Shown here: positions 1 to 64,000 of the stretch, in pieces
Numbering within the stretch: position 1 is the first letter of the stretch
Layout of the letters: every line of letters begins with the position of its first letter
Assembly: GCF_000620505.1 (NCBI RefSeq)
Contig: NZ_JIBC01000008.1
Location: 248,001-312,000, forward strand
DNA from: Sulfitobacter sp. 20_GPM-1509m
Lineage (GTDB): Bacteria > Pseudomonadota > Alphaproteobacteria > Rhodobacterales > Rhodobacteraceae
Direction: 5' to 3'
Length of the DNA: 64,000 nucleotides
Notes under the pieces: model-generated
The model's database searches: none
Told to the model about the DNA's origin: nothing
Seen by the model: only the letters and a program-made list of their open reading frames with translations
Program-made: the position numbers and the translations under genes

Positions 1-447
1 CGGCGCAGATCGGAAACCGGCGGCAGAGGCGACATTCACGATGGCCCCGCCACGGGTTTTGTCCATCACTTCGACCGCCGCCTGAATGCCCCAGATGATA
101 CTGTTAAAACCAATTTGCACCATGCGGTCGACCGTTTCCGGCGCAATGTCGGGAATGGCCTGATAGCGCACCCATGCTGCGTTGTTCACCAGAACATCAA
201 GCTGCCCGGCAGCCTCCATGACCTGATTCACGGCAGCGCGGACACCCTCGCGGGTGCCGACGTTCTGAACAACCGGGATAGCCTTGCCACCTTCGGCAGT
301 GATTTCGGCAACGGCTTCTTCGACGAATTCTGCTTTCAGGTCATTGATCGCCACGGTCCAGCCGCGCGCAGCCATGAGCTTGGCTGTTGCCTTGCCGATG
401 CCATGCCCGGCCCCGGTGATCAGTGCGACGGTTTTATCAGCTTGCAC
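1..447 (-). CDS. SDR family oxidoreductase, C-terminus beyond the window edge
   Basis: Translating the minus strand from a GTG at 447 gives a Rossmann-fold short-chain dehydrogenase. TGAGHGIG lies near residue 10 (TGxxxGxG cofactor site) and VNNAAW near residue 90 (NNAG motif), with GGAIVNVAS before the left edge; the catalytic YxxxK lies outside. The GTG is chosen because AAGGAG sits a few bases upstream and codes end to end with the preceding ACAD gene, whose stop overlaps this start by 11 nt, implying translational coupling. Family knowledge says NAD(P)-dependent oxidation or reduction of a hydroxyl/keto group. As the last visible gene of the acyl-CoA operon it may act as a hydroxyacyl-CoA dehydrogenase, which is inference. 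It resembles the SDR at 18482-19240. Confidence 0.88.
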   Translation of the reverse strand, partial: MQADKTVALITGAGHGIGKATAKLMAARGWTVAINDLKAEFVEEAVAEITAEGGKAIPVVQNVGTREGVRAAVNQVMEAAGQLDVLVNNAAWVRYQAIPDIAPETVDRMVQIGFNSIIWGIQAAVEVMDKTRGGAIVNVASAAGFRSAP

Positions 448-1441
448 GTTGCAGCTCCTTTTTGTTGTTCTCAGCCGACAAAAGTTGCTGCGCAACATTG
501 TCCAGCAGCTCGGCCGCCTTTCCTTGCGCGGCAAGCGTGCGCACGAACCGCAGATGACGGTGCAGCGGAACGTCCCATGTGTATCCCATGCCGCCGAATA
601 TCTGGATCGCAGTCTCGGCGGTATTGGCGCCAAGACCAGTGGCCCCGATGAACGTTGCGCGCGCGGCGTCAACGGGCATTTCGCAGTGGGGAGAAAGACT
701 GCGGGCGATAGAGTTGCGGATGGTTTCAACTGCCAGACACTGACGGGCAAGATGGTGCTGGATCGCCTGATATGACACCAGCGTTTTGCCAAACTGCCGA
801 CGGTCCTGCGCATATTCACATGCTCTTTCAAGACTGTCTTCTGCGGCGCCTAATATCAACGCGGATCGCAGAATTTGCGCAGTGCGCTGCAATTCCGTCA
901 CCGTTTCAGCACTCAACACCGGACCCTCGGCGGCGGTGATGACGACACGCGCCTCGGGCCGCTCCAGATCAAGGGTATCGTCCGCCAAAACCTCGGCACT
1001 CTCGCCCAAGGTGACCAGAATTGCCGAACCATCGCGTCGAAATACCAGAACCGCGTCACAGTCTTCAGCCAACGGAGCGCGGTCTACTGTCCCTGCTGAT
1101 CCGTCAAGTTCACCGTTCCATGCGATCGTCACCTTGGTGTGACCTATCGCGATAGCAGTGGCCAGATCATCACGGGTGCCGCTGAAGGCCTGCGCCAGAA
1201 GCATCGTCTCAAGCAATGGCGCGGCCAGCATTCCGGCCCCTGCGGCATGAAGAACAGGCACGGCAAAGTCGACGGGCAGCCCCATACCACCAGAGCTGTC
1301 GCTGGCCAGAATACCGGTCAGCCCCGCATCGGCCAAAAGCGCGATCCTGGTGGCGGTGGTGTCCGCCTCGGCACAGGCGTTCACCACGGCCTTGGCTGTA
1401 TCGGCAAAATCCTCGGGGGAAAGATCATATTCGGTGGTCAT
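437..1441 (-). CDS. acyl-CoA dehydrogenase, short (beta-type) subunit
   Basis: A 334-residue protein, shorter than the usual ~380-400 for this family. It has ACAD C-terminal hallmarks: RRQFGKTLVSYQAIQHHLA near residue 215 and FGGMGYTWDVPLH near 285. The N-terminal part is divergent. Its start lies 3 nt from the stop of the ACAD at 1445-2638, so the two are co-translated. Adjacent unequal ACAD genes usually encode alpha2beta2 heterotetramers, as in steroid side-chain degradation, where both subunits are needed to form the FAD and substrate sites. The expected reaction is alpha,beta-dehydrogenation of an acyl-CoA with electrons passed to ETF. Substrate unknown. Confidence 0.9.
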   Translation of the reverse strand: MTTEYDLSPEDFADTAKAVVNACAEADTTATRIALLADAGLTGILASDSSGGMGLPVDFAVPVLHAAGAGMLAAPLLETMLLAQAFSGTRDDLATAIAIGHTKVTIAWNGELDGSAGTVDRAPLAEDCDAVLVFRRDGSAILVTLGESAEVLADDTLDLERPEARVVITAAEGPVLSAETVTELQRTAQILRSALILGAAEDSLERACEYAQDRRQFGKTLVSYQAIQHHLARQCLAVETIRNSIARSLSPHCEMPVDAARATFIGATGLGANTAETAIQIFGGMGYTWDVPLHRHLRFVRTLAAQGKAAELLDNVAQQLLSAENNKKELQRAS

Positions 1442-1444
1442 GGA

Positions 1445-2638
1445 TTATCTCTCCCAGTTCAGTTTCAGAATTCGCTTTGCAATAATGCCCAGCTGGATTT
1501 CGGTGGTGCCCGCATAGATCGTTTCGGCGCGCGCCTTGATATAAATGTCTTCCATCCGCCGTTTCACAGCACGCAAGGGATCGGACATATCGGGCGGAAA
1601 ACGTGAAACGATTTCCAGGGCAAGCTTGGAAAAATCCTGATGCGCCTCGCTCCAGAACATCTTGGGAAGCGACCCACGGGGCCCGATTTCATTGCCGTCG
1701 ATCAGGGACCCGACCAATGTTTCTACGTGCCCCTTGAGCAATTCGATGTTCACGGCGACTTCGGCAAGCGGTCGGGCATAGTCATGTTCGACCAGCCTGC
1801 GGGTCGCCGGGTTTTCGGCGCAGGCCGACACCAGGTGCTGCAGCTGGTTTTCAAACCGCCAGGCGCGGTGCATCCGGTTGGTGGCACGTTCAATCGACAA
1901 CACCCGCGTCGCCGCAGCCCAGCCCTGATCGGGCGAGCCGAGCATATCCGCCTCGGGGACGACAACATCATTGAAGAACACTTCACAGAAATGCCGCGCA
2001 CCGTCGATTGACTTGATCTCGCGGATGTCCACGCCCGGCAGGCTGGTGTCCACGGCGAACAGAACCAGACCTCGGTGGCGATCTTCTACCGATCCGGTGC
2101 GTGCCAGCAAAAGGCAGTGGCTGGATTTAGACGCGCCCGAGGTCCAGATTTTCTGACCGTTGATCACCCAGCCATCACCGGTTTTTTCGGCCCTGGTGCG
2201 CAGACCCGCAAGATCGGACCCGGCGTTGGGTTCTGAAAACCCCTGACACCAGATGTTGCGCATCTCGAGGATGGCAGGCAGGTATTCCGCTTTCTGCCGT
2301 TCGTTACCAACGGCCAGAATGATCGGACCCGCCAGCTCTTTGCCAATCGAATTGACACTTTCAGGCATCGGCGTGCGGCCAATTTCACGGCTGATATCCA
2401 GATGGGCACGCAGTCCCAGATCGCCACCGCCATATTGCTTGGGCCACGTGGCGCCGATGATACCGGCCTTGTGCAGCTTTGATTCCCATTCAGACAGCTC
2501 TGCAATGCTGGGTTCACGCTCTTGCAGGATGTCTTCGCGCAGGGTTTGCGGAAGATTTGCGTCCAGCCAGGCGCGGGCATTATCTCCGGCTGTTTCAGGG
2601 GAGGGCCGTTCACTGGCCACGGCGGCGGTCTGTGTCAT
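1445..2638 (-). CDS. acyl-CoA dehydrogenase, large (alpha-type) subunit
   Basis: A 397-residue protein of full ACAD length. Visible motifs are WCQGFSEPNAGSDLAGL near residue 135 (flavin/substrate loop), GQKIWTSGA near 162 (FAD-binding beta domain) and IYAGTTEIQLGIIAKRIL at the C-terminus. In many ACADs a catalytic Glu precedes GT in that last motif; here it is Ala, so the base must lie elsewhere or come from the partner. The ATG overlaps the stop of the upstream CoA-synthetase gene (ATGA). Together with 437-1441 it probably forms one heteromeric dehydrogenase in the TetR-controlled operon. Confidence 0.92.
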   Translation of the reverse strand: MTQTAAVASERPSPETAGDNARAWLDANLPQTLREDILQEREPSIAELSEWESKLHKAGIIGATWPKQYGGGDLGLRAHLDISREIGRTPMPESVNSIGKELAGPIILAVGNERQKAEYLPAILEMRNIWCQGFSEPNAGSDLAGLRTRAEKTGDGWVINGQKIWTSGASKSSHCLLLARTGSVEDRHRGLVLFAVDTSLPGVDIREIKSIDGARHFCEVFFNDVVVPEADMLGSPDQGWAAATRVLSIERATNRMHRAWRFENQLQHLVSACAENPATRRLVEHDYARPLAEVAVNIELLKGHVETLVGSLIDGNEIGPRGSLPKMFWSEAHQDFSKLALEIVSRFPPDMSDPLRAVKRRMEDIYIKARAETIYAGTTEIQLGIIAKRILKLNWER

Positions 2639-4776
2639 TCAGCGGCCTCTGAGGTTTGAGTCTGGTGTGGGATGATCAGCGCATCAAGCGCGATTGCGCC
2701 TTTGCCCTGGTCCCGCACGAGAAGTGGATTGATATCGATCTCTGCGACGTCGTCAGCATGACGTTTGGCGAATTCGGACACGGCGACAATGACTTGCGCT
2801 GCGGCGTCCACGTCGGCACGGGGCCGTCCGCGCGCACCATCAAGCAGCGCAAAACACTTGAGCGACCGCAGCATTTTCTGCGCACCCTCCAGCGAGACAG
2901 GCGCCGGTTGAAGGGCGGTGTCCCGGAACACTTCGGCAAAGATGCCCCCAAGTCCGGCCATGACCACGGGGCCAAAGATCGGGTCGGTGGTCGTGCCAAC
3001 GATCAACTCGGTGCCCCCTGTGATCATCGGCGCAACCAATACACCGTCGATCCGGGCGTCAGGCGCATGTGCGGCTGCGGCGGCCATGATCCGGTCATAG
3101 GCCGCGGCGGCATTGTCCGCGCCGACAACGCCAAGCTCTACGCCGCCTATGTCGGATTTGTGCTGGATGTCCGCTGACAGTATTTTCATCGCCACGGGCA
3201 ACGCCAGCCGATCCGCCGCCTGTCCCGCTGCATCCGCCGATGTCACGACGACCTCCTCGGGAAAACAAATTCCGGCGGCCGAGAGAACACGCTTGGCATC
3301 CGCTTCGGTGGCGAGGGAACCGTGATCCAGACGGGCGGTTGCAATGTCCCGCGCGGCGCCCACGCTCTTGTCTTTCTCCGCAGTTAAACGGCCCAGATGA
3401 GACACCCCTTCCATCATCGCATCGATGGTCGGAAAGGTCAGAATTCCCTTGGCATTCAGGATTTGAAGTGCATCGTCCGGCCCTGCGACACAGGCCACAA
3501 AGACCTGATCGGGATGGGCTGCGCGCACCGCATCCAATGCCGCCAGATAGGTGTCGCGCAGGCGAGGCACCTCAAGTCCCAACGCCATCATGATGCAAAC
3601 AACTTCATTCGCGTCATCGCTTGCGACGGCCGACAACAACGCGCCGAAGGTCTCGGGGTTGGCCGACATCTGGGCCGTGGCGTCCACAGGATTGACAGCC
3701 GAAGCCAGCGGCAGCACGGCCTTGATCTGTTCGATCGCGGCGTCGCCGGTCCGGTTCAGGGTCAGGCCATGTTCCTCTGCCGCATCCGCCATCATGATCC
3801 CAAAGCCGCCGGATGCCGCGATGACCGACACGGATGTGTTCGCGCTGACAGTCCGGTCCCCAAGGGCGGCGGCGGCGCTGCCCATCTGGACCAACATTTC
3901 AAGCGACTTGACGCGCACCGCCCCATGTTTTGCAAAAACCGCATCAAACACCTGGTCCGCACCGGCCAGCCCACCGGTGTGCGACATGGCCGCAACCTTG
4001 CCGATGTCCGAGGCGCCCATCTTCAGCACGAACACAGGCTTGCCGGCAGCCCGCGCAGTATCCAACGCAAGCGTCAGACGTGCGGCATCCCGGCAGGTTT
4101 CCATACACACCAGAATGACCCGGGTTGCAGCGTCGCCCGCCATCCACGCGATGGCATCGGCAATATCCACGTCGCATTCATTGCCAGAGGCGATAAAGCG
4201 GCTGATCCCCGCCCCACCGCGCCCGAGCATTTTCATGGCAAGGCTGCCCACGTTGCCGCTTTGCGATACAATCGCAACCGGCCCTTGTGCGGGCATTTCA
4301 TTTTCCAGCGCGACCGAGAATGTCCCAATCGCCTTTTCCGGCACACTGACCGTGCCAAGGCAGTTTGGCCCCAACACCCGCATCCCGGTTTTGTCGGCAA
4401 TCGCACGCAATTCGTGTTGCCGTGCGGCGCCTTCGCTCCCTTGCTCGGCAAATCCGGCGGACAGCACAATCGCGGCGGGCACACCACGTTCAGCGCAGGC
4501 CCGCGCCGCCTCCAGCGCACCGGCACCGGGTACGGCAATGAGCGCCAAGTCCGGGACCTGCGGCAGGTCCGCAATGCTGGCATAGGCGGTCAGACCTTGA
4601 ACCTCGTCCGCCTTGGGATTGACCGGAAGAATTGCCCCGGCATAGCCGTGTTTCTTCAGCAGATGGACAGGTCGCCCGCCCGTTTTCGACGGGTCTGTCG
4701 AAGCCCCGATAACAGCAATCGAATTGGGCTGGAAAATCTGGTCCAGCCCCCGACCAAGGTTGATGTCACCCAGCAT
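2635..4776 (-). CDS. acyl-CoA synthetase, NDP-forming (fused alpha-beta)
   Basis: 713 residues from the ATG at 4776, one base after the stop of the enoyl-CoA hydratase gene; the frame is open further upstream but would run into that gene. Order: CoA-binding Rossmann domain (IAVIGASTDPSKTGGRP near 20), succinyl-CoA-ligase-like domain with GPNCLG near 135 and the phosphohistidine loop MSHTGGLAG (His about 266), then a C-terminal ATP-grasp domain with HKSDIGGVELGV. These fused enzymes activate a carboxylate to its CoA thioester using ATP, giving ADP and Pi. A paralogue lies at 14145-16247. It would be the entry step feeding the adjacent dehydrogenase and hydratase. Confidence 0.92.
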   Translation of the reverse strand: MLGDINLGRGLDQIFQPNSIAVIGASTDPSKTGGRPVHLLKKHGYAGAILPVNPKADEVQGLTAYASIADLPQVPDLALIAVPGAGALEAARACAERGVPAAIVLSAGFAEQGSEGAARQHELRAIADKTGMRVLGPNCLGTVSVPEKAIGTFSVALENEMPAQGPVAIVSQSGNVGSLAMKMLGRGGAGISRFIASGNECDVDIADAIAWMAGDAATRVILVCMETCRDAARLTLALDTARAAGKPVFVLKMGASDIGKVAAMSHTGGLAGADQVFDAVFAKHGAVRVKSLEMLVQMGSAAAALGDRTVSANTSVSVIAASGGFGIMMADAAEEHGLTLNRTGDAAIEQIKAVLPLASAVNPVDATAQMSANPETFGALLSAVASDDANEVVCIMMALGLEVPRLRDTYLAALDAVRAAHPDQVFVACVAGPDDALQILNAKGILTFPTIDAMMEGVSHLGRLTAEKDKSVGAARDIATARLDHGSLATEADAKRVLSAAGICFPEEVVVTSADAAGQAADRLALPVAMKILSADIQHKSDIGGVELGVVGADNAAAAYDRIMAAAAAHAPDARIDGVLVAPMITGGTELIVGTTTDPIFGPVVMAGLGGIFAEVFRDTALQPAPVSLEGAQKMLRSLKCFALLDGARGRPRADVDAAAQVIVAVSEFAKRHADDVAEIDINPLLVRDQGKGAIALDALIIPHQTQTSEAAE

Positions 4777-4777
4777 T

Positions 4778-5548
4778 TCAGCGCCCCGTGAACTTCGGTT
4801 CGCGTTTTTCCAAAAAGGCCATGCGGGCCTCTTTCGCGTCATCGGTCTGAGCCAGCGCCATCGTATAGTTCTGTTCCATCCTGTAGGCATCGCGCTGCGG
4901 CATATGCTCGACGATGGTCATGGCCTGTTTGGCATAGCGAATGGCCAGCGGGCTTTTCGCTGCGATCTCCTGGGCGACGGCCATGGCGGTCGGCACAAGG
5001 TCATCCTGAGACGTGACGGCCTCGATGACATTGCGCTCCAGCAACTCAGCAGCCGTCAGACGCACACCTGTGTAGAACATCCGACGCATGGTGGAACGGC
5101 CAAACAGCGTGTTCAACATGGATGCACCGCCTGCCAGACCGACATTGATCTCGGGCATACCGAAGGTCGCATTTTCAGCCGCATAGTAGATGTCACAGGA
5201 CGCCATCAGCCCCAGCCCTGCACCAAGGGCCGCACCGTTTACTGCGGCAATGACAGGCTTGGAACACTCGCGAATCGCATTCCCGGTTTCACGGGTGATC
5301 CGGTTGTGCTCAAGAAAGTCGCCGGGAATATCGGCGTCGGGGCGATCCTTCAGGTCGGCACCGGCGCAAAAGGTCTTTCCCTCACCGGTCAGAACAGCAC
5401 AGCGAATATCTTCGCGGGCAGAAATCTCGTCGAACACTGCAATGACTTCGGCACGCGCTTTTCGGCTGAGGGCATTCACGGGGGGGCGATTCAAGGTAAC
5501 CAGCGCAACGTGGCCAACGATTTCAAATCGCAGGGATTCATAAGTCAT
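4778..5548 (-). CDS. enoyl-CoA hydratase/isomerase family protein
   Basis: A 256-residue crotonase-fold protein. Oxyanion-hole segments are visible: FCAGADLKD near residue 62 and AAVNGAALGAGLGLMASCD near 105. MPEINVGLAGG near 135 and the C-terminal FLEKREPKFTGR are typical. The Glu pair used for hydration is not obviously intact, so isomerase, hydrolase or C-C lyase chemistry is also possible. It is the first gene of the minus-strand operon 5548 to 1. Its 5' region holds two TetR-type dyads (5582-5597 and 5650-5665), so it is probably derepressed by an acyl-CoA or substrate ligand of the regulator at 7555. Confidence 0.92.
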   Translation of the reverse strand: MTYESLRFEIVGHVALVTLNRPPVNALSRKARAEVIAVFDEISAREDIRCAVLTGEGKTFCAGADLKDRPDADIPGDFLEHNRITRETGNAIRECSKPVIAAVNGAALGAGLGLMASCDIYYAAENATFGMPEINVGLAGGASMLNTLFGRSTMRRMFYTGVRLTAAELLERNVIEAVTSQDDLVPTAMAVAQEIAAKSPLAIRYAKQAMTIVEHMPQRDAYRMEQNYTMALAQTDDAKEARMAFLEKREPKFTGR

Positions 5549-5581
5549 GTGTACTCCTCCTGAGGCTCTCCCAGCCCCTGA

Positions 5582-5597
5582 CTGACCAGACGGTCAG
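5582..5597. promoter_or_regulatory. TetR-type operator dyad 1
   Basis: The sequence reads CTGACC-AGAC-GGTCAG, a perfect 6-bp inverted repeat around 4 nt, 34 bp upstream of the enoyl-CoA hydratase ATG. The same architecture recurs at 5650-5665 and 8221-8236. The position suits a repressor blocking the minus-strand operon. Assignment to the TetR protein at 7555-8175 is inference from proximity and from the copy beside its own gene. Confidence 0.62.
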
Positions 5598-5649
5598 CAG
5601 GAAGCTAGCACTCGCCCCCAGCACTGACAACAGGAAAATTGAACATTGA

Positions 5650-5665
5650 CTGACTGGACGGTCAG
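5650..5665. promoter_or_regulatory. TetR-type operator dyad 2
   Basis: CTGACT-GGAC-GGTCAG: the dyad 1 pattern with one arm mismatch. Its centre is 68 bp from that of dyad 1. It lies 77 bp upstream of the plus-strand Bug-type binding protein, so it could control that divergent transcript. Confidence 0.6.
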
Positions 5666-5742
5666 CACTAGCGTTCGTCCAATCGGTGCCGTCTATACGG
5701 GCCAAATCGGGTCATTAACCCGGCCACAGGAGGAGAGAAATT

Positions 5743-6717
5743 ATGAAACCCATCAATCGTCGCACCGCCATTGCTGCCGTTGGAGCAGCCCTGGCGCTGG
5801 CCACGCCGCAGATCGCATCAGCACAGTCCAATGAACCCATCACATTCGTCGTCCCATACGGTGGCGGAGGTTTGGTCGATGGGATGACCCGCCAGATTGC
5901 CGATTTGGTTTCTACCGAACTGGGTGTTCCAGTGCTGGTGGAAAACAAGCCAGGTGCAAACGGCATCATCGGCTCTCAATACGTTGCGTCGGCAAAAGCG
6001 GACGGGCTGACATTTCTGGTCGGTGCAACCGGTCCGATTTCTCTGAACGTACTGCTGCGCCCGAACCTGCCCTATGGCCTGGAGGATTTCGATCCTGTCG
6101 CAACGATGTTCAGTGGTCCTCTGACTGTGACCGTTCCCGCGTCCTTGGGTGTGGATACAATCGACGGTCTGGCCGAATACGCCAAAGAAACAGGGCGGCC
6201 ACTGCGATATGCAACGCTTGGGCCGGGCAGCGTGACACATCTGTTTGGCTTGATCATGCAAGGTGAGTTGGGCGTCGACATGGTTGATGTCGCCTATCGC
6301 AACAACCCGGCGGCTCTGGTTGACCTGATGGGGGGGCAGGCAGAACTAAATTTCTCGACGCCCATTTCCCTTTTGGATCACGAGAAGTCCGGTGATATCA
6401 AAATGCTGGCTATCACCACGCCCGAGCGGATGGATCAATTCCCGGACCTGCCCACCACGACTGAACTGGGCTATCCCAATCTGGAATCGTCGTTCTGGTT
6501 CGGCTTGCTCGCCCCTGCGGGCACACCTGCTGAAATCATAGAAAAGGTCGGTGCCGCTGTTGAACACGCCATTAACGACGCAGATTTTCAGCAAAAGATG
6601 ATCAATGTCGGGATGATTCCGCAGCCGGGACTGGCTGACGCAATGCAGGCGCAGCTGGACACAGACATGAAAGTCTGGGGCAAGGTTGTCAAAGACAACA
6701 ACATCACCCTCGAGTAA
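5743..6717 (+). CDS. Bug/TctC-type tripartite tricarboxylate transporter binding protein (orphan)
   Basis: 324 residues. A Tat-like signal peptide (MKPINRRTAIAAVGAALALA, cleavage near ASAQS) is followed by the Bug fold: ITFVVPYGGGGLVDGMTRQ near 28, VENKPGANGIIGSQYVA near 65, and FWFGLLAPAGTP near 250. AGGAGAG precedes the ATG closely. Such proteins capture carboxylates in the periplasm. No TctA/TctB membrane gene adjoins it; the only ones in the window (28520-30491) have their own binding protein, so this copy is an orphan, common in this family. A strong stem-loop follows the stop. Co-control with the acyl-CoA operon suggests it delivers that operon's substrate. Confidence 0.93.
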   Translation: MKPINRRTAIAAVGAALALATPQIASAQSNEPITFVVPYGGGGLVDGMTRQIADLVSTELGVPVLVENKPGANGIIGSQYVASAKADGLTFLVGATGPISLNVLLRPNLPYGLEDFDPVATMFSGPLTVTVPASLGVDTIDGLAEYAKETGRPLRYATLGPGSVTHLFGLIMQGELGVDMVDVAYRNNPAALVDLMGGQAELNFSTPISLLDHEKSGDIKMLAITTPERMDQFPDLPTTTELGYPNLESSFWFGLLAPAGTPAEIIEKVGAAVEHAINDADFQQKMINVGMIPQPGLADAMQAQLDTDMKVWGKVVKDNNITLE

Positions 6718-6727
6718 ATATTAGACC

Positions 6728-6754
6728 GGCGCGTCGGGTCAGACCTGGCGCGCC
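6728..6754 (+). promoter_or_regulatory. intercistronic stem-loop after the Bug binding protein gene
   Basis: 6728-6739 pairs with 6743-6754 through 12 pairs, two of them G.U, closing a CAG loop 10 nt after the TAA. The outer arms are GGCGCG/CGCGCC. No U-tract follows and the SDR gene starts about 20 nt on. It is better read as an mRNA-stabilising or attenuating structure than as a full terminator. Confidence 0.55.
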
Positions 6755-6775
6755 AATGCTATGGAAGCTGCTTCA

Positions 6776-7558
6776 ATGGGCTGGCTCAATCTAAAAGATC
6801 GCACCGTTTTCGTCACCGGTGCAGCAGGCGGGATTGGCCGCGCCGTTGCACAAAGCTTTGCCGATCAAGGTGCCAGGCTTGCACTGTTCGACCGTGACAC
6901 CGAAGGACTGCGCGCTGTGGCGGGGCAGTTTGAAACCGCGCCGCTGGCCATGCCGCTGGATTTGTCCGATCTTGCCGCAGTCGAAACCTCCCTGAACACG
7001 GCCGCGGATTTGGTCGGTGCGCCCAGCATTCTGGTCAACGTCGCCGCCATGTCGTCCCCTGCCCTGCTGGCAGAGGTCAGCGAGGCAGCGTTTCATTTGC
7101 AGATGACTGTGAACACCACCGCTGCTCTTGTTGCAGCCCAGGTCTTCCGCCGCAGACGCGACACGGACCGACCCGCTGCGATCGTCAACATTTCCTCAAT
7201 CGCGGCTCAGAACCCCGTTCCAAACGGTGCTGCCTATTCCGTCAGCAAAGCCGCTTTAACGTCATTGACCCGTCAACTTGCGGTCGAATGGGGCCCCGAA
7301 GGCATCAGGTGCAATCTGGTAAGTCCTGGTCTGATCCTGACGCCGCTAAGCAAGAATTTTTACAGTGACCCACAAGACCGCAAGGCGCGCGAAAATGTCG
7401 TGCCAGTGCGTCGCATCGGAACGCCGCAAGATATCGCAGACGCAGTGCTTTACCTAGCCAGTGACCGGGCGTCCTATGTAAGTGGCGCGGATGTGGTTGT
7501 AGATGGGGCGTTCACACAAACGCTGATGACCCACATCCCACGCAAACGCATGACCTAA
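6776..7558 (+). CDS. SDR family oxidoreductase
   Basis: About 260 residues with TGAAGGIG (cofactor loop), VNISSIAAQN before the catalytic region, and YSVSKAALT supplying Tyr and Lys of YxxxK. The usual NNAG is replaced by NVAAMSS, and the C-terminus (YVSGADVVVDGAFTQ) is canonical. The ATG at 6776 is preferred because GGAAG lies 8 nt upstream; an in-frame ATG at 6761 lacks a ribosome site. It is the second gene after the orphan binding protein. Its stop overlaps that of the convergent TetR gene by two bases. Probable role: oxidation of a hydroxy intermediate; substrate unknown. Confidence 0.9.
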   Translation: MGWLNLKDRTVFVTGAAGGIGRAVAQSFADQGARLALFDRDTEGLRAVAGQFETAPLAMPLDLSDLAAVETSLNTAADLVGAPSILVNVAAMSSPALLAEVSEAAFHLQMTVNTTAALVAAQVFRRRRDTDRPAAIVNISSIAAQNPVPNGAAYSVSKAALTSLTRQLAVEWGPEGIRCNLVSPGLILTPLSKNFYSDPQDRKARENVVPVRRIGTPQDIADAVLYLASDRASYVSGADVVVDGAFTQTLMTHIPRKRMT

Positions 7559-8175
7559 CGCTTCGAAAGCCCGCCAAGCAGAATTCCGAAATACTGATCG
7601 ACAATTTCAGGCGGGCGCAACTCTTTCGAAGGCACGTACCATCGGTGCATCCAGTTGATCGCAGACAGGATAAGTCGACCTGTCATGGCGGGATCGACAT
7701 TATTGAACTCTCCGCTCTCGACACCCTGCGAAATCAGGGTCCGCAGCTTCAGTTCAAATTCCGTCCGGCGTTTCAGGCGTTCTGCCTGACGGTGCCGGTC
7801 GGGATCGTTCCAAAAGGATGAACTCGCGGCAATCCACGCCCAGCGATATTCCTCAAAGAACTCTGCGGTCGCAATCATAAAGGCGCGCACTTTTTCCGCG
7901 GCGCTGGCATCCTCTGGGATCTGCCCGAACACATAGTCATTCAAACGGAGTGCTGACCGCATCGCAATTTGGGAATAGAATTTTTCTTTGCTCGTAAAGT
8001 GGTGATACAAAAGCGCCTTTGAAACTCCGGACGCCTCTGACACATCACGCATGGTGGCCGCGTCATATCCCTTCTCGGCAAAGACACGCGCCCCCGTCTC
8101 CAAAAGCTCCAGAACCCGCGGGCTGAGAACCGAGTCTGCTTCTGCACTTGAGGTGGCTTTGGGCCCTGTGCTCAT
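7555..8175 (-). CDS. TetR/AcrR family transcriptional regulator
   Basis: 206 residues. The N-terminal helix-turn-helix is clear: ARVFAEKGYDAATMRDV near 35 and GVSKALLYHHFTSKEKFY near 50. The C-terminal ligand domain is divergent, as usual. Dyad 3 (8221-8236) lies 46 bp upstream of the ATG and the same motif occurs twice in the 5549-5742 promoter region, suggesting autorepression plus control of both flanking catabolic transcripts. A CoA-thioester effector is likely from the context but is inference. Confidence 0.93.
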   Translation of the reverse strand: MSTGPKATSSAEADSVLSPRVLELLETGARVFAEKGYDAATMRDVSEASGVSKALLYHHFTSKEKFYSQIAMRSALRLNDYVFGQIPEDASAAEKVRAFMIATAEFFEEYRWAWIAASSSFWNDPDRHRQAERLKRRTEFELKLRTLISQGVESGEFNNVDPAMTGRLILSAINWMHRWYVPSKELRPPEIVDQYFGILLGGLSKR

Positions 8176-8220
8176 GCTCTATTTCCCTTAAATTCTTCTC
8201 TTATAAGTTATACGCAGCGG

Positions 8221-8236
8221 CTGACCAAAGGGTCAA
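8221..8236. promoter_or_regulatory. TetR-type operator dyad 3
   Basis: CTGACC-AAAG-GGTCAA, the same CTGACY-N4-GGTCAR layout as dyads 1 and 2, between the LysR and TetR genes. It contains the stop codon of the upstream LysR gene (8233-8235). It is 46 bp before the TetR ATG, consistent with autoregulation. Confidence 0.58.
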
Positions 8237-9165
8237 TGCGGTGCGGTTACGGAATTGCCAGGCCCCGAAATGCCCTGCCAATAGCGGGCCACAAAATCAA
8301 GGTAAACGCGCAGCTTTGTCGGAACCTGAACCGTCTCCAGGAAAGCCGCATAAATGCCCTCTTCAAATGTGGTATTTGTCACCGCGTAGTCCTGCAAGAC
8401 ACGCACCAACCGTCCCTCTTGGATATCTTGGGCCACGGTGTATTCGTCCAACAAAGCAATGCCGTGCCCTTGTCGCGCGCATTCAAGCAAAACCTGCCCA
8501 TTGTTCGACCCGAAAGCCGTCGGCACCGGCAGGTCTTCGGCCTGGTCTTCTTTCACGAAACGCCAATACACGACGTCATGCCCCAGCAAATATGGCAGAC
8601 ACGCATGCTGTATCAGGTCCGATGGGATCACGGGCAGTGACGTGCGTGCAAGATAGTCCGGCGCAGCAATCAACACCCGTTCGCTTGCGAACAGACGCCG
8701 TCGCATCAACCCGGCCTCTTGTGGCGGCGCGATACAGAAATCCAGGTCAAAGCCGTCTTCGCGCAACCGGATCGGACGTTCTGACAGGTGCAGTTCCACG
8801 ATGACTTCGGGGTAGGATCTGGCGAATTCCGTCTGCAGTTTTGCCAGAACGGCCACCCCGAACATGGTCCGCGAGTGCACACGCAGAACGCCCTGCGGCG
8901 TGTCCTGAAGCGACGCGGCATCGGCCTCGGCCGAACGTATTCCCGCGATAATGGACTCAGCCCGCGCAACGTAGGTTTTTCCTGCCTCAGACAAGGTCAG
9001 GTTGCGGGTTGAGCGGTGCACAAGAGTTACCCCGATGTGTGTCTCCAACTCGGTGATTTGCCGCGACACGCTGGCAGGCGACAGGTTAAAACGTCGGCCC
9101 GCCGCCGAAAAACTACCGTTGCTTGCGGCAGCAACCAAAAGTTCCATTGCCCTAAGCTTGTCCAT
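8233..9165 (-). CDS. LysR family transcriptional regulator
   Basis: 310 residues from the ATG at 9165 (MDKLRAMELLVAAA); this gives the normal LysR length, whereas the frame open further upstream is non-coding extension. The winged helix lies in residues 1-65 (FSAAGRRFNLSPASVSRQI, THIGVTLVHRSTRNLTLSEAG), and the effector domain follows. It is divergent from the luciferase-like monooxygenase at 9274, with 108 bp between them holding a near-dyad (9193-9212). LysR genes usually activate the divergent neighbour and repress themselves. Confidence 0.94.
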   Translation of the reverse strand: MDKLRAMELLVAAASNGSFSAAGRRFNLSPASVSRQITELETHIGVTLVHRSTRNLTLSEAGKTYVARAESIIAGIRSAEADAASLQDTPQGVLRVHSRTMFGVAVLAKLQTEFARSYPEVIVELHLSERPIRLREDGFDLDFCIAPPQEAGLMRRRLFASERVLIAAPDYLARTSLPVIPSDLIQHACLPYLLGHDVVYWRFVKEDQAEDLPVPTAFGSNNGQVLLECARQGHGIALLDEYTVAQDIQEGRLVRVLQDYAVTNTTFEEGIYAAFLETVQVPTKLRVYLDFVARYWQGISGPGNSVTAPH

Positions 9166-9192
9166 ATTCGCCTTTGCAGAATGTGAAAAGGT

Positions 9193-9212
9193 ATTGCTTA
9201 CAATTAGCCAAT
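9193..9212. promoter_or_regulatory. possible LysR binding site
   Basis: ATTGCT at 9193-9198 faces AGCCAAT at 9206-9212, an interrupted inverted repeat in the short divergent promoter region. LysR boxes are typically T-N11-A dyads here. The match is imperfect. Confidence 0.3.
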
Positions 9213-9273
9213 TATGCCCGAAATTGAAAGGTGCTAACTTTAACGAAATCAGTGGTTCAAGGGAGGAACGATC

Positions 9274-10353
9274 ATGGAATTCGGCGTTTTCACACTCGCG
9301 CAACAGCGCAGCTACAATCAAAGTTCGCAGGAAGTCATCGCAAATACGGTTGAACAAACCGTTCTGGCCGAACAAGCAGGATTTGATGCGGCTTGGTCTG
9401 CCGAGCACCATTTCAACAACTATTCCCTGTCGCCCTCTCCGTTGATGACCGTCGCACATTGCGCAGGCAAAACCTCGAAAATCCGTCTCGGCACGGCAGT
9501 GTGTATCCTGCCCCTGTACCACCCGGCACGCTTCCTGGCCGAGGTTGGCTATGTCGACACTGTATCGAACGGCCGCCTAGAGCTGGGCATCGGCTCGGGC
9601 TATCAGCAGTTCGAATTTGAACGCTTCGGCACCTCGCTTGCCGACGCAGGCCCGATGTTTCAGGAATATCTGGACGTGATCCCGATGGCCCTGACACAGC
9701 AAAGCTTCGAGTATCATGGTAAATATCTGGACATTCCGCCCAGTTCGATCAGCGTCCGGTGCGTGCAGGACCCGATGCCGCCAATCTGGGTGACGACGGG
9801 CAATCCCAAAGTGCGCGAACGTGCGATGAAAGAAGGTCACAACCTGTTTGTGACCGTCCTGCACGGCGACCTCGACGCGATCCAGGGGCTGCGCACCAAA
9901 CTTGAGGAATCGGCAAGCGAAGCCGGCACCGACATCGCCGACACCAAGCTTGGTTTCCTGCGCTGCGGCTTTGCCAGCGACAACAAGGCCGAGATCGAAA
10001 GCTATCTCGACAGCGCACGATTTGCCCGCAGGTTGTCAGAAAGCCTGAAAGACCGCCGCCAGCAAACCGACGACGGCTATCTGATGCAAGAGGTGCCGCT
10101 GAACAAGGAAATGTCGCTTGATGAGATGGCGGCCAACCTGCCGGTGGGCAGCGTCAATCAGGTCATTGACCGTATGCTGGCCGAGATCGAAATTCTGAAG
10201 CCGCACCATATCGCGCTGCAGACACAGCTTGGTGATTTTGACCAGAAAACCATGCTCAAACAGATCGAACTTTGGGGCGACAAGATCATTCCGGCGATCA
10301 ACAAGGCGCTTGGCCAGGACACAGTGGCCCCCGCCAAAGTCGTGAACGGCTGA
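9274..10353 (+). CDS. LLM class flavin-dependent (luciferase-like) monooxygenase
   Basis: 359 residues; a complete bacterial luciferase-like TIM barrel. The start MEFGVFTLAQQ, then AAWSAEHHFNNYSLSPSPL near residue 38, LGTAVCILPLYHPARFLAEV near 75 and RLELGIGSGYQQFEFERFG near 105 are hallmarks. GGGAGGAACGATC gives a strong ribosome site. Family members use reduced FMN and O2, often for Baeyer-Villiger or desulfonation-type reactions. The flavin reductase starts 4 nt after its stop, so the two form a two-component system. Camphor-type diketocamphane monooxygenases belong to this family, but the substrate here is unknown. Confidence 0.93.
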   Translation: MEFGVFTLAQQRSYNQSSQEVIANTVEQTVLAEQAGFDAAWSAEHHFNNYSLSPSPLMTVAHCAGKTSKIRLGTAVCILPLYHPARFLAEVGYVDTVSNGRLELGIGSGYQQFEFERFGTSLADAGPMFQEYLDVIPMALTQQSFEYHGKYLDIPPSSISVRCVQDPMPPIWVTTGNPKVRERAMKEGHNLFVTVLHGDLDAIQGLRTKLEESASEAGTDIADTKLGFLRCGFASDNKAEIESYLDSARFARRLSESLKDRRQQTDDGYLMQEVPLNKEMSLDEMAANLPVGSVNQVIDRMLAEIEILKPHHIALQTQLGDFDQKTMLKQIELWGDKIIPAINKALGQDTVAPAKVVNG

Positions 10354-10357
10354 CGCC

Positions 10358-11176
10358 ATGCGGATCGTGGTCAAACAAAACACGCCCCCGCGCCTCGAGG
10401 CACCCGAGGATTTCAAGCGGTTTTCCATCGCATTGGATGAGCGGCTGCAAGGGACCGAAGCTTTGGCCCTCGCGCCGGTCGCGGATTTCAAATCAGAGGA
10501 AGGCACCCATGCATGGGTGCGTCCCGACGCCATCAGGGCCCTGTCCGCGATGGCAGGCGATCCGGAATGGGACGCAGGCTTTGCCGCGATGTGCGCCTTT
10601 GCCAAGGACCATGGCTGGGTCGGACCAAACGGCGGCATCCGCGCACATATCGATTATCTGCCCGAAGCGTGCCCCGTAAGCGCGGATGAGTTTCGCAGTG
10701 CCATGCGCAAATTTGCAAGCGGCGTCTGTATCGTAGCCAGCGGCAAAGGCGCAGATCGGCGCGGCATGACGGTTTCGGCCTTCTCGTCGGTTTCCGCCGA
10801 ACCGCCGATGGTTCTTGTCTGCCTCAACCGGACCTCGTCGACGCATGACGCGATCATTTCAGCCGAGGCCTTCAGCGTGAACATCCTTGGCGGATCACAA
10901 GAGGATGTGGCCATGCGCTTTGCCGGCCAAGGCGGGTTGCGCGGGGCCGACCGGTTTACCGATGACGCATGGCAAGACGCCGAAGGTGGCGCGCCGGTTC
11001 TGGCCACGTCGCACCAGTCACTGGTCTGCACCCCTGTCTCATCGCATCAGGCCGGGACGCACACCGTGTTGATCGGTCAGGTCATTGCGACCGGCGACAC
11101 TCAGGACAGTTCCGCGCTGGTCAATTACGACGGGGTGATCAAGGCCACGACGGCGCAGCCAAGCGCCATCCAATAG
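10358..11176 (+). CDS. flavin reductase with N-terminal extension
   Basis: 272 residues. The C-terminal ~165 form a HpaC/NtaB-like flavin reductase: FRSAMRKFASGVCIVAS near 113, GMTVSAFSSVSAEPPMVLVC near 138, SVNILGG near 175. The first ~105 residues are an extra, largely helical Trp/His-containing region (THAWVRPDAIRALSAMAG) not found in minimal reductases of ~170 residues. Compare the plain paralogue at 13068-13589. It supplies reduced FMN to the monooxygenase 4 nt upstream. The extension may mediate docking or be a separate small domain; this is unproven. Confidence 0.9.
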   Translation: MRIVVKQNTPPRLEAPEDFKRFSIALDERLQGTEALALAPVADFKSEEGTHAWVRPDAIRALSAMAGDPEWDAGFAAMCAFAKDHGWVGPNGGIRAHIDYLPEACPVSADEFRSAMRKFASGVCIVASGKGADRRGMTVSAFSSVSAEPPMVLVCLNRTSSTHDAIISAEAFSVNILGGSQEDVAMRFAGQGGLRGADRFTDDAWQDAEGGAPVLATSHQSLVCTPVSSHQAGTHTVLIGQVIATGDTQDSSALVNYDGVIKATTAQPSAIQ

Positions 11177-11240
11177 GATCTCTCGCCTGGCCTCCCTCAG
11201 GCGCGAGTCATGAAGCCCGTCTTGCGGCGGGTTTCAAAGT

Positions 11241-11279
11241 AAACAGCTCCGCGACGGCTTTGTCATTGCGGAGCTGTTT
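11241..11279. terminator. bidirectional terminator-like hairpin
   Basis: AAACAGCTCCGC (11241-11252) pairs perfectly over 12 bp with 11268-11279 around a 15-nt loop. It separates the convergent flavin reductase (stop 11176) and BVMO (stop 11301). T-rich runs at the outer edges are short, so intrinsic termination may be partial. Confidence 0.6.
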
Positions 11280-11300
11280 ATACTCAACGGCTAGAACAGA

Positions 11301-12935
11301 TCACTCTGCGGTCTCCACCGCGCGCTGTTGAAACGAAAAATCGGCATAGTCGTTCTGTTTCGCCGCCTCGCAATACTCGCGGTATTTGTTGAACCCGCCG
11401 ACAAACATGGTCAATCCAGTCGGCTTGCCCTTTACATTGGACCCTACCCACCACGTGTTCGCCTTGCGCACCAGCGACTTTTCGGCAAGCTCCGCGACAA
11501 CCTTCATCCAGCGATCTTCGGCGGTCAGCGTGGGCTCGATCGACGCAAGGCCCGCTTTGGCCATATGGGTTGTCACATCGGCAATCCAGTCCACGTCGTT
11601 TTCACTGATCGAGATGATATTGGCCAGGGCCGCGGGGCCGTTCGGACCACAGGTGGAAAACAGGTTCGGAAATCCTTCGATCATCAGCCCCAGATAGGAC
11701 CGCGGTCCACTTTGCCATTTTTCCTTCAAGGTGCGCCCGTCGCGCCCCACCACATCAAAGGCCAGCAGCGCACCAGTCAGCGCATCATAACCGGTCGCGA
11801 AAATCAGAATGTCCAGTTCCGTCTCGCCATCCTCGGTGCGGATGCCCTTTTCGGTGATTTCCACGATGGGATCGGTCAGACAGTCCTTCAGGTGGACGTT
11901 TGGCAGATTGTAGGTCTCGTAATATTCCGTATCCAGACAAGGACGGCGCGCGAAAATAGGATAACCGCGTGGCTTCAATGCCTCGGCGGCCTTGGGATCG
12001 TCCACGATCTCGCCGATCTTTTCACGCACGAAATCCGCAACCTGGTCATTGGCTTCCTGGTTCGACAACAGGTCAGAGAACGCCGCCAGAAAAGTGTGCC
12101 CGCCATCCTGCCAGGCATGTTCCATCACATCGCGACGTTGCGATGGCGGCAGACTGAAAAACGGACGTGTGGACACCGGACGTGTGCCGCCGGTGGGGTT
12201 CATTTTCATCGCCGCGCGCATGGCGGGGTAATGACGCTTCATCTCTTTGACATAGGCATCGTCAAGATCGTGGTTGCGCATCGGCAGCGTCCAGCTGGGC
12301 GTGCGCTGATAGACGAACAGTTCCCCGGCCTGCCGCCCGACCTCTTGCACGATCTGGATGCCCGACGACCCGGTGCCGATCAAACCAACGCGCTTGCCGG
12401 CAAAGTCGATTTTCTCGTGCGGCCATTTCTGCGCCCGCAGAATTCGCCCCTTGAACCGGTCGATGCCGTCAATGTCGGGGTCCTTGGGAACGGAAAGCGG
12501 ACCAGTGGACATGATGCAGAAAGGTGCCTCCAGCACGTCGCCCTTATTGGTTGTGACGCGCCAGATTTTTTCGGCCTCGTCCCAGATGGCGCTGGCGACC
12601 CGCGTTTCGAACCGGAAGCTCTTGCGCAGATCCAGCCGGTCCGCGACAAAATTCGCATAGGCCAGAATTTCGGGCTGGGCTGCAAACTGTTCGGACCAGG
12701 TCCATTCCTGTTGGATCTCATCGGAAAACCCGTAAGAGTAATCGACACTCATCAAATCACATCGCGCGCCCGGATAGCGGTTCCAGTACCACACACCGCC
12801 GACGTCACCACCTGCCTCGATACCGACCACATCATGGCCCATTTCGCGGAACTTGTGGACGGCATACATGCCGCCAAATCCGGCGCCGACAACGATCATG
12901 CCCACGCGTTCTGCTGGTTTGGAAGATTTCATCAT
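11301..12935 (-). CDS. Baeyer-Villiger-type flavin-containing monooxygenase
   Basis: 544 residues from an ATG at 12935 with GAGG 5 nt upstream. Two Rossmann motifs are visible: VVGAGFGGMY near residue 17 (FAD) and LIGTGSSGIQ near 186 (NADPH). Between them the type I BVMO fingerprint reads FKGRILRAQKWP near 161: F, G, W and P are in register but the signature His is Arg. IFATGYDALTGAL, near two thirds, is the usual FAD-proximal segment. Expected role: oxygen insertion next to a ketone to give an ester or lactone. It is the last gene of a cluster with an SMP-30 lactonase-like protein, supporting a cyclic ketone substrate. Confidence 0.9.
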   Translation of the reverse strand: MMKSSKPAERVGMIVVGAGFGGMYAVHKFREMGHDVVGIEAGGDVGGVWYWNRYPGARCDLMSVDYSYGFSDEIQQEWTWSEQFAAQPEILAYANFVADRLDLRKSFRFETRVASAIWDEAEKIWRVTTNKGDVLEAPFCIMSTGPLSVPKDPDIDGIDRFKGRILRAQKWPHEKIDFAGKRVGLIGTGSSGIQIVQEVGRQAGELFVYQRTPSWTLPMRNHDLDDAYVKEMKRHYPAMRAAMKMNPTGGTRPVSTRPFFSLPPSQRRDVMEHAWQDGGHTFLAAFSDLLSNQEANDQVADFVREKIGEIVDDPKAAEALKPRGYPIFARRPCLDTEYYETYNLPNVHLKDCLTDPIVEITEKGIRTEDGETELDILIFATGYDALTGALLAFDVVGRDGRTLKEKWQSGPRSYLGLMIEGFPNLFSTCGPNGPAALANIISISENDVDWIADVTTHMAKAGLASIEPTLTAEDRWMKVVAELAEKSLVRKANTWWVGSNVKGKPTGLTMFVGGFNKYREYCEAAKQNDYADFSFQQRAVETAE

Positions 12936-12963
12936 CAAGACCTCGATCCTAATTTTTTCTGAA

Positions 12964-12992
12964 GTTCAAACCGCACGGACGCTGGTTTGAAC
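12964..12992. promoter_or_regulatory. perfect dyad upstream of the BVMO gene
   Basis: GTTCAAACC (12964-12972) is perfectly repeated inverted at 12984-12992 with 11 nt between. It sits 29-57 bp before the BVMO ATG in the 130-bp gap after the flavin reductase gene. No U-tract follows on either strand, so an operator or 5' UTR structure is more likely than a terminator. Confidence 0.45.
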
Positions 12993-13067
12993 GGTGACAG
13001 GAAAGCAACAGGGGGCTGGCTTTCCTCAAGATTGGGGTTTCGGGGAGACATCGCGGCACCCCGTCAG

Positions 13068-13589
13068 CTATTCGGGCGCCACACGGCGGAAAAATCCGTC
13101 GCGGTACAGCAATGCGCTGTCTTCAGTGCAGGCAACCGCGACGACGCGACCGAACAAGACCTCGTGTGCGCCGCAGGCCATGGATTTTTCCAACACACAA
13201 TCAAAGCTGCTCAGGGCGTCCGGCAGCACCGGCGCGCCGGTCACAAATTTTGTCCATGTACCTGCACCCATCCGTGTCTCGCCGGATAACCCCCGCGTGG
13301 AAAACGCCCGCGCCAGGCTTGAGTGCGCGTCGCTCAGGAAATTGACCGCGAATATCCCCGAACTCTGGATCAGGTGCAGCGCGCTTGCTTTGCGGTTCAC
13401 ACAGACCAGGATTGTCGGGGGCATGGTCGTGGCCGAACAGATCGCGGTCGCAGTGAGCCCGTCGCGCTCGGTTTGTGATTGCGTGGTCACCACGGCGACC
13501 GAAGACACCACACGCCGCATGGCATGTTTGTATTCGGCAGGCGACACGGTTTCTGTGTCCGCTGGGTTGGACATTGGTTCTGGCGTCAT
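13068..13589 (-). CDS. flavin reductase family protein
   Basis: 173 residues, a single-domain HpaC/NtaB-type reductase: YKHAMRRVVSSVAVVTTQ near 20, GLTATAICSATTMPPTILVC near 44, FAVNFLSD near 82, and the C-terminal LLYRDGFFRRVAP typical of the family. The ATG at 13589 has AGGGCAGG upstream; an in-frame ATG at 13574 is possible. It lies 28 nt after the SnoaL-like gene. Since class A BVMOs carry their own NADPH site, its partner is unclear; it may serve the luciferase-like enzyme or an enzyme outside the window. Confidence 0.9.
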   Translation of the reverse strand: MTPEPMSNPADTETVSPAEYKHAMRRVVSSVAVVTTQSQTERDGLTATAICSATTMPPTILVCVNRKASALHLIQSSGIFAVNFLSDAHSSLARAFSTRGLSGETRMGAGTWTKFVTGAPVLPDALSSFDCVLEKSMACGAHEVLFGRVVAVACTEDSALLYRDGFFRRVAPE

Positions 13590-13617
13590 GACCTGCCCTT
13601 CGCACGTTTCGGCAACA

Positions 13618-14148
13618 TCAATTCCCCGCGTCCGCGGCGATGTGATAGACAGGATCGTCCGGGTAAGACCCGCCAATCGGGGTCCGCGGGCCAAACCGGT
13701 CCTGTTCGCTTTGCGCGGGCGGGTCCTGGGGTGCGACCCAGTCATAGACAACCGTGCGCCGCAGCACGCGCCATTCCTGGCCGCGCTTTTCGAACAGGTC
13801 GCAGTACCGGCCGCACAACTGAACCTGACGCAGCACGCCGTCCGCTCCGGTGCCACGCTGGAAAGCAATGAAATAGGTTTCCACGTCCGCACGCGTATCC
13901 GACGTAAATTCGACCATGATATTGCCGACGTTGTGGATGTTGCGCGGACCGTTGGCCCATACTTTGCGCACCTGTTCGATGAAACCCGACACAGGCCCGG
14001 AATAGGCCCCGTGACTGTCATGCGCGTCGGGCCAGTATGAGGACACAAGTGCTGCTTCGTCAGCGCGGTCAATCCCGCGACAATAGCGATGGATGCAATC
14101 GCGGATCGCATCCTTGTCCAGCAGTGCACGAAGGGCAGCGTCTGTCAT
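13618..14148 (-). CDS. SnoaL-like / NTF2-fold protein
   Basis: 176 residues with the SnoaL_4 signature: KDAIRDCIHRYCRGIDRAD near residue 12, and HNVGNIMVEF near 70. The fold covers small dehydratases, isomerases and cyclases acting on polycyclic or steroid-like substrates, and also ring-hydroxylase small subunits; no alpha subunit gene is nearby. The ATG overlaps the stop of the acyl-CoA synthetase gene (ATGA). The C-terminal ~25 residues, rich in Pro and Asp, extend beyond the domain. Function within the pathway is open. Confidence 0.86.
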   Translation of the reverse strand: MTDAALRALLDKDAIRDCIHRYCRGIDRADEAALVSSYWPDAHDSHGAYSGPVSGFIEQVRKVWANGPRNIHNVGNIMVEFTSDTRADVETYFIAFQRGTGADGVLRQVQLCGRYCDLFEKRGQEWRVLRRTVVYDWVAPQDPPAQSEQDRFGPRTPIGGSYPDDPVYHIAADAGN

Positions 14149-16247
14149 GAGGGTTCTCCATCTTTGAGTTCAATCAGCGCATCCAATGCGATCACACCCT
14201 GCCCCCGTGGCATCACCCGAACTGGGTTCAGGTCAATTCCGGCGATACGGGTCCGGTTTGCAGCGGCAAACATCGACACCTGCGACAGCAGCTGCGCCAG
14301 CGCATCGACATCGGCTGGCGGTGCGCCCCGCACCCCTTCAAGCAGCGCATAGCCCTTGATCTCGCGGATCATGCGGTGGGCCTCGGCCACCCCGAACGGG
14401 GCTACACGAAAGGTCACATCCTTCAGAACCTCGACGAACACCCCGCCAAGTCCGAACATGACCACCGGACCAAAAGACGGATCGTCATGGACGCCAACAA
14501 TGGTTTCGACGCCGCCCGCCAGCATGGCAGAAACCAGAACACCTTCGATCTCGGCATCGGGGGCGGCCTTGCGCACCCTTTCCAACATTTCGTCGGTGGC
14601 CCGCTGGACCGAGACTGCATCCGCCAGGTTCAGGACGACCCCACCGATCTCTGTCTTGTGTGCAATGTCTGGCGAGCAGATTTTCAGCACAACCGGGAAC
14701 CCAATCCGTTTCGCTTCCTGCGCTGCCTCGGACCCGTTGCGCACCAGCGCCTCTTCCGCGAACCTCACACCTGCGGTGCGCAAGACGGATTTGGCGGTGG
14801 CTTCGCTCATACGCCCCCGGGGCAGCTCCGTAGCGGTTCCGGGTTTGGGTTGCGGGTCATTGCGGTCGAAAGCGTCGGCAAATGCGGCCAGCGCGCCAAA
14901 GGATTTGGCCAGTGCCCCGCCGTCTTCGTAGACAAGAAAGCCATCGGCCTCATAGTCAGCCACCACATTGCGCGGCGCGGACATGGTCAGGCCTCGAATG
15001 GACCTGTCATGCCCTGCGAGCCCCGCCATCAACGCCTTGCGCAAAGGTTTTGAAAAACTGTCCGACGCAGGCCCGGTTCCAAGGATGGCGCTGAACATAT
15101 CATAGCCCCCCTTGTCCATCATCGACTGAACGAAGGCTGTCAGAATGCTCATGTCGCTGACGGCTTGTGCCGTGGCATCAACGGGATTGACCGGCGACGC
15201 ATAGGGCAACAGCGCCTTCAACTCGGCCTGAGCGGTGTCGGGCATCGGGGCCACATCCAGACCCGCCGCGGTGAAGTCATCCGCAAGCTGAATGCCAAAA
15301 CCACCGGACATCGTGAAAATTCCGGTCTTGTTCCCCTTGGGGAACACCCCCCCCGCGGCGGCATAGGCAATGTCGATCTGGTCTGCCGTCGTCATCGCAC
15401 GATAGGCGCCGTATTGGCGCAGAACCGCATCAAATACGTCATCCGAACCGGCAAGCGACGCCGTGTGCGACGCAGCCGCGCGCGCACCGACTTCGGTGCG
15501 GCCGGTTTTCATGAAGACAACAGTCTTGTTTGCTGCGCGCGCCCGTTCAAGAGCCGCGCGGAAACGGTCGCCATTGCCGATCCCTTCGGCATAGGCCATG
15601 ACCACACGCGTTTCAGGCTGGGCCACAACATGGTCCAACGCTTCGGCCAGCGAGATGTCCATCTCGTTGCCCGTGGTGATCCACTGGCTGATGCCCAGGC
15701 CCCGCTCCCGTACAAGGTGCGCGATATGCGAGCCATAGGCCCCACTTTGCGACACGATGCCCACCGGACCGGGTGCCAGAAAAGCACCGTCCAGAACCAC
15801 AGAAAACGTACCGTAATACCCCAATGCCGGGTTCATGACCCCCAGGCAGTTCGGACCCAGCAACCGCATTCCACCCGCGCGTGCCACGGCTGCGATTTCG
15901 GCCTGAAGCGCTTCACCCTCTGCGCCTGCTTCGGAAAACCCAGCCGAAAAGACGATGGCCGAGGGAATGCCCTTTTCCACACAATCCTTCACCGCCGCCA
16001 GTGTCACCGCCGCAGGCACGGCCAGAATCGCGGTGTCGGGCACTTCTGGCAGATCAAGGACGCTGGCATAGGCTTTCAGGCCTTGAACCGTCTCGCGCTT
16101 TGGATTGACCGGATAGATTGTCCCGGCGAACCCCGCCTCGCGCATATAGCGCAATGGACGCCCGCCAATGCGTTTCACGTCATCAGACGCACCAATGACA
16201 GCCACACTGCGTGGCGAAATCAGCGACTGCAAGCCCTGGCGCTCCAT
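14145..16247 (-). CDS. acyl-CoA synthetase, NDP-forming (fused alpha-beta)
   Basis: 700 residues, the same architecture as 2635-4776: CoA-binding domain (SVAVIGASDDVKRIGG near 14), GPNCLGVMNP near 132, phosphohistidine loop ASHTASLAG (His about 261), C-terminal ATP-grasp with HKTEIGGVVLNL. The start ATG GAG at 16247 is preferred for its AGGA 5 nt upstream; ATGs at 16253 and 16262 overlap or abut the SMP-30 stop. It activates a carboxylate, probably the acid freed by lactone or ester opening, at ATP cost. This substrate assignment is inference. Confidence 0.91.
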   Translation of the reverse strand: MERQGLQSLISPRSVAVIGASDDVKRIGGRPLRYMREAGFAGTIYPVNPKRETVQGLKAYASVLDLPEVPDTAILAVPAAVTLAAVKDCVEKGIPSAIVFSAGFSEAGAEGEALQAEIAAVARAGGMRLLGPNCLGVMNPALGYYGTFSVVLDGAFLAPGPVGIVSQSGAYGSHIAHLVRERGLGISQWITTGNEMDISLAEALDHVVAQPETRVVMAYAEGIGNGDRFRAALERARAANKTVVFMKTGRTEVGARAAASHTASLAGSDDVFDAVLRQYGAYRAMTTADQIDIAYAAAGGVFPKGNKTGIFTMSGGFGIQLADDFTAAGLDVAPMPDTAQAELKALLPYASPVNPVDATAQAVSDMSILTAFVQSMMDKGGYDMFSAILGTGPASDSFSKPLRKALMAGLAGHDRSIRGLTMSAPRNVVADYEADGFLVYEDGGALAKSFGALAAFADAFDRNDPQPKPGTATELPRGRMSEATAKSVLRTAGVRFAEEALVRNGSEAAQEAKRIGFPVVLKICSPDIAHKTEIGGVVLNLADAVSVQRATDEMLERVRKAAPDAEIEGVLVSAMLAGGVETIVGVHDDPSFGPVVMFGLGGVFVEVLKDVTFRVAPFGVAEAHRMIREIKGYALLEGVRGAPPADVDALAQLLSQVSMFAAANRTRIAGIDLNPVRVMPRGQGVIALDALIELKDGEPS

Positions 16248-16254
16248 AATCATC

Positions 16255-17145
16255 CTATCCATTCTGACCAAACCTCGGCTCTGTGCGTCCGGTGACGCCC
16301 AGCCCCTCAAGGGCAAACAGGTATCCACCGTGGGGATGGCGTGACACGGCACGTCCGGTGCCGGAATCCTTGATAGAGGTCATGAACAGGGTCGACATGT
16401 CCGGCCCGCCAAAGGTGATGCAGCTGGGCATATCGACGGGGGCGTCGATCAGCCGGTCCAGCGTGCCGTCCGGCGCAAACCGCCCGATTTTTCCCGCCTG
16501 GACCAATGCCACCCAGATGAAACCTTCGGAATCGACCGTCGCACCGTCCGGGCCGGAGTTGTAATCCTTGGTGTTCACCAGAATGCGCGGTTCGGTCAGC
16601 GGCTCGGGTTCGGCTGCGTAATGATAGGCGCGTATCTGTCGGTCCAGGCTGTCGGCAAAATACAAGGTGCCGCCGTCCGGGCTGAAACACACCGAATTCG
16701 AGATGCGGATACCATTGGCAAGACACTCTTTCGTCTTGTCAGCCGAGATGCGCACAAGCTCGGCAACCGGTTCGGCAAAAACGCCCATGGTGCCGCAGAC
16801 AAAGCGGCCCTGATGATCCACCTTGCCGTCATTGAAACGAACCCGCGCATCAACGGGATCTGGCCGGTACAACGGTTCCAGAGCGGCCGTTTCCAGCGTG
16901 ACGATATAAATCCCGTCAGCCAGTCCGACGACCAGCTTTCCGTGATCCATGGTCAATGCGATCGAGCCGATCATCGACGGCATTTCCACCGACCCGAACT
17001 GGTCCTCCGCATAGTCAAGGAACCGGATCAGACGCTTGACCCCGTCAACCCAGTAGAGACGTCCGATCCGGTCGTCCCAGATCGGGCTTTCCCCAAGTTG
17101 GTCGGGCGAAGGCGAAATGCGCGTGGCTGTAACAGTAAGAATCAT
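16255..17145 (-). CDS. SMP-30/gluconolactonase-like lactonase
   Basis: 296 residues, a six-bladed propeller of the SMP-30/gluconolactonase/LRE family. LGESPIWDDRIGRLYWVD near 15 carries the metal Glu; RFNDGKVDHQGRFVCGTMG near 97, SNSVCFSPDGGTLYFADS near 145 and GPDGATVDSEGFIWVALV near 195 are the classic loops. The ATG at 17145 starts the domain directly; no strong ribosome site is visible. These Ca/Zn enzymes hydrolyse lactones. Together with the BVMO 3.3 kb downstream it suggests ring opening of a lactone. A hairpin separates it from the upstream binding-protein gene. Confidence 0.92.
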   Translation of the reverse strand: MILTVTATRISPSPDQLGESPIWDDRIGRLYWVDGVKRLIRFLDYAEDQFGSVEMPSMIGSIALTMDHGKLVVGLADGIYIVTLETAALEPLYRPDPVDARVRFNDGKVDHQGRFVCGTMGVFAEPVAELVRISADKTKECLANGIRISNSVCFSPDGGTLYFADSLDRQIRAYHYAAEPEPLTEPRILVNTKDYNSGPDGATVDSEGFIWVALVQAGKIGRFAPDGTLDRLIDAPVDMPSCITFGGPDMSTLFMTSIKDSGTGRAVSRHPHGGYLFALEGLGVTGRTEPRFGQNG

Positions 17146-17167
17146 GTCATGTCCGCTTAGGAGAAAT

Positions 17168-17193
17168 GTGCGGCCCGATTGTCCGGGCCGCAC
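17168..17193 (-). promoter_or_regulatory. intercistronic stem-loop after the Liv-type binding protein gene
   Basis: GTGCGGCCCG (17168-17177) pairs perfectly over 10 bp with 17184-17193, loop of 6 nt, beginning 6 nt after the binding-protein stop. No U-run follows; the next cistron begins 23 nt on. It probably protects the upstream mRNA or partly terminates. Confidence 0.6.
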
Positions 17194-17199
17194 GTTGGA

Positions 17200-18420
17200 T
17201 CAGTTGTTGACCAACGGGCATTCGCTTTCAGAAAGCGGGCGCCAGATATCTGCGGCAGGCAGGGTGCCGATGACCTTGTAGTAATCCCAAGGATATTCGG
17301 ACTCGGCTGGCGTCTTGACCTGAACCTGCAACATGTCGCGCAGGACAACACCGTCTTCGCGGATGGTTGCTTGTGTGAACACATCGTCGACCGGCAATTC
17401 GCGCATGCTGGCCATCACATCAGGCCCTGCATCCGACCCCGTTGCTTCGACCGCCTTGAGATAATGGTTCACCGCAGAATAGGTCACGGTCTGGGATTCA
17501 TTCGGCTTGCGGTCGCCCATCTGTGCGCTCCACCGCTCGGAAAAAGCGCGCGCCTCGTCGCTTTGGTCCCAATAGGCCGGGGCCGAGGCAACCAGTCCCT
17601 GCATCGTTTCCAGACCGATGCCATGCACGTTGTTCACCTGCATACCCAAGGGCGCCAGAACCTGACCCGCATCAGCGATCCCGAACTCGCGCGCCTGTTT
17701 CAGCACGTTGGCAAGATCAGCACCCGCGTTGGCAATGCCAATCACTTTGGCGCCACTGGCCTGTGCTTGCAGCAACTGTGACGAAAAATCGTTGGTCCCA
17801 AGCGGGTGCAGGATCGAGCCAACGACCTTGCCGCCGTTTTCCTCGATAAACTTGGTCGCGTCTTCCTGCCACTGCTTGCCAAAGGTGTAATCGACGGTGA
17901 TGAAATACCACTCGTCCAGACCCTGCGCGAGCTGTGCCATCACCGAACCCTTGGCCAGCGTATAGGTGTCATAGGCCCAGTTGGTGCCATAGGGCGTGCA
18001 TTTGGCGTTGGTTGTGTCCGACGTCGCGGTGCCTGCGATCAGGTAAGGTTTTTCGTGGGTGTTCATCACATCCTGAACCGCCAGGGCGATGGACGACGCC
18101 GAACATCCGACGATCACGTCGACACCTTCCTGTTCGATCCATTTCAGGGCCTGCGCGACACCGATGTCGGGCTTGTTCTGGTCATCGGCAACGACAACTT
18201 CGACTGGCATCCCGTTGATTGCACCACCGTGATCGTCAACGGCCAGTTTGACCGCAGCAACCGATCCCGCACCGCAGTTGTCGGCATAGGGGCCGGACTG
18301 GTCATTCATCACGCCGATCTTGATGACGCCGTTCGAAATGTCCGCCTGACCCTGCGACGCAACAAGTGTCATCGCCGCAATCACGGCGGCCATATGGCTG
18401 CATTTTACTTTGGTTTTCAT
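17200..18420 (-). CDS. Liv-type ABC transporter substrate-binding protein
   Basis: 406 residues from an ATG with GGGAGGAAAAATA upstream; an earlier in-frame start lacks support. A signal peptide (cleavage near SQGQA) precedes a type I periplasmic fold: VIKIGVMNDQSGPYAD near 32, DVIVGCSASSIALAVQDVM near 105. These LivK-family proteins bind branched-chain amino acids but often aromatic or alicyclic acids in catabolic clusters. It is split from its permeases (LivG/F/H/M at 20302-23582) by an SDR and the IclR gene. It is followed by a strong stem-loop. Confidence 0.93.
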   Translation of the reverse strand: MKTKVKCSHMAAVIAAMTLVASQGQADISNGVIKIGVMNDQSGPYADNCGAGSVAAVKLAVDDHGGAINGMPVEVVVADDQNKPDIGVAQALKWIEQEGVDVIVGCSASSIALAVQDVMNTHEKPYLIAGTATSDTTNAKCTPYGTNWAYDTYTLAKGSVMAQLAQGLDEWYFITVDYTFGKQWQEDATKFIEENGGKVVGSILHPLGTNDFSSQLLQAQASGAKVIGIANAGADLANVLKQAREFGIADAGQVLAPLGMQVNNVHGIGLETMQGLVASAPAYWDQSDEARAFSERWSAQMGDRKPNESQTVTYSAVNHYLKAVEATGSDAGPDVMASMRELPVDDVFTQATIREDGVVLRDMLQVQVKTPAESEYPWDYYKVIGTLPAADIWRPLSESECPLVNN

Positions 18421-18481
18421 TATTTTTCCTCCCGGTTTTATGAACACAGACCTCCTCAGCCTGTGCGATATTCCCCACGCC

Positions 18482-19240
18482 TCAGGAAAAGGCGTAGGTT
18501 ATTCCTCCATCCACGAAAATCATGTCGCCGGTGATGAAAGACGCCTCCTCGGACGCCAGAAACACCGCTGCATTTGCCATATCGGCAGGTTGCCCCAGCC
18601 GCCGGATCGGAATGCGCTCGCGCCGCCGTTCCCACCCCTCGTCCGTAACCACACGCATCGCGCCGTCGGTCTGCGTTGGCCCGGGTGCGATGGCCGTGAC
18701 CCGGACGTTATCAGGACCGAATTCCGCGGCACCGGAGCGGGTGGCAGCGGCAACGGCAGCCTTGATCGCGCTGTACATAATACCGTGCTTCATCGCGAGG
18801 ACGGCAGAGGGTGACGCGATATTGACGATCGCGCCTCCTCCGGCTTCGCGCATCTGCGGCAGCACCGCCTGATAGCCCCAGATGACCCCCTTGAAGCCGA
18901 CGTCGATCATCCGGCCGATCATCGTTTCGTCTTGATCTTCCAGTGGCCCGTACCGGTTCCACATCGCGTTGTTGACCAGCAGTGTGACCGGCCCGAATGC
19001 CTGTTTCAGCTTTGCCGCGGCTTCAAAGACATCCGCACGCAGTGCCGCATTGCCAACCAGGGCAACCGCCTGTCCGCCGGCCTCCTGAATGGCCGCGACC
19101 GTGGCCTCGGCCAATTCGGGTTTCAGGTCGAAAACCCCAACGGCGGCGCCTTCACGGGCATAGGCCTCGCAGATGGCGCGCCCGATGCCAAGACCGCCAC
19201 CGGTCACCAACGCAACCTTACCCTCAAGCCGCTTGCTCAT
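18482..19240 (-). CDS. SDR family oxidoreductase
   Basis: 252 residues from the ATG at 19240 with GGGAGA upstream. TGGGLGIG near 13, VNNAMWNRYG near 90, and YSAIKAAVAAAT near 157 (Tyr and Lys of YxxxK) are present; the C-terminus FITGDMIFVDGGITYA is canonical. The catalytic-Ser segment reads NIASPSAVL. The segment after NNA (W.RY, then RM...GF...IWG.QA) matches the SDR at the left edge closely, so these are paralogues. It is the first gene of the minus-strand cluster reaching the BVMO, and probably oxidises an alcohol to the ketone the BVMO uses. Confidence 0.93.
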   Translation of the reverse strand: MSKRLEGKVALVTGGGLGIGRAICEAYAREGAAVGVFDLKPELAEATVAAIQEAGGQAVALVGNAALRADVFEAAAKLKQAFGPVTLLVNNAMWNRYGPLEDQDETMIGRMIDVGFKGVIWGYQAVLPQMREAGGGAIVNIASPSAVLAMKHGIMYSAIKAAVAAATRSGAAEFGPDNVRVTAIAPGPTQTDGAMRVVTDEGWERRRERIPIRRLGQPADMANAAVFLASEEASFITGDMIFVDGGITYAFS

Positions 19241-19318
19241 AAGTTCTCCCTTCAGAACCTCTGCCCCGGCACAGGTGTCCCTGCAGCCGGTGGTCCAGAC
19301 ATTGTTTGATCTGATATC

Positions 19319-19344
19319 GCGCGGCGCCCCCTGCGGGGCTGCGC
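19319..19344. other. GC-rich hairpin in the SDR/IclR divergent region
   Basis: GCGC-GGC-GCCCC at 19319-19330 folds on GGGGC-T-GCGC at 19335-19344 with a CTGC loop. It lies between the SDR start and the IclR promoter. It could be 5' UTR structure or a regulator site. Confidence 0.3.
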
Positions 19345-19426
19345 ACGACGTATTCTCCTTCGGCGGTGCGCGCATTTTGCGGATATGCAGTCGGCCGATT
19401 TCCCGCCCCCAGTCTCACATGCCGCG

Positions 19427-19455
19427 TTGAACAGGGCCACGAATATTGATATATG
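19427..19455 (+). promoter_or_regulatory. candidate sigma70 promoter for the IclR gene
   Basis: TTGAAC at 19427-19432 and TATATG at 19450-19455 with 17 nt spacing, about 45 bp before the GTG start. Both hexamers are near consensus. Confidence 0.45.
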
Positions 19456-19499
19456 GAGGTAAAATTCACACTCTTGAAAAAGCGCCGAGGAGAAACACC

Positions 19500-20279
19500 G
19501 TGAGCGAGACCAAGGTAAAATCGGCGGCGCGGGCGTTCGAGGTTCTTGAATATTTCCGCATCGGACGACAGCCGCGTTCGATGTCCGAAATTGCCACGGG
19601 TCTGGACTATCCTTTGTCCAGCACGACCGTCCTGCTCAAGACATTGGTTAAGCTGGGTTATCTGAACTATGACCGGCGCGCGCGCGTGTATTTTCCGACA
19701 ACCAAGGTCACCGGACTGGGTGAGTGGATTCCCAAGACACTGTTCGGTTCGGGGCAGATAATCGACGCGATGAACGATCTGCATGCCGAAACCGGCGAAG
19801 GCATTTTCATTGGTGCCAAGAACGATATCTATCTTCAGTATATCCAGACCCGCGCGTCGATTCAGGCACTGCGGTTCCACATCGAAGAAGGAACGATCCG
19901 GCCTATCACCAAATCGATAGCCGGTCTGGTTCTGCTTGCCACCCTGCCCAAGGACAAGCTGGAAAACACCGTGCGCCGCGCCAACATCGCAACGCCCAAG
20001 GTCGCGGACCGGGTGAAGATGAAAGACATCTCCGAGCAGATCGAACAGATCCGGCAGCAGGGATATGGCTATGTCGAGGATATGCCATTTGAAGGGGGTG
20101 CCACCCTGGCGATGCTGCTGCCGGTGCTGGTTCAGGGACAACCGATCACTCTGGCGCTTGGCGGTGTGGCCGAGCGGTTCAGACGCAACCACGACCAGTA
20201 TCTCAGCGCACTGCGAAAGGCCGTCCGATCCGTTCGCACAGACCCGGATTTCAACAATCCGGTTCAGATCGAACTGTGA
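19500..20279 (+). CDS. IclR family transcriptional regulator
   Basis: 259 residues from a GTG at 19500 preceded by GAGGAG at 6 nt; an upstream in-frame TTG at 19446 lacks this support. Winged HTH: KSAARAFEVLEYF near residue 6, RSMSEIATGLDYPLSSTTVL near 24. The effector domain includes HIEEGTIRPITKSIAGLVLL near 125. It is convergent to the Liv transporter operon and divergent from the SDR-to-BVMO cluster, so it is the best candidate regulator of both. IclR proteins commonly sense aromatic or alicyclic acids. Confidence 0.93.
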   Translation: MSETKVKSAARAFEVLEYFRIGRQPRSMSEIATGLDYPLSSTTVLLKTLVKLGYLNYDRRARVYFPTTKVTGLGEWIPKTLFGSGQIIDAMNDLHAETGEGIFIGAKNDIYLQYIQTRASIQALRFHIEEGTIRPITKSIAGLVLLATLPKDKLENTVRRANIATPKVADRVKMKDISEQIEQIRQQGYGYVEDMPFEGGATLAMLLPVLVQGQPITLALGGVAERFRRNHDQYLSALRKAVRSVRTDPDFNNPVQIEL

Positions 20280-20301
20280 CGGGCGGCATTCCACGGTCGG
20301 T

Positions 20302-21231
20302 CTAGCCCTTGTTCCGGTTGCGCATACGCCGCCACAGAGCACCCGCCTCGCCGACGACACCGCGGCGCAGGAACAGGATCACCAGGATCAGGATCACGCC
20401 CTGCGCGATCAACGCCCATTCTCCGAACTGTGCCAGTTCGTCGTTCAGGAAGATAATCGCCGCCGCACCGACCATCGGCCCGGTGAACGTGCCCATTCCA
20501 CCCAGCAAGGTCATCAGAATAACCTCGCCCGAGACGGTCCATGACACATCGGTCAGCGTGGCGAACTGAAACACCGTGGCCTTCAGAGCGCCTGCAAAAC
20601 CCGCGATCCCGGCAGAGATCATCATCGCGATGATCTTGAAACGCTCGGGCCGGAAGCCCAGCGATTCAACCCGCGCTTCGTTGTCCCGGATGGCTTTCAG
20701 GATTTCACCGAAAGGCGAGTGAATGACACGGTAGATCGCGAAAATCGCCAGCGCGGTCATTGCCAGAACGAAATAGTAAAACGTCCGGCTGTCCGAGATG
20801 TCCACCAATCCAAAAAGATCCGAGCGCGGAATACCCTGCATACCATCCTCGCCGCCGGTAAAGTCGGATTGCAGCAGCATAAAGTAGACGAACTGCGCAA
20901 AGGCAAAGGTGATCATGGCAAACTGGATGCCCGTTCTGCGCACTGCGACAAAGCCCACGAAGCCCCCCAGCAGTGCTGAGACAAGAGCCGCAGCGAGGAT
21001 CGCAATCTCGATCGAAACGCCTGTCGTTTTCAGAAGATAGCCCGCGATATAGGCCGACAGCCCCAGGAACATTGCCTGCCCGAAACACAGCAGGCCGACG
21101 TATCCCAAAAGCAGGTTGAAGGACGACGCGAAGATGACAAAACACAGGATCGTCATCAGCAGGATCGGGTAGACGAAAAACGGCAATGCCAATGCGACGG
21201 CAACGCCCAACAGAACAAGTGCAATACGCAT
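20302..21231 (-). CDS. livM: Liv-type ABC transporter permease (LivM-like)
   Basis: 309 residues with about eight hydrophobic segments and the LivM-type motif ESLGFRPERFKIIAMMISAG near 185, the loop that contacts the ATPases. Its start overlaps the LivH-like stop by one base. The symbol marks the family, not the substrate: the neighbouring CoA ligase, ACADs and hydratase imply an organic acid rather than an amino acid. Confidence 0.92.
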   Translation of the reverse strand: MRIALVLLGVAVALALPFFVYPILLMTILCFVIFASSFNLLLGYVGLLCFGQAMFLGLSAYIAGYLLKTTGVSIEIAILAAALVSALLGGFVGFVAVRRTGIQFAMITFAFAQFVYFMLLQSDFTGGEDGMQGIPRSDLFGLVDISDSRTFYYFVLAMTALAIFAIYRVIHSPFGEILKAIRDNEARVESLGFRPERFKIIAMMISAGIAGFAGALKATVFQFATLTDVSWTVSGEVILMTLLGGMGTFTGPMVGAAAIIFLNDELAQFGEWALIAQGVILILVILFLRRGVVGEAGALWRRMRNRNKG

Positions 21232-22109
21232 CAGCTTTTCTCCCCGGAAAACAAACCCTTGGGCCGAAAGATCAAGGCCAGCAGCATGATGAAGAAGATG
21301 ACCAGGTTTGCGCCTTCGGGATAAAAGACCTTTGTCAGACCCTCGACGATCCCCAGCAGGTAACCTGTCAGGATCGCGCCCATGATCGACCCCATCCCGC
21401 CGATCACAACGACCGCGAAAATAGTGATCATCAACGTCGATCCCATGGACGGAGACACTTGGTAAATCGGCGCGGCCAGCACGCCGGACAGCCCCGCAAG
21501 GCCAACGCCAAAGGCATAGGTCAGCGTCACCATGCGCGGCACGTTGATGCCGAAGGATTCCACCGTTTCCGGCGATTCATTCGCTGCACGCAGATAGGCA
21601 CCCAGCTTTGTGTGTTCGATCAGCAACCATGTTCCGAGACAGGTAAAGATCGAAAACACCACGACCCAAAGCCTGTACCAAGGCATGAACATGAACCCCA
21701 GGTTCACGCCTCCCGGCAGCGGCGAACTGTACGGCAGGCCGGTCGAGCCGTAATTCAGACGCACCGCGCCTTCGATCACCAGCGTGGCGGCATAGGTCAC
21801 CAACAGACTGTACAGCGGGTCTAGATGGGCAATTGGCTTTAGGATTAATCGCTCCATCACAAGCCCGAATATCGCCACCACCACCGGGGCAATGAACAGT
21901 GCCCCCCAATAGGGCACGCCCAGCGTGCTAAGCAGCAGCCACGCCACAAAAGCGCCCAGCATATACTGCGCGCCATGGGCAAAGTTCACCACGTGCATCA
22001 GCCCGAAAATGATCGCCAGCCCCATCGCGAGCATCGCATAGAAAGAGCCGTTGATGACTCCGATCAGCAGCTGGCCGAACAACAGCTGCGGTGTGATCCC
22101 GTCAAACAT
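21231..22109 (-). CDS. livH: Liv-type ABC transporter permease (LivH-like)
   Basis: 292 residues, strongly hydrophobic; GVINGSFYAMLAMGLAIIFG near 18 and VNFAHGAQYMLGAF near 42 are LivH family marks, and ESFGINVPRMVTLTYAFGVG near 185 is the cytoplasmic coupling loop. It lies 2 nt after the LivF-like gene. It forms the translocation pore with the LivM-like protein. Confidence 0.93.
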   Translation of the reverse strand: MFDGITPQLLFGQLLIGVINGSFYAMLAMGLAIIFGLMHVVNFAHGAQYMLGAFVAWLLLSTLGVPYWGALFIAPVVVAIFGLVMERLILKPIAHLDPLYSLLVTYAATLVIEGAVRLNYGSTGLPYSSPLPGGVNLGFMFMPWYRLWVVVFSIFTCLGTWLLIEHTKLGAYLRAANESPETVESFGINVPRMVTLTYAFGVGLAGLSGVLAAPIYQVSPSMGSTLMITIFAVVVIGGMGSIMGAILTGYLLGIVEGLTKVFYPEGANLVIFFIMLLALIFRPKGLFSGEKS

Positions 22110-22111
22110 GG

Positions 22112-22831
22112 TCAGACTCCCAAATAGGTTTTGACGCGATCAAGATCGACCGCGAGTTCATCGTTCGTCAGCGTGTCCACGACCGCGCCGTTTTCGATCA
22201 CGACGTGACGGTCGGCCACCGAACGGGCGAAATTCAGGTTCTGTTCGACCAGCAGGATGGTATAACCCTGCTCTTTCAACACCCTGATCTGACGGCCAAT
22301 TTCCTTGACGACGACCGGGGCCAGACCTTCGCTGGGTTCATCCAGCAGCAGGAATCGGCAGCCGTTGCGCAGGATGCGCGCAATGGCCAGCATCTGTTGT
22401 TCACCGCCAGACAGCTGTGTGCCCCGGCTGGTGGCGCGGGCTTTCAGGTTGGGAAATGTTTCCAACAGCGTGGCGTCCGACATCCCGCCCGGTTTCAGGA
22501 TCGGGGGAAGGGTCAGATTCTCGCGCACCGAAAGATCAGCGAAAATCCCGCGTTCTTCGGGGCACCACGCAATGCCCTTGCGGGCGATCTGATAGGTGCG
22601 TTTGCCCATCAGTTCCTGTCCTTCGAACAGGATTGAACCCCGGCGATTGCGCACAATGCCCATGATCGAACGCAAGGTCGTGGACTTACCCGCTCCGTTG
22701 CGCCCGATCAGCGTGACCAGCTCCCCCTGGGCCACATCGAACGACACATCATGCAGTGCCTGACTGTCCCCATACCAGGCACGCAGGTTCTCGACCTTCA
22801 ACAGCGGGTCGGTTTTGGCATCAAAGGGCAT
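22112..22831 (-). CDS. livF: Liv-type ABC transporter ATP-binding protein (LivF-like)
   Basis: 239 residues from the ATG at 22831, chosen because GGAGG sits 7 nt upstream within the end of the LivG-like gene; an upstream in-frame GTG at 22840 is weaker. Walker A GRNGAGKST near 37, signature LSGGEQQML near 137, Walker B FLLLDEPSEGLAP near 155. It overlaps the LivG-like gene by 11 nt, indicating coupled translation. Confidence 0.93.
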   Translation of the reverse strand: MPFDAKTDPLLKVENLRAWYGDSQALHDVSFDVAQGELVTLIGRNGAGKSTTLRSIMGIVRNRRGSILFEGQELMGKRTYQIARKGIAWCPEERGIFADLSVRENLTLPPILKPGGMSDATLLETFPNLKARATSRGTQLSGGEQQMLAIARILRNGCRFLLLDEPSEGLAPVVVKEIGRQIRVLKEQGYTILLVEQNLNFARSVADRHVVIENGAVVDTLTNDELAVDLDRVKTYLGV

Positions 22832-23582
22832 CTTCGACACCTCCCATATATGCGGCGATCACACGTTCATCGGACGAAACTTCGGCATAGTTGCCTTCGG
22901 TCAGGATCTGGCCCGCCTGCAAAACAGTGATCCGGTCGGACAGCGACGACACGACGGACAGATTGTGCTCAACGATCAGAACGGTGCGCCCGACCGACAC
23001 TTTGCGGATCAGTTCGGTGATGGGCTCGATGTCCTCATGGCCCATCCCGGCGGTTGGCTCGTCCAGCAGCATCACCTGCGGATCCAGCGCCAGTGTCGTT
23101 GCAATCTCCAGCGCACGTTTCTTGCCATAGGACAGGTCCGAGGCCGCTATGTCCGCACTGTCCTGCAAGCCGACATTTTCCAGCAATTCCATCGCACGCG
23201 TGTTCAGGTGGGCAATGGACCCAAGCGGCCGCCAGAACCGGTAGGCCGTACCCTTTCCGGCCTGCAATGCGACGCGCACGTTTTCCAGCGCTGTCATCTG
23301 GGTGAAGGTGGCCGAAATCTGGAACGAGCGCGCCATGCCTTGTGTCGCCACGTCGCTGGTGCGCAAGCGCGAGATGTCCACGCCGTTCAGGATAATACTG
23401 CCGGTGCTGGGTTGCAGCGTCTTGGTCAGCAGGTTGAAACAGGTGGTTTTACCCGCCCCGTTCGGCCCGATCATCGCGTGGATAGACCCGCGCCTGACCT
23501 TGAGATCAACATCCTTCACCGCCCAAAAGGCGCCAAATTTCCGCCCAAGCCCACGTGCTTCCAGCGCATATTCTGTCGTCAT
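22821..23582 (-). CDS. livG: Liv-type ABC transporter ATP-binding protein (LivG-like)
   Basis: 253 residues from the ATG at 23582 with GGGAGGAGGGCGAACT before it. Walker A GPNGAGKTT near 39, signature LSYGKKRALEIA (LSxG with Tyr) near 145, Walker B VMLLDEPTAGMGHED near 163, as in LivG. It follows the ACAD gene by 23 nt, linking uptake and catabolism in one transcript. Confidence 0.94.
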   Translation of the reverse strand: MTTEYALEARGLGRKFGAFWAVKDVDLKVRRGSIHAMIGPNGAGKTTCFNLLTKTLQPSTGSIILNGVDISRLRTSDVATQGMARSFQISATFTQMTALENVRVALQAGKGTAYRFWRPLGSIAHLNTRAMELLENVGLQDSADIAASDLSYGKKRALEIATTLALDPQVMLLDEPTAGMGHEDIEPITELIRKVSVGRTVLIVEHNLSVVSSLSDRITVLQAGQILTEGNYAEVSSDERVIAAYMGGVEDAL

Positions 23583-23605
23583 AGTTCGCCCTCCTCCCGG
23601 GCCTG

Positions 23606-24775
23606 TCAGAACGAGCTGGGCAGGCCGAGCACTCCTTTTGCCAGAACGCCCTTTTGGATCTCGTTCGAGCCGCCAAAGATGGTCGGTGCACGGCTGTCGA
23701 GATAAAGGTTCATCGCGTCTACATCGCCTTCGCCGGTGTGAAGGTCGTCCCACAACCGGGCTTCTTCGCCCGCAACGGTCAGCATCTCTTCGGTGATCCG
23801 CTGGTACAGTTCACTGCAAAAAATCTTGAGCACGGAGACGTCGGCACCCAGCACGCCACCCGCCCGAAGGACGCGGGCAAAGCGTTCAAAGGCAGCACTC
23901 AGATCATACAGATCCAGACGCAGCTTGGCGTAGCGCGCGACAAAGCCGGGGTCGTCAAATGCACCGCGATCCTGCGCCAGACGCTCAAGCCGTTTGATCG
24001 CATATTCAGGCCGCGACGGCGCACCCAGAAAGATCCGCTCGTGACCCAAAACTGCCTTGGCCAGCGCCCAGCCCTGATCGACCTCACCCACAACATTCGC
24101 GGCGGGCACGCGCACGTTGTCAAAGAACACTTCGCAAAAGTCCGCCTCGTTCCGCAGGTTGGGAATGGGCCGCACAGTGCATCCTGCAGTGGTCATATCC
24201 ACCAGCAGAACGGTGATACCCTTCTGACGCTTGGTCTCGTCCGTGCTGGTCCGAACCAGGAGCAGGATCCAGTTCGCGCAATGCGCCAGCGTGGTCCAGA
24301 TTTTCTGGCCGTTGACGATGAAATCATCCCCGTCACGCCGCGCCGATGTGCGCAGTGACGCCAGATCAGACCCTGCGTTCGGCTCCGAATACCCCTGACA
24401 CCAGACATGTTCGCCGCTGAGAATACGGGGCAGGAAAAAGTCCTTTTGCGCCTGCGTGCCGTATTGAATCAGCAGCGGGCCGGTCAACCCGATCCCGTGG
24501 TCCGGGATACGTGGGCAACCCAACCGGGCCCATTCCTCGACATAGACAATATGCTTGCCTGCATCGAGCCCCATGCCGCCGTATTCCTGCGGCCACAATG
24601 GCGAGAGCCAGCCCTTGTCAGCCAGTGTGTGATACCACTCGGATACCTCGTTGAACACCGGCCGCTGCTTGCGCATAAAGCGCAGGTGGGTGGGGCAATT
24701 TGCCTCGACCCAACTGCGGAAAACAGCGCGGAACTGGTCGTCGCTGAGCGCATTCCAGTCCTGTTGTTCAGACAT
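23606..24775 (-). CDS. acyl-CoA dehydrogenase, large (alpha-type) subunit
   Basis: 389 residues from the ATG at 24775, which shares one base with the stop of the hydratase gene (TGATG). WCQGYSEPNAGSDLASLRT near 129, GQKIWTTLAHCANW near 160 and the C-terminal TIFGGSNEIQKGVLAKGVL are clear. As in 1445-2638 the residue before GS/GT in the C-terminal motif is not Glu, so the catalytic base is elsewhere. Its partner is probably the ACAD at 25568-26695. Operon position between hydratase and transporter supports a role in the same degradation route. Confidence 0.93.
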   Translation of the reverse strand: MSEQQDWNALSDDQFRAVFRSWVEANCPTHLRFMRKQRPVFNEVSEWYHTLADKGWLSPLWPQEYGGMGLDAGKHIVYVEEWARLGCPRIPDHGIGLTGPLLIQYGTQAQKDFFLPRILSGEHVWCQGYSEPNAGSDLASLRTSARRDGDDFIVNGQKIWTTLAHCANWILLLVRTSTDETKRQKGITVLLVDMTTAGCTVRPIPNLRNEADFCEVFFDNVRVPAANVVGEVDQGWALAKAVLGHERIFLGAPSRPEYAIKRLERLAQDRGAFDDPGFVARYAKLRLDLYDLSAAFERFARVLRAGGVLGADVSVLKIFCSELYQRITEEMLTVAGEEARLWDDLHTGEGDVDAMNLYLDSRAPTIFGGSNEIQKGVLAKGVLGLPSSF

Positions 24776-25554
24776 CACAGTTCGTCCTTGAAAACGGCGG
24801 GGCGTTTTTCAAGGAAGGCGGCCATCGCTTCCTTGCTGTGCGGGTGGCGGGTCATTTCAACCGTCAGGTTCTGCTCGAACCGGTAGCCGTCTTTCAGACC
24901 CATGGTTTCGACCGTATTCAGCGCCCGTTTGGCCAGCTGGATCGCCTTGGGCGACTTGGATGCCATGGTCTTGGCCATCTCCATCGCGGTCGGCAGCAGT
25001 TCCTCAGGCTCGACACAAGCCTCAATCAAGCCGCGACGCCAAAGTTCTTCCGCAGGGCAGCGCCAGCCGGTCAGCACCATCCGGCGCGTCAGACCGATGG
25101 GGAACACGCGCATCGTGTGACGCACGCCACCCATCAGGCCGATGTCGATCTCGGGCAGGCCAAACACGGCCTTGGTCGAACACACGATGATGTCCGCGCA
25201 GATCGCCAACCCCATGCCGGCCCCCAGCGCGGGACCGTTCACGGCCGCGATCACCGGGATATTCATCTCCATGATGACAAAGCCGATCTCCCGCGTGCGG
25301 CGCAAGTGGCGATAGGTGTCACCGGGCGCGCCATCTGCGATTTTGCCGCGCGACTTGATGTCCGCGCCGGCGGAAAAGCATTTGCCCTCGCCGGTCAGCA
25401 CGATTGCCCGTACGCCGGGTGTCTCATTCAGCTCGTCGAACACGGCTGTCAGCTCTTCGACAAACGCGCGGGACTGGGCGTTGACGGGTGCTGCGTCCAT
25501 CGTGATCAGCGCAACGTGATCTTCGATCTTAACCTTGATCAGATTGTTTTCCAT
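24775..25554 (-). CDS. enoyl-CoA hydratase/isomerase family protein
   Basis: 259 residues from the ATG at 25554 with AAAGGA upstream. Crotonase motifs: FSAGADIKSRG near 62 and AAVNGPALGAGMGLAICADI near 103 (oxyanion hole), LPEIDIGLMGGVRH near 135. It lies between the two ACAD genes. It is similar in layout to 4778-5548, consistent with two parallel acyl-CoA modules. Hydration versus isomerisation cannot be decided by eye. Confidence 0.93.
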   Translation of the reverse strand: MENNLIKVKIEDHVALITMDAAPVNAQSRAFVEELTAVFDELNETPGVRAIVLTGEGKCFSAGADIKSRGKIADGAPGDTYRHLRRTREIGFVIMEMNIPVIAAVNGPALGAGMGLAICADIIVCSTKAVFGLPEIDIGLMGGVRHTMRVFPIGLTRRMVLTGWRCPAEELWRRGLIEACVEPEELLPTAMEMAKTMASKSPKAIQLAKRALNTVETMGLKDGYRFEQNLTVEMTRHPHSKEAMAAFLEKRPAVFKDEL

Positions 25555-25567
25555 GGGTGGTTTCCTT

Positions 25568-26695
25568 TCATGCCGCGGCGCGTTCACGCGCCACAAATTG
25601 AAGGCGCAGCGTTTCCGGCTGGCCAAGAGTTGCGTTGAGCGCGACGGCGCGTTTCATGTACAGGCCGATGTCGCAATCGTCGGTAAAGCCCATGGCACCG
25701 TACAGGTGCAGGGCGCGTCGGGTGATTGTCACGGCCGCATCACCGGCGCGCGCCTTGGCCGCGAGAACAGCAAGATCGCGCTCCAGGCTTTCGCCCTCGT
25801 CCTGCATCTCGACCGCATGTGACACCGAAGCCGCCGCAAATTCGGCGTCGGCCCACATGTCCACCAGCCGGTGCTGAACCACCTGAAATCCGGCAATCGG
25901 TCGGCCGAACTGCACGCGTTCCTTGGTATAGGCAATCGTGTCCTCGATGGCGCGCGTGCCGATGCCGACCAGCTCTGCGGAAATGGCCAGACGGGCGGCT
26001 GCAATCGCCTGCTCGAGCGCCGCGTTCGCAGCATCCGCACGGCTCAGCACGGCCTGCGTCGGGACCGTGACCTGTTCCAGGGTCAGCGTCGCCAGCTGGC
26101 TGCCGTCCAACGTGGCATGCGCCGCAACCTTCAGCCCGTTGGAAATGGCGGGCACGCTTAGCAACAAGGCCTGACCGTTCTCTTCGGCCAGAACCAGAAA
26201 GTCGGTGGCAGACTTTGCCGCCGACACATATGAAATGCGCCCCGAAAGCGTGATGCCGTTTGGGGTGCTGCGCGCCACTATGGGGCCTGTACTTCCGTCC
26301 GCGCCTTGCCAGGCCGGCGCGACAATCGCCGCACCTGACATCAGGCCTTCGGCCAGCCGCTGAGGTTCGGCACCCGGTTCCGCGGCTGCAATCAGCGCAC
26401 CGGACAGAACGCTGAGCTGCGCCAGCGGTTCGGTGATCAGCGCCTGCCCCAAGGCTTCGCACAGGATGGACTGTTCGGCGTGCCCCAATCCGGCACCGCC
26501 CAGCTCTTCGGGCAGCATCACGCCCAGCCACCCCGCCTCTGCCATCGCAGCCCAGGACGCCCGGTCAAGATCATCGCCAGACGCCCTCCGGGCGCGCAAG
26601 GTCGCAGGACCGTCGTGACGCTGTGCGAAACCCGCCACGCTATCACGCAACAGCGCAAGATCGCCGTCATCATCGTTCAAGATCAAACCTGTCAT
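25568..26695 (-). CDS. acyl-CoA dehydrogenase, beta-type subunit
   Basis: 375 residues. AGWLGVMLPEELGGAGLGHA near 52 is the N-terminal helical domain mark; KERVQFGRPIAGFQVVQHRL near 245 and LHLYGAMGFTDDCDIGLYMK near 335 are C-terminal marks. The middle beta domain lacks the usual EP.AGSD loop, as in the smaller partners of heteromeric ACADs. It is 13 nt upstream of the hydratase gene and in one operon with the alpha-type ACAD at 23606. Confidence 0.9.
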   Translation of the reverse strand: MTGLILNDDDGDLALLRDSVAGFAQRHDGPATLRARRASGDDLDRASWAAMAEAGWLGVMLPEELGGAGLGHAEQSILCEALGQALITEPLAQLSVLSGALIAAAEPGAEPQRLAEGLMSGAAIVAPAWQGADGSTGPIVARSTPNGITLSGRISYVSAAKSATDFLVLAEENGQALLLSVPAISNGLKVAAHATLDGSQLATLTLEQVTVPTQAVLSRADAANAALEQAIAAARLAISAELVGIGTRAIEDTIAYTKERVQFGRPIAGFQVVQHRLVDMWADAEFAAASVSHAVEMQDEGESLERDLAVLAAKARAGDAAVTITRRALHLYGAMGFTDDCDIGLYMKRAVALNATLGQPETLRLQFVARERAAA

Positions 26696-26728
26696 CGCTG
26701 GTCCTTTCGACCTGTCTGCCCGTTGCCC

Positions 26729-28360
26729 TCAGGCATGTTCGGGCAGAACGTGATTGGCGAATTGCTTGCGCAACTCTACTTTTTGCAATTTTCCAGTGGC
26801 CGTGTGCGGCAGGCTGTCGACAAAAACGATGTCATCGGGCAGCCACCACTTGGCCACGCGGTCTTCCAGGAACCGGCGCAGATCCTGCACGTCGGGAGGG
26901 ACGTCGGATTTCGACACGACGACCATCAGGGGGCGTTCCTGCCACTTGGGATGTGGGACCCCGATCACCGCAGCTTCGGCCACCTGTGGGTGCATCATTG
27001 CCGCATCTTCCAAATCCAGCGACGAGATCCATTCACCGCCGGATTTGATCACGTCCTTGGCTCTGTCGGTGATCCGCACATAGCCATTCGTGTCAACGGT
27101 CGCGATGTCACCGGTTGAAAACCAGCCATCGGAATCCAGAACCTCGGCTTCGTGCCGGAAGTACCCCGAAGTGATCCACGGTCCGCGCACCTGCAATTCG
27201 CCCGGTGCCTGTCCGTCGCGCGGCTGTACTTGACCGGCATCGTCCACATGGCGCAACTGTACGCCATAGACCGGTCGCCCGCCCATACACTGAAGATCCA
27301 GCCGGGCATCGTCATCCTGATCGTCGTGCTTGGGCAATGCGTTGGCGACCGTGGCAACCGGACCCGTCTCGCTCATCCCCCAGGCCTGAAGCCCGTAGAT
27401 CCCCACGTCGCACAGCCGCCGCATCAAGGTGCGCGGCGCGGCAGATCCGCCGACCACCAGCCGCTTCAGCTTCAAATCGGCCTTTGGATCGACGCCTGTC
27501 TTTTCGATGTGGTCAAGAAAGCCCAGCCAGACGGTCGGCACCCCCAAAGAAAAGGTGCACCCTTCGTCCCGCGCCAGATCATACAGGCTTTGCCCGTCAA
27601 GGTTCGGCCCCGGCATAACCAGCTTGGCGCCACATAGCGCAGAGCCATACGGCACGCCCCACGCATTCACATGAAACAGCGGCACGCACAGCAGGGTGCT
27701 GTCCCGGCTGGACAACTGCAACCCGTCCATCTGGCACAACATCATTGCGTGCAGAACAGTCGAGCGGTTCGAATAAAGAACCCCTTTGGGATTGCCCGTT
27801 GTGCCAGAGGTATAGCACAAGCCCGACGCGGTGTTTTCGTCGAACACCGGCCAGTCAAAATCCGCGGTTTCCGCCGCGAGAAGCGTCTCGTAGCACAGGC
27901 AGCCCGCAGGCATATCGCCCATGTGGTCCGCGTCGGTCATGGCGATCAGCGTATCGGCATGGACCAAACCCGGACGCAGGTCGGTCACCAGCTGTGCAAA
28001 GGTAATGTCGAACATCAGAACCTTCGCCCCGGCGTGGTTCAAGATATAGTCGATCTGTTCAGGAAACAGGCGCGGGTTGACTGTGTGCAGCACCGCACCG
28101 ATGCCGGATACGGCAAAGTACAATTCAAGATGGCGGTGCGTGTTCCACGCGAGCGTCGCCACCCGATCACCGGGTTGCACACCAAGCGATTTCAACGCCT
28201 GCGCCAGCTTCTTTGCCCGCACTGCAATCGTTTCGTAGGTATGCCGTACAATCGGCCCTTCGCAGGTCTTGGTCACCACCTCGACGTCCGCGTGAAAACG
28301 GCTCGCATGGTCCAAAAGCCCCGAAATCAACAGCGGACTGTTTTGCATCAAACCGTTCAT
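26729..28360 (-). CDS. AMP-forming acyl-CoA synthetase (fatty-acid ligase type)
   Basis: 543 residues from the ATG at 28360 with GAGGAGGAG upstream. Order: LCYTSGTTGNPKGVLYSNRS (P-loop-like A3 motif near 185), VPLFHVNAWGVPYGSALCG near 235, WGMSETGPVATVAN near 335, GWFSTGDIATVDTNGYVRITD near 420 (A7/A8) and a C-terminal HTATGKLQKVELRKQ with the catalytic Lys. It most resembles medium/long-chain acyl-CoA ligases. It is the first gene of the operon that ends with the Liv permeases and would activate the imported acid. Confidence 0.94.
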   Translation of the reverse strand: MNGLMQNSPLLISGLLDHASRFHADVEVVTKTCEGPIVRHTYETIAVRAKKLAQALKSLGVQPGDRVATLAWNTHRHLELYFAVSGIGAVLHTVNPRLFPEQIDYILNHAGAKVLMFDITFAQLVTDLRPGLVHADTLIAMTDADHMGDMPAGCLCYETLLAAETADFDWPVFDENTASGLCYTSGTTGNPKGVLYSNRSTVLHAMMLCQMDGLQLSSRDSTLLCVPLFHVNAWGVPYGSALCGAKLVMPGPNLDGQSLYDLARDEGCTFSLGVPTVWLGFLDHIEKTGVDPKADLKLKRLVVGGSAAPRTLMRRLCDVGIYGLQAWGMSETGPVATVANALPKHDDQDDDARLDLQCMGGRPVYGVQLRHVDDAGQVQPRDGQAPGELQVRGPWITSGYFRHEAEVLDSDGWFSTGDIATVDTNGYVRITDRAKDVIKSGGEWISSLDLEDAAMMHPQVAEAAVIGVPHPKWQERPLMVVVSKSDVPPDVQDLRRFLEDRVAKWWLPDDIVFVDSLPHTATGKLQKVELRKQFANHVLPEHA

Positions 28361-28450
28361 GGAAAACTCCTCCTCAAGACAAACAGCCTCCACTCCGTTT
28401 GCGTCTTCATTTCGCCAGCAGAACAGCCCGCTGTCAAAGCAATACCCAAA

Positions 28451-28469
28451 TGTGAACTACACTTTCACA
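28451..28469. promoter_or_regulatory. dyad upstream of the CoA ligase operon
   Basis: TGTGAA-N7-TTCACA, perfect 6-bp arms, about 91 bp before the CoA ligase ATG. It overlaps a second inverted repeat (ACACTT/AAGTGT, 28459-28474). It is a plausible operator for the operon regulator, possibly the IclR protein. Confidence 0.4.
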
Positions 28470-28519
28470 AGTGTGTATTCTGGGCCTGCTGTCACGCGGG
28501 GACTTTTCGAAATTTTGCA

Positions 28520-30031
28520 TCAAACCGGGCCCTGCACAGACTTTTTAGACCGGTTTCGATAGGTCATGACCAACCCGTAGAGCAGCAGCGCCGCTGAAAC
28601 GCCCAGACAGACCTGGGATATTCCACTTGAAACAAAGGAGGTGAAATCGCCCCCACTCAACAACAGCGTCCGGCGGAAATGCTCTTCCATCATCGGTCCC
28701 AGCACAAAGCCAAGGATCAGCGGTGCTGCCTGAAACCCCAAAAAGCGCAGGAGATAGCCAAAGGCCCCTGTCAGCAGGACAACCCAGACCTGGATTTCGT
28801 CGTTATAGGTCGTCAGAACACCCATCACGATGAACATCAGGATCGCCGGATACATCAGGTGAAAGGGCACCTTCAGCAGCCGCACCCACAGACCGACCAT
28901 AGGTATGTTCAGGACCAGCAGCATCAGGTTGCCGACCCAAAAGCTCATGACCAGACCCCAGAACAGATCGGGCTGATTGACCACCACCATCGGCCCCGGC
29001 TCGATGCCGTGAATGATCAGCACGCCCAGAATGATCGCCATGGTAGGTGAGCCGGGAATGCCCAATGTCAGCGTTGGAATGAATGCCGTCTGATCGGCGG
29101 CATTGTTGGCGGCCTCTGGTCCGGTCACACCCTGAATGGCGCCCTTGCCAAAGGTCTCTGTCTTGCCGATCCGCTTTTCCGTCGCATAGGACATATAAGA
29201 GGCAATCAATCCACCGGTTCCGGGCAGCGCCCCGAAGAACGACCCGATCATCGAGCCGCGGATCATCGGCATCCACGACGCCCGCATCTCCGACCGTGTC
29301 GGCATCATTGCCTTGAACGATATGTCGTGGTTGGTGGTGTCGGCCTTTTTTACGCTGCGCACAGAGTGGATAATCTCGGATACACCAAAGATGCCCATGG
29401 CAAGCGCAATGATCGAAACGCCTTCGAACAGGGCCACATGCCCAAATGTGAACCGCAATGTTCCGGTATAGACGTCAGCCCCGACCAGCCCCATCATGAT
29501 TCCGATCAGAACCATCGCAATACCCTTGAGCATCGACCCCGAGGCAATGCTTGACGCGGCAATCAGGCCAAGCACCATCAGTGCGAAATATTCAGCAGAT
29601 CCAAACCGGACGGCCGAGGCCGCAATCATCGGGGAGAACCCCATGAGTGCCAGAATACCAACCGTACCACCAAAAAAGCTAGCAACCGTTGTCATGAACA
29701 GCGCCGTGCCCGCTCTGCCCTTTTGCGCCATCGGATAGCCGTCCAGACAGGCCACAGCGGACGAAGGCGTGCCTGGCACGTTCAACAAGATGGCCGAGGT
29801 CGATCCGCCGTATGTGGTGCCATAATAAATGCCCCCCAAAAGAACGAGCGCGGCCACCGGCTCAACATGGAAGGTGATCGGAAACAGCAGTGAGATGGCG
29901 ACCAACACCCCGATCCCGGGAATGACGCCCAGGATCGTGCCCAGAAAGACCCCCAGAAAGCAGAACATCAGGTTGGTCGGCAGCAACGCGACCTGAAGGC
30001 CCAGTACGGCGTTGTCAAAAATCGTTCCCAT
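28520..30031 (-). CDS. tctA: tripartite tricarboxylate transporter permease TctA
   Basis: 503 residues with about a dozen hydrophobic segments. The family repeat glycines are visible: GVIPGIGVLVAISLLFPITF near 35 and GALPGTGGLIASYMSYATEK near 260; YGGSTSAILLNVPGTPSSAV near 73 is the first of two TctA loops and ALTLGIPGSPTMAI-like residues occur near 320. It forms the large inner-membrane subunit driven by a cation gradient. It is last in the TctC-TctB-TctA operon, 4 nt after TctB. Confidence 0.95.
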   Translation of the reverse strand: MGTIFDNAVLGLQVALLPTNLMFCFLGVFLGTILGVIPGIGVLVAISLLFPITFHVEPVAALVLLGGIYYGTTYGGSTSAILLNVPGTPSSAVACLDGYPMAQKGRAGTALFMTTVASFFGGTVGILALMGFSPMIAASAVRFGSAEYFALMVLGLIAASSIASGSMLKGIAMVLIGIMMGLVGADVYTGTLRFTFGHVALFEGVSIIALAMGIFGVSEIIHSVRSVKKADTTNHDISFKAMMPTRSEMRASWMPMIRGSMIGSFFGALPGTGGLIASYMSYATEKRIGKTETFGKGAIQGVTGPEAANNAADQTAFIPTLTLGIPGSPTMAIILGVLIIHGIEPGPMVVVNQPDLFWGLVMSFWVGNLMLLVLNIPMVGLWVRLLKVPFHLMYPAILMFIVMGVLTTYNDEIQVWVVLLTGAFGYLLRFLGFQAAPLILGFVLGPMMEEHFRRTLLLSGGDFTSFVSSGISQVCLGVSAALLLYGLVMTYRNRSKKSVQGPV

Positions 30032-30035
30032 CAGA

Positions 30036-30491
30036 TCACCAAACCCCTGTCAGAACGGGCAGCCGGACACCCAGGATCAGGCGGAACAGAACCACCGCAA
30101 TCACTGCGACCACACAGGAGACGGCAATCTTGCCCTTGGTGTCCAGCGGTGTGTCGGCAAAACAGCTGATAAAGGTCAGGGCAAGCACTGCGGGCAGCAC
30201 GCCCGCGACCGGAAAGATCATCGCAAAGGCGATGATAGCGATCATGATCACCACGAAGGGTCTGAATTCAAAATCCGGCTTTTCTGTCTGCACTTTTTGC
30301 ACCAGCGCCTGAACCGTCAGCCCAAGGCCGACAAGGGTCAAAAGGCCCGCGATGACCACAGGGAAAAGCCCCGGACCGGGTGCCCGAAAGCTGCCCAGTT
30401 TGTAGTGGGTCCAAGCATACAGCGTCGCCGCCAGACCAATGCAGAAAATCAACAACGCCGAGGCCATGTCACGGGTCAGAACGTTTTTCAT
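30036..30491 (-). CDS. tctB: tripartite tricarboxylate transporter small subunit TctB
   Basis: 151 residues from the ATG at 30491 (MKNVLTRDMASALLI) with GGAG upstream; an earlier in-frame start lies in the intercistronic hairpin zone. Four hydrophobic segments and GSFRAPGPGLFPVVIAGLLT near 35 match TctB proteins. It supports TctA assembly. It lies 66 nt after the TctC gene. Confidence 0.92.
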   Translation of the reverse strand: MKNVLTRDMASALLIFCIGLAATLYAWTHYKLGSFRAPGPGLFPVVIAGLLTLVGLGLTVQALVQKVQTEKPDFEFRPFVVIMIAIIAFAMIFPVAGVLPAVLALTFISCFADTPLDTKGKIAVSCVVAVIAVVLFRLILGVRLPVLTGVW

Positions 30492-30512
30492 TCTAAAAAC
30501 TCCAGAAAGACC

Positions 30513-30538
30513 CGAGCGGACCGTCACAGGCCCGCTCG
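30513..30538 (-). promoter_or_regulatory. intercistronic stem-loop after the tctC gene
   Basis: CGAGCGG (30513-30519) pairs perfectly with 30532-30538 across a 12-nt loop, starting 19 nt after the binding-protein stop and 21 nt before TctB. No U-tract. Confidence 0.5.
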
Positions 30539-30557
30539 AACAGTTTCGCCGGGGCGG

Positions 30558-31505
30558 TTACTGTGGTGTCAGACGGCCGAGCTTCACCAACTCGTTGAGC
30601 TGCGCCAACTCATTGGCGACAATCTCCTGAAACTCCGCTTGCGTGCGCGGGGTGGTGTCCAGACCCTGACGCACAAGCGTTTTCTCGATCTCAGGGTCGC
30701 GGGCCACATCGGCCAAGGCTGCAAAAATCTGGTCCTGCACGTCCTGGGGTGTGTCGACCGGAACGTAAAAGCCAAAGATCGTGCCAAAGACAAAATCGAT
30801 GCCGGATTCCTTGAATGTCGGCACATCGGGCAGCGAAGGGTGGCGTTCCTCGGATGCAATCGCGATGGCTTTGACGTCTCCGGATTCCACATAGGAAACG
30901 GCGGACACCCCGTCGAACATCCCGTCAACCCGCCCGGCAATCACGTCCAGCCGCGAGGGCGCGCTGCCCTGATAGGGGATGTGCAGGAAATCGACGCCGA
31001 CCCGGTTGGCCCACAGCTCTGCCGCGATGTGCGGGCTGGCGCCGACACCCGACGATGCGAGCTTCATCTCGCCGGGGTGTGCCTTGGCCCAATCGGTAAT
31101 CTCCTGAATCGTATCCAGCGGGTAATCGGGTCGCATCATCAGCATGTTCGAGCCACGGCCCAGCATGTAGACCGGCGACAGATCCGCCAGCTCGAAGGGT
31201 GTGTTCGTCATCAGAACTTCGTTGGAGATCACGCCATATGCCGTCATCAGAATGCGGTAACCATCAGGTTCGGACCGCGCCACATCCATGGCGCCAACCA
31301 ATGATCCCGAGCCGGGCTTGTTCTCAACGATAACCGTTTGCCCAAGACGCTCCTGCAACTTTGGCAGCATTTGGCGGGCATAGGCATCGGTCACACCGCC
31401 AGCGGAATAGGGCACAACAATCGAAATCGTGCGCTCGGGGTAATCTGCGGCCAGAGCAAAGCTCGCAGAAAAGGCAACGGCCAAGGCCGCGATAAAAACT
31501 TTCAT
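30558..31505 (-). CDS. tctC: tripartite tricarboxylate transporter binding protein TctC/Bug
   Basis: 315 residues with a signal peptide (MKVFIAALAVAFSASFALA). Bug-fold landmarks: ISIVVPYSAGGVTDAYARQ near 28, VENKPGSGSLVGAMDVARSE near 60, PGEMKLASSGVGASPHIAAE near 142. GGGAGGAAATC precedes the ATG. It delivers a carboxylate to TctA/TctB encoded downstream. A 22-bp perfect palindrome lies 41 bp upstream, so transcription is likely repressor-controlled. Confidence 0.94.
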   Translation of the reverse strand: MKVFIAALAVAFSASFALAADYPERTISIVVPYSAGGVTDAYARQMLPKLQERLGQTVIVENKPGSGSLVGAMDVARSEPDGYRILMTAYGVISNEVLMTNTPFELADLSPVYMLGRGSNMLMMRPDYPLDTIQEITDWAKAHPGEMKLASSGVGASPHIAAELWANRVGVDFLHIPYQGSAPSRLDVIAGRVDGMFDGVSAVSYVESGDVKAIAIASEERHPSLPDVPTFKESGIDFVFGTIFGFYVPVDTPQDVQDQIFAALADVARDPEIEKTLVRQGLDTTPRTQAEFQEIVANELAQLNELVKLGRLTPQ

Positions 31506-31545
31506 GATTTCCTCCCATGTGCCGGACGATCTCCCTTCGTCCGCT

Positions 31546-31567
31546 ACTGACTAACCGGTTAGTCAGT
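31546..31567. promoter_or_regulatory. 22-bp perfect palindrome, repressor operator
   Basis: Each 11-bp half reads ACTGACTAACC; the two halves are exact reverse complements with no spacer. Position is 41-62 bp upstream of the tctC ATG. The form is typical of TetR-family operators; no TetR gene adjoins it. The core differs from the CTGACC-N4-GGTCAG dyads near 5.6 kb although both contain CTGAC. Confidence 0.6.
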
Positions 31568-31886
31568 CTTTACCTTAGGAGGCGATATGGCTTCCGACAA
31601 CCCACCTTCAGGGCGTTTGCAAATTTCACATATGTGTTATTTCGGGGGTGGATGGATTTTTTGCGCAGGGTCGGCACCGACCACGTCGACATCTCAGGTG
31701 TCGGCAGACTGCCCCCGCGATCTGTGGCGCGTGTGGGGCAGACCTTTCCTGCCGAAGCCCTGACGGTTTGATCCAAGACGAAGATACAGCCTTCAGCCAA
31801 CAGATCCCCACCATCCGCAGACTGAGCGGAAACCGGCAATACAGCCAGACCGCCCGAAGGATTACCTCAGGCGGGAAACCTTCCGT
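31568..31886. other. 319-bp region without a convincing gene, possible gene remnant
   Basis: On the plus strand AGGAGG at 31577-31582 stands 4 nt before an ATG at 31587 that opens a 58-codon frame to a TGA at 31761-31763. The product starts MASDNPPSGRLQIS and resembles no family I know. With the operator palindrome just upstream it may be the remains of a divergent gene, perhaps the lost repressor. A 10-bp palindrome CACATATGTG lies at 31627-31636. Near 31850-31875 an imperfect hairpin (CCGCC/GGCGG arms) could end the TRAP operon. Confidence 0.35.
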
Positions 31887-33191
31887 TCACCCGAACATCA
31901 AGCTTGGCAGGAAGGTCACGATGGAGGGGAACATGTAGATCAGGACAATTGCCAGCAGCAGCAGTGCCAGGAAAGGAAATGTAGCTTTGGCAACCTCGCC
32001 AATTCCGCGCCCGGTCATGGATTTCAACACGATCAGGTTAAAGCCGACGGGTGGGGTGATCTGTGCGCATTCGATTACGATCACGGCGTAGATCCCGAAC
32101 CATATCGGATCAATTCCCGCGGCGTCGATCATCGGCAGCACCACCGCGCTGGACAGAACAAGTATCGAGATTCCTTCCAGAAAACACCCCAGGAGCAGGA
32201 AGAACACCGTCAGGACCAGGATCAGCGCGCCAGGACTAAGCTCCATGTTCTGCACCCATTCGGCTGCGGCACGGGGGATATTCGCAAAGCCAACTGCAAT
32301 CGACAATACCGCGGCACAGGCAATGATAAAGGCGATCATGCAAGAGATGCGGGTCGCTGCGAGAAGGCTGTCGATAAACATCGCACGACTGAGCGTTCCG
32401 TTCAGCATTGCCAGAGCCAGCGCCCCAAAAATCCCGATGGTCGCTGCCTCTGTCGGGGTGGCCAGTCCACCATAAATCGATCCTACAATCGCGACGATCA
32501 GCGCGACCACAGGCAAAAGATCCCGTGACGCGCGAATTTTGGCGGCAAAGCTCAGCTTCTCGGGAAGATCGCCGCGCTTGTCGGGGTTCAACAGGGACCA
32601 GATGACGATGTACGACGAAAAAAGCACGATCAGCATGAGGCCCGGCAAAATCCCGGCAATGAAGAGGCGCGCAACCGACTGTTGGGCGACAACTCCGTAG
32701 ACGATCACGATGATCGACGGCGGTATCAGCAGCCCAAAGGTCCCGGAACCTGCAAGCGATCCTATCATCATTTTGCTGTCATAGTTCCGCGCCTTGAGCT
32801 CTGGAATGCTCATGCGGCCAACAGTCGCCGCAGTGACTGCCGAGGACCCCGACACCGCCGCCATGACGCCGCACCCGATGACATTGATGTGCATCAATCC
32901 GCCGGGCAGCCAGGCAACCCAGGGCGAAAGGCCCCGGAACAAGTTGGATGACAGACCGGACCGCATCAGAATCTCGCCCATCCAGACGAAAAGCGGAAGC
33001 GCAGTCAGTGCCCAGTTCCAGCTTGCGTCCCACATCGTCGAGGCCATGATTGATCCGGCATCGAGCGGCACGAAGAAGATGAAAGTGATCAGCCCGGCTG
33101 CCATCAGCGAGAGAGCAATCCATATCCCCGATGTCAGCAACAACAGTAAGCTGAAAGCGAGAACCAGGGTTGCGAGGAGGATCGGGTCCAT
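31887..33191 (-). CDS. dctM: TRAP transporter large permease (DctM family)
   Basis: 434 residues, about 12 hydrophobic segments. Signature stretches: GLMHINVIGCGVMAAVSGSS near 97, GSLAGSGTFGLLIPPSIIVI near 145, ATPTEAATIGIFGALA near 250, ITPPVGFNLIVLKSMTGRG near 380. It moves the substrate with Na+ in concert with the small permease and binding protein. It lies 3 nt after DctQ and closes the operon. Confidence 0.95.
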   Translation of the reverse strand: MDPILLATLVLAFSLLLLLTSGIWIALSLMAAGLITFIFFVPLDAGSIMASTMWDASWNWALTALPLFVWMGEILMRSGLSSNLFRGLSPWVAWLPGGLMHINVIGCGVMAAVSGSSAVTAATVGRMSIPELKARNYDSKMMIGSLAGSGTFGLLIPPSIIVIVYGVVAQQSVARLFIAGILPGLMLIVLFSSYIVIWSLLNPDKRGDLPEKLSFAAKIRASRDLLPVVALIVAIVGSIYGGLATPTEAATIGIFGALALAMLNGTLSRAMFIDSLLAATRISCMIAFIIACAAVLSIAVGFANIPRAAAEWVQNMELSPGALILVLTVFFLLLGCFLEGISILVLSSAVVLPMIDAAGIDPIWFGIYAVIVIECAQITPPVGFNLIVLKSMTGRGIGEVAKATFPFLALLLLAIVLIYMFPSIVTFLPSLMFG

Positions 33192-33194
33192 AGA

Positions 33195-33704
33195 CTATTC
33201 CGCCGTGCTGTCGGTGTTGTATTCATAGTCGCCACGACGCCCGGTCAGAACGACCGAGAACTGCTCCAGTATCGACAGCAACATGACGATCAGTCCAAAG
33301 GATACGGCCGATTGCGGTATCCAGAGCGGCACTGCCATCAGGCCGGGGCTGAGATCGCCGAACTTATAAGTCTGAATGGTAAATGCCGTCATATGCCAGG
33401 TCGCATAGCCGACGATGAGGATCGCCGCAGCACAGGCCCAGATCTCGATCGCCAGACGCACCCGTACCGGCGCGAATTGGGACACAAGTTCGATCCGCAC
33501 GTGACCCCCGTTCACAAAGGTATAGGCCAAAGCGAGAAAGGTGGAAGCGGCGAGGAAAAAGCCGGAAAGTTCGGTCGTATCAATCGGTATGCCGAACTGT
33601 CGCGCACTGATCTGGGCAAATGTCGCAACAGCAATACCGGCAAGAAACACCCCGGCAAGATACCCGCAAATAGTTCCGAGTTGCCTGATCGACTTTCGTA
33701 GCAT
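33195..33704 (-). CDS. dctQ: TRAP transporter small permease (DctQ family)
   Basis: 169 residues with four hydrophobic segments; ALAYTFVNGGHVRIELVSQF near 57 is the DctQ hallmark. GAGGAGC precedes the ATG. It lies downstream of a stem-loop that follows the dctP gene. Confidence 0.93.
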   Translation of the reverse strand: MLRKSIRQLGTICGYLAGVFLAGIAVATFAQISARQFGIPIDTTELSGFFLAASTFLALAYTFVNGGHVRIELVSQFAPVRVRLAIEIWACAAAILIVGYATWHMTAFTIQTYKFGDLSPGLMAVPLWIPQSAVSFGLIVMLLSILEQFSVVLTGRRGDYEYNTDSTAE

Positions 33705-33728
33705 TTTGTCGCTCCTCGTTATGCTTTG

Positions 33729-33757
33729 GCCAGCGGCGCAAGGACTGCGCCACTGGC
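33729..33757 (-). promoter_or_regulatory. intercistronic stem-loop after the dctP gene
   Basis: GCCAGCGGCGCA (33729-33740) pairs 11 of 12 with 33746-33757, loop AGGAC, 16 nt after the dctP stop and 24 nt before the dctQ ATG. Not followed by a U-run. Confidence 0.57.
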
Positions 33758-33773
33758 ACAGGCTAACCTGTCG

Positions 33774-34757
33774 TCAGTTCTGCGCGGCCAGGTAATTGTT
33801 CAGAACGTCGACCTCTTCCGGCGAAGCTGATGCACTCCACTCTTCGACCATCGCCTTGCCGATTTCCTCGAGTTTGGCCTGCAGTTCCGGAGAAGCGTCA
33901 GTGACAACCATACCGGCATCGATCAGTTCCTGCCGCTTGATTTCGGTCGCTTCCTTGCTCAGCTCCCATGCACGTTCGGTCGCCCGTTCGCCGGCGGCAA
34001 TGATTGCTTCCTGCAGCTCTGGCGAAAGCGCGCTCAGCGCCCGCTCGCTTATGATGATCGCGTTCTTGTTGTGCATCGAACCCGTGTAGGTAAAATTCGA
34101 AACATAGTCCCACGCCTGAATATCCGTACCGGTCTGACCAGAGGTAAACAAAGCCTCAATCAGGCCGGTGGAAAATGCCTGTGGCACTTCGGCAAAGGGC
34201 AGGATGGTGGCCTGGAACCCCAGCAGTTCGCCCATGCGCTGTGTTGCTGGCGAATAAATACGCAGCTTCACACCTTCAAATTGGCTGCCGTCCGTTACGT
34301 CGAACTTTGTATAGAACCCCTGACCCGGCCAAGGCGCGTAAGAAATGACCTGCATGCCCGCATCACCAAAGACCTTATCGAACCAGGGCTTTTGCGCTTC
34401 CATCAGTTTCCAGGCATCGTCGTAATTCCCGGCGACATTGGGCAAGCTGTCCAGCGTGAACATCGGGCTTTCGTTGCCATAGACGCCAAAGCGGATTTCG
34501 CCCAACTGGATTTGTCCCGCCTGAACCGCGCGGCGGATCGCGTCCAGCTTGATCAGCTCACCGTTCGAGCGCAGGTCAATCTTCAGCTCGCCATCACTGG
34601 CAGCCTCGACTTCTTCGATGAAGGTTCGGATGTTTTGCGTGAAGAAACTGTCGTCGGGATAGCCGGACGCCATCACCCAGGTGGTTTCTGCAGTCGCGAT
34701 ATTTCCGAACGTAACTGCGGCGACCACCGCAGCCCCCAGGGTCTTGAGATAGTTCAT
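33774..34757 (-). CDS. dctP: TRAP transporter binding protein (DctP family)
   Basis: 327 residues with a signal peptide ending near NIATA. DctP features: GYPDDSFFTQNIRTFIEEV near 32, YAPWPGQGFYTKFDVTDGSQ near 140, GVKLRIYSPATQRMGELLGF near 160 (with the conserved Arg that binds carboxylate) and FTSGQTGTDIQAWDY near 205. GGAGG precedes the ATG. It feeds DctQ/DctM. The gene follows the hydantoinase-like genes on the same strand, so the substrate may be a hydantoin, oxoproline or related cyclic amide; this is inference. Confidence 0.94.
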   Translation of the reverse strand: MNYLKTLGAAVVAAVTFGNIATAETTWVMASGYPDDSFFTQNIRTFIEEVEAASDGELKIDLRSNGELIKLDAIRRAVQAGQIQLGEIRFGVYGNESPMFTLDSLPNVAGNYDDAWKLMEAQKPWFDKVFGDAGMQVISYAPWPGQGFYTKFDVTDGSQFEGVKLRIYSPATQRMGELLGFQATILPFAEVPQAFSTGLIEALFTSGQTGTDIQAWDYVSNFTYTGSMHNKNAIIISERALSALSPELQEAIIAAGERATERAWELSKEATEIKRQELIDAGMVVTDASPELQAKLEEIGKAMVEEWSASASPEEVDVLNNYLAAQN

Positions 34758-34920
34758 ACATAGTCCTCCAAGTTGAGGGCCCGTTCTGCTTTGCAGAATC
34801 CTTGCCCAGTTTTGTACCGACCGCGTGATGCATCCAGTGCTGCGGTTCTTCGGTCTTTTGGTGCCCGGACGAATGCCATCAGTTCAAGGATTGCTGATGA
34901 CACCAGCACGGGCAAGTTAT

Positions 34921-35289
34921 TCATGCCAAGTATCGACAAATTCGGATGTCCCGAGTTTCGAATGCCCTGAGTTGTGCAATCGAAGAAGCGATCCGGAACA
35001 TGGCCTTGGTGAAAGTTTGTTCGGATGCGGCGATGAAGGTATGGAACTGCAGCGACAGGTCATTGGCGCTGCCTGAAACGGTGGCAATGCCGCCAGTTTT
35101 CAGCCCCCACGCGGTGACGTCGGTATCCGTAACAATGTGGGTATCTTTTGAACCGGTCAAACCTGCCCCGTCATGGCATGCAGGGACTACGACCTTGTCA
35201 GCCAAGGTGGTGGCAAGGCTGGTCCAAAAACCAACCTGCCTGTCTTCGGCGCTTCGGGCAGCGGTGAATGTGTTGGCCTCTAGCTGCAT
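34921..35289 (-). CDS. hypothetical protein, possibly a degraded frame
   Basis: 122 codons starting 4 nt after the HyuB stop. No known family is recognised; no signal peptide or membrane segment. It has a Ser/Thr/Ala-rich middle (TGGIATVSGSANDLSLQFH) and an Arg-rich end. The nearest ribosome-site-like GGAG is 15 nt away, which is too far. Position between HyuB and DctP suggests an operon gene or a remnant. The adjoining 34758-34920 holds another 61-codon frame with no family match and the dctP 5' region. Confidence 0.3.
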   Translation of the reverse strand: MQLEANTFTAARSAEDRQVGFWTSLATTLADKVVVPACHDGAGLTGSKDTHIVTDTDVTAWGLKTGGIATVSGSANDLSLQFHTFIAASEQTFTKAMFRIASSIAQLRAFETRDIRICRYLA

Positions 35290-35293
35290 CGGA

Positions 35294-37003
35294 TCAAACG
35301 ATTTCTCCTTTGCTGACGGCGTCCTGCACGGCCTTGATTTCGGTCTCGCTCAGCCCGTAATCACGCATCGCGGATTCCGCAGAGATATAACCGCGTGCCA
35401 GATCGGTCCGGATCATTGCCTTGTCGCGGGCTTTCGGGTCGCCGTAGCCAGCGCCGCCGGGGAAGGCCATGACCACCTTGCGTCCGTGCGGCACGAATTG
35501 CTTGCCCTTCACCCGCATCGGCGTGCCGTCGTCCTGCGCGATCGTGGTGGGCGCGCCGTCCAGACCGCCCCGGCTGCCACGCGCCGGATGCGCGCCACGG
35601 TCGAACATCGCCTGAATGTCAAACTCGTGCCCCTCCATCGCGCCGACCTCCATGTACTGGCCCAGGCCGCCGCGCGTGCGCCCTGCCCCACCGCTGTCGG
35701 GACGCAATTCCTTGCGCCAGATAATCACGGGACCCGCATGTTCCGTCGCCTCGATCGGCATTGTCATCACGCCCGACGGAAATGCCGTTGCGTTCAGCCC
35801 GTCAAACTCGGGCCGCGCGCCAGAGCCGCCGGAGTTGAAGGTCAACACCTCGGAACGGCGCGCGTGGGCCGGAGCGGGCGCATCGCGGCGCGGGCGCAAA
35901 GAAACCTGAAAGTTGCAAAGACACCCTGCCCCTTCTGCGGGAACAACGCCCGGCACGATCTTGTCGAACGCGTTGAACACCGCGTCCGGCACGAAATGCC
36001 CGATGATGTGACGCAGCGCGACGGGCGCAGGATGCAAGGCGTTGACGATGGTGTTTTCCGGCGCTGCAATCTCGAACGGCGCCAGGGACGCGTGATTGTT
36101 CGGGATTTCGGGCGCAATGGCGACCTTCAGCGCATAGCAGGCATAGGCTTTGGTATAGACCAGCGGGCAGTTGATGCCCTTCTTGTCCAGGCCACTGGTC
36201 CCTGTGAAATCCGAGACGATCCGGTCCTCGTGAACGGTGACCTTCACCTTCAGCCGGATCGGCACATCGAACCCGTCTACGGTCATCTCCCCCTCGGCCG
36301 ACATCTGCGGCAGCGCGGCGATCTTTTCCAGCGTGGCACGGCGGGAATTTTCCAGGATGAACTCTGCAACTTCATCCAGATCGGACAAGTTGAATTCCGT
36401 CATCATCTCGATCAGACGGCGATGACCAATCTCGTTGCAGGTCGCGAGGGCATACATGTCGCCAATCAACTGGTCCGGTTCACGCACGTTCCCACGGACG
36501 ATGCGGACCAAGGTTTCGTCGACCTCTCCGCGCTCTGCAAACTTCATGATCGGGATATAGAGCCCTTCTTCGTAAACGCTGGCGGCATCGGCACCAAAAC
36601 CGCGCCCGCCAATGTCGACGATATGGGCGGTGCAGGCGAAAAAGCCGACCAGCACGCCGTTGTGAAACGACGGTGTGACCATGGTTATGTCGTGCAGGTG
36701 GCCCGTGCCCTCCCACGGATCGTTGGTGATGTAGACATCGCCTTCGAACATATTCTGACGCCCGATGCGGCGGATGAAATGCGCCACTGCGTCAGCCATG
36801 GCATTGACGTGCCCGGGCGTGCCGGTGACGGCCTGCGCCAGCATCCGGCCCTGGGTGTCATAGACACCCGCAGACAAATCACCCGCTTCACGCACCGATG
36901 TGGAAAACGCGGTGCGAACAAGCGCTTGCGCCTGTTCCTCGACAACCGACACCAGCCGGTTCCACATCACTTGAAAAGAGACTCTGGACTGTCTGGTTTC
37001 CAT
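35294..37003 (-). CDS. hyuB: hydantoinase B/oxoprolinase family protein
   Basis: 569 residues from the ATG at 37003 (METRQSRVSFQVMWNRLVS) with AAAGGAG upstream. Family marks: VREAGDLSAGVYDTQGRMLA near 38, DVYITNDPWEGTGHLHDITM near 85, VAFPGGAGYGDPKARD near 510. These subunits work with HyuA in ATP-dependent opening of cyclic amides (N-methylhydantoin, 5-oxoproline) or acetophenone/acetone-type carboxylation. It begins 2 nt after the HyuA stop. Confidence 0.93.
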   Translation of the reverse strand: METRQSRVSFQVMWNRLVSVVEEQAQALVRTAFSTSVREAGDLSAGVYDTQGRMLAQAVTGTPGHVNAMADAVAHFIRRIGRQNMFEGDVYITNDPWEGTGHLHDITMVTPSFHNGVLVGFFACTAHIVDIGGRGFGADAASVYEEGLYIPIMKFAERGEVDETLVRIVRGNVREPDQLIGDMYALATCNEIGHRRLIEMMTEFNLSDLDEVAEFILENSRRATLEKIAALPQMSAEGEMTVDGFDVPIRLKVKVTVHEDRIVSDFTGTSGLDKKGINCPLVYTKAYACYALKVAIAPEIPNNHASLAPFEIAAPENTIVNALHPAPVALRHIIGHFVPDAVFNAFDKIVPGVVPAEGAGCLCNFQVSLRPRRDAPAPAHARRSEVLTFNSGGSGARPEFDGLNATAFPSGVMTMPIEATEHAGPVIIWRKELRPDSGGAGRTRGGLGQYMEVGAMEGHEFDIQAMFDRGAHPARGSRGGLDGAPTTIAQDDGTPMRVKGKQFVPHGRKVVMAFPGGAGYGDPKARDKAMIRTDLARGYISAESAMRDYGLSETEIKAVQDAVSKGEIV

Positions 37004-37005
37004 TT

Positions 37006-39114
37006 TCAGGCTCCTTTCTGGGCGGTCGTGGCGTTGGCGACCCCGGTGACAATGTCGATACATCCGTCGGGCTGCCTGATCGCGAAGCGGCTGGATGGGA
37101 TGATGATCGTGGTTTCGTCTTCTGTCATCGCGGCCGGGCCCTGAACAAAGTGCCCGTCCATCAGATCGGCGCGTTCGACCACGTTGGCTTTGGTGAATCT
37201 GCCCGCGGCTGAGTCAAACACGTCGCGCGTGCCTTGCGCCTTTGCCGCGACTTTTGCGTCTGTGACGGTCACGCGTGCGACATCTTCAGGTGGCGTCGTG
37301 GCGTTGACCGACCAGACTGTGATCTCAACGTCCATACCTGCGACGGTGCGCCCGAAGAGCTTGGTGTATTCCTCCTCGAACCGCGCAAGGAATGTGTCCG
37401 CGTCAGGGTTCATAGCCTGCGGTTCGGTCAATTCGATGGGGATTTCCCAGCCCTGACCGGAATAGCGCATATAGACCTTGAACTCCGCCAGGATCGGGCT
37501 GACCTCATCACAGGTCCGCACGAACCCGGTGGCTTCGTCCCGCAACTCACCCAGCAGTTCGCGGATCAATGCGTCGTCAAAATCGCTCAGCCGCATGTAG
37601 ACCGAGCGGTTGGCCTCAAAGCTGAAGGGCGCGCGCAGAAACCCGATGGCGGATCCGACACCCGCACCCGGCGGCACGATCAGGCGTTCGACGCCCAGCT
37701 TTTCGCACAAGCGCCCTGCATGCAGCGGCGCTGCGCCGCCAAAGGCAATCATCGTGTATTCCGACAGATCCTCCCCGTTCTCAACCGCATGAACTCGGGC
37801 AGCGTTGGCCATGTTCTCGTCCACCATCTCGGCGACTCCAAAGGCGGCCTCGACAGCGTCCATCTCCAGCGTCTTGCCGATATGGGCATCCAGCGCATCG
37901 CGCGATTGTGCGGCATGCAGCTGGATCGACCCACCCGCAAAATTATCGGGATCCAGTTTGCCCAACACCAGATCGGCATCCGTGACCGCCGGGCGCGCGC
38001 CACCGCGTCCGTAGCAGGCAGGCCCCGGCTCGGACCCTGCGCTTTCTGGTCCGACGCGAATTTGCCGCATGCTGTCCACATGGGCCAATGACCCGCCGCC
38101 GGCACCGATTTCGACCATATCGATCACGGGGATCGAAATCGGCATGCCGGACCCCTTCTTGAACCGATAGGTCCGCGCAACCTCGAACACGCGGCTGGTT
38201 TTCGGCGTCTGATCCTTGATCAAGCAAATCTTGGCCGTGGTGCCGCCCATGTCAAAGCTGAGCACCTTGTCCAGACCATAGCGCGCCGCGATATGCGCCG
38301 CGAAAACCGCGCCTCCAGCGGGACCGCTTTCGACCAGCCGCACCGGAAAATCGGCCGCGTTCTGGATCGAGATGATGCCGCCGCCGGAGTGCATCAGGAA
38401 AATACGGCAATCCACACCCTCGTCGTGCAACCTGCTTTCGAGACGCCCCAGATAGGAGGCCATAAGCGGTTTGATATAAGCGTTGGCCACGACCGTGTTG
38501 AAGCGCTCGTATTCACGCATCTGGGGCGAAACTTCGGAAGAGATCGATACTGCAACGTCGGGCAGGCGTTCGGCCAGAACCTCGCGGATCATGCGTTCGT
38601 GGGCGGGGTTCAGGTAGGAATGAATAAGGCCGACGGCCACACTTTCGAAACCGGCCTCGGCGATTTGGTCCACGACGGCTTCGACCGCCTCCCGCGCCAG
38701 CGGGATCATGATTTCGCCACGCGCGTTCACCCGTTCCGGCACGGTAAAGCGCATCTGCCGCGGCAAAAGAGGTTCCGGAAGTACCAGGTTCAGGTCATAT
38801 TGTTCAAACCGGCTTTCGGTGCGCATTTCGATCACGTCCCGAAATCCTTCGGTCGTGATCAACGCGGTTTTCGCACCGCGCCGCTCAATCAGCGCGTTGG
38901 TCGCCAGTGTGGTCCCATGGATGATCTGACCAATGTCGCCCGGCGAGATACCGGCTTTTTCACACACCTGCTTCATGCCGTCGATGATCGCGTTCTCAGG
39001 ACCCGCATATGTGGTCAGAACCTTTGTCGAAAACTGTCCGCTGTCGGTTTCCAGCACAATGTCGGTGAATGTGCCGCCAATATCGACGCCAAGTCTGTTT
39101 TGTGCTGATTTCAT
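37006..39114 (-). CDS. hyuA: hydantoinase/oxoprolinase A family protein
   Basis: 702 residues from the ATG at 39114 (MKSAQNRLGVDIGGTFTDIV). The ASKHA-type nucleotide fold is evident: GVDIGGTFTDIV near 9, HGTTLATNALIERRGAKTAL near 68, KVLSFDMGGTTAKICLI near 280 and GAGGGSLAHVDSM near 340. It is the ATP-using subunit pairing with HyuB. The upstream gap holds a strong dyad (39238-39260) and the LysR gene, so LysR activation is likely. A TRAP transporter downstream suggests joint uptake and hydrolysis. Confidence 0.94.
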   Translation of the reverse strand: MKSAQNRLGVDIGGTFTDIVLETDSGQFSTKVLTTYAGPENAIIDGMKQVCEKAGISPGDIGQIIHGTTLATNALIERRGAKTALITTEGFRDVIEMRTESRFEQYDLNLVLPEPLLPRQMRFTVPERVNARGEIMIPLAREAVEAVVDQIAEAGFESVAVGLIHSYLNPAHERMIREVLAERLPDVAVSISSEVSPQMREYERFNTVVANAYIKPLMASYLGRLESRLHDEGVDCRIFLMHSGGGIISIQNAADFPVRLVESGPAGGAVFAAHIAARYGLDKVLSFDMGGTTAKICLIKDQTPKTSRVFEVARTYRFKKGSGMPISIPVIDMVEIGAGGGSLAHVDSMRQIRVGPESAGSEPGPACYGRGGARPAVTDADLVLGKLDPDNFAGGSIQLHAAQSRDALDAHIGKTLEMDAVEAAFGVAEMVDENMANAARVHAVENGEDLSEYTMIAFGGAAPLHAGRLCEKLGVERLIVPPGAGVGSAIGFLRAPFSFEANRSVYMRLSDFDDALIRELLGELRDEATGFVRTCDEVSPILAEFKVYMRYSGQGWEIPIELTEPQAMNPDADTFLARFEEEYTKLFGRTVAGMDVEITVWSVNATTPPEDVARVTVTDAKVAAKAQGTRDVFDSAAGRFTKANVVERADLMDGHFVQGPAAMTEDETTIIIPSSRFAIRQPDGCIDIVTGVANATTAQKGA

Positions 39115-39237
39115 CTCGGTTCTCTTTGGCTTGCAGGACAGAACAAAGCCCGACCGCATTGGGTCAGGTGGGCACGTAAGCCCAAGGTCAGCCTACACGC
39201 CGAAATGATCAGGTCTAATTCTTAATTTTTCTATGGG

Positions 39238-39260
39238 TGATAGATTTTATTAATCTATCA
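39238..39260. promoter_or_regulatory. candidate LysR operator upstream of hyuA
   Basis: TGATAGATT-TTATT-AATCTATCA, perfect 9-bp arms, 124 bp before the hyuA ATG. The right end includes the stop codon of the LysR gene (39258-39260). The T-N11-A layout and the location suit a LysR box; an AT-rich terminator for the LysR gene is the alternative. Confidence 0.5.
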
Positions 39261-40160
39261 ACTTCTCGAATTTGCTATCTCGGCCGCATATCCCGCGGCG
39301 ATTTCGACAAACCGGGGAACACGTCTGGGATTGAAGCGCGCATAGAACTCCAGCGGACTCGGGAGCCATTCGATATCGATCTCGACAAGGCTTTTGGATT
39401 GCAATTGGTCGCGCACCAAAGCCGCTGGCAAAAGTGCAAAACCCATCCCGTCAACCGTCATCTGAACACTTGAGGCGAGGCTGCTCGAATAGACAACCTG
39501 GTTCATCGCCAGCCTTTTCGCCTCAGCGTATCGCGCCAGTTCTTTTGAGGCCACCGTGTTTCTTCCATGGGTCAGGACCGGCCCTTTCAACAGATTGACC
39601 ATCGATCGGTTGGTTCCGTTGGCCTCGGCCAGGGCCGGCGCTGCGACCCAGATGTAGGGGTAGGTTCGCAAATGTATCGTTCTGCCCGCTTCGCGGTCGA
39701 ATGATCCCGTCTGCAAGGCCAGATCGATCTGGCCTGTCGCAAGCTTTTTCTCGATTTCGCCCGTAAGGCCAACTTCAAGTTCCACGCTGACCGACGGATA
39801 GACTTCTCTGAACCGACGCAGAAATCTGTGCAGCCAGGTACAAGCTATCAGTTCGGTTACGCCAAGGCGCAGACGGTCATCAACCAGATCCTGCCGTTCT
39901 GCCGCCTCCAGAAAAGCCTCGGCGTTCCACAGGATCTGACGGGCAATCGCCAGCAACGCCGCGCCCTTTTCCGTTTGCCTGACAGAGCCCGCGTCACGGT
40001 GCATGAGGATGACGCCCAGCGTTTCTTCCAGCGTCGAAATCCGGTTTGAAATATTTGGCTGCGTGGTTCCGAGCACGGATGCCGCTTTTCGAAACGACCC
40101 TAAATCAACGACGCCTACAAAGGCTTCGAGCTGTTTGAGGGTTATCTGACTTTTGATCAT
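39258..40160 (-). CDS. LysR family transcriptional regulator
   Basis: 300 residues. HTH near residues 8-65: ITLKQLEAFVGVVDLGSFRK, VLGTTQPNISNRISTLEETL. The effector domain begins near 92 (RLRLGVTELIACTWLHRFLR). It is in the same orientation as hyuA, rather than divergent, and ends just before the dyad. Its own promoter lies in an AT-rich stretch near 40165-40190. Likely role: activator of hyuA-hyuB and perhaps the TRAP genes. Confidence 0.94.
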   Translation of the reverse strand: MIKSQITLKQLEAFVGVVDLGSFRKAASVLGTTQPNISNRISTLEETLGVILMHRDAGSVRQTEKGAALLAIARQILWNAEAFLEAAERQDLVDDRLRLGVTELIACTWLHRFLRRFREVYPSVSVELEVGLTGEIEKKLATGQIDLALQTGSFDREAGRTIHLRTYPYIWVAAPALAEANGTNRSMVNLLKGPVLTHGRNTVASKELARYAEAKRLAMNQVVYSSSLASSVQMTVDGMGFALLPAALVRDQLQSKSLVEIDIEWLPSPLEFYARFNPRRVPRFVEIAAGYAAEIANSRS

Positions 40161-40367
40161 ATTCTAAATATAAGTCATCTTTTTTGATCCTCGGTCAAGC
40201 CTGCTTTCGTAAATGAGGACGGCCCTGAAAACGTTCACATATCTTGGCAGCGTAAAGTGAAAGCCCATGCTGCGTTGATATGGACAGGGGCACATATTCC
40301 GAAGGCCGCCAGCCGTTTGGCCATTCGATGCGGCTTGCGAACGCCTGACGCCATAACGCCCGGGCGG

Positions 40368-41414
40368 TCACTGTGCGTCGGCGGCGGGATCCAGGCCTGC
40401 GAACCACTCAGCCAGCGCCGTGATTTCGTCGTCGCTCAGGTCCTGGGCGGCCTTGGTCATCAGCTTTGCACGCACCCCGCAGCCGCGGTGACCGTCGCGC
40501 CACAGCTTCAGCTGGCTTTCCAGATAGGCGCGACTTTGACCTGCCAACACCGGCGCAATCGGCGCATCCGCTGCCCGTCCGGGGCCATGGCATTGCGTAC
40601 ACGCAGGGACAGCGTCGGTGCCGCGCATGGCCAGCGCAGCGCCTGCGTGATCGGTTTGCGTCGTGGCGGTGGCTTGGTCGTTGACCGCCTGCGCCGCGCC
40701 ATACCGTCCCGCGATGCGGTCGATTTGCGTGTTGGTCAGCCGCGCTGACGCCTCTTGCATGATGCCGCTGGGGCGTGTGCCATCGCGGTACTGGATCAAC
40801 GCCTGCGTGATCTGGTCAGGCGTCAGAATGTCCAGTCGCGGTACATAGCTGTTGGTGCTTTTACCGCCCTCGCCATGACAGGCCGAGCAACGGGCCGCCC
40901 CCGAACCGTCCCCGGTCAACGCGGTCTGGTCCTGCGCCGTCATATCCGGCACCGCGTTCAAATAGGCGACAATTGACCAGATTTCATCGCTGCGTCCGTC
41001 TGCCGGCCAATGGGGCATACCGCTCATCTTTACGCCCTGTTCGACGATCCAGAACATGTGCTGCGGCTCCCATTTTGCCGCCGCCTCGGAGATGTGGGGC
41101 GGCGGCGGGTTCATCGCCAGCGCCGTGGCGCTGCGCGGCTGGCCGGGCACCGCGTGGCAAAAGGCACAGGCCCCCTGAAAATGCAGCGCGCCCAACTGAA
41201 TGCGGTCGGCATGGCCAATGTCGTCGGGCACCTCCGTGGCGTCCGGCGCGCGCAGACGCACCGATTGTTTGAACGTGGTGTGCAGGACCCATTCGACACC
41301 GGGCAAATGCCCCTGCCGTGCGGACACGTTGTACAGCCCAAAGCCTACGACCGCAGCGGCGGCAATCCCGCCGCATACGGCCAGCGCCGCCAAAGTTTGA
41401 AAAACCCGCTTCAT
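40368..41414 (-). CDS. triheme c-type cytochrome
   Basis: 348 residues with an N-terminal anchor or signal (residues 5-27) and three heme motifs: CAFCH near 83, CSACH near 176 and CTQCH near 272. The domains show cytochrome c features such as SGMPHWPADG (probable Met ligand) near 131 and LAEWFAGLDPA at the end. The gene overlaps the CtaG stop by 4 nt (ATGA). In an oxidase operon it likely passes electrons to subunit II. The gap to 40160 holds a short GC palindrome near 40360 and no gene. Confidence 0.9.
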   Translation of the reverse strand: MKRVFQTLAALAVCGGIAAAAVVGFGLYNVSARQGHLPGVEWVLHTTFKQSVRLRAPDATEVPDDIGHADRIQLGALHFQGACAFCHAVPGQPRSATALAMNPPPPHISEAAAKWEPQHMFWIVEQGVKMSGMPHWPADGRSDEIWSIVAYLNAVPDMTAQDQTALTGDGSGAARCSACHGEGGKSTNSYVPRLDILTPDQITQALIQYRDGTRPSGIMQEASARLTNTQIDRIAGRYGAAQAVNDQATATTQTDHAGAALAMRGTDAVPACTQCHGPGRAADAPIAPVLAGQSRAYLESQLKLWRDGHRGCGVRAKLMTKAAQDLSDDEITALAEWFAGLDPAADAQ

Positions 41415-41995
41415 GCCAGCTCCCTCTTGTCATCCAATGCCCGCGCCACCAGCGCCAGCCCCGCCACCAGATAGACGGGCGTACCGATGCCCAGCATCAA
41501 AAGCCCCCCCAGTTGCTGCGCATCCAGATCCGGCGCGCGCCCGCAAATCTCGGCATAGAGATCGCGCGGCGCCAATATGATCAACGCCCCCAGCAACGTC
41601 ATATGCATCGAGGTCAGCAACAAGCCCCCTGCCCCTGCCAGCGGTTGTTCGGCACGCAGGGCACCGGCCCAGACCAACAGACCGGCAATGGCGAAACTGC
41701 CCTGCTCGAACACCAGCCCCACGCCGTCCCCGTCGGCCCAGCCATGCAGCCCCGGCAGGTGCCACCCCCAGACGACCACGAACTCAAACGCCGCTCCGAC
41801 CAGCGGCGACAGGGCAAAGGGGCGCGTGGCGTTGGGAAAGCCCAGAACCAGCAGCGGCGTGACGATGGCCACCAACCCCATGTGCCGCAGCATGTGATGC
41901 GGAAAATCCGCCCCTGCCCAGTCCCCCAGCGGCAGCAACCACAGCGCGGCCAGAACCAGCAGGCCCGCGTATCCCAGCAGGGGCCTCACCGGCAT
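41411..41995 (-). CDS. ctaG: caa3-type oxidase assembly protein CtaG
   Basis: 194 residues from the ATG at 41995, overlapping the preceding gene by 10 nt. About five to six membrane segments; HMLRHMGLVAIVTPLLVLGF near 33, VVVWGWHLPGLHG near 74 and SMHMTLLGALIILAP near 118 with conserved His residues match the caa3_CtaG family. These are thought to help copper insertion into subunit I. It is not the Cox11-type CtaG. Confidence 0.88.
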   Translation of the reverse strand: MPVRPLLGYAGLLVLAALWLLPLGDWAGADFPHHMLRHMGLVAIVTPLLVLGFPNATRPFALSPLVGAAFEFVVVWGWHLPGLHGWADGDGVGLVFEQGSFAIAGLLVWAGALRAEQPLAGAGGLLLTSMHMTLLGALIILAPRDLYAEICGRAPDLDAQQLGGLLMLGIGTPVYLVAGLALVARALDDKRELA

Positions 41996-42381
41996 GTGCC
42001 GATCAACAGTGCAGGCAGGGCGACATAGCTGACCCCGATGAACGAAATCACCGTCAACAGAAACGCAGCATGGCCCAGAAACTGGTGGCGGTCCTCGCCG
42101 GTGCCCTGATCGTTTTCCCAATCCCGGTCACGCACCAGATCCCATTGACGCCACGCCTGCCAGCCCAGCCAGACAATCGCGACAAGCGCAACAACCGTGC
42201 CGATCCCGATGCCCAGCCGCAAACCATCCACCGCGCCGCCCTTGGCGCAAACCAAGGCCGTCGCACCATAGCATGCCGCGAAATGCACCGCCCAGATCAG
42301 CGGACCAAAGGTGATCCGCCACAGGCTGACCGCCTCGGACCGGAATTCGTGGGCATCCTCGTTCTCGGTGATCTCGGTCAT
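41986..42381 (-). CDS. small membrane protein of the oxidase operon
   Basis: 131 residues from the ATG at 42381, which overlaps the stop of the oxidase gene (ATGA). Three hydrophobic segments: about 22-45 (FGPLIWAVHFAACYGATALV), 55-75 and 103-125. The start is acidic. Proteins like this are found next to ctaG in caa3-like clusters but have no set function. Possibly an oxidase subunit IV-like or assembly component. Confidence 0.8.
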   Translation of the reverse strand: MTEITENEDAHEFRSEAVSLWRITFGPLIWAVHFAACYGATALVCAKGGAVDGLRLGIGIGTVVALVAIVWLGWQAWRQWDLVRDRDWENDQGTGEDRHQFLGHAAFLLTVISFIGVSYVALPALLIGTCR

Positions 42382-44942
42382 GGCAACCACCCCGGCACCA
42401 GCCCCAGCAGCGCGGCCGTGACCAGCACCTTCAGCGCCACGAAATGCCAGTACAGCGTGACATTGCGCAGGTCCGCATCATGGCGCGGCGTGACCTTGCC
42501 AAAGAGGCTGCCTGCCAGACAATAGCATTGCATGATGATCCCCGCGCACAGGTGCACCACCAACCAGACCATCAGCGCCCACAGGATCGCGGGATAAACA
42601 TGCGAGACCGGGTCCAGATCGCGCACCGCAAGCCATGCGGCTGTGGCCGCAGCCGCAGCACTCAGCGGAGCCAGCCCCAGCGCCAGCCGCGCCAGCATCA
42701 CATTGCCACGTCGGTTGACTTCGCGGGCCAACAGGGTTGCCGCCCAGGCCAGCACCCCCAACAGCGCCGCCGCGGCAACCCACGTGCCGATGGCATGGTC
42801 TGCACCGGCGGGCGGAAAATCGGGGCGCGCTGTCCAGTAGAAGAAGAACCCGAACACGATACTGGCAAAGGCGGTCGCGTCGCCCAGCATGGTGATCCAC
42901 ATACCCCACCAGCCCACGGCATCCGGCCCCGACGTATAGGTCGGCAGGCGCAGACCCAATCCCGCCGCGCGCATCTCATCCTTCGGTGGGCGCGCGGTGC
43001 TGGTCCACAACCAGTACAGCACACAGACAATGGCAAAGGCCCCGCAGACAATGGCGGGCTTGTAGATGTGGAACGTCGGAAAGATGAACGCCCCCCCGGT
43101 GAAGATCGCGGCCCAGATCGTGATCCACGCAGGGCCGGTGACCCGCTGCACATAGATCGGCTTGGCATCGATCACCGATGTGACAATCGTCTCGCGCTGG
43201 TGGTCCGGCGCATCGGGCAGGTAATAGCGACCCGCGTCCATGCGTTCGACCAGCTTCGGCTGGTCCCACAGCGGATACCGCGATGTGATATAGGGCACCG
43301 ACCGCACGCCCCAGGCTTCTTCGGGGACGTCGTGGGAGAAATCCAAAGTACCGGCATCCCACGGGTTGCGCGGAATTTGCCCCTGCCGCGATTTGGGCCG
43401 CAGCAGGTCATAGACGAACACCGCAAAGCCTGCGGCCACGACAAAGGCCCCGATTGTCGAAATCAGGTTCAGCGTCCCCCACCCCGAACTTTCGGGATAG
43501 GTGAACACACGCCGTGGCATCCCCATCAATCCGGTCAGATGCATCGGCAGGAAGGTCACGTTGAAACCGGTGAAGATAAGCCAGAAGGACCAGCGGCCCA
43601 GCCGTTCCGACAGCAGCTTCTTGGCGAAGAACGGGTAGAAGTAATAGACCCCCGCGATCACCGGAAACACCATGCCACCAAACAGCGTATAGTGAAGGTG
43701 TGCCACGACGAAATAGGTGTCATGCGCCTGCCAGTTGAACGGCACGATGGCCAGCATCACCCCCGTCAGCCCGCCCGCCACAAAGATCGCAAGCGCCCCT
43801 GCAATCCAGAGCATCGGCAGGCTCATCCTGACCCGCCCGACCATCAGCGTTGCGATAAAGGCAAACAGCTGGATACCCGTGGGGATCACCACCGCCTCGG
43901 ACGCTGCGGAAAAGAAAGCCAAAGACATCTGCGGCAGGCCGGTGGTGAACATATGATGCACCCACAGCCCAAAGCTGAGGAACCCTGTGCCCACCGCCGA
44001 AAGCACGATCCACGAATAGCCCACGATAGGCCGCCGCGCGACGGTCGGCACGATCATCGCGGCGATGGCGATGGACGGCAGAAAGACGATGTAGACCTCG
44101 GGGTGGCCGAAAATCCAGAACAGGTGTTGCCACAGGATCGGATCACCGCCGCGTTCCGGGTCAAAGAACGGCCAGTCGAACGAGCGTTGCAATTCGAACA
44201 GGAAATCGCCCGCAATCAGCGGCGGAAAGGCAAACAGGATCATCCCGCCCACGACCATCACATACCACGCATAAAGCGGCATGATGTTCACCCGCATCCC
44301 CGGCGGTCGGCATTTCAACGCGCCCACGATCAATTCGACCGCAGCGGCGATGCTGGCGACCTCGATGAACGACAGCCCCAACAGCCAGATGTCGGGGCCG
44401 ACGCCTTCTTCGTTCGTGGCCAGCGGTGGATACATGAACCACCCCGCCTTTGGCCCTGCGTCGAACAGAAGCGAGCCCATGACGAAACAGCCGCCGATCA
44501 GGAAACACCAGTAGCCATAGGCAGACAGGCGTGGAAACGGCATGTCGCGCGCGCCAAGGAAGGCAGGCAGCAACAGGATGCTGATCGCCTCGAACATCGG
44601 CACCGCGAAAAGGAACATCATCGCCGACCCGTGCATGGTAAAGAACTGGTTGAACCGGTCCGCGTCCAGGAAGGTCATGCCGGGAAAGGCCAGTTGCACC
44701 CGCATCGCCAGGGCCAGAAGCCCCGCCAGCAACATAAACCCGAAGGCGGTCAGGGCGTACCAGACACCCACCTCGGTGTTGTTCACCGCCGAGATATAGC
44801 GCCACCCCTGCGGCGTCTTCCACGCGGCGCGCAGCTCTGCCTTGCCGCGTTCCTGCTCTTGCTCGGACACCGGCTCGTTCAGCATCTCCTCTGTCGGGGG
44901 ATAGGGTCCTTCGGCCACGGGCAGCGGGGATGGGCGTGTCAT
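42378..44942 (-). CDS. ctaD: cytochrome c oxidase subunit I-III fusion
   Basis: 854 residues. Residues ~45-570 are subunit I with 12 helices; ~590-854 are subunit III-like. Ligands seen: heme a His104 and His417, heme a3 His415, CuB His280, His329, His330; the crosslinking Tyr284 and Glu282 are in GHPEVY. Asp133 of the D-channel mouth is kept. At the usual K-channel site PTGIK the sequence is PTGIQ (Gln358), and the D-channel asparagines in FPRxNN are replaced (FPRLSA). It reduces O2 at the membrane, coupled or weakly coupled to proton pumping. Its ATG overlaps the subunit II stop. Confidence 0.95.
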   Translation of the reverse strand: MTRPSPLPVAEGPYPPTEEMLNEPVSEQEQERGKAELRAAWKTPQGWRYISAVNNTEVGVWYALTAFGFMLLAGLLALAMRVQLAFPGMTFLDADRFNQFFTMHGSAMMFLFAVPMFEAISILLLPAFLGARDMPFPRLSAYGYWCFLIGGCFVMGSLLFDAGPKAGWFMYPPLATNEEGVGPDIWLLGLSFIEVASIAAAVELIVGALKCRPPGMRVNIMPLYAWYVMVVGGMILFAFPPLIAGDFLFELQRSFDWPFFDPERGGDPILWQHLFWIFGHPEVYIVFLPSIAIAAMIVPTVARRPIVGYSWIVLSAVGTGFLSFGLWVHHMFTTGLPQMSLAFFSAASEAVVIPTGIQLFAFIATLMVGRVRMSLPMLWIAGALAIFVAGGLTGVMLAIVPFNWQAHDTYFVVAHLHYTLFGGMVFPVIAGVYYFYPFFAKKLLSERLGRWSFWLIFTGFNVTFLPMHLTGLMGMPRRVFTYPESSGWGTLNLISTIGAFVVAAGFAVFVYDLLRPKSRQGQIPRNPWDAGTLDFSHDVPEEAWGVRSVPYITSRYPLWDQPKLVERMDAGRYYLPDAPDHQRETIVTSVIDAKPIYVQRVTGPAWITIWAAIFTGGAFIFPTFHIYKPAIVCGAFAIVCVLYWLWTSTARPPKDEMRAAGLGLRLPTYTSGPDAVGWWGMWITMLGDATAFASIVFGFFFYWTARPDFPPAGADHAIGTWVAAAALLGVLAWAATLLAREVNRRGNVMLARLALGLAPLSAAAAATAAWLAVRDLDPVSHVYPAILWALMVWLVVHLCAGIIMQCYCLAGSLFGKVTPRHDADLRNVTLYWHFVALKVLVTAALLGLVPGWLP

Positions 44943-45940
44943 TCCAACCCTCCCAGATAGGCGGCAAGCGCAGTCAGGTCGTCGGGCGACAGGTGGTCAT
45001 AGCTGGGCATGGCAACCTCGGGTTTCAGGGTCTCTGTGTGGGCAATCCAGTCGGCAAAATCGGAGGGCTCAACGCCAAGGATACCGGCACCCAACGACAC
45101 GCGGCTGCCCATATGGGTCAGGTCCGGCCCCACCTGTCCCACGGCCTGCGTGCCGCGCACCGTGTGGCAGCTGCCACAGCCTTCGCGGGCAAAAACCTGC
45201 GCGCCGCGCGTGGCCTCCTGGGTCTGGGGCGGCGTGGCGTCGCGTGCTTCGGCGGCCAACCATGCCTCGAAATCCTCCGGCTCCATCACCACGGTCTCAA
45301 AGGCCATCAACGCATGGGACGCGCCGCAGAATTCGGCGCATTGCCCGCGATAGACGCCCGCGCTTTCGGGCAAGAAGGACAGATAGGTCTCGCGGCCCGG
45401 GATCATATCGGCCTTGCCGCCAAGGGCCGGCACCCAGAACGCATGGATCACCCTATGCGCTTTCAACACCAGACCCGTACGTTGCCCGACGGGCAGCCGC
45501 AATTCGTTGGCAGATGTCACACGGCTGCCATCGGGCAATTCATAGTCCACCCGCCACCACCATTGTTCGGCGGTGATGTGCACACGCATTCCCTCATCCG
45601 CCTCACGCGGGGCCTGCATCAGCGGCAGGCTGTACACCAGCAACCCGCCCAGCAGCACGACGGGAAACAACACACCTCCGCCGACGATCAGCCCCTCGGC
45701 CAGCCCGCGCGACATCTCGCGCGGGTTGATCCGTGTCACATAGACAAACAGCCCACCCACCAGCAGCCACAGCACCAGCGCGCCGACAAACATCACCAGC
45801 GCCAGATCATACAGCAACAGGGCATCGCGCCCTGACGGGTTCAGCACCGATTGCCGCCCTTCACCGCAGGCCGATACCACAAGGGCGCCGGCCAGAGCGA
45901 CCAGCGTCCGCAACGAAGTGCGCGATCTGAAACAGGTCAA
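44939..45940 (-). CDS. ctaC: cytochrome c oxidase subunit II with cytochrome c domain
   Basis: 333 residues. Lipobox VVSAC gives Cys25, two membrane helices follow (about 43-66, 83-107). The CuA site is intact: VIHAFWVP near 163, then CAEFCGASHALM near 200 (two Cys, His, Met, Glu). A C-terminal cytochrome c has CGSCH near 252 and a Met ligand in VAMPSYDHL near 310. This caa3 layout accepts electrons from soluble or membrane cytochromes. It begins 13 nt after the permease gene. Confidence 0.95.
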   Translation of the reverse strand: MTCFRSRTSLRTLVALAGALVVSACGEGRQSVLNPSGRDALLLYDLALVMFVGALVLWLLVGGLFVYVTRINPREMSRGLAEGLIVGGGVLFPVVLLGGLLVYSLPLMQAPREADEGMRVHITAEQWWWRVDYELPDGSRVTSANELRLPVGQRTGLVLKAHRVIHAFWVPALGGKADMIPGRETYLSFLPESAGVYRGQCAEFCGASHALMAFETVVMEPEDFEAWLAAEARDATPPQTQEATRGAQVFAREGCGSCHTVRGTQAVGQVGPDLTHMGSRVSLGAGILGVEPSDFADWIAHTETLKPEVAMPSYDHLSPDDLTALAAYLGGLE

Positions 45941-45953
45941 GAATACACCCGCG

Positions 45954-47354
45954 TCATTGGGCCAGCTTGCTCATATCATCCCCTCCGGGTGTCTCGTCAT
46001 TCGATCTCATGTAAGCGATGGTCGCCCCCCACAGCACCACACCGATCGCCAGCAAAACGCCCGCAATCAGATACTGCACCGGGTCGCGCCCCGTCCAAGG
46101 CCCGACAAAAAACGCACAGCTCAGCGCGCCAAGATAGGGCAACCCCAGCGGCGCGGTGAAATGGTCGTGGTCCACCTTGTCACTGCGCAGCACCAACACC
46201 GCCACATTGACCACGGCAAACACCGCCAGCAACAACAGCGCGGTGGTCCCGCCCAGATCAGGCACCGCCCCGACAAAGGTGATCAGCCCCGCCGCCAATG
46301 CCGTGGTGAACAGAATGGCCACCCAGGGCGTTTGACGATTTGGCAACACGTGCCCCAATACCCTGGGCAACACCTTTTCCTCGGCCATGCCATACAGCAA
46401 CCGCGACGCCATCAGCATGTTGATCAGCGCGGAATTGGCCACCGCACACATGGTGATTACACCGAATACGCCCAGCGGAAACCACGGCGCGCCCGCTTCG
46501 ACGACCTTCAGCAGGGGCGTGGCGCCTTCGCTCAGGTCATCCGCCTCGACCAATGCAATCGCGGTCACCGATACCAGCAGGTAGATCACACCAGTGATCA
46601 GCAGACCGGTCAGCAGCACCTTGGGAAAGATGCGCGAAGGGTTCTTGGATTCTTCGGCCATGTTGACCGAATCCTCGAACCCGACCATCGCGAAAAACGC
46701 CAGGGTGGTGGCGGCGATCACCGGCCAGAACAGTCCTTTGTCAGTCTCTCCACCGCTGAAATCAAAGGCGCGGCCAAAATCCCCCTGACCGCCGGCCAGG
46801 GCCCACGCGCCGATCAGGATAATGATGATCAGACCGGTCAGTTCGATACAGGTGAAGACGACATTCATCTTCACGCTTTCGCCCACCCCGCGCAGGTTCA
46901 CCGCCGCGATCAGCGCCATAAACGCCAGACTGATCGCCGTCACGCCAAACGCCCCATCGCCAAACCCGGCGGTCTGGGCAAAGTTTTCAGCAAAGGCCCG
47001 CGACGCGGTAGATGCCGATGTGATCCCCGACGACATCACCGCAAAGGCCACGAGGAAGGTCAGGAAATGCACGCCAAAGGCTTTGTGAGTGTACAGCGCA
47101 GCACCTGCCGCACGGGGGTATTTTGTCACCAGCTCCAGATAGCTGCACGCGGTTATCGTCGCCAGAACAAAGGCCACGAGGAAGGGCAGCCAGACCACGC
47201 CACCGACCTCTCCGGCCACCTTGCCCGTCAGCGCGTAAATACCGGTGCCCAGCACGTCGCCCACGATGAACAACAGCAGCAACCCCGGGCCCATCACCCG
47301 CTTGAGCTTTGTCTCGCCACCCTCGTCCGAAGGCTCTGAAGCCGTGTCCGACAT
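45954..47354 (-). CDS. APC superfamily amino acid permease
   Basis: 466 residues with about 12-14 helices. APC family marks: LFIVGDVLGTGIYALTGKVA near 29, YLELVTKYPRAAGAALYTHK near 72, AFFAMVGFEDSVNMAEESKN near 224. N- and C-termini are charged and cytoplasmic-like. Resembles cationic amino-acid or YfnA-type carriers. It is 13 nt upstream of the oxidase subunit II gene on the same strand, an unusual partner for a respiratory operon; a link to amino-acid-driven respiration is inference. Confidence 0.92.
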   Translation of the reverse strand: MSDTASEPSDEGGETKLKRVMGPGLLLLFIVGDVLGTGIYALTGKVAGEVGGVVWLPFLVAFVLATITACSYLELVTKYPRAAGAALYTHKAFGVHFLTFLVAFAVMSSGITSASTASRAFAENFAQTAGFGDGAFGVTAISLAFMALIAAVNLRGVGESVKMNVVFTCIELTGLIIIILIGAWALAGGQGDFGRAFDFSGGETDKGLFWPVIAATTLAFFAMVGFEDSVNMAEESKNPSRIFPKVLLTGLLITGVIYLLVSVTAIALVEADDLSEGATPLLKVVEAGAPWFPLGVFGVITMCAVANSALINMLMASRLLYGMAEEKVLPRVLGHVLPNRQTPWVAILFTTALAAGLITFVGAVPDLGGTTALLLLAVFAVVNVAVLVLRSDKVDHDHFTAPLGLPYLGALSCAFFVGPWTGRDPVQYLIAGVLLAIGVVLWGATIAYMRSNDETPGGDDMSKLAQ

Positions 47355-47374
47355 ATCCCTCTCCGATACAGGAC

Positions 47375-47404
47375 AAAAAAAACCCTCCGCCGGATGGCGA
47401 AGGG
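47375..47404 (-). terminator. Rho-independent terminator of the PQQ dehydrogenase gene
   Basis: On the minus strand CCCTTCGCC pairs with GGCGGAGGG (one G.U) around a 4-nt loop and is followed by eight T's. It starts 11 nt after the dehydrogenase stop. It is the clearest intrinsic terminator in the window. Confidence 0.9.
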
Positions 47405-47414
47405 CTTTCGATTG

Positions 47415-49874
47415 TTAGTTCTGGGGCAGTGCGTAGGCGATGATCTCGTCGCCCACTTTGGTTTCCATGAAGTGATGCCCGCCGGGATAGATCACGACGT
47501 ATTGGCGGCCGTCGACCTCATAGGTCATCGGAGTGGTCTGGCCCCCGGCAGGCAGATCGACCTGCCAAAGCTCCTCCCCGGTTTCGGTCGCAAAGGCACG
47601 CAGCTTGTCGTCGGTGGTAGCAGCCACAAAGGTCACGCCGCCCGCCGTGGTGATTGGCCCGCCATTGTTCGGTGTCCCGATGGTCACCGGCAGCATCGAC
47701 GGAATGCCAAACGGTCCGTTGTTTTCAGCCGAACCGAAGGGTTGGTCCCAAAGGGTTTTTCCGGTGGCCAGATCAATCCCCCTGATCCACCCGTATGGTG
47801 GCTCGGAACACAGCATTCCGGTGAAGGGCACGCGCCAGCCCGCATTCACTTCGATGGCATAGGGCACACCTTCCATCGGACCGGCCTCGCCGCCTGCATC
47901 GCTGAACGGTTTGACCCCGCGTCTGTCGGCCTCTTCGCGCGGGATCAACTGGTTGTAGTTCGGCATGTCGTTATAGTTGGCAATCAGGATGCCGCGTTCG
48001 GTGTCGACCGACACGCTGCCCCAGTCCGATCCACCGTTATAGCCCGGATATTCGATAAACGGCTTGTCCGCCGAAGGTGGGGTGAACTGTCCCGCATAGT
48101 TGGCGCGGCGGAACTGGATGCGGCACCACAACTGGTCGATCGGGCTCATGCCCCACATGTCCTTTTCGGTCAGCGGCGGCTGGTTCAGGTTGGCATAGCC
48201 GGAATAGGGTTGCGTGTCCGAAATATACTCAGGCTCGACGCTGCCCAGCTTGGGCGCGGGACGTTCCTCGACGGGAAACAGGCTTTCCCCTGTCTCGCGG
48301 TTCAGCACGTATATCTGCCCCTGCTTCGACGGCAGGATCAGCGCCGGAACGGTCCCGCCATCAACCGGGAAATCAACCAGCGTCACCTGACTGCCCAGGT
48401 CGTAATCCCACACGTCGTGGTGCACCGTCTGGAAATGCCAGACCTCTTCGCCGGTTGTCGCATCCAGTGCTACGAGGGAGGACGCATATTCGTTCTCTTC
48501 CGCGCTGCGGTCGCTGCCGTAATAATCACTCGAAGAGTTGCCAAGCGGCAGGTACACATACCCCAGTTCCTGATCGCCCGAGGCCATCGTCCACATGTTC
48601 GGCGTGCCGCGGGTGTAGGTCTCGCCTTCGGATGGTTCATCAACGACACCACCTTGCCCCAGATCCCAGGCCCACAGCATCTCGCCCGTGACCACGTCAT
48701 AGCCACGGATAACGCCCGAGGGCGCATCGTTGGCCTCGTTGTCGCTGACCTGCGCGCCGATCACAGCCACGCCGCGCACAATTGTCGGCGGCGCGGTCAC
48801 GGCATACCATCCCGGCACCGTGTCGCCCAGGCCGTCGTTCAGATCGACCATACCTGCATTGCCAAAATCCTGGCAAAGCTGGCCGGTGTCCGCATCCACA
48901 GCGATCAGGCGCGCGTCCAGCGTGCCCATCAGGATCCGCGCAGCACACAGCGCGTCGGGGTCCATATCTGCCGACACGTGATAGGCCAGACCACGGCATG
49001 TCGCCCCATAGGGGATCGCATCCTCGGGCACGCCCGGATCATAGCGCCATTCCTCGCGTCCGGTGGAGGCATCCAGCGCCAGAACCTGATTCATCGGTGT
49101 GCAGACAAAAAGCGTATCGCCAACTTTCAGCGGCGTGTTTTCCGGCGAATATTTTGTGTCCCTGGCTTCGGTCGGCAAGTCTCCGGTGTGGATCGACCAG
49201 ACTTGCTGCAGCTGCGCCACGTTCTCGGTGGTGATCTGTGTCAAAGGCGAATGCCGCTCGCCATGAACGGTGCCACCGTAGACCGGCCAATCCACACCCG
49301 TTTCCAAGGGCGTGACCTGCGCGGGTGCCGCCGCTGCAACGGTTGTGTCTTCGGGCGCCTCGGCCTGCTCCGCCACATCCGGTGTTTCGGTCGCACCCTG
49401 AGACGTGTCTTGCTGCGCATGAAGCGGCACCGCTCCACCCATCACAAGTGAAAGGCCGAGTGCTGCTGTTGCCGCAACCGCAGTCACCCCGTTCATCCTG
49501 CGAGGACGCAACACGGGCAAGGCAATCAACACAAGAACCAGCATCACCGTAGGCGCAAAGACCCGTGGTTCCAACGCCCACCAATCCGAAGCAGGCTCCC
49601 AGCCGTCCAGGGTCACTTCCCAGATTGCCCAGATCAGCGTGCCCAGCCAGACGGCAACAAACACCACCACGCCACTGCGGCGCTTCTGGCACAGCAAAAC
49701 GCCAGAGACGATCAGCAGAACACCCGTGATCGCGTAATACCACGAACCGCCCAAGGAGATCAGCCAGACACCGCCCGCCGCGAGGATCAGCCCGATTGCC
49801 AGCAAGAGAATTCCTATGAACACAGCGTACCATTCAAATCGAGTGCGGGTGCGCGGTGTATAGGCCTCGGGCAT
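47415..49874 (-). CDS. membrane-bound PQQ-dependent dehydrogenase (glucose/quinate/shikimate type)
   Basis: 819 residues. Five hydrophobic helices in about 14-145 anchor the protein, as in glucose dehydrogenase; the rest is an eight-bladed PQQ propeller facing the periplasm. Visible: DWPVYGGTVHGERHSPLTQI near 199, FVCTPMNQVLALDASTG near 262, VWDYDLGSQVTLVDFPVDGG near 490 and LPAGGQTTPMTYEVDGRQYV near 775. Between anchor and propeller there is an Ala/Thr/Glu-rich linker (about 160-190). It oxidises a sugar or cyclic polyol and passes electrons to ubiquinone. No PQQ synthesis gene is in the window. AGGGAGAG precedes the ATG. Confidence 0.93.
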   Translation of the reverse strand: MPEAYTPRTRTRFEWYAVFIGILLLAIGLILAAGGVWLISLGGSWYYAITGVLLIVSGVLLCQKRRSGVVVFVAVWLGTLIWAIWEVTLDGWEPASDWWALEPRVFAPTVMLVLVLIALPVLRPRRMNGVTAVAATAALGLSLVMGGAVPLHAQQDTSQGATETPDVAEQAEAPEDTTVAAAAPAQVTPLETGVDWPVYGGTVHGERHSPLTQITTENVAQLQQVWSIHTGDLPTEARDTKYSPENTPLKVGDTLFVCTPMNQVLALDASTGREEWRYDPGVPEDAIPYGATCRGLAYHVSADMDPDALCAARILMGTLDARLIAVDADTGQLCQDFGNAGMVDLNDGLGDTVPGWYAVTAPPTIVRGVAVIGAQVSDNEANDAPSGVIRGYDVVTGEMLWAWDLGQGGVVDEPSEGETYTRGTPNMWTMASGDQELGYVYLPLGNSSSDYYGSDRSAEENEYASSLVALDATTGEEVWHFQTVHHDVWDYDLGSQVTLVDFPVDGGTVPALILPSKQGQIYVLNRETGESLFPVEERPAPKLGSVEPEYISDTQPYSGYANLNQPPLTEKDMWGMSPIDQLWCRIQFRRANYAGQFTPPSADKPFIEYPGYNGGSDWGSVSVDTERGILIANYNDMPNYNQLIPREEADRRGVKPFSDAGGEAGPMEGVPYAIEVNAGWRVPFTGMLCSEPPYGWIRGIDLATGKTLWDQPFGSAENNGPFGIPSMLPVTIGTPNNGGPITTAGGVTFVAATTDDKLRAFATETGEELWQVDLPAGGQTTPMTYEVDGRQYVVIYPGGHHFMETKVGDEIIAYALPQN

Positions 49875-50021
49875 GACAACTCTCCCTGGATAGAAAAACT
49901 GGATAAAATATCGGGGCGAAAGGTCCCCTTTCCTCTTTGTTCTGAAACGCGCGACCTTGCGTTTGGTTCCCCCTTAACGTGTAGTGCGGAACTGAAAACG
50001 TCTTTGGTGGGTTGCTTCGCC

Positions 50022-50498
50022 ATGACGGAAATACTGAATGAACTTTCGACCGAGATCGCGGGTCACAGCATGCTGGCATGGCCGGTCGTGATTTTTCGGA
50101 TCATTGGCGCCGTGATATTGTCCTCCCTCATCGGATTTGAACGTGAAAGCAGGGATCATGCCGCTGGCCTGAGGACACATATGTTGGTCGGCCTGGCAGC
50201 GTCTTGTTACTGCCTTCTGGCGCTGGACCTTGTCGGTCGGGATTTCGGGGATCAGGTTCGCCTCGACCCGATCCGCATGATCGAAGCCGTGACAGGAGGC
50301 GTGGCGTTTCTGGCCGCCGGCTTGATTGTGTTCACCCGAGGTGAGGTCAAAGGTCTCACAACTGGCGCAAGCCTGTGGCTGGTCGCGGCCATCGGCACAG
50401 CGGCTGGTCTGGGCGTGTGGTTGATCGCGGTGCTGGCCACCGTTCTCGCGCTTTTCATTGTGGGAGTGCTGAAGTCTCTGGAGAGACCTGCAGAGTAG
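50022..50498 (+). CDS. MgtC/SapB family membrane protein
   Basis: 158 residues from the ATG at 50022; an in-frame TTG at 50004 is less likely. Four to five hydrophobic segments; LSSLIGFERESRDHAAGLRT near 34 and TGGVAFLAAGLIVFTRGEVK near 90, then GLTTGASLWLVAAIGTAAGL near 112, are the family signature. MgtC-like proteins act in low-Mg2+ or acid stress and may modulate ATP synthase. It stands alone, divergent from the PQQ dehydrogenase. The 159 bp after it holds no gene. Confidence 0.92.
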   Translation: MTEILNELSTEIAGHSMLAWPVVIFRIIGAVILSSLIGFERESRDHAAGLRTHMLVGLAASCYCLLALDLVGRDFGDQVRLDPIRMIEAVTGGVAFLAAGLIVFTRGEVKGLTTGASLWLVAAIGTAAGLGVWLIAVLATVLALFIVGVLKSLERPAE

Positions 50499-50657
50499 CC
50501 ACGCGCCATTTCCGGGAGCGTGCCAAGTCCAGAACTTCTAAAGATTATGCCACCTAAGAATTGGACCTGTCACGCTTTGGTGCGGCCCCGTCAGCGCTCC
50601 TGGTGACATCTCTGAACGGCGTTTACTATATCACGCGCACCTGCAACGGCGACGGGC

Positions 50658-51392
50658 TCAGCCTTCGACCCGTTGCAGGAACTTGCGCAGGCGTGCGTCC
50701 TGTGGCGCGCCAAAGATTTGCGACGGCGGGCCGCTTTCGACGATCTTGCCGCCTTCCATGAACAGAACGCGATCCGCGATCTCGCGGGCGAATTGCATCT
50801 CGTGGGTGACGATCAGCATGGTCTGGCGACGCTCGGCCACCGCACGCATCAGGTCCAGCACCTCGCCCACCCATTCGGGGTCCAGCGCGGATGTGGGTTC
50901 GTCGAACAACAACAGCTCGGCCCCCAGCGCCATGGCGCGCCCGATGCCCACGCGCTGCTGTTGCCCGCCGGACAGCGCCGCGGGAAAGCTGTCGGCCTTG
51001 TCCGCCAGACCGGTTTCCGCCAGCACCGCCAGCGCCCGCTGTTCGGCCTCGGCACGGGGGTGCTTTTGCACCGTGGTCAACGCCTCCATGATGTTTTCCT
51101 TGGCTGTCTTGTTGGCAAACAGCCCGTAGTTCTGGAACACCATGCCCGTGCACCGGCGCAGCGCCAGAATGTCGGCCTTGCGGGCGTGGGCTGCGTCCAC
51201 GGTCACGTCGCCGATGGTGATGACCCCGGCCTGTGGCACATCGAGGAAATTCAGACAGCGCAGCAACGTCGACTTGCCTGTGCCCGAGGGGCCGATGATC
51301 ACCACCCGTTCGCCATCGGCAATGTCCAGATCAATGCCGTCCAGCACAGGGGCCGCGCCAAAATGTTTCGTCAAACCGCGGACGCGTATCAT
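50658..51392 (-). CDS. polar amino acid ABC transporter ATP-binding protein
   Basis: 244 residues from the ATG at 51392, overlapping the permease stop (ATGA). Walker A IGPSGTGKST near 35, Q-loop MVFQNYGLFANKTAKENI near 85, signature LSGGQQQRVGIGRAMALG near 143, Walker B LLLFDEPTSALDPEWV near 163. Of the GlnQ/HisP/TcyN family. It energises the permease and binding protein encoded upstream. Confidence 0.94.
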   Translation of the reverse strand: MIRVRGLTKHFGAAPVLDGIDLDIADGERVVIIGPSGTGKSTLLRCLNFLDVPQAGVITIGDVTVDAAHARKADILALRRCTGMVFQNYGLFANKTAKENIMEALTTVQKHPRAEAEQRALAVLAETGLADKADSFPAALSGGQQQRVGIGRAMALGAELLLFDEPTSALDPEWVGEVLDLMRAVAERRQTMLIVTHEMQFAREIADRVLFMEGGKIVESGPPSQIFGAPQDARLRKFLQRVEG

Positions 51393-52063
51393 CGCACAAA
51401 CGCCTTGTTCAGATGTGTTTCCAGCCGTTTCTGGCCCTGGCTCAGGATTTCGACGATCACCCAATAGATGATCGCCACGACAAGGAAGGCTTCGAAATAG
51501 AGAAAGCTGCCCGCCGCCTCTTTCTGTGCCGCGCCCATCATTTCCGTGACACCCAGCGTGAAGGCCAGCGAGGTGCCCTTGATCATGTCGATAAAGTAAT
51601 TCACCAGCGTCGGCGCCGCGACCCGTGCGGCCTGTGGCAGGATAATCCGCCACATCATCTGGCCTTGGGTCATGCCGATGGACTGCGCGGCCTCCCATTG
51701 GCTGCGGTCCACGCCGACAATCGCGGCGCGGATCGATTCCGCCATATAGGCCGAGAAATGCAGCGTCAGCCCCATGATCGCCGCCGTCACCCCGTCAATC
51801 TGCGTCAGCGACGGCAGGATCTGCGGCAGGCCAAAGTAGAACAGGAACAGCTGGACCAGCAGCGGTGTGCCACGGAAAAAGCTGATGAACAGCACGACGA
51901 ACCAGTCCAGCACCGGCACTTTCGCCACCCGCTCGACCGCCAGCAGCGCCCCAAGGATCAGCGCCAGCACCATGCCCGCGCCCGCCATGAACAGCGTCAG
52001 CGGCACATAGCCCAGGATAACGGGCACCAGTCCCAGCATGTAATCAAGGTCAAGCGCCCGCAT
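51389..52063 (-). CDS. polar amino acid ABC transporter permease
   Basis: 224 residues, about five membrane helices. FRGTPLLVQLFLFYFGLP near 66 is the HisM/GlnP mark; EAAQSIGMTQGQMMWRIILP near 130 is the EAA loop that binds the ATPase. It lies 3 nt after the binding-protein gene, with no hairpin between. Confidence 0.94.
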   Translation of the reverse strand: MRALDLDYMLGLVPVILGYVPLTLFMAGAGMVLALILGALLAVERVAKVPVLDWFVVLFISFFRGTPLLVQLFLFYFGLPQILPSLTQIDGVTAAIMGLTLHFSAYMAESIRAAIVGVDRSQWEAAQSIGMTQGQMMWRIILPQAARVAAPTLVNYFIDMIKGTSLAFTLGVTEMMGAAQKEAAGSFLYFEAFLVVAIIYWVIVEILSQGQKRLETHLNKAFVR

Positions 52064-52066
52064 GGA

Positions 52067-52825
52067 TCAATCCGCCGTGGTGATGTCGGTGCCGAACCAT
52101 TTGTCCGAGATTTCGGCCAATGTGCCGTTGTCCCGCAGCGTGGTCAGGGCCGCGTCAACACGGTCGCGCAGCGCCCGGTCGGCTTCGGTGTCGCGGAAAG
52201 GCAGCGCGTTGCGGATTTCCGAAAACGGCTGACCGGCCAGTTGCAGTGGAAGCGGGCTTTCCTTGATCAGCTGTGCCGACGACACGCGGTCCATCACAAA
52301 GGCATCGACCCGCCCCAGCGCCGTGTCCTGCGCGATGTTGGAATCGTAAGTCTTGATTGTGATTTCATCCGCATAGGGCAGTTCATTCAACAACTGCTCG
52401 AAGTTCGAACCCAGGTTCACCGCAACCGTTTTGCCGCGCAGGTCCTCGACGCCGGTGATCGCATCGTTACCTGCCTTGGTCACGACCTGCGCCCCGTCAA
52501 TCACGTAGGGCGCGGTAAAGATGAACTTGGCCTCACGCTCGGGGGTGATGGTGATCTGGTTGGCAATCGTGTCGATCCGGCCCGCGTCCAGCGCGCCGAT
52601 CAGACCTGAAAACGCCATGGTTTCAAACGTCACGTCCAGCCCGGCCTCTTCGCCCACGGCGTTCATCACGTCGACTTCGAACCCCTGCAATTCGTCCAGC
52701 TTGACGAAGGTGAACGGGAAATAGCCACCCGACATGCCCACGCGCAGCGTGTCGGTGCCTTGGGCGATGGCGGGGCCGCCGAATGTGACCGCAAGGGCAG
52801 CGGCGGCGATGATCTGTTTCAGCAT
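52067..52825 (-). CDS. polar amino acid ABC transporter binding protein
   Basis: 252 residues from the ATG at 52825 with AGGAG upstream; a signal peptide ends near AIAQG. SBP family 3 marks: LRVGMSGGYFPFTFVKLDEL near 26, GFEVDVMNAVGEEAGLDVTF near 48, LIGALDAGRIDTIANQITIT near 74, DLRGKTVAVNLGSNFEQLL near 125. Binds a polar amino acid such as cystine or glutamine; not resolved. The 282 bp upstream, to 53106, hold only the sugar operon terminator. Confidence 0.94.
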   Translation of the reverse strand: MLKQIIAAAALAVTFGGPAIAQGTDTLRVGMSGGYFPFTFVKLDELQGFEVDVMNAVGEEAGLDVTFETMAFSGLIGALDAGRIDTIANQITITPEREAKFIFTAPYVIDGAQVVTKAGNDAITGVEDLRGKTVAVNLGSNFEQLLNELPYADEITIKTYDSNIAQDTALGRVDAFVMDRVSSAQLIKESPLPLQLAGQPFSEIRNALPFRDTEADRALRDRVDAALTTLRDNGTLAEISDKWFGTDITTAD

Positions 52826-53066
52826 TGAATTCACTCCTGTAACTCTTGCCTCCAAATGTCACCGCAAGCCACGCGCTTCAACTGTCCCGCAAAATCAAGA
52901 CGATTTATCCGCGCCAGCGCACGCAAGCACTGCACTGTTCGTTTGGCACGGCTCTATGGGGAAAATATCCTGAATTCTGCTCATTTCCAGAAATCTGTGC
53001 TGAGCAGAGCCCTCAAGAAACGCATTCACAGAACGGATATGCGCAGATTGCAAGGCTGGCAAAGGT

Positions 53067-53094
53067 GATCGAAGGGCCGCAAAGCCCTTCGATC
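53067..53094 (-). terminator. terminator-like hairpin after the sugar-binding protein gene
   Basis: GATCGAAGGGC (53067-53077) pairs perfectly over 11 bp with 53084-53094, loop CGCAAA, 12 nt after the binding-protein stop. The sugar operon ends here. The following minus-strand sequence (ACCTTTG) has only a short T run. Confidence 0.65.
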
Positions 53095-53106
53095 GGGTCA
53101 TATGGA

Positions 53107-54051
53107 TCAGAACGGGCTGTCTTCGTAATAGAAGTCAGCAGCGTTGTCCGCAGTGATCAGCACCGACCCGATGGTGAACGTGCCGGACACCGGCGCGGTC
53201 GAGGTCATGCCCACGGCGGTCATCTCGATGGCTGTCGCAATCATCGACGGCGGATAGGTCACGTCGGCCGGGATCATCGGATCGCCGTCGCGCACCTTGG
53301 CCACCATTTCCTTCATGCCGGCACCGCCCAGCACGAACTTGATGTCGTCGCGCCCCGATTGCTCGATGGCCGCCAGCACACCGATGGCCATATCGTCATC
53401 CGAGGCCCAGACCGCGTCGATCTTGTCGTATTTCGACAGGAAATCCTGCATCACGGTAAAGCTGTCGTCGCGGTTCCAGTTGCCGTGCTCCATCGCCAGA
53501 ATGTTGATGCCCGACCCGTCGATTGCGCTTTCAAAGCCTTCGACGCGCTCGTTGTCGATGGTGGTCGGGATGCCACGGAAGACGACGATGTCACCGCCAT
53601 CCGGCATGGCCGAAACCATATATTCGCCCGACACCTTGCCAAAGCCGGGGTTGTCGCCGGCCACATACAGATCCTCGATACCGGGAATGGCAAGACCACG
53701 ATCCACCACCGTCACCCACGCGCCGCTGTCTGCAACTGCCTTGACCGGGCTGGTCAGCGGCTCGGATTCAAAGGGCAGAACCACCAGCGCGCTGATGTTG
53801 CGCGTGGCCAGCATGTCCTCGATGTCGTTGACCTGTTTGGCCGGATCCGAAGCCGTCGCCAGCACGAAATCCAGCTCGGGATAGACCTTCTCCAGCCGGT
53901 CCACCGCCTGTTGCGCGTGAAAGTTCATGCCGCCCGCCCAGCCGTGCGTTGCCGCCGGGATCGACACCCCGATGACCTTGGTTTCCTGTGCCAGCACCGG
54001 CATCGCCAGTGTCGCCGCCAGCGCGGCCGCTGTAATTTTCGCAAATTTCAT
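53107..54051 (-). CDS. sugar ABC transporter substrate-binding protein
   Basis: 314 residues with signal peptide MKFAKITAAALAATLAMPVL. RbsB-like type I fold: VIGVSIPAATHGWAGGMNFH near 27, DIEDMLATRNISALVVLPFE near 78, DKIDAVWASDDDMAIGVLAA near 210. GAGGAGATAAGCC precedes the ATG. It is the last gene of the xylA operon, so xylose or another pentose is the likely ligand, but the sequence alone does not show it. A strong hairpin follows. Confidence 0.93.
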   Translation of the reverse strand: MKFAKITAAALAATLAMPVLAQETKVIGVSIPAATHGWAGGMNFHAQQAVDRLEKVYPELDFVLATASDPAKQVNDIEDMLATRNISALVVLPFESEPLTSPVKAVADSGAWVTVVDRGLAIPGIEDLYVAGDNPGFGKVSGEYMVSAMPDGGDIVVFRGIPTTIDNERVEGFESAIDGSGINILAMEHGNWNRDDSFTVMQDFLSKYDKIDAVWASDDDMAIGVLAAIEQSGRDDIKFVLGGAGMKEMVAKVRDGDPMIPADVTYPPSMIATAIEMTAVGMTSTAPVSGTFTIGSVLITADNAADFYYEDSPF

Positions 54052-54094
54052 GGCTTATCTCCTCTGTTTACCATGTTCTCCCGAAGGGCTGTTC

Positions 54095-55093
54095 TCAGCT
54101 CTCCGCCTTCTTGTCGCGCTGAAGGATGACGGCCAGGATGATGATCACACCCTGTATGGCCCCGTTCAGATAGGGCGATACGCCATCCGTCAGATTCAGA
54201 ATATTGTCGATCAGCGACAGGATCAGCACGCCGATCACCGTGCCCCAGACGCGACCGAAACCGCCCTTGAGCATGGTGCCGCCAATGATCACCGCCGCGA
54301 TGGCTTCCAGTTCCCACAGCACGCCGGTGCTGGGCGACGCCGAGCCAAGGCGTGGGACGTACATGATCGTCGCCACCCCGACGAGGATGCCCAGAAAGAC
54401 ATAGGTCAGCATCCGCACGCGGTTGACGTTCACCGATGAGTAGCGCGCCACCTGATCGTTGGACCCGACCGCCGCCGCATGGCGTCCGAACGCGGCGCGC
54501 CGCATCACCAGCTCGCCGATGATCGCCACCAGCGCAAAGACGATGATCGGCCAGCTGATCCCCAGAATGCCGTCGAAATAGATCGGCCGGATCACCGACC
54601 GCATCCCGAAATCCAAAGACAGCGTGCCACCATCGGCCAGCCACGTGACCAGACTGCGATAAATGCCCATCGTCCCCAGCGTCACGATAAACGCCTCGAT
54701 CCGCATGGTGGTGATCAGGAATCCGTTGACGAACCCGGCCAGCGTCCCCGCCACCATCGCCGTCAACATGCCAACGAACACCAGCGGCCAGCCCGGCCCC
54801 ATCGCAGGAAGCATCGCGTTCATCACCAAAATCATCAGCCCCGCGATAAAGGCCGCCATCGACCCAACCGACAGGTCCAGCCCGCCGGCCGTGATGACAA
54901 AGGTCATGCCCACCGCGATGATCCCGATAAAGGCTGAGCGCGACAGAACGTTGGTGATATTGGCCGCGCTCAGGAAATTCCCGTTCAGCGCCGCGCCGAC
55001 GATCACCAGCACGACCAGCGCCAGAATAGGCCCCAGCACCTTCAGGTTGACGCTTTTTGCCGCCCGTGAGGGCTGTGTTTCGGTGGCTGTCAT
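54095..55093 (-). CDS. sugar ABC transporter permease (RbsC/XylH family)
   Basis: 332 residues from the ATG at 55093, overlapping the ATPase stop (ATGA). Eight to ten helices; FIGIIAVGMTFVITAGGLDL near 55 and SVGSMAAFIAGLMILVMNAM near 76 are family marks, and AFGRHAAAVGSNDQVARYSS near 200 is the ATPase-contact loop. It forms the homodimeric channel. Confidence 0.94.
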   Translation of the reverse strand: MTATETQPSRAAKSVNLKVLGPILALVVLVIVGAALNGNFLSAANITNVLSRSAFIGIIAVGMTFVITAGGLDLSVGSMAAFIAGLMILVMNAMLPAMGPGWPLVFVGMLTAMVAGTLAGFVNGFLITTMRIEAFIVTLGTMGIYRSLVTWLADGGTLSLDFGMRSVIRPIYFDGILGISWPIIVFALVAIIGELVMRRAAFGRHAAAVGSNDQVARYSSVNVNRVRMLTYVFLGILVGVATIMYVPRLGSASPSTGVLWELEAIAAVIIGGTMLKGGFGRVWGTVIGVLILSLIDNILNLTDGVSPYLNGAIQGVIIILAVILQRDKKAES

Positions 55094-56601
55094 CAAATCG
55101 CCTCTTGCCTGTTCGCGCCCAGCCCCATTGCGAGCCGCACGATCTTGTCTTCTGTCATGTCATCTCCGCTGACTTCGCCCGCGATGGTCCCCAGCCGCAT
55201 GACCAGCACCCGATCCGCAAGGCCAATGACCTCCTGCATCTCGGAACTGACCACGATGATGGATTTGCCCGCCGCCGACAGCGCGTGGATGAATTCGTAA
55301 ATCTGTTGCTTGGTGCCGATGTCGATGCCCCGCGTCGGCTCGTCGATGATGACGATATCCGGCTCGGTCAGCATGATCTTGGCGATCAGCAGCTTTTGCT
55401 GGTTGCCCCCCGACAGGTTGCCCACCAGCACGTCACGGGTCGGGCAGCGGATGTCGAAATCGGCAATCGCCCGTGTCAGCGCCGCGTCTTCCGCTTTGTG
55501 ATCTATCAGCCAGTTGGTGAACTCCGGCAGCGCCTGCAGGGTCAGGTTTTCGCGCATCCCCTTTTGCAGCAGCAGCCCCCGGCCCTTGCGGTCCTCGGTC
55601 AGGTAGCACAGCCCCGCCGCCTGCGCCTGTTGCGGAGACCGCAGGGTGACGGACTTGCCATTGATGCGCACATCTCCCTGCGCGGTGCGCAGGCCCGTCA
55701 GCCCCTCCATCGCCTCGGTGCGCCCCGATCCGATCAGCCCGGAAATCCCCAGAATCTCGCCCTTGCGCAGGGTAAAGCTGATGTCACGGGCATAGCCCGG
55801 CACGTTCAGCCCTTTGACCTCCAGCGCCGGCTCATCGCTGACGGCGACAGAACGCACCGGATAGAGTGACGACACATCGCGCCCCACCATCGCTTCGGCC
55901 ATCTGGTCTTCGTTGAACTCGGTCGTCATGCCCTGCGCCACCACATGCCCGTCGCGCAGCACCGTGATCCGGTCCGAGATGCGCTTGACCTCGTCCAGCT
56001 TGTGCGAGGTGAACAGGATCGCCACGCCTTCGGCCTTCAGCCGCTCCACCTGCTCAAACAGCACCTCCGCCTCGCGCTCGGTCAGCACGGCGGTGGGTTC
56101 ATCCATGATCAACACCTGCGCGCGCCGCGACAGCGCCTTGGCGATCTCGACCATCTGCTTGTCCGCATTGGAAATGTCGCGCACCCGCGCGGTGGGCGAC
56201 ACCTTGCAGTTCAGCCGGTCCAGCAGCCTGCGCGTCTCTGCCTGCATCCACCCCTTGTCCAGGAACAGACCACGCCGTTTCTCGTGCCCCAGAAAGATGT
56301 TCTGCTCCACGCTCAACTGGTCGGCCAGATTGAACTCCTGATGGATCAGCACAACGCCCTGCGCCTCGGCCTGTTGCGAAGAGGCAAAACGCACCGGCGC
56401 CTCGTCCAGCTTCACCTGCCCCTTGGTCGGTTCCAGATAGCCCGACATGATCTTCATCGCCGTCGATTTGCCCGCCCCGTTCTCTCCGATCAGGGCGTGC
56501 ACCTCGCCGGGTCGCAGGGTCAGGTTGATGTCGTGCAAAACCTGCACCGGCCCGAAACTCCGGCAAACGTCGGACAGGGTCAGGGCGCGGGTTTCGCTCA
56601 T
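55093..56601 (-). CDS. sugar ABC transporter ATP-binding protein (tandem domains)
   Basis: 502 residues from the ATG at 56601, overlapping the oxidoreductase stop. Two ATPase domains: Walker A GENGAGKSTAMKIMSGY near 40, ADKQMVEIAKALSRRAQVLI near 145, Walker B LIMDEPTAVLTEREAE; the second domain has the degenerate GLIGSGRTEAMEG near 290 and LSGGNQQKLLIAKIML near 400. This is the RbsA/XylG/MglA layout. Confidence 0.94.
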   Translation of the reverse strand: MSETRALTLSDVCRSFGPVQVLHDINLTLRPGEVHALIGENGAGKSTAMKIMSGYLEPTKGQVKLDEAPVRFASSQQAEAQGVVLIHQEFNLADQLSVEQNIFLGHEKRRGLFLDKGWMQAETRRLLDRLNCKVSPTARVRDISNADKQMVEIAKALSRRAQVLIMDEPTAVLTEREAEVLFEQVERLKAEGVAILFTSHKLDEVKRISDRITVLRDGHVVAQGMTTEFNEDQMAEAMVGRDVSSLYPVRSVAVSDEPALEVKGLNVPGYARDISFTLRKGEILGISGLIGSGRTEAMEGLTGLRTAQGDVRINGKSVTLRSPQQAQAAGLCYLTEDRKGRGLLLQKGMRENLTLQALPEFTNWLIDHKAEDAALTRAIADFDIRCPTRDVLVGNLSGGNQQKLLIAKIMLTEPDIVIIDEPTRGIDIGTKQQIYEFIHALSAAGKSIIVVSSEMQEVIGLADRVLVMRLGTIAGEVSGDDMTEDKIVRLAMGLGANRQEAI

Positions 56602-57731
56602 AGCTTGACCCACGCCGCATCGCGCTTCGACGACCGCACGCAAGCGTCGATAAAGGCGACCCCTTCCAGCCCGTCCTGCACCGTCGGCAACAGGTGATCC
56701 GGCATCTTGCCGTCGCGCGCCGCGACGATCAGGTCGGCCGCCTCGTTGTAGATGTTGGCAAAGCCTTCAAGATACCCCTCGGGATGCCCCGGCGGAATGC
56801 GCGAGGCCCCTTGATTGCCCGCAGTGGCACCCGCCCCGTTGCGGGTCAGCAACCGCTTGGGTTCGCCGAAGGGCGTGAACCACAGATAGTTCGGATCTTC
56901 CTGCGCCCATTCCAGCCCGCCCTTGTCGCCGTATACCCGCAACCGCAGACCGTTTTCATTGCCCGGCGCCACCTGGGACGACCACAACATGCCCTTGGCC
57001 CCGCCGTCAAAGCGCAGCATCACATGCACATTGTCATCCAGCCGCCGCCCTTCGACAAAGGTGGTCAGATCAGCGGCCAGACTTTCCAGCTGCAACCCCG
57101 TGACAAAGCGCGCAAGGTTGTAGGCATGCGTGCCGATATCGCCCACACAGCCCCCCGCGCCAGAGCGTTCCGGGTCGGTGCGCCATTCCGCCTGCTTGCT
57201 GCCGTCAGCCTCGACCGGATCGGTCAGCCAGTCTTGCGGATACTCAACCTGCACAACGCGTACATTGCCAATGTCGCCCTGCCGCACCATTTCGCGGGCC
57301 TGACGCACCATCGGATAGCCGGTGTAATTGTGCGTCAGCACAAACAACGCGTCCGACTTCTCCGCCGCCGCCACCAGCTTTTTCGCATCCGCCAGGGTCG
57401 AGGTCAGCGGCTTGTCACAGATCACATGGATGCCACGTTTCAGGAATTCGCGCGCCGCCGGGTAATGCACATGGTTCGGCGTGACAATCGCCACCGCCTC
57501 GACCCCGTCCTTCAACCGCGCTTCGCGCTTCGCCATCTCTGTGAAATCGCCATAACAACGGTCCTCGGCCAGCCCCAGCGCAGCACCCGAGGCTTTGGAT
57601 TTCTCCGCCGTCGACGACAGCGCCCCGGCAACCAGCTGAAACCGTCCGTCAATGCGCGAGGCGATGCGATGCACCCCGCCGATGAACGCGTCATTCCCGC
57701 CGCCGATCATGCCCAGTCTGATAGGTTTCAT
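56598..57731 (-). CDS. Gfo/Idh/MocA family oxidoreductase
   Basis: 377 residues from the ATG at 57731; the frame continues to a TTG at 57737 that overlaps the previous stop. RLGMIGGGNDAFIGGVHRIA near 5 is the NAD(P) site, VICDKPLTSTLADAKKLV near 95 holds the catalytic Lys of EKP/DKP, and DIGTHAYNLARFVTGLQL near 195 the usual DxxxH. It oxidises or reduces a sugar or inositol-like ring. With the neighbouring TIM-barrel isomerase it resembles inositol or rare-sugar gene pairs. Confidence 0.93.
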   Translation of the reverse strand: MKPIRLGMIGGGNDAFIGGVHRIASRIDGRFQLVAGALSSTAEKSKASGAALGLAEDRCYGDFTEMAKREARLKDGVEAVAIVTPNHVHYPAAREFLKRGIHVICDKPLTSTLADAKKLVAAAEKSDALFVLTHNYTGYPMVRQAREMVRQGDIGNVRVVQVEYPQDWLTDPVEADGSKQAEWRTDPERSGAGGCVGDIGTHAYNLARFVTGLQLESLAADLTTFVEGRRLDDNVHVMLRFDGGAKGMLWSSQVAPGNENGLRLRVYGDKGGLEWAQEDPNYLWFTPFGEPKRLLTRNGAGATAGNQGASRIPPGHPEGYLEGFANIYNEAADLIVAARDGKMPDHLLPTVQDGLEGVAFIDACVRSSKRDAAWVKL

Positions 57732-57733
57732 CC

Positions 57734-58786
57734 TCAAATCCCCATCATCTTGGCGTTCAGCGCGGTGTCCGCCCCGCCGTCCGCGAAATCGTCAAAGGCG
57801 CGTTCGGTCACACGAATGATATGATCCTTGACGAATTGCGCCCCCTCGCGGGCGCCGTCCTCGGGATGCTTGATCGCGCATTCCCATTCCACCACGGCCC
57901 AGCCGTCGAAATCATTCGCCGCCATCTTGGAAAACACCGCGCCAAAATCGACCTGCCCGTCGCCCAGACTGCGGAACCGCCCTGCGCGGTTGACCCACGA
58001 CTGATAGCCGCCATAAACACCCTGCCGGCCCGTCGGATTGAACTCGGCATCCTTGACGTGGAACATGCGGATGCGGTCGCGGTAGATGTCGATATTGTCG
58101 AGATAATCCAGACATTGCAGCACGTAATGCGACGGATCATACAGCATGTTGGCGCGTGCGTGATTGCCGGTGCGCTCAAGGAACATCTCGTAGGTGATCC
58201 CGTCGTGCAGGTCCTCGCCCGGATGGATTTCGTAACAGACATCGACGCCGCAGTCCTCGGCGTGGTCCAAAATCGGCAACCACCGCTTTGCCAGCTCGTC
58301 AAAGGCCTGCTCGACCAGACCCGCAGGCCGCTGCGGCCACGGATAGACGTAGGGCCAGGCCAGCGCGCCCGAAAACGTCGCATGTGCCCCGATGCCCAGG
58401 TGTTTCGAGGCGGTCAGCGCCTTTTTCACCTGATCGACGGCCCATGCCTGACGCGCCTTGGGATTCCCCCTCACGCTTTCCGCGGCGAACCCGTCAAACA
58501 CGTCGTCATAGGCGGGGTGCACCGCCACCAACTGCCCTTGCAGGTGGGTCGAAAGCTCGGTCACCTCGACGCCATTGGCGCGCGCCTGTCCGGCCCAATC
58601 CTCGCAATAGCCCTTGGATGTGGCGGCCTGATCCAGATCAATCATCCGCGCGTCCCAGCTTGGCACCTGAACGCCCTTGTAGCCGCAATCGGCAGCCCAT
58701 TTGGTGATCGCGTCCCATGAGTTAAACGGCGCGTCATCACCGGCAAATTGCGCCAGAAACAGCGCCGGACCCTTGATCGTTTTCAT
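57734..58786 (-). CDS. sugar phosphate isomerase/epimerase (xylose isomerase-like TIM barrel)
   Basis: 350 residues; an AP-endonuclease-2/IolE-type barrel. Metal-binding segments are visible: CYEIHPGEDLHDG near 195 (Glu, His), NMLYDPSHYVLQCLDYLD near 225 (Asp, His), MFHVKDAEFNPTGRQGVYGG near 252 and WAVVEWECAIKHPEDGAREG near 300. GGGAGGAACGAG precedes the ATG. Likely interconverts ketoses or dehydrates a keto-inositol; the substrate is not set. Confidence 0.92.
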   Translation of the reverse strand: MKTIKGPALFLAQFAGDDAPFNSWDAITKWAADCGYKGVQVPSWDARMIDLDQAATSKGYCEDWAGQARANGVEVTELSTHLQGQLVAVHPAYDDVFDGFAAESVRGNPKARQAWAVDQVKKALTASKHLGIGAHATFSGALAWPYVYPWPQRPAGLVEQAFDELAKRWLPILDHAEDCGVDVCYEIHPGEDLHDGITYEMFLERTGNHARANMLYDPSHYVLQCLDYLDNIDIYRDRIRMFHVKDAEFNPTGRQGVYGGYQSWVNRAGRFRSLGDGQVDFGAVFSKMAANDFDGWAVVEWECAIKHPEDGAREGAQFVKDHIIRVTERAFDDFADGGADTALNAKMMGI

Positions 58787-58803
58787 CTCGTTCCTCCCTT
58801 TCG

Positions 58804-60114
58804 TCAGACGTAGCGGTTGACGATATTCTCAAGTTTCTCCTGCGCGCCGGAACGCGGCTGCGGCTTCACGTCCGCCGCCTCGGCACGGGCGGCGATCCCG
58901 TCCAGCGTGGCACCTGCCTCCAGCATGGCTTGCGCATCGGCGCTGTCCCAACCGGCGTAACGGGCGCGGCGCGGCCCCTCCAGCGCGTCATCCTCGATCA
59001 TCCGGTACGCCGATTTCAGCCCGCGTGCGCAGATGTCCATCGCCCCCACGTGGGCCGCAATCAGGTCTTCGGCATCCAGCGACTGCCGCCGCAGCTTGGC
59101 GTCGAAATTGGTGCCGCCGGTGGTGAACCCGCCTGCCATCAGCACTTCGTAATAGGCCAGCGCCGCCTCGGACGGGGAATTGGGGAACTGGTCGGTGTCC
59201 CAGCCGGATTGGTAATCGTTGCGGTTCATGTCGATCGACCCGAAAATACCCAGTGTCCGCGCCATCGCCAGCTCATGCTCGAACGAATGACCCGCCAGGA
59301 TCGCGTGCCCCTGCTCCACGTTCACCTTGACCTCATCTTCAAGGCCGAACCGTTTCAGGAAGCCGTAGACCGTGGCCACATCGTAATCATACTGGTGCTT
59401 GGTCGGCTCCTGCGGCTTCGGCTCGATCAGGATCGCGCCCTTGAAGCCGATCTTGTGCTTGTATTCGACCACCATGGACAGAAACCGGCCCATCTGTTCC
59501 AGCTCCCGGCCCAGATCGGTGTTCAGCAGCGTCTCGTAGCCTTCGCGCCCGCCCCACAGCACATAGTTCTCGCCGTTCAAACGGTGGGTCACATCCATGC
59601 AGGCCTTTACCGTCGAGGCACAGTAGGCAAAGACATCCGGGTCCGGGTTGGTGCTGGCACCGGCCATGTAACGCCGGTTCGAGAACATGTTTGCCGTCCC
59701 CCACAACAGGCGCGGCCCGCCGTCGGCCATCTTTTTCTCGAAATAATCGGCCATCTCGTTCAGGCGCTTGTGGCTCTCGGCCAGGTTGCTGCCCTCGGGG
59801 CGCACGTCGTGGTCGTGAAAGCAGAAGAACGGCACGTTCAGAATGCGGAACATGTCAAAGGCGGCATCGGCCTTGGCCCGCGCCAGTTCCATCGTGTCCG
59901 CAGGGAACCAGGGGCGCTGGAACGTCTGCCCGCCAAAGGGATCGTTCCCCTCCCAGACAAAGTTGTGCCAATAGCAGACGGCAAAGCGCAGATGCTCCTC
60001 CATCGTCTTGCCCCCCAGTTTTTCCTGCGGGTCATAGTGACGGAAGGCCATCGGATTGGTGCTGTCCGCACCTTCGAATGTCACCGGGGCGATGTCTGCG
60101 AAATATTGGCTCAC
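58804..60114 (-). CDS. xylA: xylose isomerase
   Basis: 436 residues, the class II length. [20 protein letters not shown] near 97 has the catalytic His and Asp, [14 protein letters not shown] near 185, [17 protein letters not shown] near 230 the metal Glu, [17 protein letters not shown] near 267 the second Glu and His, and [19 protein letters not shown] near 293 the metal Asp set. Converts D-xylose to D-xylulose with two Mg/Mn ions. It starts within the end of the LacI-type regulator (ATGA). No xylulokinase gene is in the window. Confidence 0.97.
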
Positions 60115-61118
60115 TGTATGTTCTCACGGCTGTAGATGTTCAATTTGATCCTGCCGGCATCGGCAGGAGGTGTGATGGAATCCGTCAGGTCACGCATGAC
60201 CCCGACGGCGGCAATGACGCCCGCGCGAATGTCCTGATCAATCACCAGATCAAAGGTGCCGGTGCGCAGCGCCTCGCGCGAAATCTGGGTCAGTTCGTGC
60301 ACGATGGTTACGGGCTTGGGGTCCAGCGTGCCGACCGCGCGCACCAGCCCGCGGTTGCCCGCCCCGATGGCATAGATCCCTGCAATCGGCCGGTCGCGGG
60401 CCGTGTCCAGAACGATCTGTTCCACCCGGGCGGCATCATCGGCCCCCTGGGCCGCGGGCAACAACGTGCAACCGTCGAACCGCTCTTGCATGACCATCTG
60501 GAACCCCAGCAAACGCTCGCTGTGGTCCCGCGCGGCCAGCGACCCCGCAATCATCAGGATGTTACCCGCATCCTTGATGAACCGCCCCATGAACTCGGCC
60601 GCGGTGCGCCCCGCCATGACGTTGTCGGGGCCGACATAGGCGTCCCGCCCCGAACTTGGCAGGTCCGCGACAAGGCTGACAACCCTGACGCCGGAGGCAA
60701 GAAGCGATGCGATTTCCTCGTTGATCTCGGGGGCCTCGCTGACCATCACAGCGACCGCATCGCAATCCAGATTGCGCAACGCCGCGATCTGATCCTCGAC
60801 ATCAAAGGGACGGGTCGGGACGATCTGGACAACCACCTGTTCCTCACGCAGCCGATGCTGTTCCTGCGCAAGTGCCGCGTGCAGCAAGGCCACAAAGCCG
60901 GTGTCGCCGGTCGGCACGACAAAACAGAAGCGATAGATGCGGCGGCGCGACAGGTTGGCGGCGGCCAGATTGCGGACATATCCGGTCTGGACAACAGCCG
61001 CCTTGACGCGATCCACCACCTTGGCCGACACGCCGCCGCGATTGTTCAGAACGCGATCGACGGTCGCAAGGCTGACCTGCGCCACCTCAGCAACGTCGCG
61101 TACCGTTGGCCCGCTCAT
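60111..61118 (-). CDS. LacI family transcriptional regulator of the xylose operon
   Basis: 335 residues from the ATG at 61118 with GGGGGGAATCGAG upstream. [23 protein letters not shown] near 5, hinge [11 protein letters not shown] near 50; the core domain is a periplasmic-binding-like fold ([20 protein letters not shown] near 160). It is the first gene of its own operon and so probably autoregulated and sugar-induced. Confidence 0.94.
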
Positions 61119-61468
61119 CTCGATTCCCCCCCAGTTGCCCAAGGATCGGAGAATTCTTGAGGTACGTCAATCAAATTTCTGACGACAATGCCTCAAATGC
61201 CATAAGGCCGCCCCTAGGACGCGCAGGCTTACCTGCCAGAAAGCGCGGATCGCCAACTTTGACATACGGGTATCTCGACCGTGATTCCCGTCATGTGCCC
61301 TCACGGGCCCTTGTGCTGTACCGGACAGGATGGCGGGTCGCGGCCTAAAATGCCACAACATGCTGTTAATGTTCAATTTTCTCACACGCGCGAATTCCCG
61401 CCCATGCCATTTGCCAGAATCACCGGTCACCGATACTGAGTCTCAAAAAAACACGGGCAGTCAAAATC
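61119..61468. promoter_or_regulatory. 350-bp divergent promoter region
   Basis: It lies between the regulator start and the CHAP gene. CGTCA-N10-TGACG at 61165-61184, 47 bp before the regulator ATG, is a candidate LacI-type operator. A TTGACA hexamer stands at 61259-61264 on the plus strand without a good -10 partner. An AT-rich stretch (61360-61390) precedes the CHAP gene. No gene seen. Confidence 0.35.
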
Positions 61469-62026
61469 ATGTTACGAACCAACATCGCGCGCAAACTTCC
61501 CTGGGCTTTTCTGGCCTTGGGCATGCTGGTTTCAGCCTGCGCCCAGAAACCTGAAGTTACGCACAGCGGGATCGATCAGAACCGTTTGACGCTGGCGTTG
61601 ATGGAGGTTGAGGCAAAGCACGAACGCGGCGCGCGCGTGTGGTGCGTGCCATTCGCCCGCGATCTGAGCGGCATCGAAATTTACGGAAATGCGAACCTGT
61701 GGTGGGACAAGGCCAAGGGCCTCTACCCGCGCGGCAACGCACCGGCCCCCGGCTCGGTTCTGGCCTTCCGGTCAACCAGCAAAAATCCCATGGGCCACGT
61801 GGCAGTGGTTTCGCAAATTCTCTCTGACCGGATGATCCAGGTGGATCATGCCAACTGGGAGAAAAACAGGGTCACGATGAAAATGGTTGCCGTTGACGTG
61901 TCCAAGTCAAATGACTGGACCGCTGTGCGCCTTGAAAGCGCCCCTGGCAGCCTTGGATCGACCTATCCGACCCACGGGTTCATATATCCCGCCGCAAACC
62001 AGTCCAAGATCGCCTCGCGCATGTAA
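61469..62026 (+). CDS. CHAP-domain lipoprotein (peptidoglycan amidase-like)
   Basis: 185 residues. A signal peptide ends in LVSAC (lipid Cys24). A CHAP fold follows with WCVPFARDLSGI (catalytic Cys59), MGHVAVVSQI (His110) and QVDHANW (Asn129). WWDKAKGLYPRGNAPAPGSV near 78 is the usual CHAP loop. Such proteins cleave peptide crosslinks in the cell wall. The gene stands alone and converges on the SGNH gene; a hairpin lies 8 nt after its stop. Confidence 0.9.
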   Translation: MLRTNIARKLPWAFLALGMLVSACAQKPEVTHSGIDQNRLTLALMEVEAKHERGARVWCVPFARDLSGIEIYGNANLWWDKAKGLYPRGNAPAPGSVLAFRSTSKNPMGHVAVVSQILSDRMIQVDHANWEKNRVTMKMVAVDVSKSNDWTAVRLESAPGSLGSTYPTHGFIYPAANQSKIASRM

Positions 62027-62033
62027 AAGGCAG

Positions 62034-62057
62034 CCCTGCCGCGCGTCGCGGGCAGGG
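62034..62057. terminator. bidirectional hairpin between convergent genes
   Basis: CCCTGCCGCG (62034-62043) pairs with CGCGGGCAGGG (62047-62057) with one bulged G and a CGT loop. It fills the gap between the CHAP stop and the SGNH stop. No T-run. Confidence 0.6.
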
Positions 62058-62058
62058 T

Positions 62059-62703
62059 TCAGCGCGCCAGCAATGGCGCGATCAGTCCGGCAATACGCGC
62101 TGATCCTTTTCGTGACGGATGCAAACGGTCCGACGCGAAAAGGGACAGGTCGTCCGCCCGGAACACGTCATCCATATCCGCCAGCGTCACCCCGGCATCA
62201 GATCCGGCCATCCGCCGCAGCCGGTCCTCCAACACCTGATAGGGCCTTTCGCATGCGGTGCCCGCATACCGTGGCGCGGTATAGTAGTCCGCCCAGATCA
62301 CCTTTGACCCGCGCGCCCGCAGATCGGCCACCAACGCGGGGATCGCACCCTGGGTCCCGTTTTCGGAAATCAGCCGATCCAGAACCGCCCCGCAGTCAGA
62401 GCAGTTGCAATTCGCGCTCAGGTCGTTGGCGCCGCCGTTCAAAATCACCCACTCGGGCCGCAACCCCTCCAGCTGTGCCGGAATGTTCAATGGCCCGATG
62501 CCGCCGATGATACGCGCAGAGGGCAAGGAAACATCCCCGACAGGAGCGCCCAGACCCGCGCGCAAACCGTCAGCGACAGAACCGCCTGCGGTCCGGTTCC
62601 AGGCCATGACGGAATCCCCCGCCACAATGATGCGTGCATCCTGCGGCACGCCGCGTCCACAGGCGCTCAGCAGGCACAGGACGAATATGATACAGTATTT
62701 CAT
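62059..62703 (-). CDS. SGNH/GDSL hydrolase lipoprotein
   Basis: 214 residues. Lipobox LLSAC gives Cys15. GDSVMAWNR has the nucleophile Ser31; ILNGGANDLS near 88 is block III; DRLHPSRKGS near 193 holds Asp and His. A cluster CNCSDC near 98 is unusual and may bind metal or form disulfides. Family: periplasmic esterase, lipase or acyltransferase. Monocistronic. Confidence 0.91.
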   Translation of the reverse strand: MKYCIIFVLCLLSACGRGVPQDARIIVAGDSVMAWNRTAGGSVADGLRAGLGAPVGDVSLPSARIIGGIGPLNIPAQLEGLRPEWVILNGGANDLSANCNCSDCGAVLDRLISENGTQGAIPALVADLRARGSKVIWADYYTAPRYAGTACERPYQVLEDRLRRMAGSDAGVTLADMDDVFRADDLSLFASDRLHPSRKGSARIAGLIAPLLAR

Positions 62704-62893
62704 CCTCGTGAATTAGTCCGCCCGACAGCGCGCTCAAGCCATACTGACGAAATCTTGCAAAGATCGTCCGCACAAGACACGGGCCCGCGCAAGGAACTCC
62801 CGCAAGCGGACGTATGAAGTTTTTTTGTCTCTGCCGTAATTGCATTGACCATCCCCGTCCTCCTGCGCAGACTGATGCGCACAAGGGAGGCTG

Positions 62894-62932
62894 ATGGCCG
62901 CCCGTATCTGCCATGGAACCCGGGGGTCCTAA
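62894..62932 (+). CDS. short leader peptide upstream of the peptide-binding protein
   Basis: The 12-codon frame MAARICHGTRGS begins 3 nt after a strong AAGGGAGG and its TAA shares one base with the next gene's ATG (TAATG). The downstream ATG has only a weak ribosome site, so the leader may drive its translation. It is too short to carry family evidence. Confidence 0.4.
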   Translation: MAARICHGTRGS

Positions 62933-64000
62933 TGTCTGAATTTTCAAGAATTTTCGCCGCAACCACTGTCGCGCTGGGAATGGGCTTGTCGCCACTGGCC
63001 GCCGCCGCCGACCAGATCATCATCGGCCTGCAACAGGAACCGACCACGCTTGATCCCACCGCCGACGCCACCGCGTCGATTGACGGCATGATGACCATGA
63101 ACGTGTTCGAGGCGCTGACCATCGTGGCCGAGAACGGAGAAGTCCAACCGAACCTGGCCACCGGCTGGAAAATTTCGGATGACGGGCTGACCTATACTTT
63201 CCAGCTGGCCCAGGACGTGACATTCCACGACGGCACCACCTTTGACGCCGACGACGTGGTGTTCTCTTTCAACCGTGCCATGGCCGAAGACAGCGTGAAC
63301 CCGTCCAAGTCGATCTTCAAACCGATCGAGAGCGTCACTGCCATCGACCCGCACACCGTTGAAATCAAACTGTCGCGCAAGGATGCGTTTTTCCTGTTCA
63401 ACATGGGTCAGGGCGACAGCGCCATCGTGGCCTCTGAATCGGTGGACACCAACAACACCAACCCCGTGGGCACCGGTCCGTTCAAATTTGACAGCTGGAC
63501 CCGGGGCGATCGCCTGACACTGGTGAAAAACCCGGACTACCGCGATGCCGCAGGCGTGGCGCTGGACAAGGTCGAGTTCCGCTTTATCTCGGATCCCTCC
63601 GCTGCCACGGCCGCGATGATGGCCGAAGAGCTGGACGCCTTCCCCGGCTTTCCCGCGCCCGAACTGCTGGTCCAGTTCGAAGCCGACCCGCGCTTTCGCG
63701 TGAACATCGGCTCGACCGAGGGCGAGGTCATCCTGGCCATGAACAACTCGAAACCGCCCTTCGACAACATCGAGGTGCGCCGCGCCGTGGCCACCGCCGT
63801 GAACCGCGACGAGATCATCGAAGGCGCGATGTACGGCCAGGCCGTGCCCATCGGCAGCTTTTACCCGCCGCACGGCACCGCCTATGTCGATCTGACCGAC
63901 GCCTATCCGCACGACACGGCCAAGGCCAAGCAGATGTTCACCGACGCGGGAGTCGAAGGCACCACCATGACCCTGCGCGTGCCGCCCTTCCCCTATGCCA
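62932..64000 (+). CDS. peptide/oligopeptide ABC transporter binding protein, 3' end outside
   Basis: Plus-strand frame open from the ATG at 62932 to the right edge (356 codons shown). A signal peptide (cleavage near AAAAD) precedes the SBP family 5 fold: GLQQEPTTLDPTADATASID near 28, ATGWKISDDGLTYTFQLAQD near 70, TFHDGTTFDADDVVFSFNRA near 93, and NPVGTGPFKFDSWTRGDRLT near 178. Captures oligopeptides or similar solutes. The first gene of an operon continuing to the right. Confidence 0.95.
   Translation, partial: MSEFSRIFAATTVALGMGLSPLAAAADQIIIGLQQEPTTLDPTADATASIDGMMTMNVFEALTIVAENGEVQPNLATGWKISDDGLTYTFQLAQDVTFHDGTTFDADDVVFSFNRAMAEDSVNPSKSIFKPIESVTAIDPHTVEIKLSRKDAFFLFNMGQGDSAIVASESVDTNNTNPVGTGPFKFDSWTRGDRLTLVKNPDYRDAAGVALDKVEFRFISDPSAATAAMMAEELDAFPGFPAPELLVQFEADPRFRVNIGSTEGEVILAMNNSKPPFDNIEVRRAVATAVNRDEIIEGAMYGQAVPIGSFYPPHGTAYVDLTDAYPHDTAKAKQMFTDAGVEGTTMTLRVPPFPYA

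Follow-up and report, generated by a model that had tools for sequence, protein, structure and literature searches.

In the sections of the literature consulted here, the second fingerprint of type I Baeyer-Villiger monooxygenases (BVMOs), FxGxxxHxxxW[P/D], has been required in full for the curation of BVMO sets (PMC4498894), used as a PHI-BLAST pattern for genome screening (PMC7570161), and applied in genome screening as a 'super-hallmark' that 'certifies' a BVMO (PMC9044951). The consulted part of PMC9044951 adds that the motif can be degenerate, the data not being shown there, and that of PMC4966971 describes it as absolutely conserved, with reference to the five BVMO structures known at the time. 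Apart from the degeneracy remark in PMC9044951, no description of natural BVMO lineages without the signature His was found in the parts of the open-licence literature consulted.

The subject of this study is a BVMO-like protein encoded in a stretch of 64,000 nucleotides from Sulfitobacter sp. 20_GPM-1509m (the window, meaning the whole stretch analysed), which carries Arg in place of the signature His of the second fingerprint and, for this reason, would fall outside the type I BVMOs under the published rule as worded in the consulted parts of PMC4498894 and PMC9044951. By its fold, its catalytic residues and its position in the tree, the protein sits among type I BVMOs; the motif rule excludes it. 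The second fingerprint is soft and excludes whole lineages, and searches demanding the signature His would miss genuine relatives.

The BVMO gene and its motifs

The gene and its landmarks are listed below.

11301 to 12938, minus strand: type I BVMO-like flavin monooxygenase, 545 aa, likely start ATG at 12932 or 12935
12870 to 12887, minus strand: Rossmann motif 1 (FAD), GAGFGG
12756 to 12800, minus strand: first BVMO fingerprint, GGVWYWNRYPGARCD, whose final residue Asp61 is the equivalent of PAMO Asp66
12420 to 12455, minus strand: second fingerprint, FKGRILRAQKWP
12435 to 12437, minus strand: CGG codon of Arg168, at the position of PAMO His173
12360 to 12377, minus strand: Rossmann motif 2 (NADPH), GTGSSG
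11943 to 11945, minus strand: Arg332, equivalent of the catalytic PAMO Arg337

The length of 545 aa counts the TTG at 12938, which is followed by ATG codons at 12935 and 12932; the annotated P. pseudonitzschiae orthologue begins 6 bases into the match, corresponding to 12932 in the window. The first fingerprint, [A/G]GxWxxxx[F/Y]P[G/M]xxxD, is complete, both Rossmann motifs are intact as the sequence-only reading had stated, and phmmer aligns residues 7-534 with residues 12-539 of PAMO without a gap. Its view that the frame is not misread is confirmed. In this alignment Arg168 corresponds to His173 of PAMO, and Asp61 and Arg332 correspond to the catalytic residues Asp66 and Arg337. The replacement of the signature His by Arg, reported in the same reading, is thus real, and it is the residue at which the second fingerprint departs from the published pattern. 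The pattern of class B FMOs, FxGxxxHxxx[Y/F] with no BVMO fingerprint, does not describe the protein, which has Trp172 and the first BVMO fingerprint.

The match to PF00743 is modest, at 61.5 bits and covering residues 15-219 only. The AlphaFold model (mean pLDDT 92.8) has the PAMO/CHMO fold and matches PAMO over 531 residues with a Z score of 53.3, an rmsd of 1.2 A and 46% identity; His occupies the signature site in the PAMO entries and in 6jdk_A, the solved structures with printed alignments. The nearest named relatives, from P. pseudonitzschiae (L003/L157), are 97% identical to the window protein and also have Arg at the site. Between the window gene and L003, dN is 0.012 and dS 0.241 (dN/dS about 0.05), and dN was lower than dS in 13 of 13 pairs tested within the clade.

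The signature residue across homologues

A first search of contigs, one genome per species, returned 36 loci, 34 of them with a near-full match, in which the signature site is occupied by Arg (17), Leu (9), Tyr (3), Asn (2), Ser (1) or His (2). Further rows were added from more genomes, five of them contributed by plasmids. The resulting 163 homologues do not include the window's own row (L001), the partial rows L028 and L038, the distant L002 (28% identity) or the second, distant copy from L037. Among the matches listed, His is found in 103 of the 163 homologues kept, a query-biased set that holds same-species duplicates across collections, including protein-identical rows (L003=L157, L004=L039, L005=L163, L007=L040, L016=L164). 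The 60 rows without His have ten other residues at the site: Arg in 28, Leu in 10, Tyr in 5, Phe in 4, Ile in 3, and Val, Gln, Thr, Ser and Asn in 2 each. Whatever the signature residue, the equivalents of Asp61 and Arg332 are kept in all 163.

A class-level sample, less biased towards the window, lacked His in 13 of 90 rows among the matches listed. These rows (L068-L156) comprise 29 returned loci, 60 regions hand-chosen down the ranking among the matches listed, with reported stops and several extra same-genome copies skipped, and a neighbouring copy in L089. Close orthologues are rare: at E 1e-185, they were found in 6 of 390 genomes of the order and in 2 of 398 of the phylum, the window's own genome being counted in both. 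The sequence-only reading had proposed a search for homologues with Arg at this site, and they were found, in 28 of the 163 rows and in most of the window's subclade, with CGC, CGG and CGT as codons among the relatives. Since the nearest named relatives and most of the subclade likewise have Arg, Arg168 is neither chance nor error, and it is ordinary within its own clade.

A quick, unrooted tree of 154 rows, made with the motif columns excluded, placed the window BVMO among His-bearing homologues with the full motif, within a group of 32 rows (100% SH-aLRT) none of which has His. Between His and non-His, at least 10 changes are required on this tree, five of them forced by starred branches. 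Elsewhere in the same tree, a separate supported group of BVMO-like proteins (L078, L084, L091, L102 and L135) has Val, Ile or Phe at the signature site and is an independent case of His loss.

With plasmid and extra genome sequences added, a 52-row IQ-TREE, also made without the motif columns, gave a window clade of 41 rows with support of 100/100, a distinct lineage. Arg stands at the site in 26 of its rows, Leu in 10, Tyr in 3 and His in 2, so that 39 of the 41 retain the catalytic residues but not the signature His. Both His rows come from Variovorax plasmids (PBL-E5 and SRS16; L159 and L165, codon CAT). They are sister (100/100) to the Arg row of a plasmid from Comamonas antarctica (L158, with CGC as its codon), and this Variovorax and Comamonas branch is nested in the Arg group (97/97). 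A constraint grouping 24 Arg rows without the His pair was rejected (p-AU 8e-5). Leu and Arg rows also occur as tree neighbours (L161 with L019, 93/94), and Arg in L042 and L123 has a separate origin; the long branches of this tree include L042, L123, L160, L161, L162, L026 and L037. No root was inferred, so that parsimony favours a reversion to His in Variovorax but does not demonstrate it. The Comamonas (Arg) and Variovorax (His) orthologues form a ready natural pair for testing the role of the residue.

The window clade also deviates at other positions that are otherwise conserved, with Ala or Ser for Thr169, Met for Glu63, Gly for Ser434 and Arg for Lys331, and for this reason some functional change is possible. 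Pro147, Phe329, Arg331, Asn433 and Gly434 are present in all 32 clade rows and in the His-, Tyr- and Leu-bearing additions. Being common to members with Arg, His, Leu or Tyr, these pocket-region marks do not track residue 168, and as read from the alignment they point to a clade-specific pocket independent of it. Two candidate signals were dropped: a swap in which loop Arg507 was lost as Arg168 was gained, since L017-L019 have Arg at both positions, and the invariance of Arg as proof of special constraint, since half of the columns are invariant in the tight group concerned.

The gene neighbourhood

The BVMO gene lies in a catabolic island of about 28 kb (window 437-28393), whose relevant members are as follows.

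9274 to 11176, plus strand: luciferase-like monooxygenase and long flavin reductase, forming a module of their own next to the BVMO
13068 to 13586, minus strand: short flavin reductase
13618 to 14148, minus strand: SnoaL/NTF2-like protein
14145 to 16352, minus strand: ADP-forming acyl-CoA ligase (CoA-binding, Succ_CoA_lig, ATP-grasp_5)
16255 to 17193, minus strand: SMP-30/gluconolactonase-family lactonase (SGL), the most telling conserved neighbour
17200 to 18447, minus strand: ABC transporter substrate-binding protein (Peripla_BP_6)
18482 to 19375, minus strand: short-chain dehydrogenase (SDR), true start probably near 19240
19446 to 20279, plus strand: IclR-family regulator
20302 to 23753, minus strand: branched-chain-amino-acid-type ABC transporter, two permeases and two ATPases
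23606 to 28393, minus strand: acyl-CoA dehydrogenases, enoyl-CoA hydratase and AMP-forming CoA ligase

The BVMO cluster combines an ABC transporter, the lactonase, SDRs, the SnoaL-like protein, flavin reductases, ADP- and AMP-forming CoA ligases, acyl-CoA dehydrogenases, enoyl-CoA hydratases and the IclR regulator. The same cluster is carried by a 250 kb plasmid in P. pseudonitzschiae H46, and it can be recognised on the Comamonas and Variovorax plasmids as well (transporter, substrate-binding protein, lactonase, SDR, CoA ligases and acyl-CoA dehydrogenases), which suggests horizontal spread of the island. Of the 35 clade loci examined, 20 have a lactonase gene, among them carriers of Arg, His, Leu and Tyr, compared with 0 of 6 other loci. 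The association is incomplete, although several of the 15 clade loci that lack the gene come from contigs or fetched stretches of short length. PF08450 has only three matches in the home genome. The presence of a lactonase and beta-oxidation enzymes next to a BVMO suggests a route from a ring ketone through a lactone to a hydroxy acid. In the parts consulted of the open-licence literature on clusters of BVMOs with SMP-30 lactonases, neither a match to the cassette nor a named substrate was found, and the same holds for the parts consulted on Baeyer-Villiger chemistry in Pseudosulfitobacter or Roseobacter and for those on limonene-type pathways.

Other features of the window were observed alongside. 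The luciferase-like module is divergent to the BVMO gene and present in 7 of 35 clade loci, and its long flavin reductase has an additional N-terminal region of about 110 residues without a Pfam match. The SnoaL-like protein, whose gene lies close to that of the BVMO at 13 of 35 clade loci, weakly matches beta subunits of ring-hydroxylating dioxygenases, and no alpha subunit was present among the scanned neighbours of its gene. Further along, genes for cytochrome oxidase I and II, cytochrome c, an amino acid permease and a PQQ dehydrogenase stand in a row (40368-49874, minus strand) and could form a periplasmic alcohol oxidation chain; subunit I (854 aa) carries a long extension at its C terminus. 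Hydantoinase/oxoprolinase A and B genes adjoin DctP/DctM transporter genes (35294-39159, minus strand), and two long ORFs (51413-52609, plus strand; 58804-60114, minus strand) have no Pfam match at 1e-8.

What Arg168 may mean, and known systems

We consider it probable that the protein is a functional FAD/NADPH-dependent type I (PAMO-like) BVMO in which Arg is tolerated at the signature-His site. The grounds observed are the sequence, the fold match, the catalytic residues, the exchange of the residue within the orthologous group and the conserved neighbourhood. Among them, the interchange of Arg, His, Leu and Tyr while the catalytic residues stay the same favours a tolerated substitution in the linker as the most likely explanation, and since relatives with the same cluster carry any of these four, the signature residue looks exchangeable rather than a mark of new chemistry. 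Counting against a tolerated site, published mutants of the signature His in other BVMOs are reported to be impaired. In the mechanism we propose, NADPH would reduce FAD, O2 would then form a C4a-peroxyflavin held by Arg332 and Asp61, and the peroxide would attack a ring ketone, yielding a lactone. The SMP-30-type lactonase encoded nearby would open the lactone, and the CoA ligases and beta-oxidation enzymes would consume the opened product; both the ketone substrate and the lactone product are what we infer. The signature residue lies in the linker between the FAD and NADP domains, outside the catalytic residues, so that Arg, Leu, Tyr and His can all be accommodated with presumably modest tuning, at most, of domain motion or NADP handling, which is also our estimate of the size of any kinetic effect.

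More tentatively, the signature site may be a naturally switchable hinge position, where His, Arg, Leu and Tyr alternate with the chemistry kept while nearby changes adjust domain rotation or the handling of NADP. In that case, the hallmark motif would mark a hinge setting that is dispensable, and curated sets would have left out a sizeable fraction of genuine BVMOs.

Alternatively, Arg168 may have acquired a role, contacting NADP or the mobile loop and tuning domain rotation, coupling or NADPH/NADH preference, in an enzyme kinetically distinct and still Baeyer-Villiger. In favour of this, Arg is invariant in the 16 sequences of a tight group and was gained independently in L042 and L123. The Arg group also differs at the neighbouring residue 169 and at residues 503-511 of the loop, and Lys336 of PAMO is Arg331 in the window BVMO. 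However, those 16 sequences show no variation in 259 of 520 columns, which makes the conservation of Arg weak evidence; the clade's other marks are common to His, Leu and Tyr members, and residue 507 does not track residue 168. A subtle acquired role is possible; as an explanation of the locus we think it rather improbable.

The sequence-only reading had proposed a shift of activity towards a simple oxidase or an N/S-oxygenase, and the use of His in print as a hallmark of BVMO identity would favour it. We regard such a shift as very unlikely. The catalytic Asp and Arg are kept in every one of the 163 homologues, and His, Arg, Leu and Tyr interchange in one orthologous, partly syntenic group, in which a His branch carrying the same cassette is sister to an Arg branch. 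Moreover, the pocket-region residues of the clade do not follow the signature residue, and the lactonase and beta-oxidation neighbours fit the breakdown of a ring ketone. An Arg-bearing homologue already known as a normal BVMO, which the same reading had named as its own refutation, was not found in the parts of the open-licence literature consulted; nor was any other characterised Arg-bearing homologue, or an activity for any clade member. Finally, a sequencing or frame error, a misassembly or a decaying pseudogene, for which nothing speaks except the odd residue itself, is refuted by the open frame of 545 codons, the 97% identical orthologues with the same Arg in independent records and the dN/dS of 0.05.

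The window protein can be set beside several known systems. Steroid monooxygenase (PDB 4aos) resembles the window model with a Z score of 49.8 and about 46% identity, although nothing points to steroids as the substrate of the window gene. Cyclohexanone monooxygenases and OTEMO, the latter likewise belonging to a pathway that degrades an alicyclic compound, share the fold and the class of chemistry, but at 38-41% identity, and unlike them the window protein deviates from the published fingerprint. Limonene-type monoterpene breakdown proceeds through a monooxygenase, a dehydrogenase, a BVMO, lactone opening and CoA ligation; its logic is similar to that of the window cassette, and it serves as a substrate lead only. 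PAMO (PDB 1w4x and relatives) is alike in the whole fold, the ungapped alignment, the equivalents of Asp66 and Arg337 and both Rossmann motifs. It differs in overall sequence (46-47% identity), in having His173 where the window BVMO has Arg, in the Lys336 noted above, and in Gln152, Ile67 and Ser441, at positions which we take to line the pocket and which, numbered by the +5 offset, are Pro147, Leu62 and Ala436 in the window protein.

Follow-up and report, generated by a model that had tools for sequence, protein, structure and literature searches.

Altered proton-channel residues across a bacterial lineage of fused COX1-3 oxidases

A gene encoding a fused subunit I/III oxidase (COX1-3) was analyzed in a 64,000-nucleotide stretch of DNA from Sulfitobacter sp. 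20_GPM-1509m, from now on referred to as the window. Based on sequence comparisons, the encoded protein belongs to a large and old lineage in which the standard key residues of one proton channel are missing from all members and acidic residues have been added to the other (D) channel. Specifically, the K route is altered at three residues (K362, S299 and E101 of subunit II) and the D route has been rewritten. Textbook A-type oxidases possess two proton inputs, and much of the gating of their proton pump is placed in the D-channel asparagines. The lineage as a whole combines replaced asparagines and a dismantled K route with a retained active site and thus represents a natural test of proton uptake and pumping in cytochrome c oxidases. 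Our main reading, to which we assign a probability of roughly 0.5, is that the enzyme is a caa3-like O2 reductase that belongs to COX operon type a, is driven by cytochrome c and uses one D-type proton input.

The COX1-3 gene and its operon

Five genes, all located on the minus strand of the window, make up the system:

40368..41414 (-): c-type cytochrome with at least two heme domains (Pfam Cytochrome_CBB3 twice, plus Cytochrom_C)
41411..42121 (-): Caa3_CtaG (Pfam, E 7e-22)
41986..42390 (-): small conserved membrane protein; no gathering-level family, only a sub-threshold DUF3262 match
42378..44942 (-): COX1-3 fusion (ctaD-like), 854 amino acids; identified by open reading frame and translation, Pfam, TIGR02891, COX3 profile and fold
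44939..45940 (-): coxB, subunit II with CuA motif and C-terminally fused cytochrome c (Pfam COX2 and Cytochrom_C)

The COX1-3 reading frame is free of internal stops and consists of a subunit I part (residues ~48-540; Pfam COX1, E 5e-141) followed by a subunit III-like part (residues ~600-854). The curated cut-off of TIGR02891 (CtaD_CoxA) is barely passed (676.4 versus 670.75 bits). Searching the C-terminal part alone with Pfam did not return COX3. Comparison of a C-terminal profile with the COX3 profile gave an hhalign probability of 95% (E 2e-8), and a profile search with the C-terminal parts of COX1-3 proteins retrieves COX3 chains of the PDB. The AlphaFold2 model of COX1-3 is confident (pLDDT 85.8, pTM 0.88) and its best PDB fold match is the I+III chain of Thermus caa3 (2yev_A, 816 columns, TM 0.80 by query length), the predicted fold being that of a complete I+III subunit. 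These three lines of evidence for the COX3 identity of the C-terminal part bear out the description of the gene as an oxidase I/III fusion in an earlier sequence-only reading. Thermus thermophilus caa3 shares the I+III fold over the whole length, and its subunit II-cytochrome c is also the best PDB match of coxB (2yev_B, E 2e-51).

The gene order coxB-c, COX1-3, small membrane protein, Caa3_CtaG and cytochrome c is found in 65 to 71 of 71 loci. A homologue of the small membrane protein occupies the same place in 65 of them, Caa3_CtaG is present in 68 and the separate c-type cytochrome in 67. The product of the Caa3_CtaG gene is a probable CuB-assembly factor, with a true start that probably lies near 41995, as annotated in a close relative (L128, CP069020), and the c-type cytochrome is the probable electron donor. 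A probable lipoprotein signal (VVSACG) is predicted for coxB; if the TTG start of 44939-45940 is used, the N-terminus contains the lipobox-like stretch VVSACGEG, and many coxB relatives have a similar Cys, then GPQSALDPAG. Directly upstream of the operon (45954-49874, minus strand), an APC-family permease and a membrane PQQ glucose/quinate-type dehydrogenase are encoded. Near the operon, a PQQ dehydrogenase is found in 8/71 loci and an APC permease in 2/71. In the pSymB locus of Sinorhizobium meliloti (L129), a gene annotated as a sodium:calcium antiporter (5937-7010) lies between coxB and COX1-3. An apparent lack of subunit II in Roseomonas mucosa (L130) and Paracoccus yeei (L140) was discarded: genes annotated as cytochrome b561/cytochrome B carry the CuA motif there. 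The subunits II of these two loci have no fused heme and are located with CopD and DUF2231 genes.

Proton-channel residues in the query and its lineage

Query residues were assigned by alignment to subunit I of Paracoccus (1AR1; Pd numbering) and Rhodobacter (1M56; Rb numbering). The conserved PTGIK motif had been read as PTGIQ, and this is confirmed by the alignment, in which the motif spans residues 354-358 and Gln358 corresponds to K354 (Pd) or K362 (Rb). The replacement of FPRxNN by FPRLSA (residues 136-141) is likewise correct, with Ser140 at Rb N139 and Ala141 at Rb N140. For the Asn121 site, either Ile or Ser had been proposed; Ile is right (Ile122 = N121 Rb) and Ser is not. Retention of all heme and CuB ligands as well as Tyr284, Glu282 and Asp133 also agrees with the alignment to both structures. 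The His ligands are H104, H280, H329/H330, H415 and H417, while Y284, E282 and D133 correspond to Rb Y288, E286 and D132, respectively. The K-route Thr is retained as well (T355 = T359 Rb).

Several further differences extend the initial list. The third D-channel asparagine, Rb N207 (Pd N199 in the D-channel residue list of PMC3084760), is replaced by Glu203. Two additional glutamates, Glu194 and Glu118, are found at Rb G198 and G117, positions whose distance in sequence from N121, S197 and S201 suggests that they face the D-channel. Gly143 is located at Rb S142, Arg132 at P131 and Ala295 at the K-channel residue S299. The query COX1-3 is marked by residues Q358, S140, A141, I122, E118, E194, E203 and A295, and in its partner coxB, the Glu at the entry of the K-channel (E101 Rb/E78 Pd) is missing. 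Compared with canonical aa3 oxidases (1AR1, 1M56 and L001 from the same genome), the metal ligands, Tyr288, Glu286 and Asp132 are thus the same, whereas K362, E101(II), S299, N121, N139 and N207 differ. At N403 of the query (Pd D399/Rb D407, near the heme a3 propionate region), 15 other sequences also have Asn and 110 have Asp.

Conservation was assessed in a site table of 154 aligned sequences comprising 126 COX1-3-like proteins and 28 other A-type enzymes (Paracoccus, actinobacterial, haloarchaeal, quinol oxidases and proteobacterial aa3). At the K362 site, Gln is present in 126 of 126 COX1-3-like rows and Lys in 28 of 28 others; neither a Lys within the lineage nor a Gln among the other A-type enzymes was seen. 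Sequencing error or chance is excluded by this distribution. A second set of loci, compiled later and overlapping in part with the first, likewise had Gln in all 21 of its COX1-3-like rows. That the query gene could be a decaying or mis-sequenced copy is barely conceivable and is refuted by conservation: copies of COX1-3 elsewhere are 98.8% and 94% identical, relatives number in the hundreds, the catalytic residues are invariant and the operon is intact. The nearest plasmid-borne copies, found in Pseudosulfitobacter pseudonitzschiae, are 97-99% identical, which marks the host as related to Pseudosulfitobacter.

The remainder of the K route is partly changed and partly kept. S299 is replaced by Ala in 103/126 rows, and the E101(II) site is never acidic in the lineage (123/123 subunits II), whereas Glu is found in 14/14 comparable subunits outside of it. 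The I/III fusion was considered as a cause of the E101(II) loss and rejected, since Thermus caa3 is likewise fused, yet its subunit II keeps the equivalent Glu (LEVVWTLIP) that is missing in the query. T359 is unchanged in 117 rows and Ser in 7, the T352 position is Ser in all 126 and Y288 is kept, so that part of the K route survives. All 126 COX1-3-like rows contain E286, Y288 and the His ligands of CuB and heme a3; counting all heme and CuB ligands together with Tyr280 (Pd), the value is 125-126 of 126. E349, located near the K route, was rejected as a substitute proton donor, Glu being present in just 91/126 rows. No new conserved acidic or basic residue near the K route was found across the 126 rows.

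In the D route, N121 is replaced by Ile, Val, Met, Leu or Ala (Asn in 0/126), and N139 by Ser or Gly in 116/126 rows, with Asn in only 6. Glutamate is found at N207 in 125/126 rows, at position 198 in 126/126 and at position 117 in 123/126.

Proton uptake and pumping

The K route of model enzymes runs to the active-site Tyr, and one or two protons are supplied through it in each cycle (PMC8079940). As the entry Glu, the Lys and mostly the Ser of this route are absent in the COX1-3 lineage, protons are probably taken up via the D-type path. We hypothesize that electrons would reach the enzyme via both its fused cytochrome c and the separate one and that O2 would be reduced at the heme a3-CuB site, which by sequence is intact. 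The K route would no longer deliver protons in the usual way, and a rebuilt, carboxylate-lined D-type path would supply the chemistry and whatever is pumped, essentially as one input. In this path, the asparagine gate is replaced by Ser/Ile and three Glu, with the channel-end Glu286 kept. B- and C-family oxidases use one K-like channel (PMC8079940), and a single D-type input would be the reverse of this arrangement. A stricter version, in which there is no K-type path at all and a single Glu-lined D-type input serves chemical and pumped protons alike, is tentative and falls a little short of even odds; if true, it would make this bacterial A-like lineage a mirror-image counterpart to the B and C families.

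Protons might instead still reach Tyr284 along a K route that works without Lys, using Gln358, Thr355, Ser348 and water together with an entry other than E101(II). Pumping would then be near normal and the D-channel changes would only retune rates. The Gln is polar and invariant, hence probably used, the Thr and Ser residues described above line the same route in nearly all rows, and B-type enzymes are known to use an alternative K-channel without Lys (PMC3084760). However, the Thr/Ser/Tyr replacement pattern of the B-type is absent, S299 is mostly Ala, the entry Glu is lost throughout and a new conserved acidic or basic residue near the route is missing, making a functional Lys-free K route somewhat unlikely.

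With regard to pumping, the single D-type input proposed here would, with less confidence, be accompanied by reduced or differently gated pumping. Even charge-neutral mutations at the gate decouple pumping in Rhodobacter (PMC4321873), so that pumping may be altered in the COX1-3 lineage as well. This possibility, raised from the initial residue list, is made more plausible by the changes at E101(II), S299 and N207. Taken to its extreme, the enzyme could be a naturally decoupled oxidase, in which O2 reduction and charge separation proceed without any pumping because the gate asparagines have been exchanged for Ser, Ile and Glu. All three of them are indeed changed, and a Paracoccus D-pathway mutant with the sequence FPRLDN (PDB 3ehb) is titled decoupled. 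We nevertheless consider complete decoupling unlikely: the effects of individual mutations in a canonical enzyme may be a poor guide to a lineage with compensating E117, E198 and R131, which need not act like a single mutant. In addition, E286 and the arginines at the heme propionates do not vary, as would be expected of a pumping enzyme.

Class, relatives and distribution

Assignment to the A-type (A1) was examined using the channel residues of PMC3084760 (Table 2, Pd numbering). The query contains all A1 heme/CuB ligands and Tyr280. Its D133, Y62, S197 and E282 match D-channel Asp124, Tyr35, Ser193 and Glu278, and T355 matches K-channel Thr351. Unmatched are D-channel Asn113, Asn131, Asn199 and Ser134 (I122, S140, E203 and G143 in the query) and K-channel Lys354 and Ser291 (Q358 and A295). 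The query sequence thus departs from this A1 channel-residue definition at six positions; by sequence, fold and phylogeny, it sits with A-type enzymes. In B-type enzymes, the D-channel is absent and the K-channel Lys, Thr and Ser are replaced by Thr, Ser and Tyr (PMC3084760). This type was rejected because the query has Q358, T355 and A295 in addition to D133 and E282. The C-type, characterized by Tyr-II and the absence of Tyr-I, was rejected as Tyr-I is retained (Y284).

The heme-copper relatives of these enzymes include NO reductases, for which channel loss is typical, and the query could accordingly be imagined as an NO reductase or another heme-copper enzyme that is not an O2 reductase. 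This is highly improbable. The active-site Tyr, a CuA-containing subunit II and Caa3_CtaG are present, and the NO reductase motifs H-X-(Arom)-X-E and H-H-X-(Arom)-(Arom)-X17-E (PMC3084760) are absent, the query reading HHMFT and HLHYT. Based on the kept Tyr and CuA subunit and the missing motifs, O2 rather than NO reduction is favoured.

As described in the main texts of two earlier studies, the COX1-3 lineage corresponds to COX operon type a (Degli Esposti 2014, PMC4013037) and to A1 subtype a (2019, PMC6431628). The query locus shows the defining features of COX operon type a, namely a fused COX1-COX3 and Caa3_CtaG beside COX2-c and COX1-3. Shared with both descriptions are the COX1-3 fusion, the subunit II-cytochrome c fusion, Caa3_CtaG in the operon, a deep-branching COX1 and, in some members, a nearby PQQ dehydrogenase. 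In main-text passages of PMC4013037 and PMC6431628, the lineage is described by operon and phylogeny, and the proton-channel residues given above were not found there. One scenario given in PMC8239418 infers repeated losses of the K-channel within archaeal family A, and K-channel variants are classified in that paper; the K-to-Q change of the COX1-3 lineage may already have been mentioned, for example in this classification. Compared by description with these K-less archaeal enzymes, the query lineage is bacterial, I/III fused and carries a fused cytochrome c.

In a tree of 66 COX1 sequences, a single branch (100) separates the Gln-containing group (Q group) from all others. After removal of the trait columns, the Lys-containing K group is again split off by one branch (100/99), as is the Q group with weaker support (93/65), because three sequences of the HPWVY sister group join it. 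One change of label on the tree accounts for K to Q, also with the trait columns removed. The suggestion of a distinct heme-copper clade therefore holds, the substitutions being common to the whole COX1-3 lineage.

The lineage was found in Pseudomonadota, Planctomycetota, Myxococcota and Bdellovibrionota. Q-type enzymes are encoded in 25 of 199 genomes of the host's family, the query genome included, and in about 16 of 249 genomes of the host's phylum. Among the candidates scored, two genomes of the family (G047 and G048) contribute four COX1-3-type matches apiece. The query genome further encodes a full-length canonical COX1 (L001) and a quinol-oxidase-like COX1 (L002), both residue-checked, and an additional COX1-family match (L004) that is probably of the cbb3 type. 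The COX1-3 enzyme is most likely an accessory oxidase, which the genome encodes next to canonical aa3 and bo3 oxidases and, judged by match only, one of the cbb3 type.

Early-branching Q-type members (L175-L179) are not fused to COX3 and keep N139 but have Asn at D132, indicating that the D route is not uniform in the lineage. The HPWVY group (L111, L132, L157, L173 and L174) joins the COX1-3 lineage in the tree (100/99). It shares the replacement of K362, here by Ala, Ser or Thr, and E101(II) is absent in L111 and L157. In contrast to the COX1-3 lineage, Glu286 is replaced by Trp and N139 and N207 are kept, as is N121 in all but L111. Since K362 is missing in both groups, loss of the Lys may predate their split, after which the two may have changed the D route differently. 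Together, they constitute a natural variant set with which the functions of the asparagine gate and of the K-channel can be tested directly. One HPWVY member (L132) is a plasmid-borne Burkholderia cenocepacia locus. The caa3 oxidase of B. cenocepacia H111 (caaBAC), which may belong to the HPWVY group, is reportedly produced only when nutrients are limiting on solid medium (PMC11742914).
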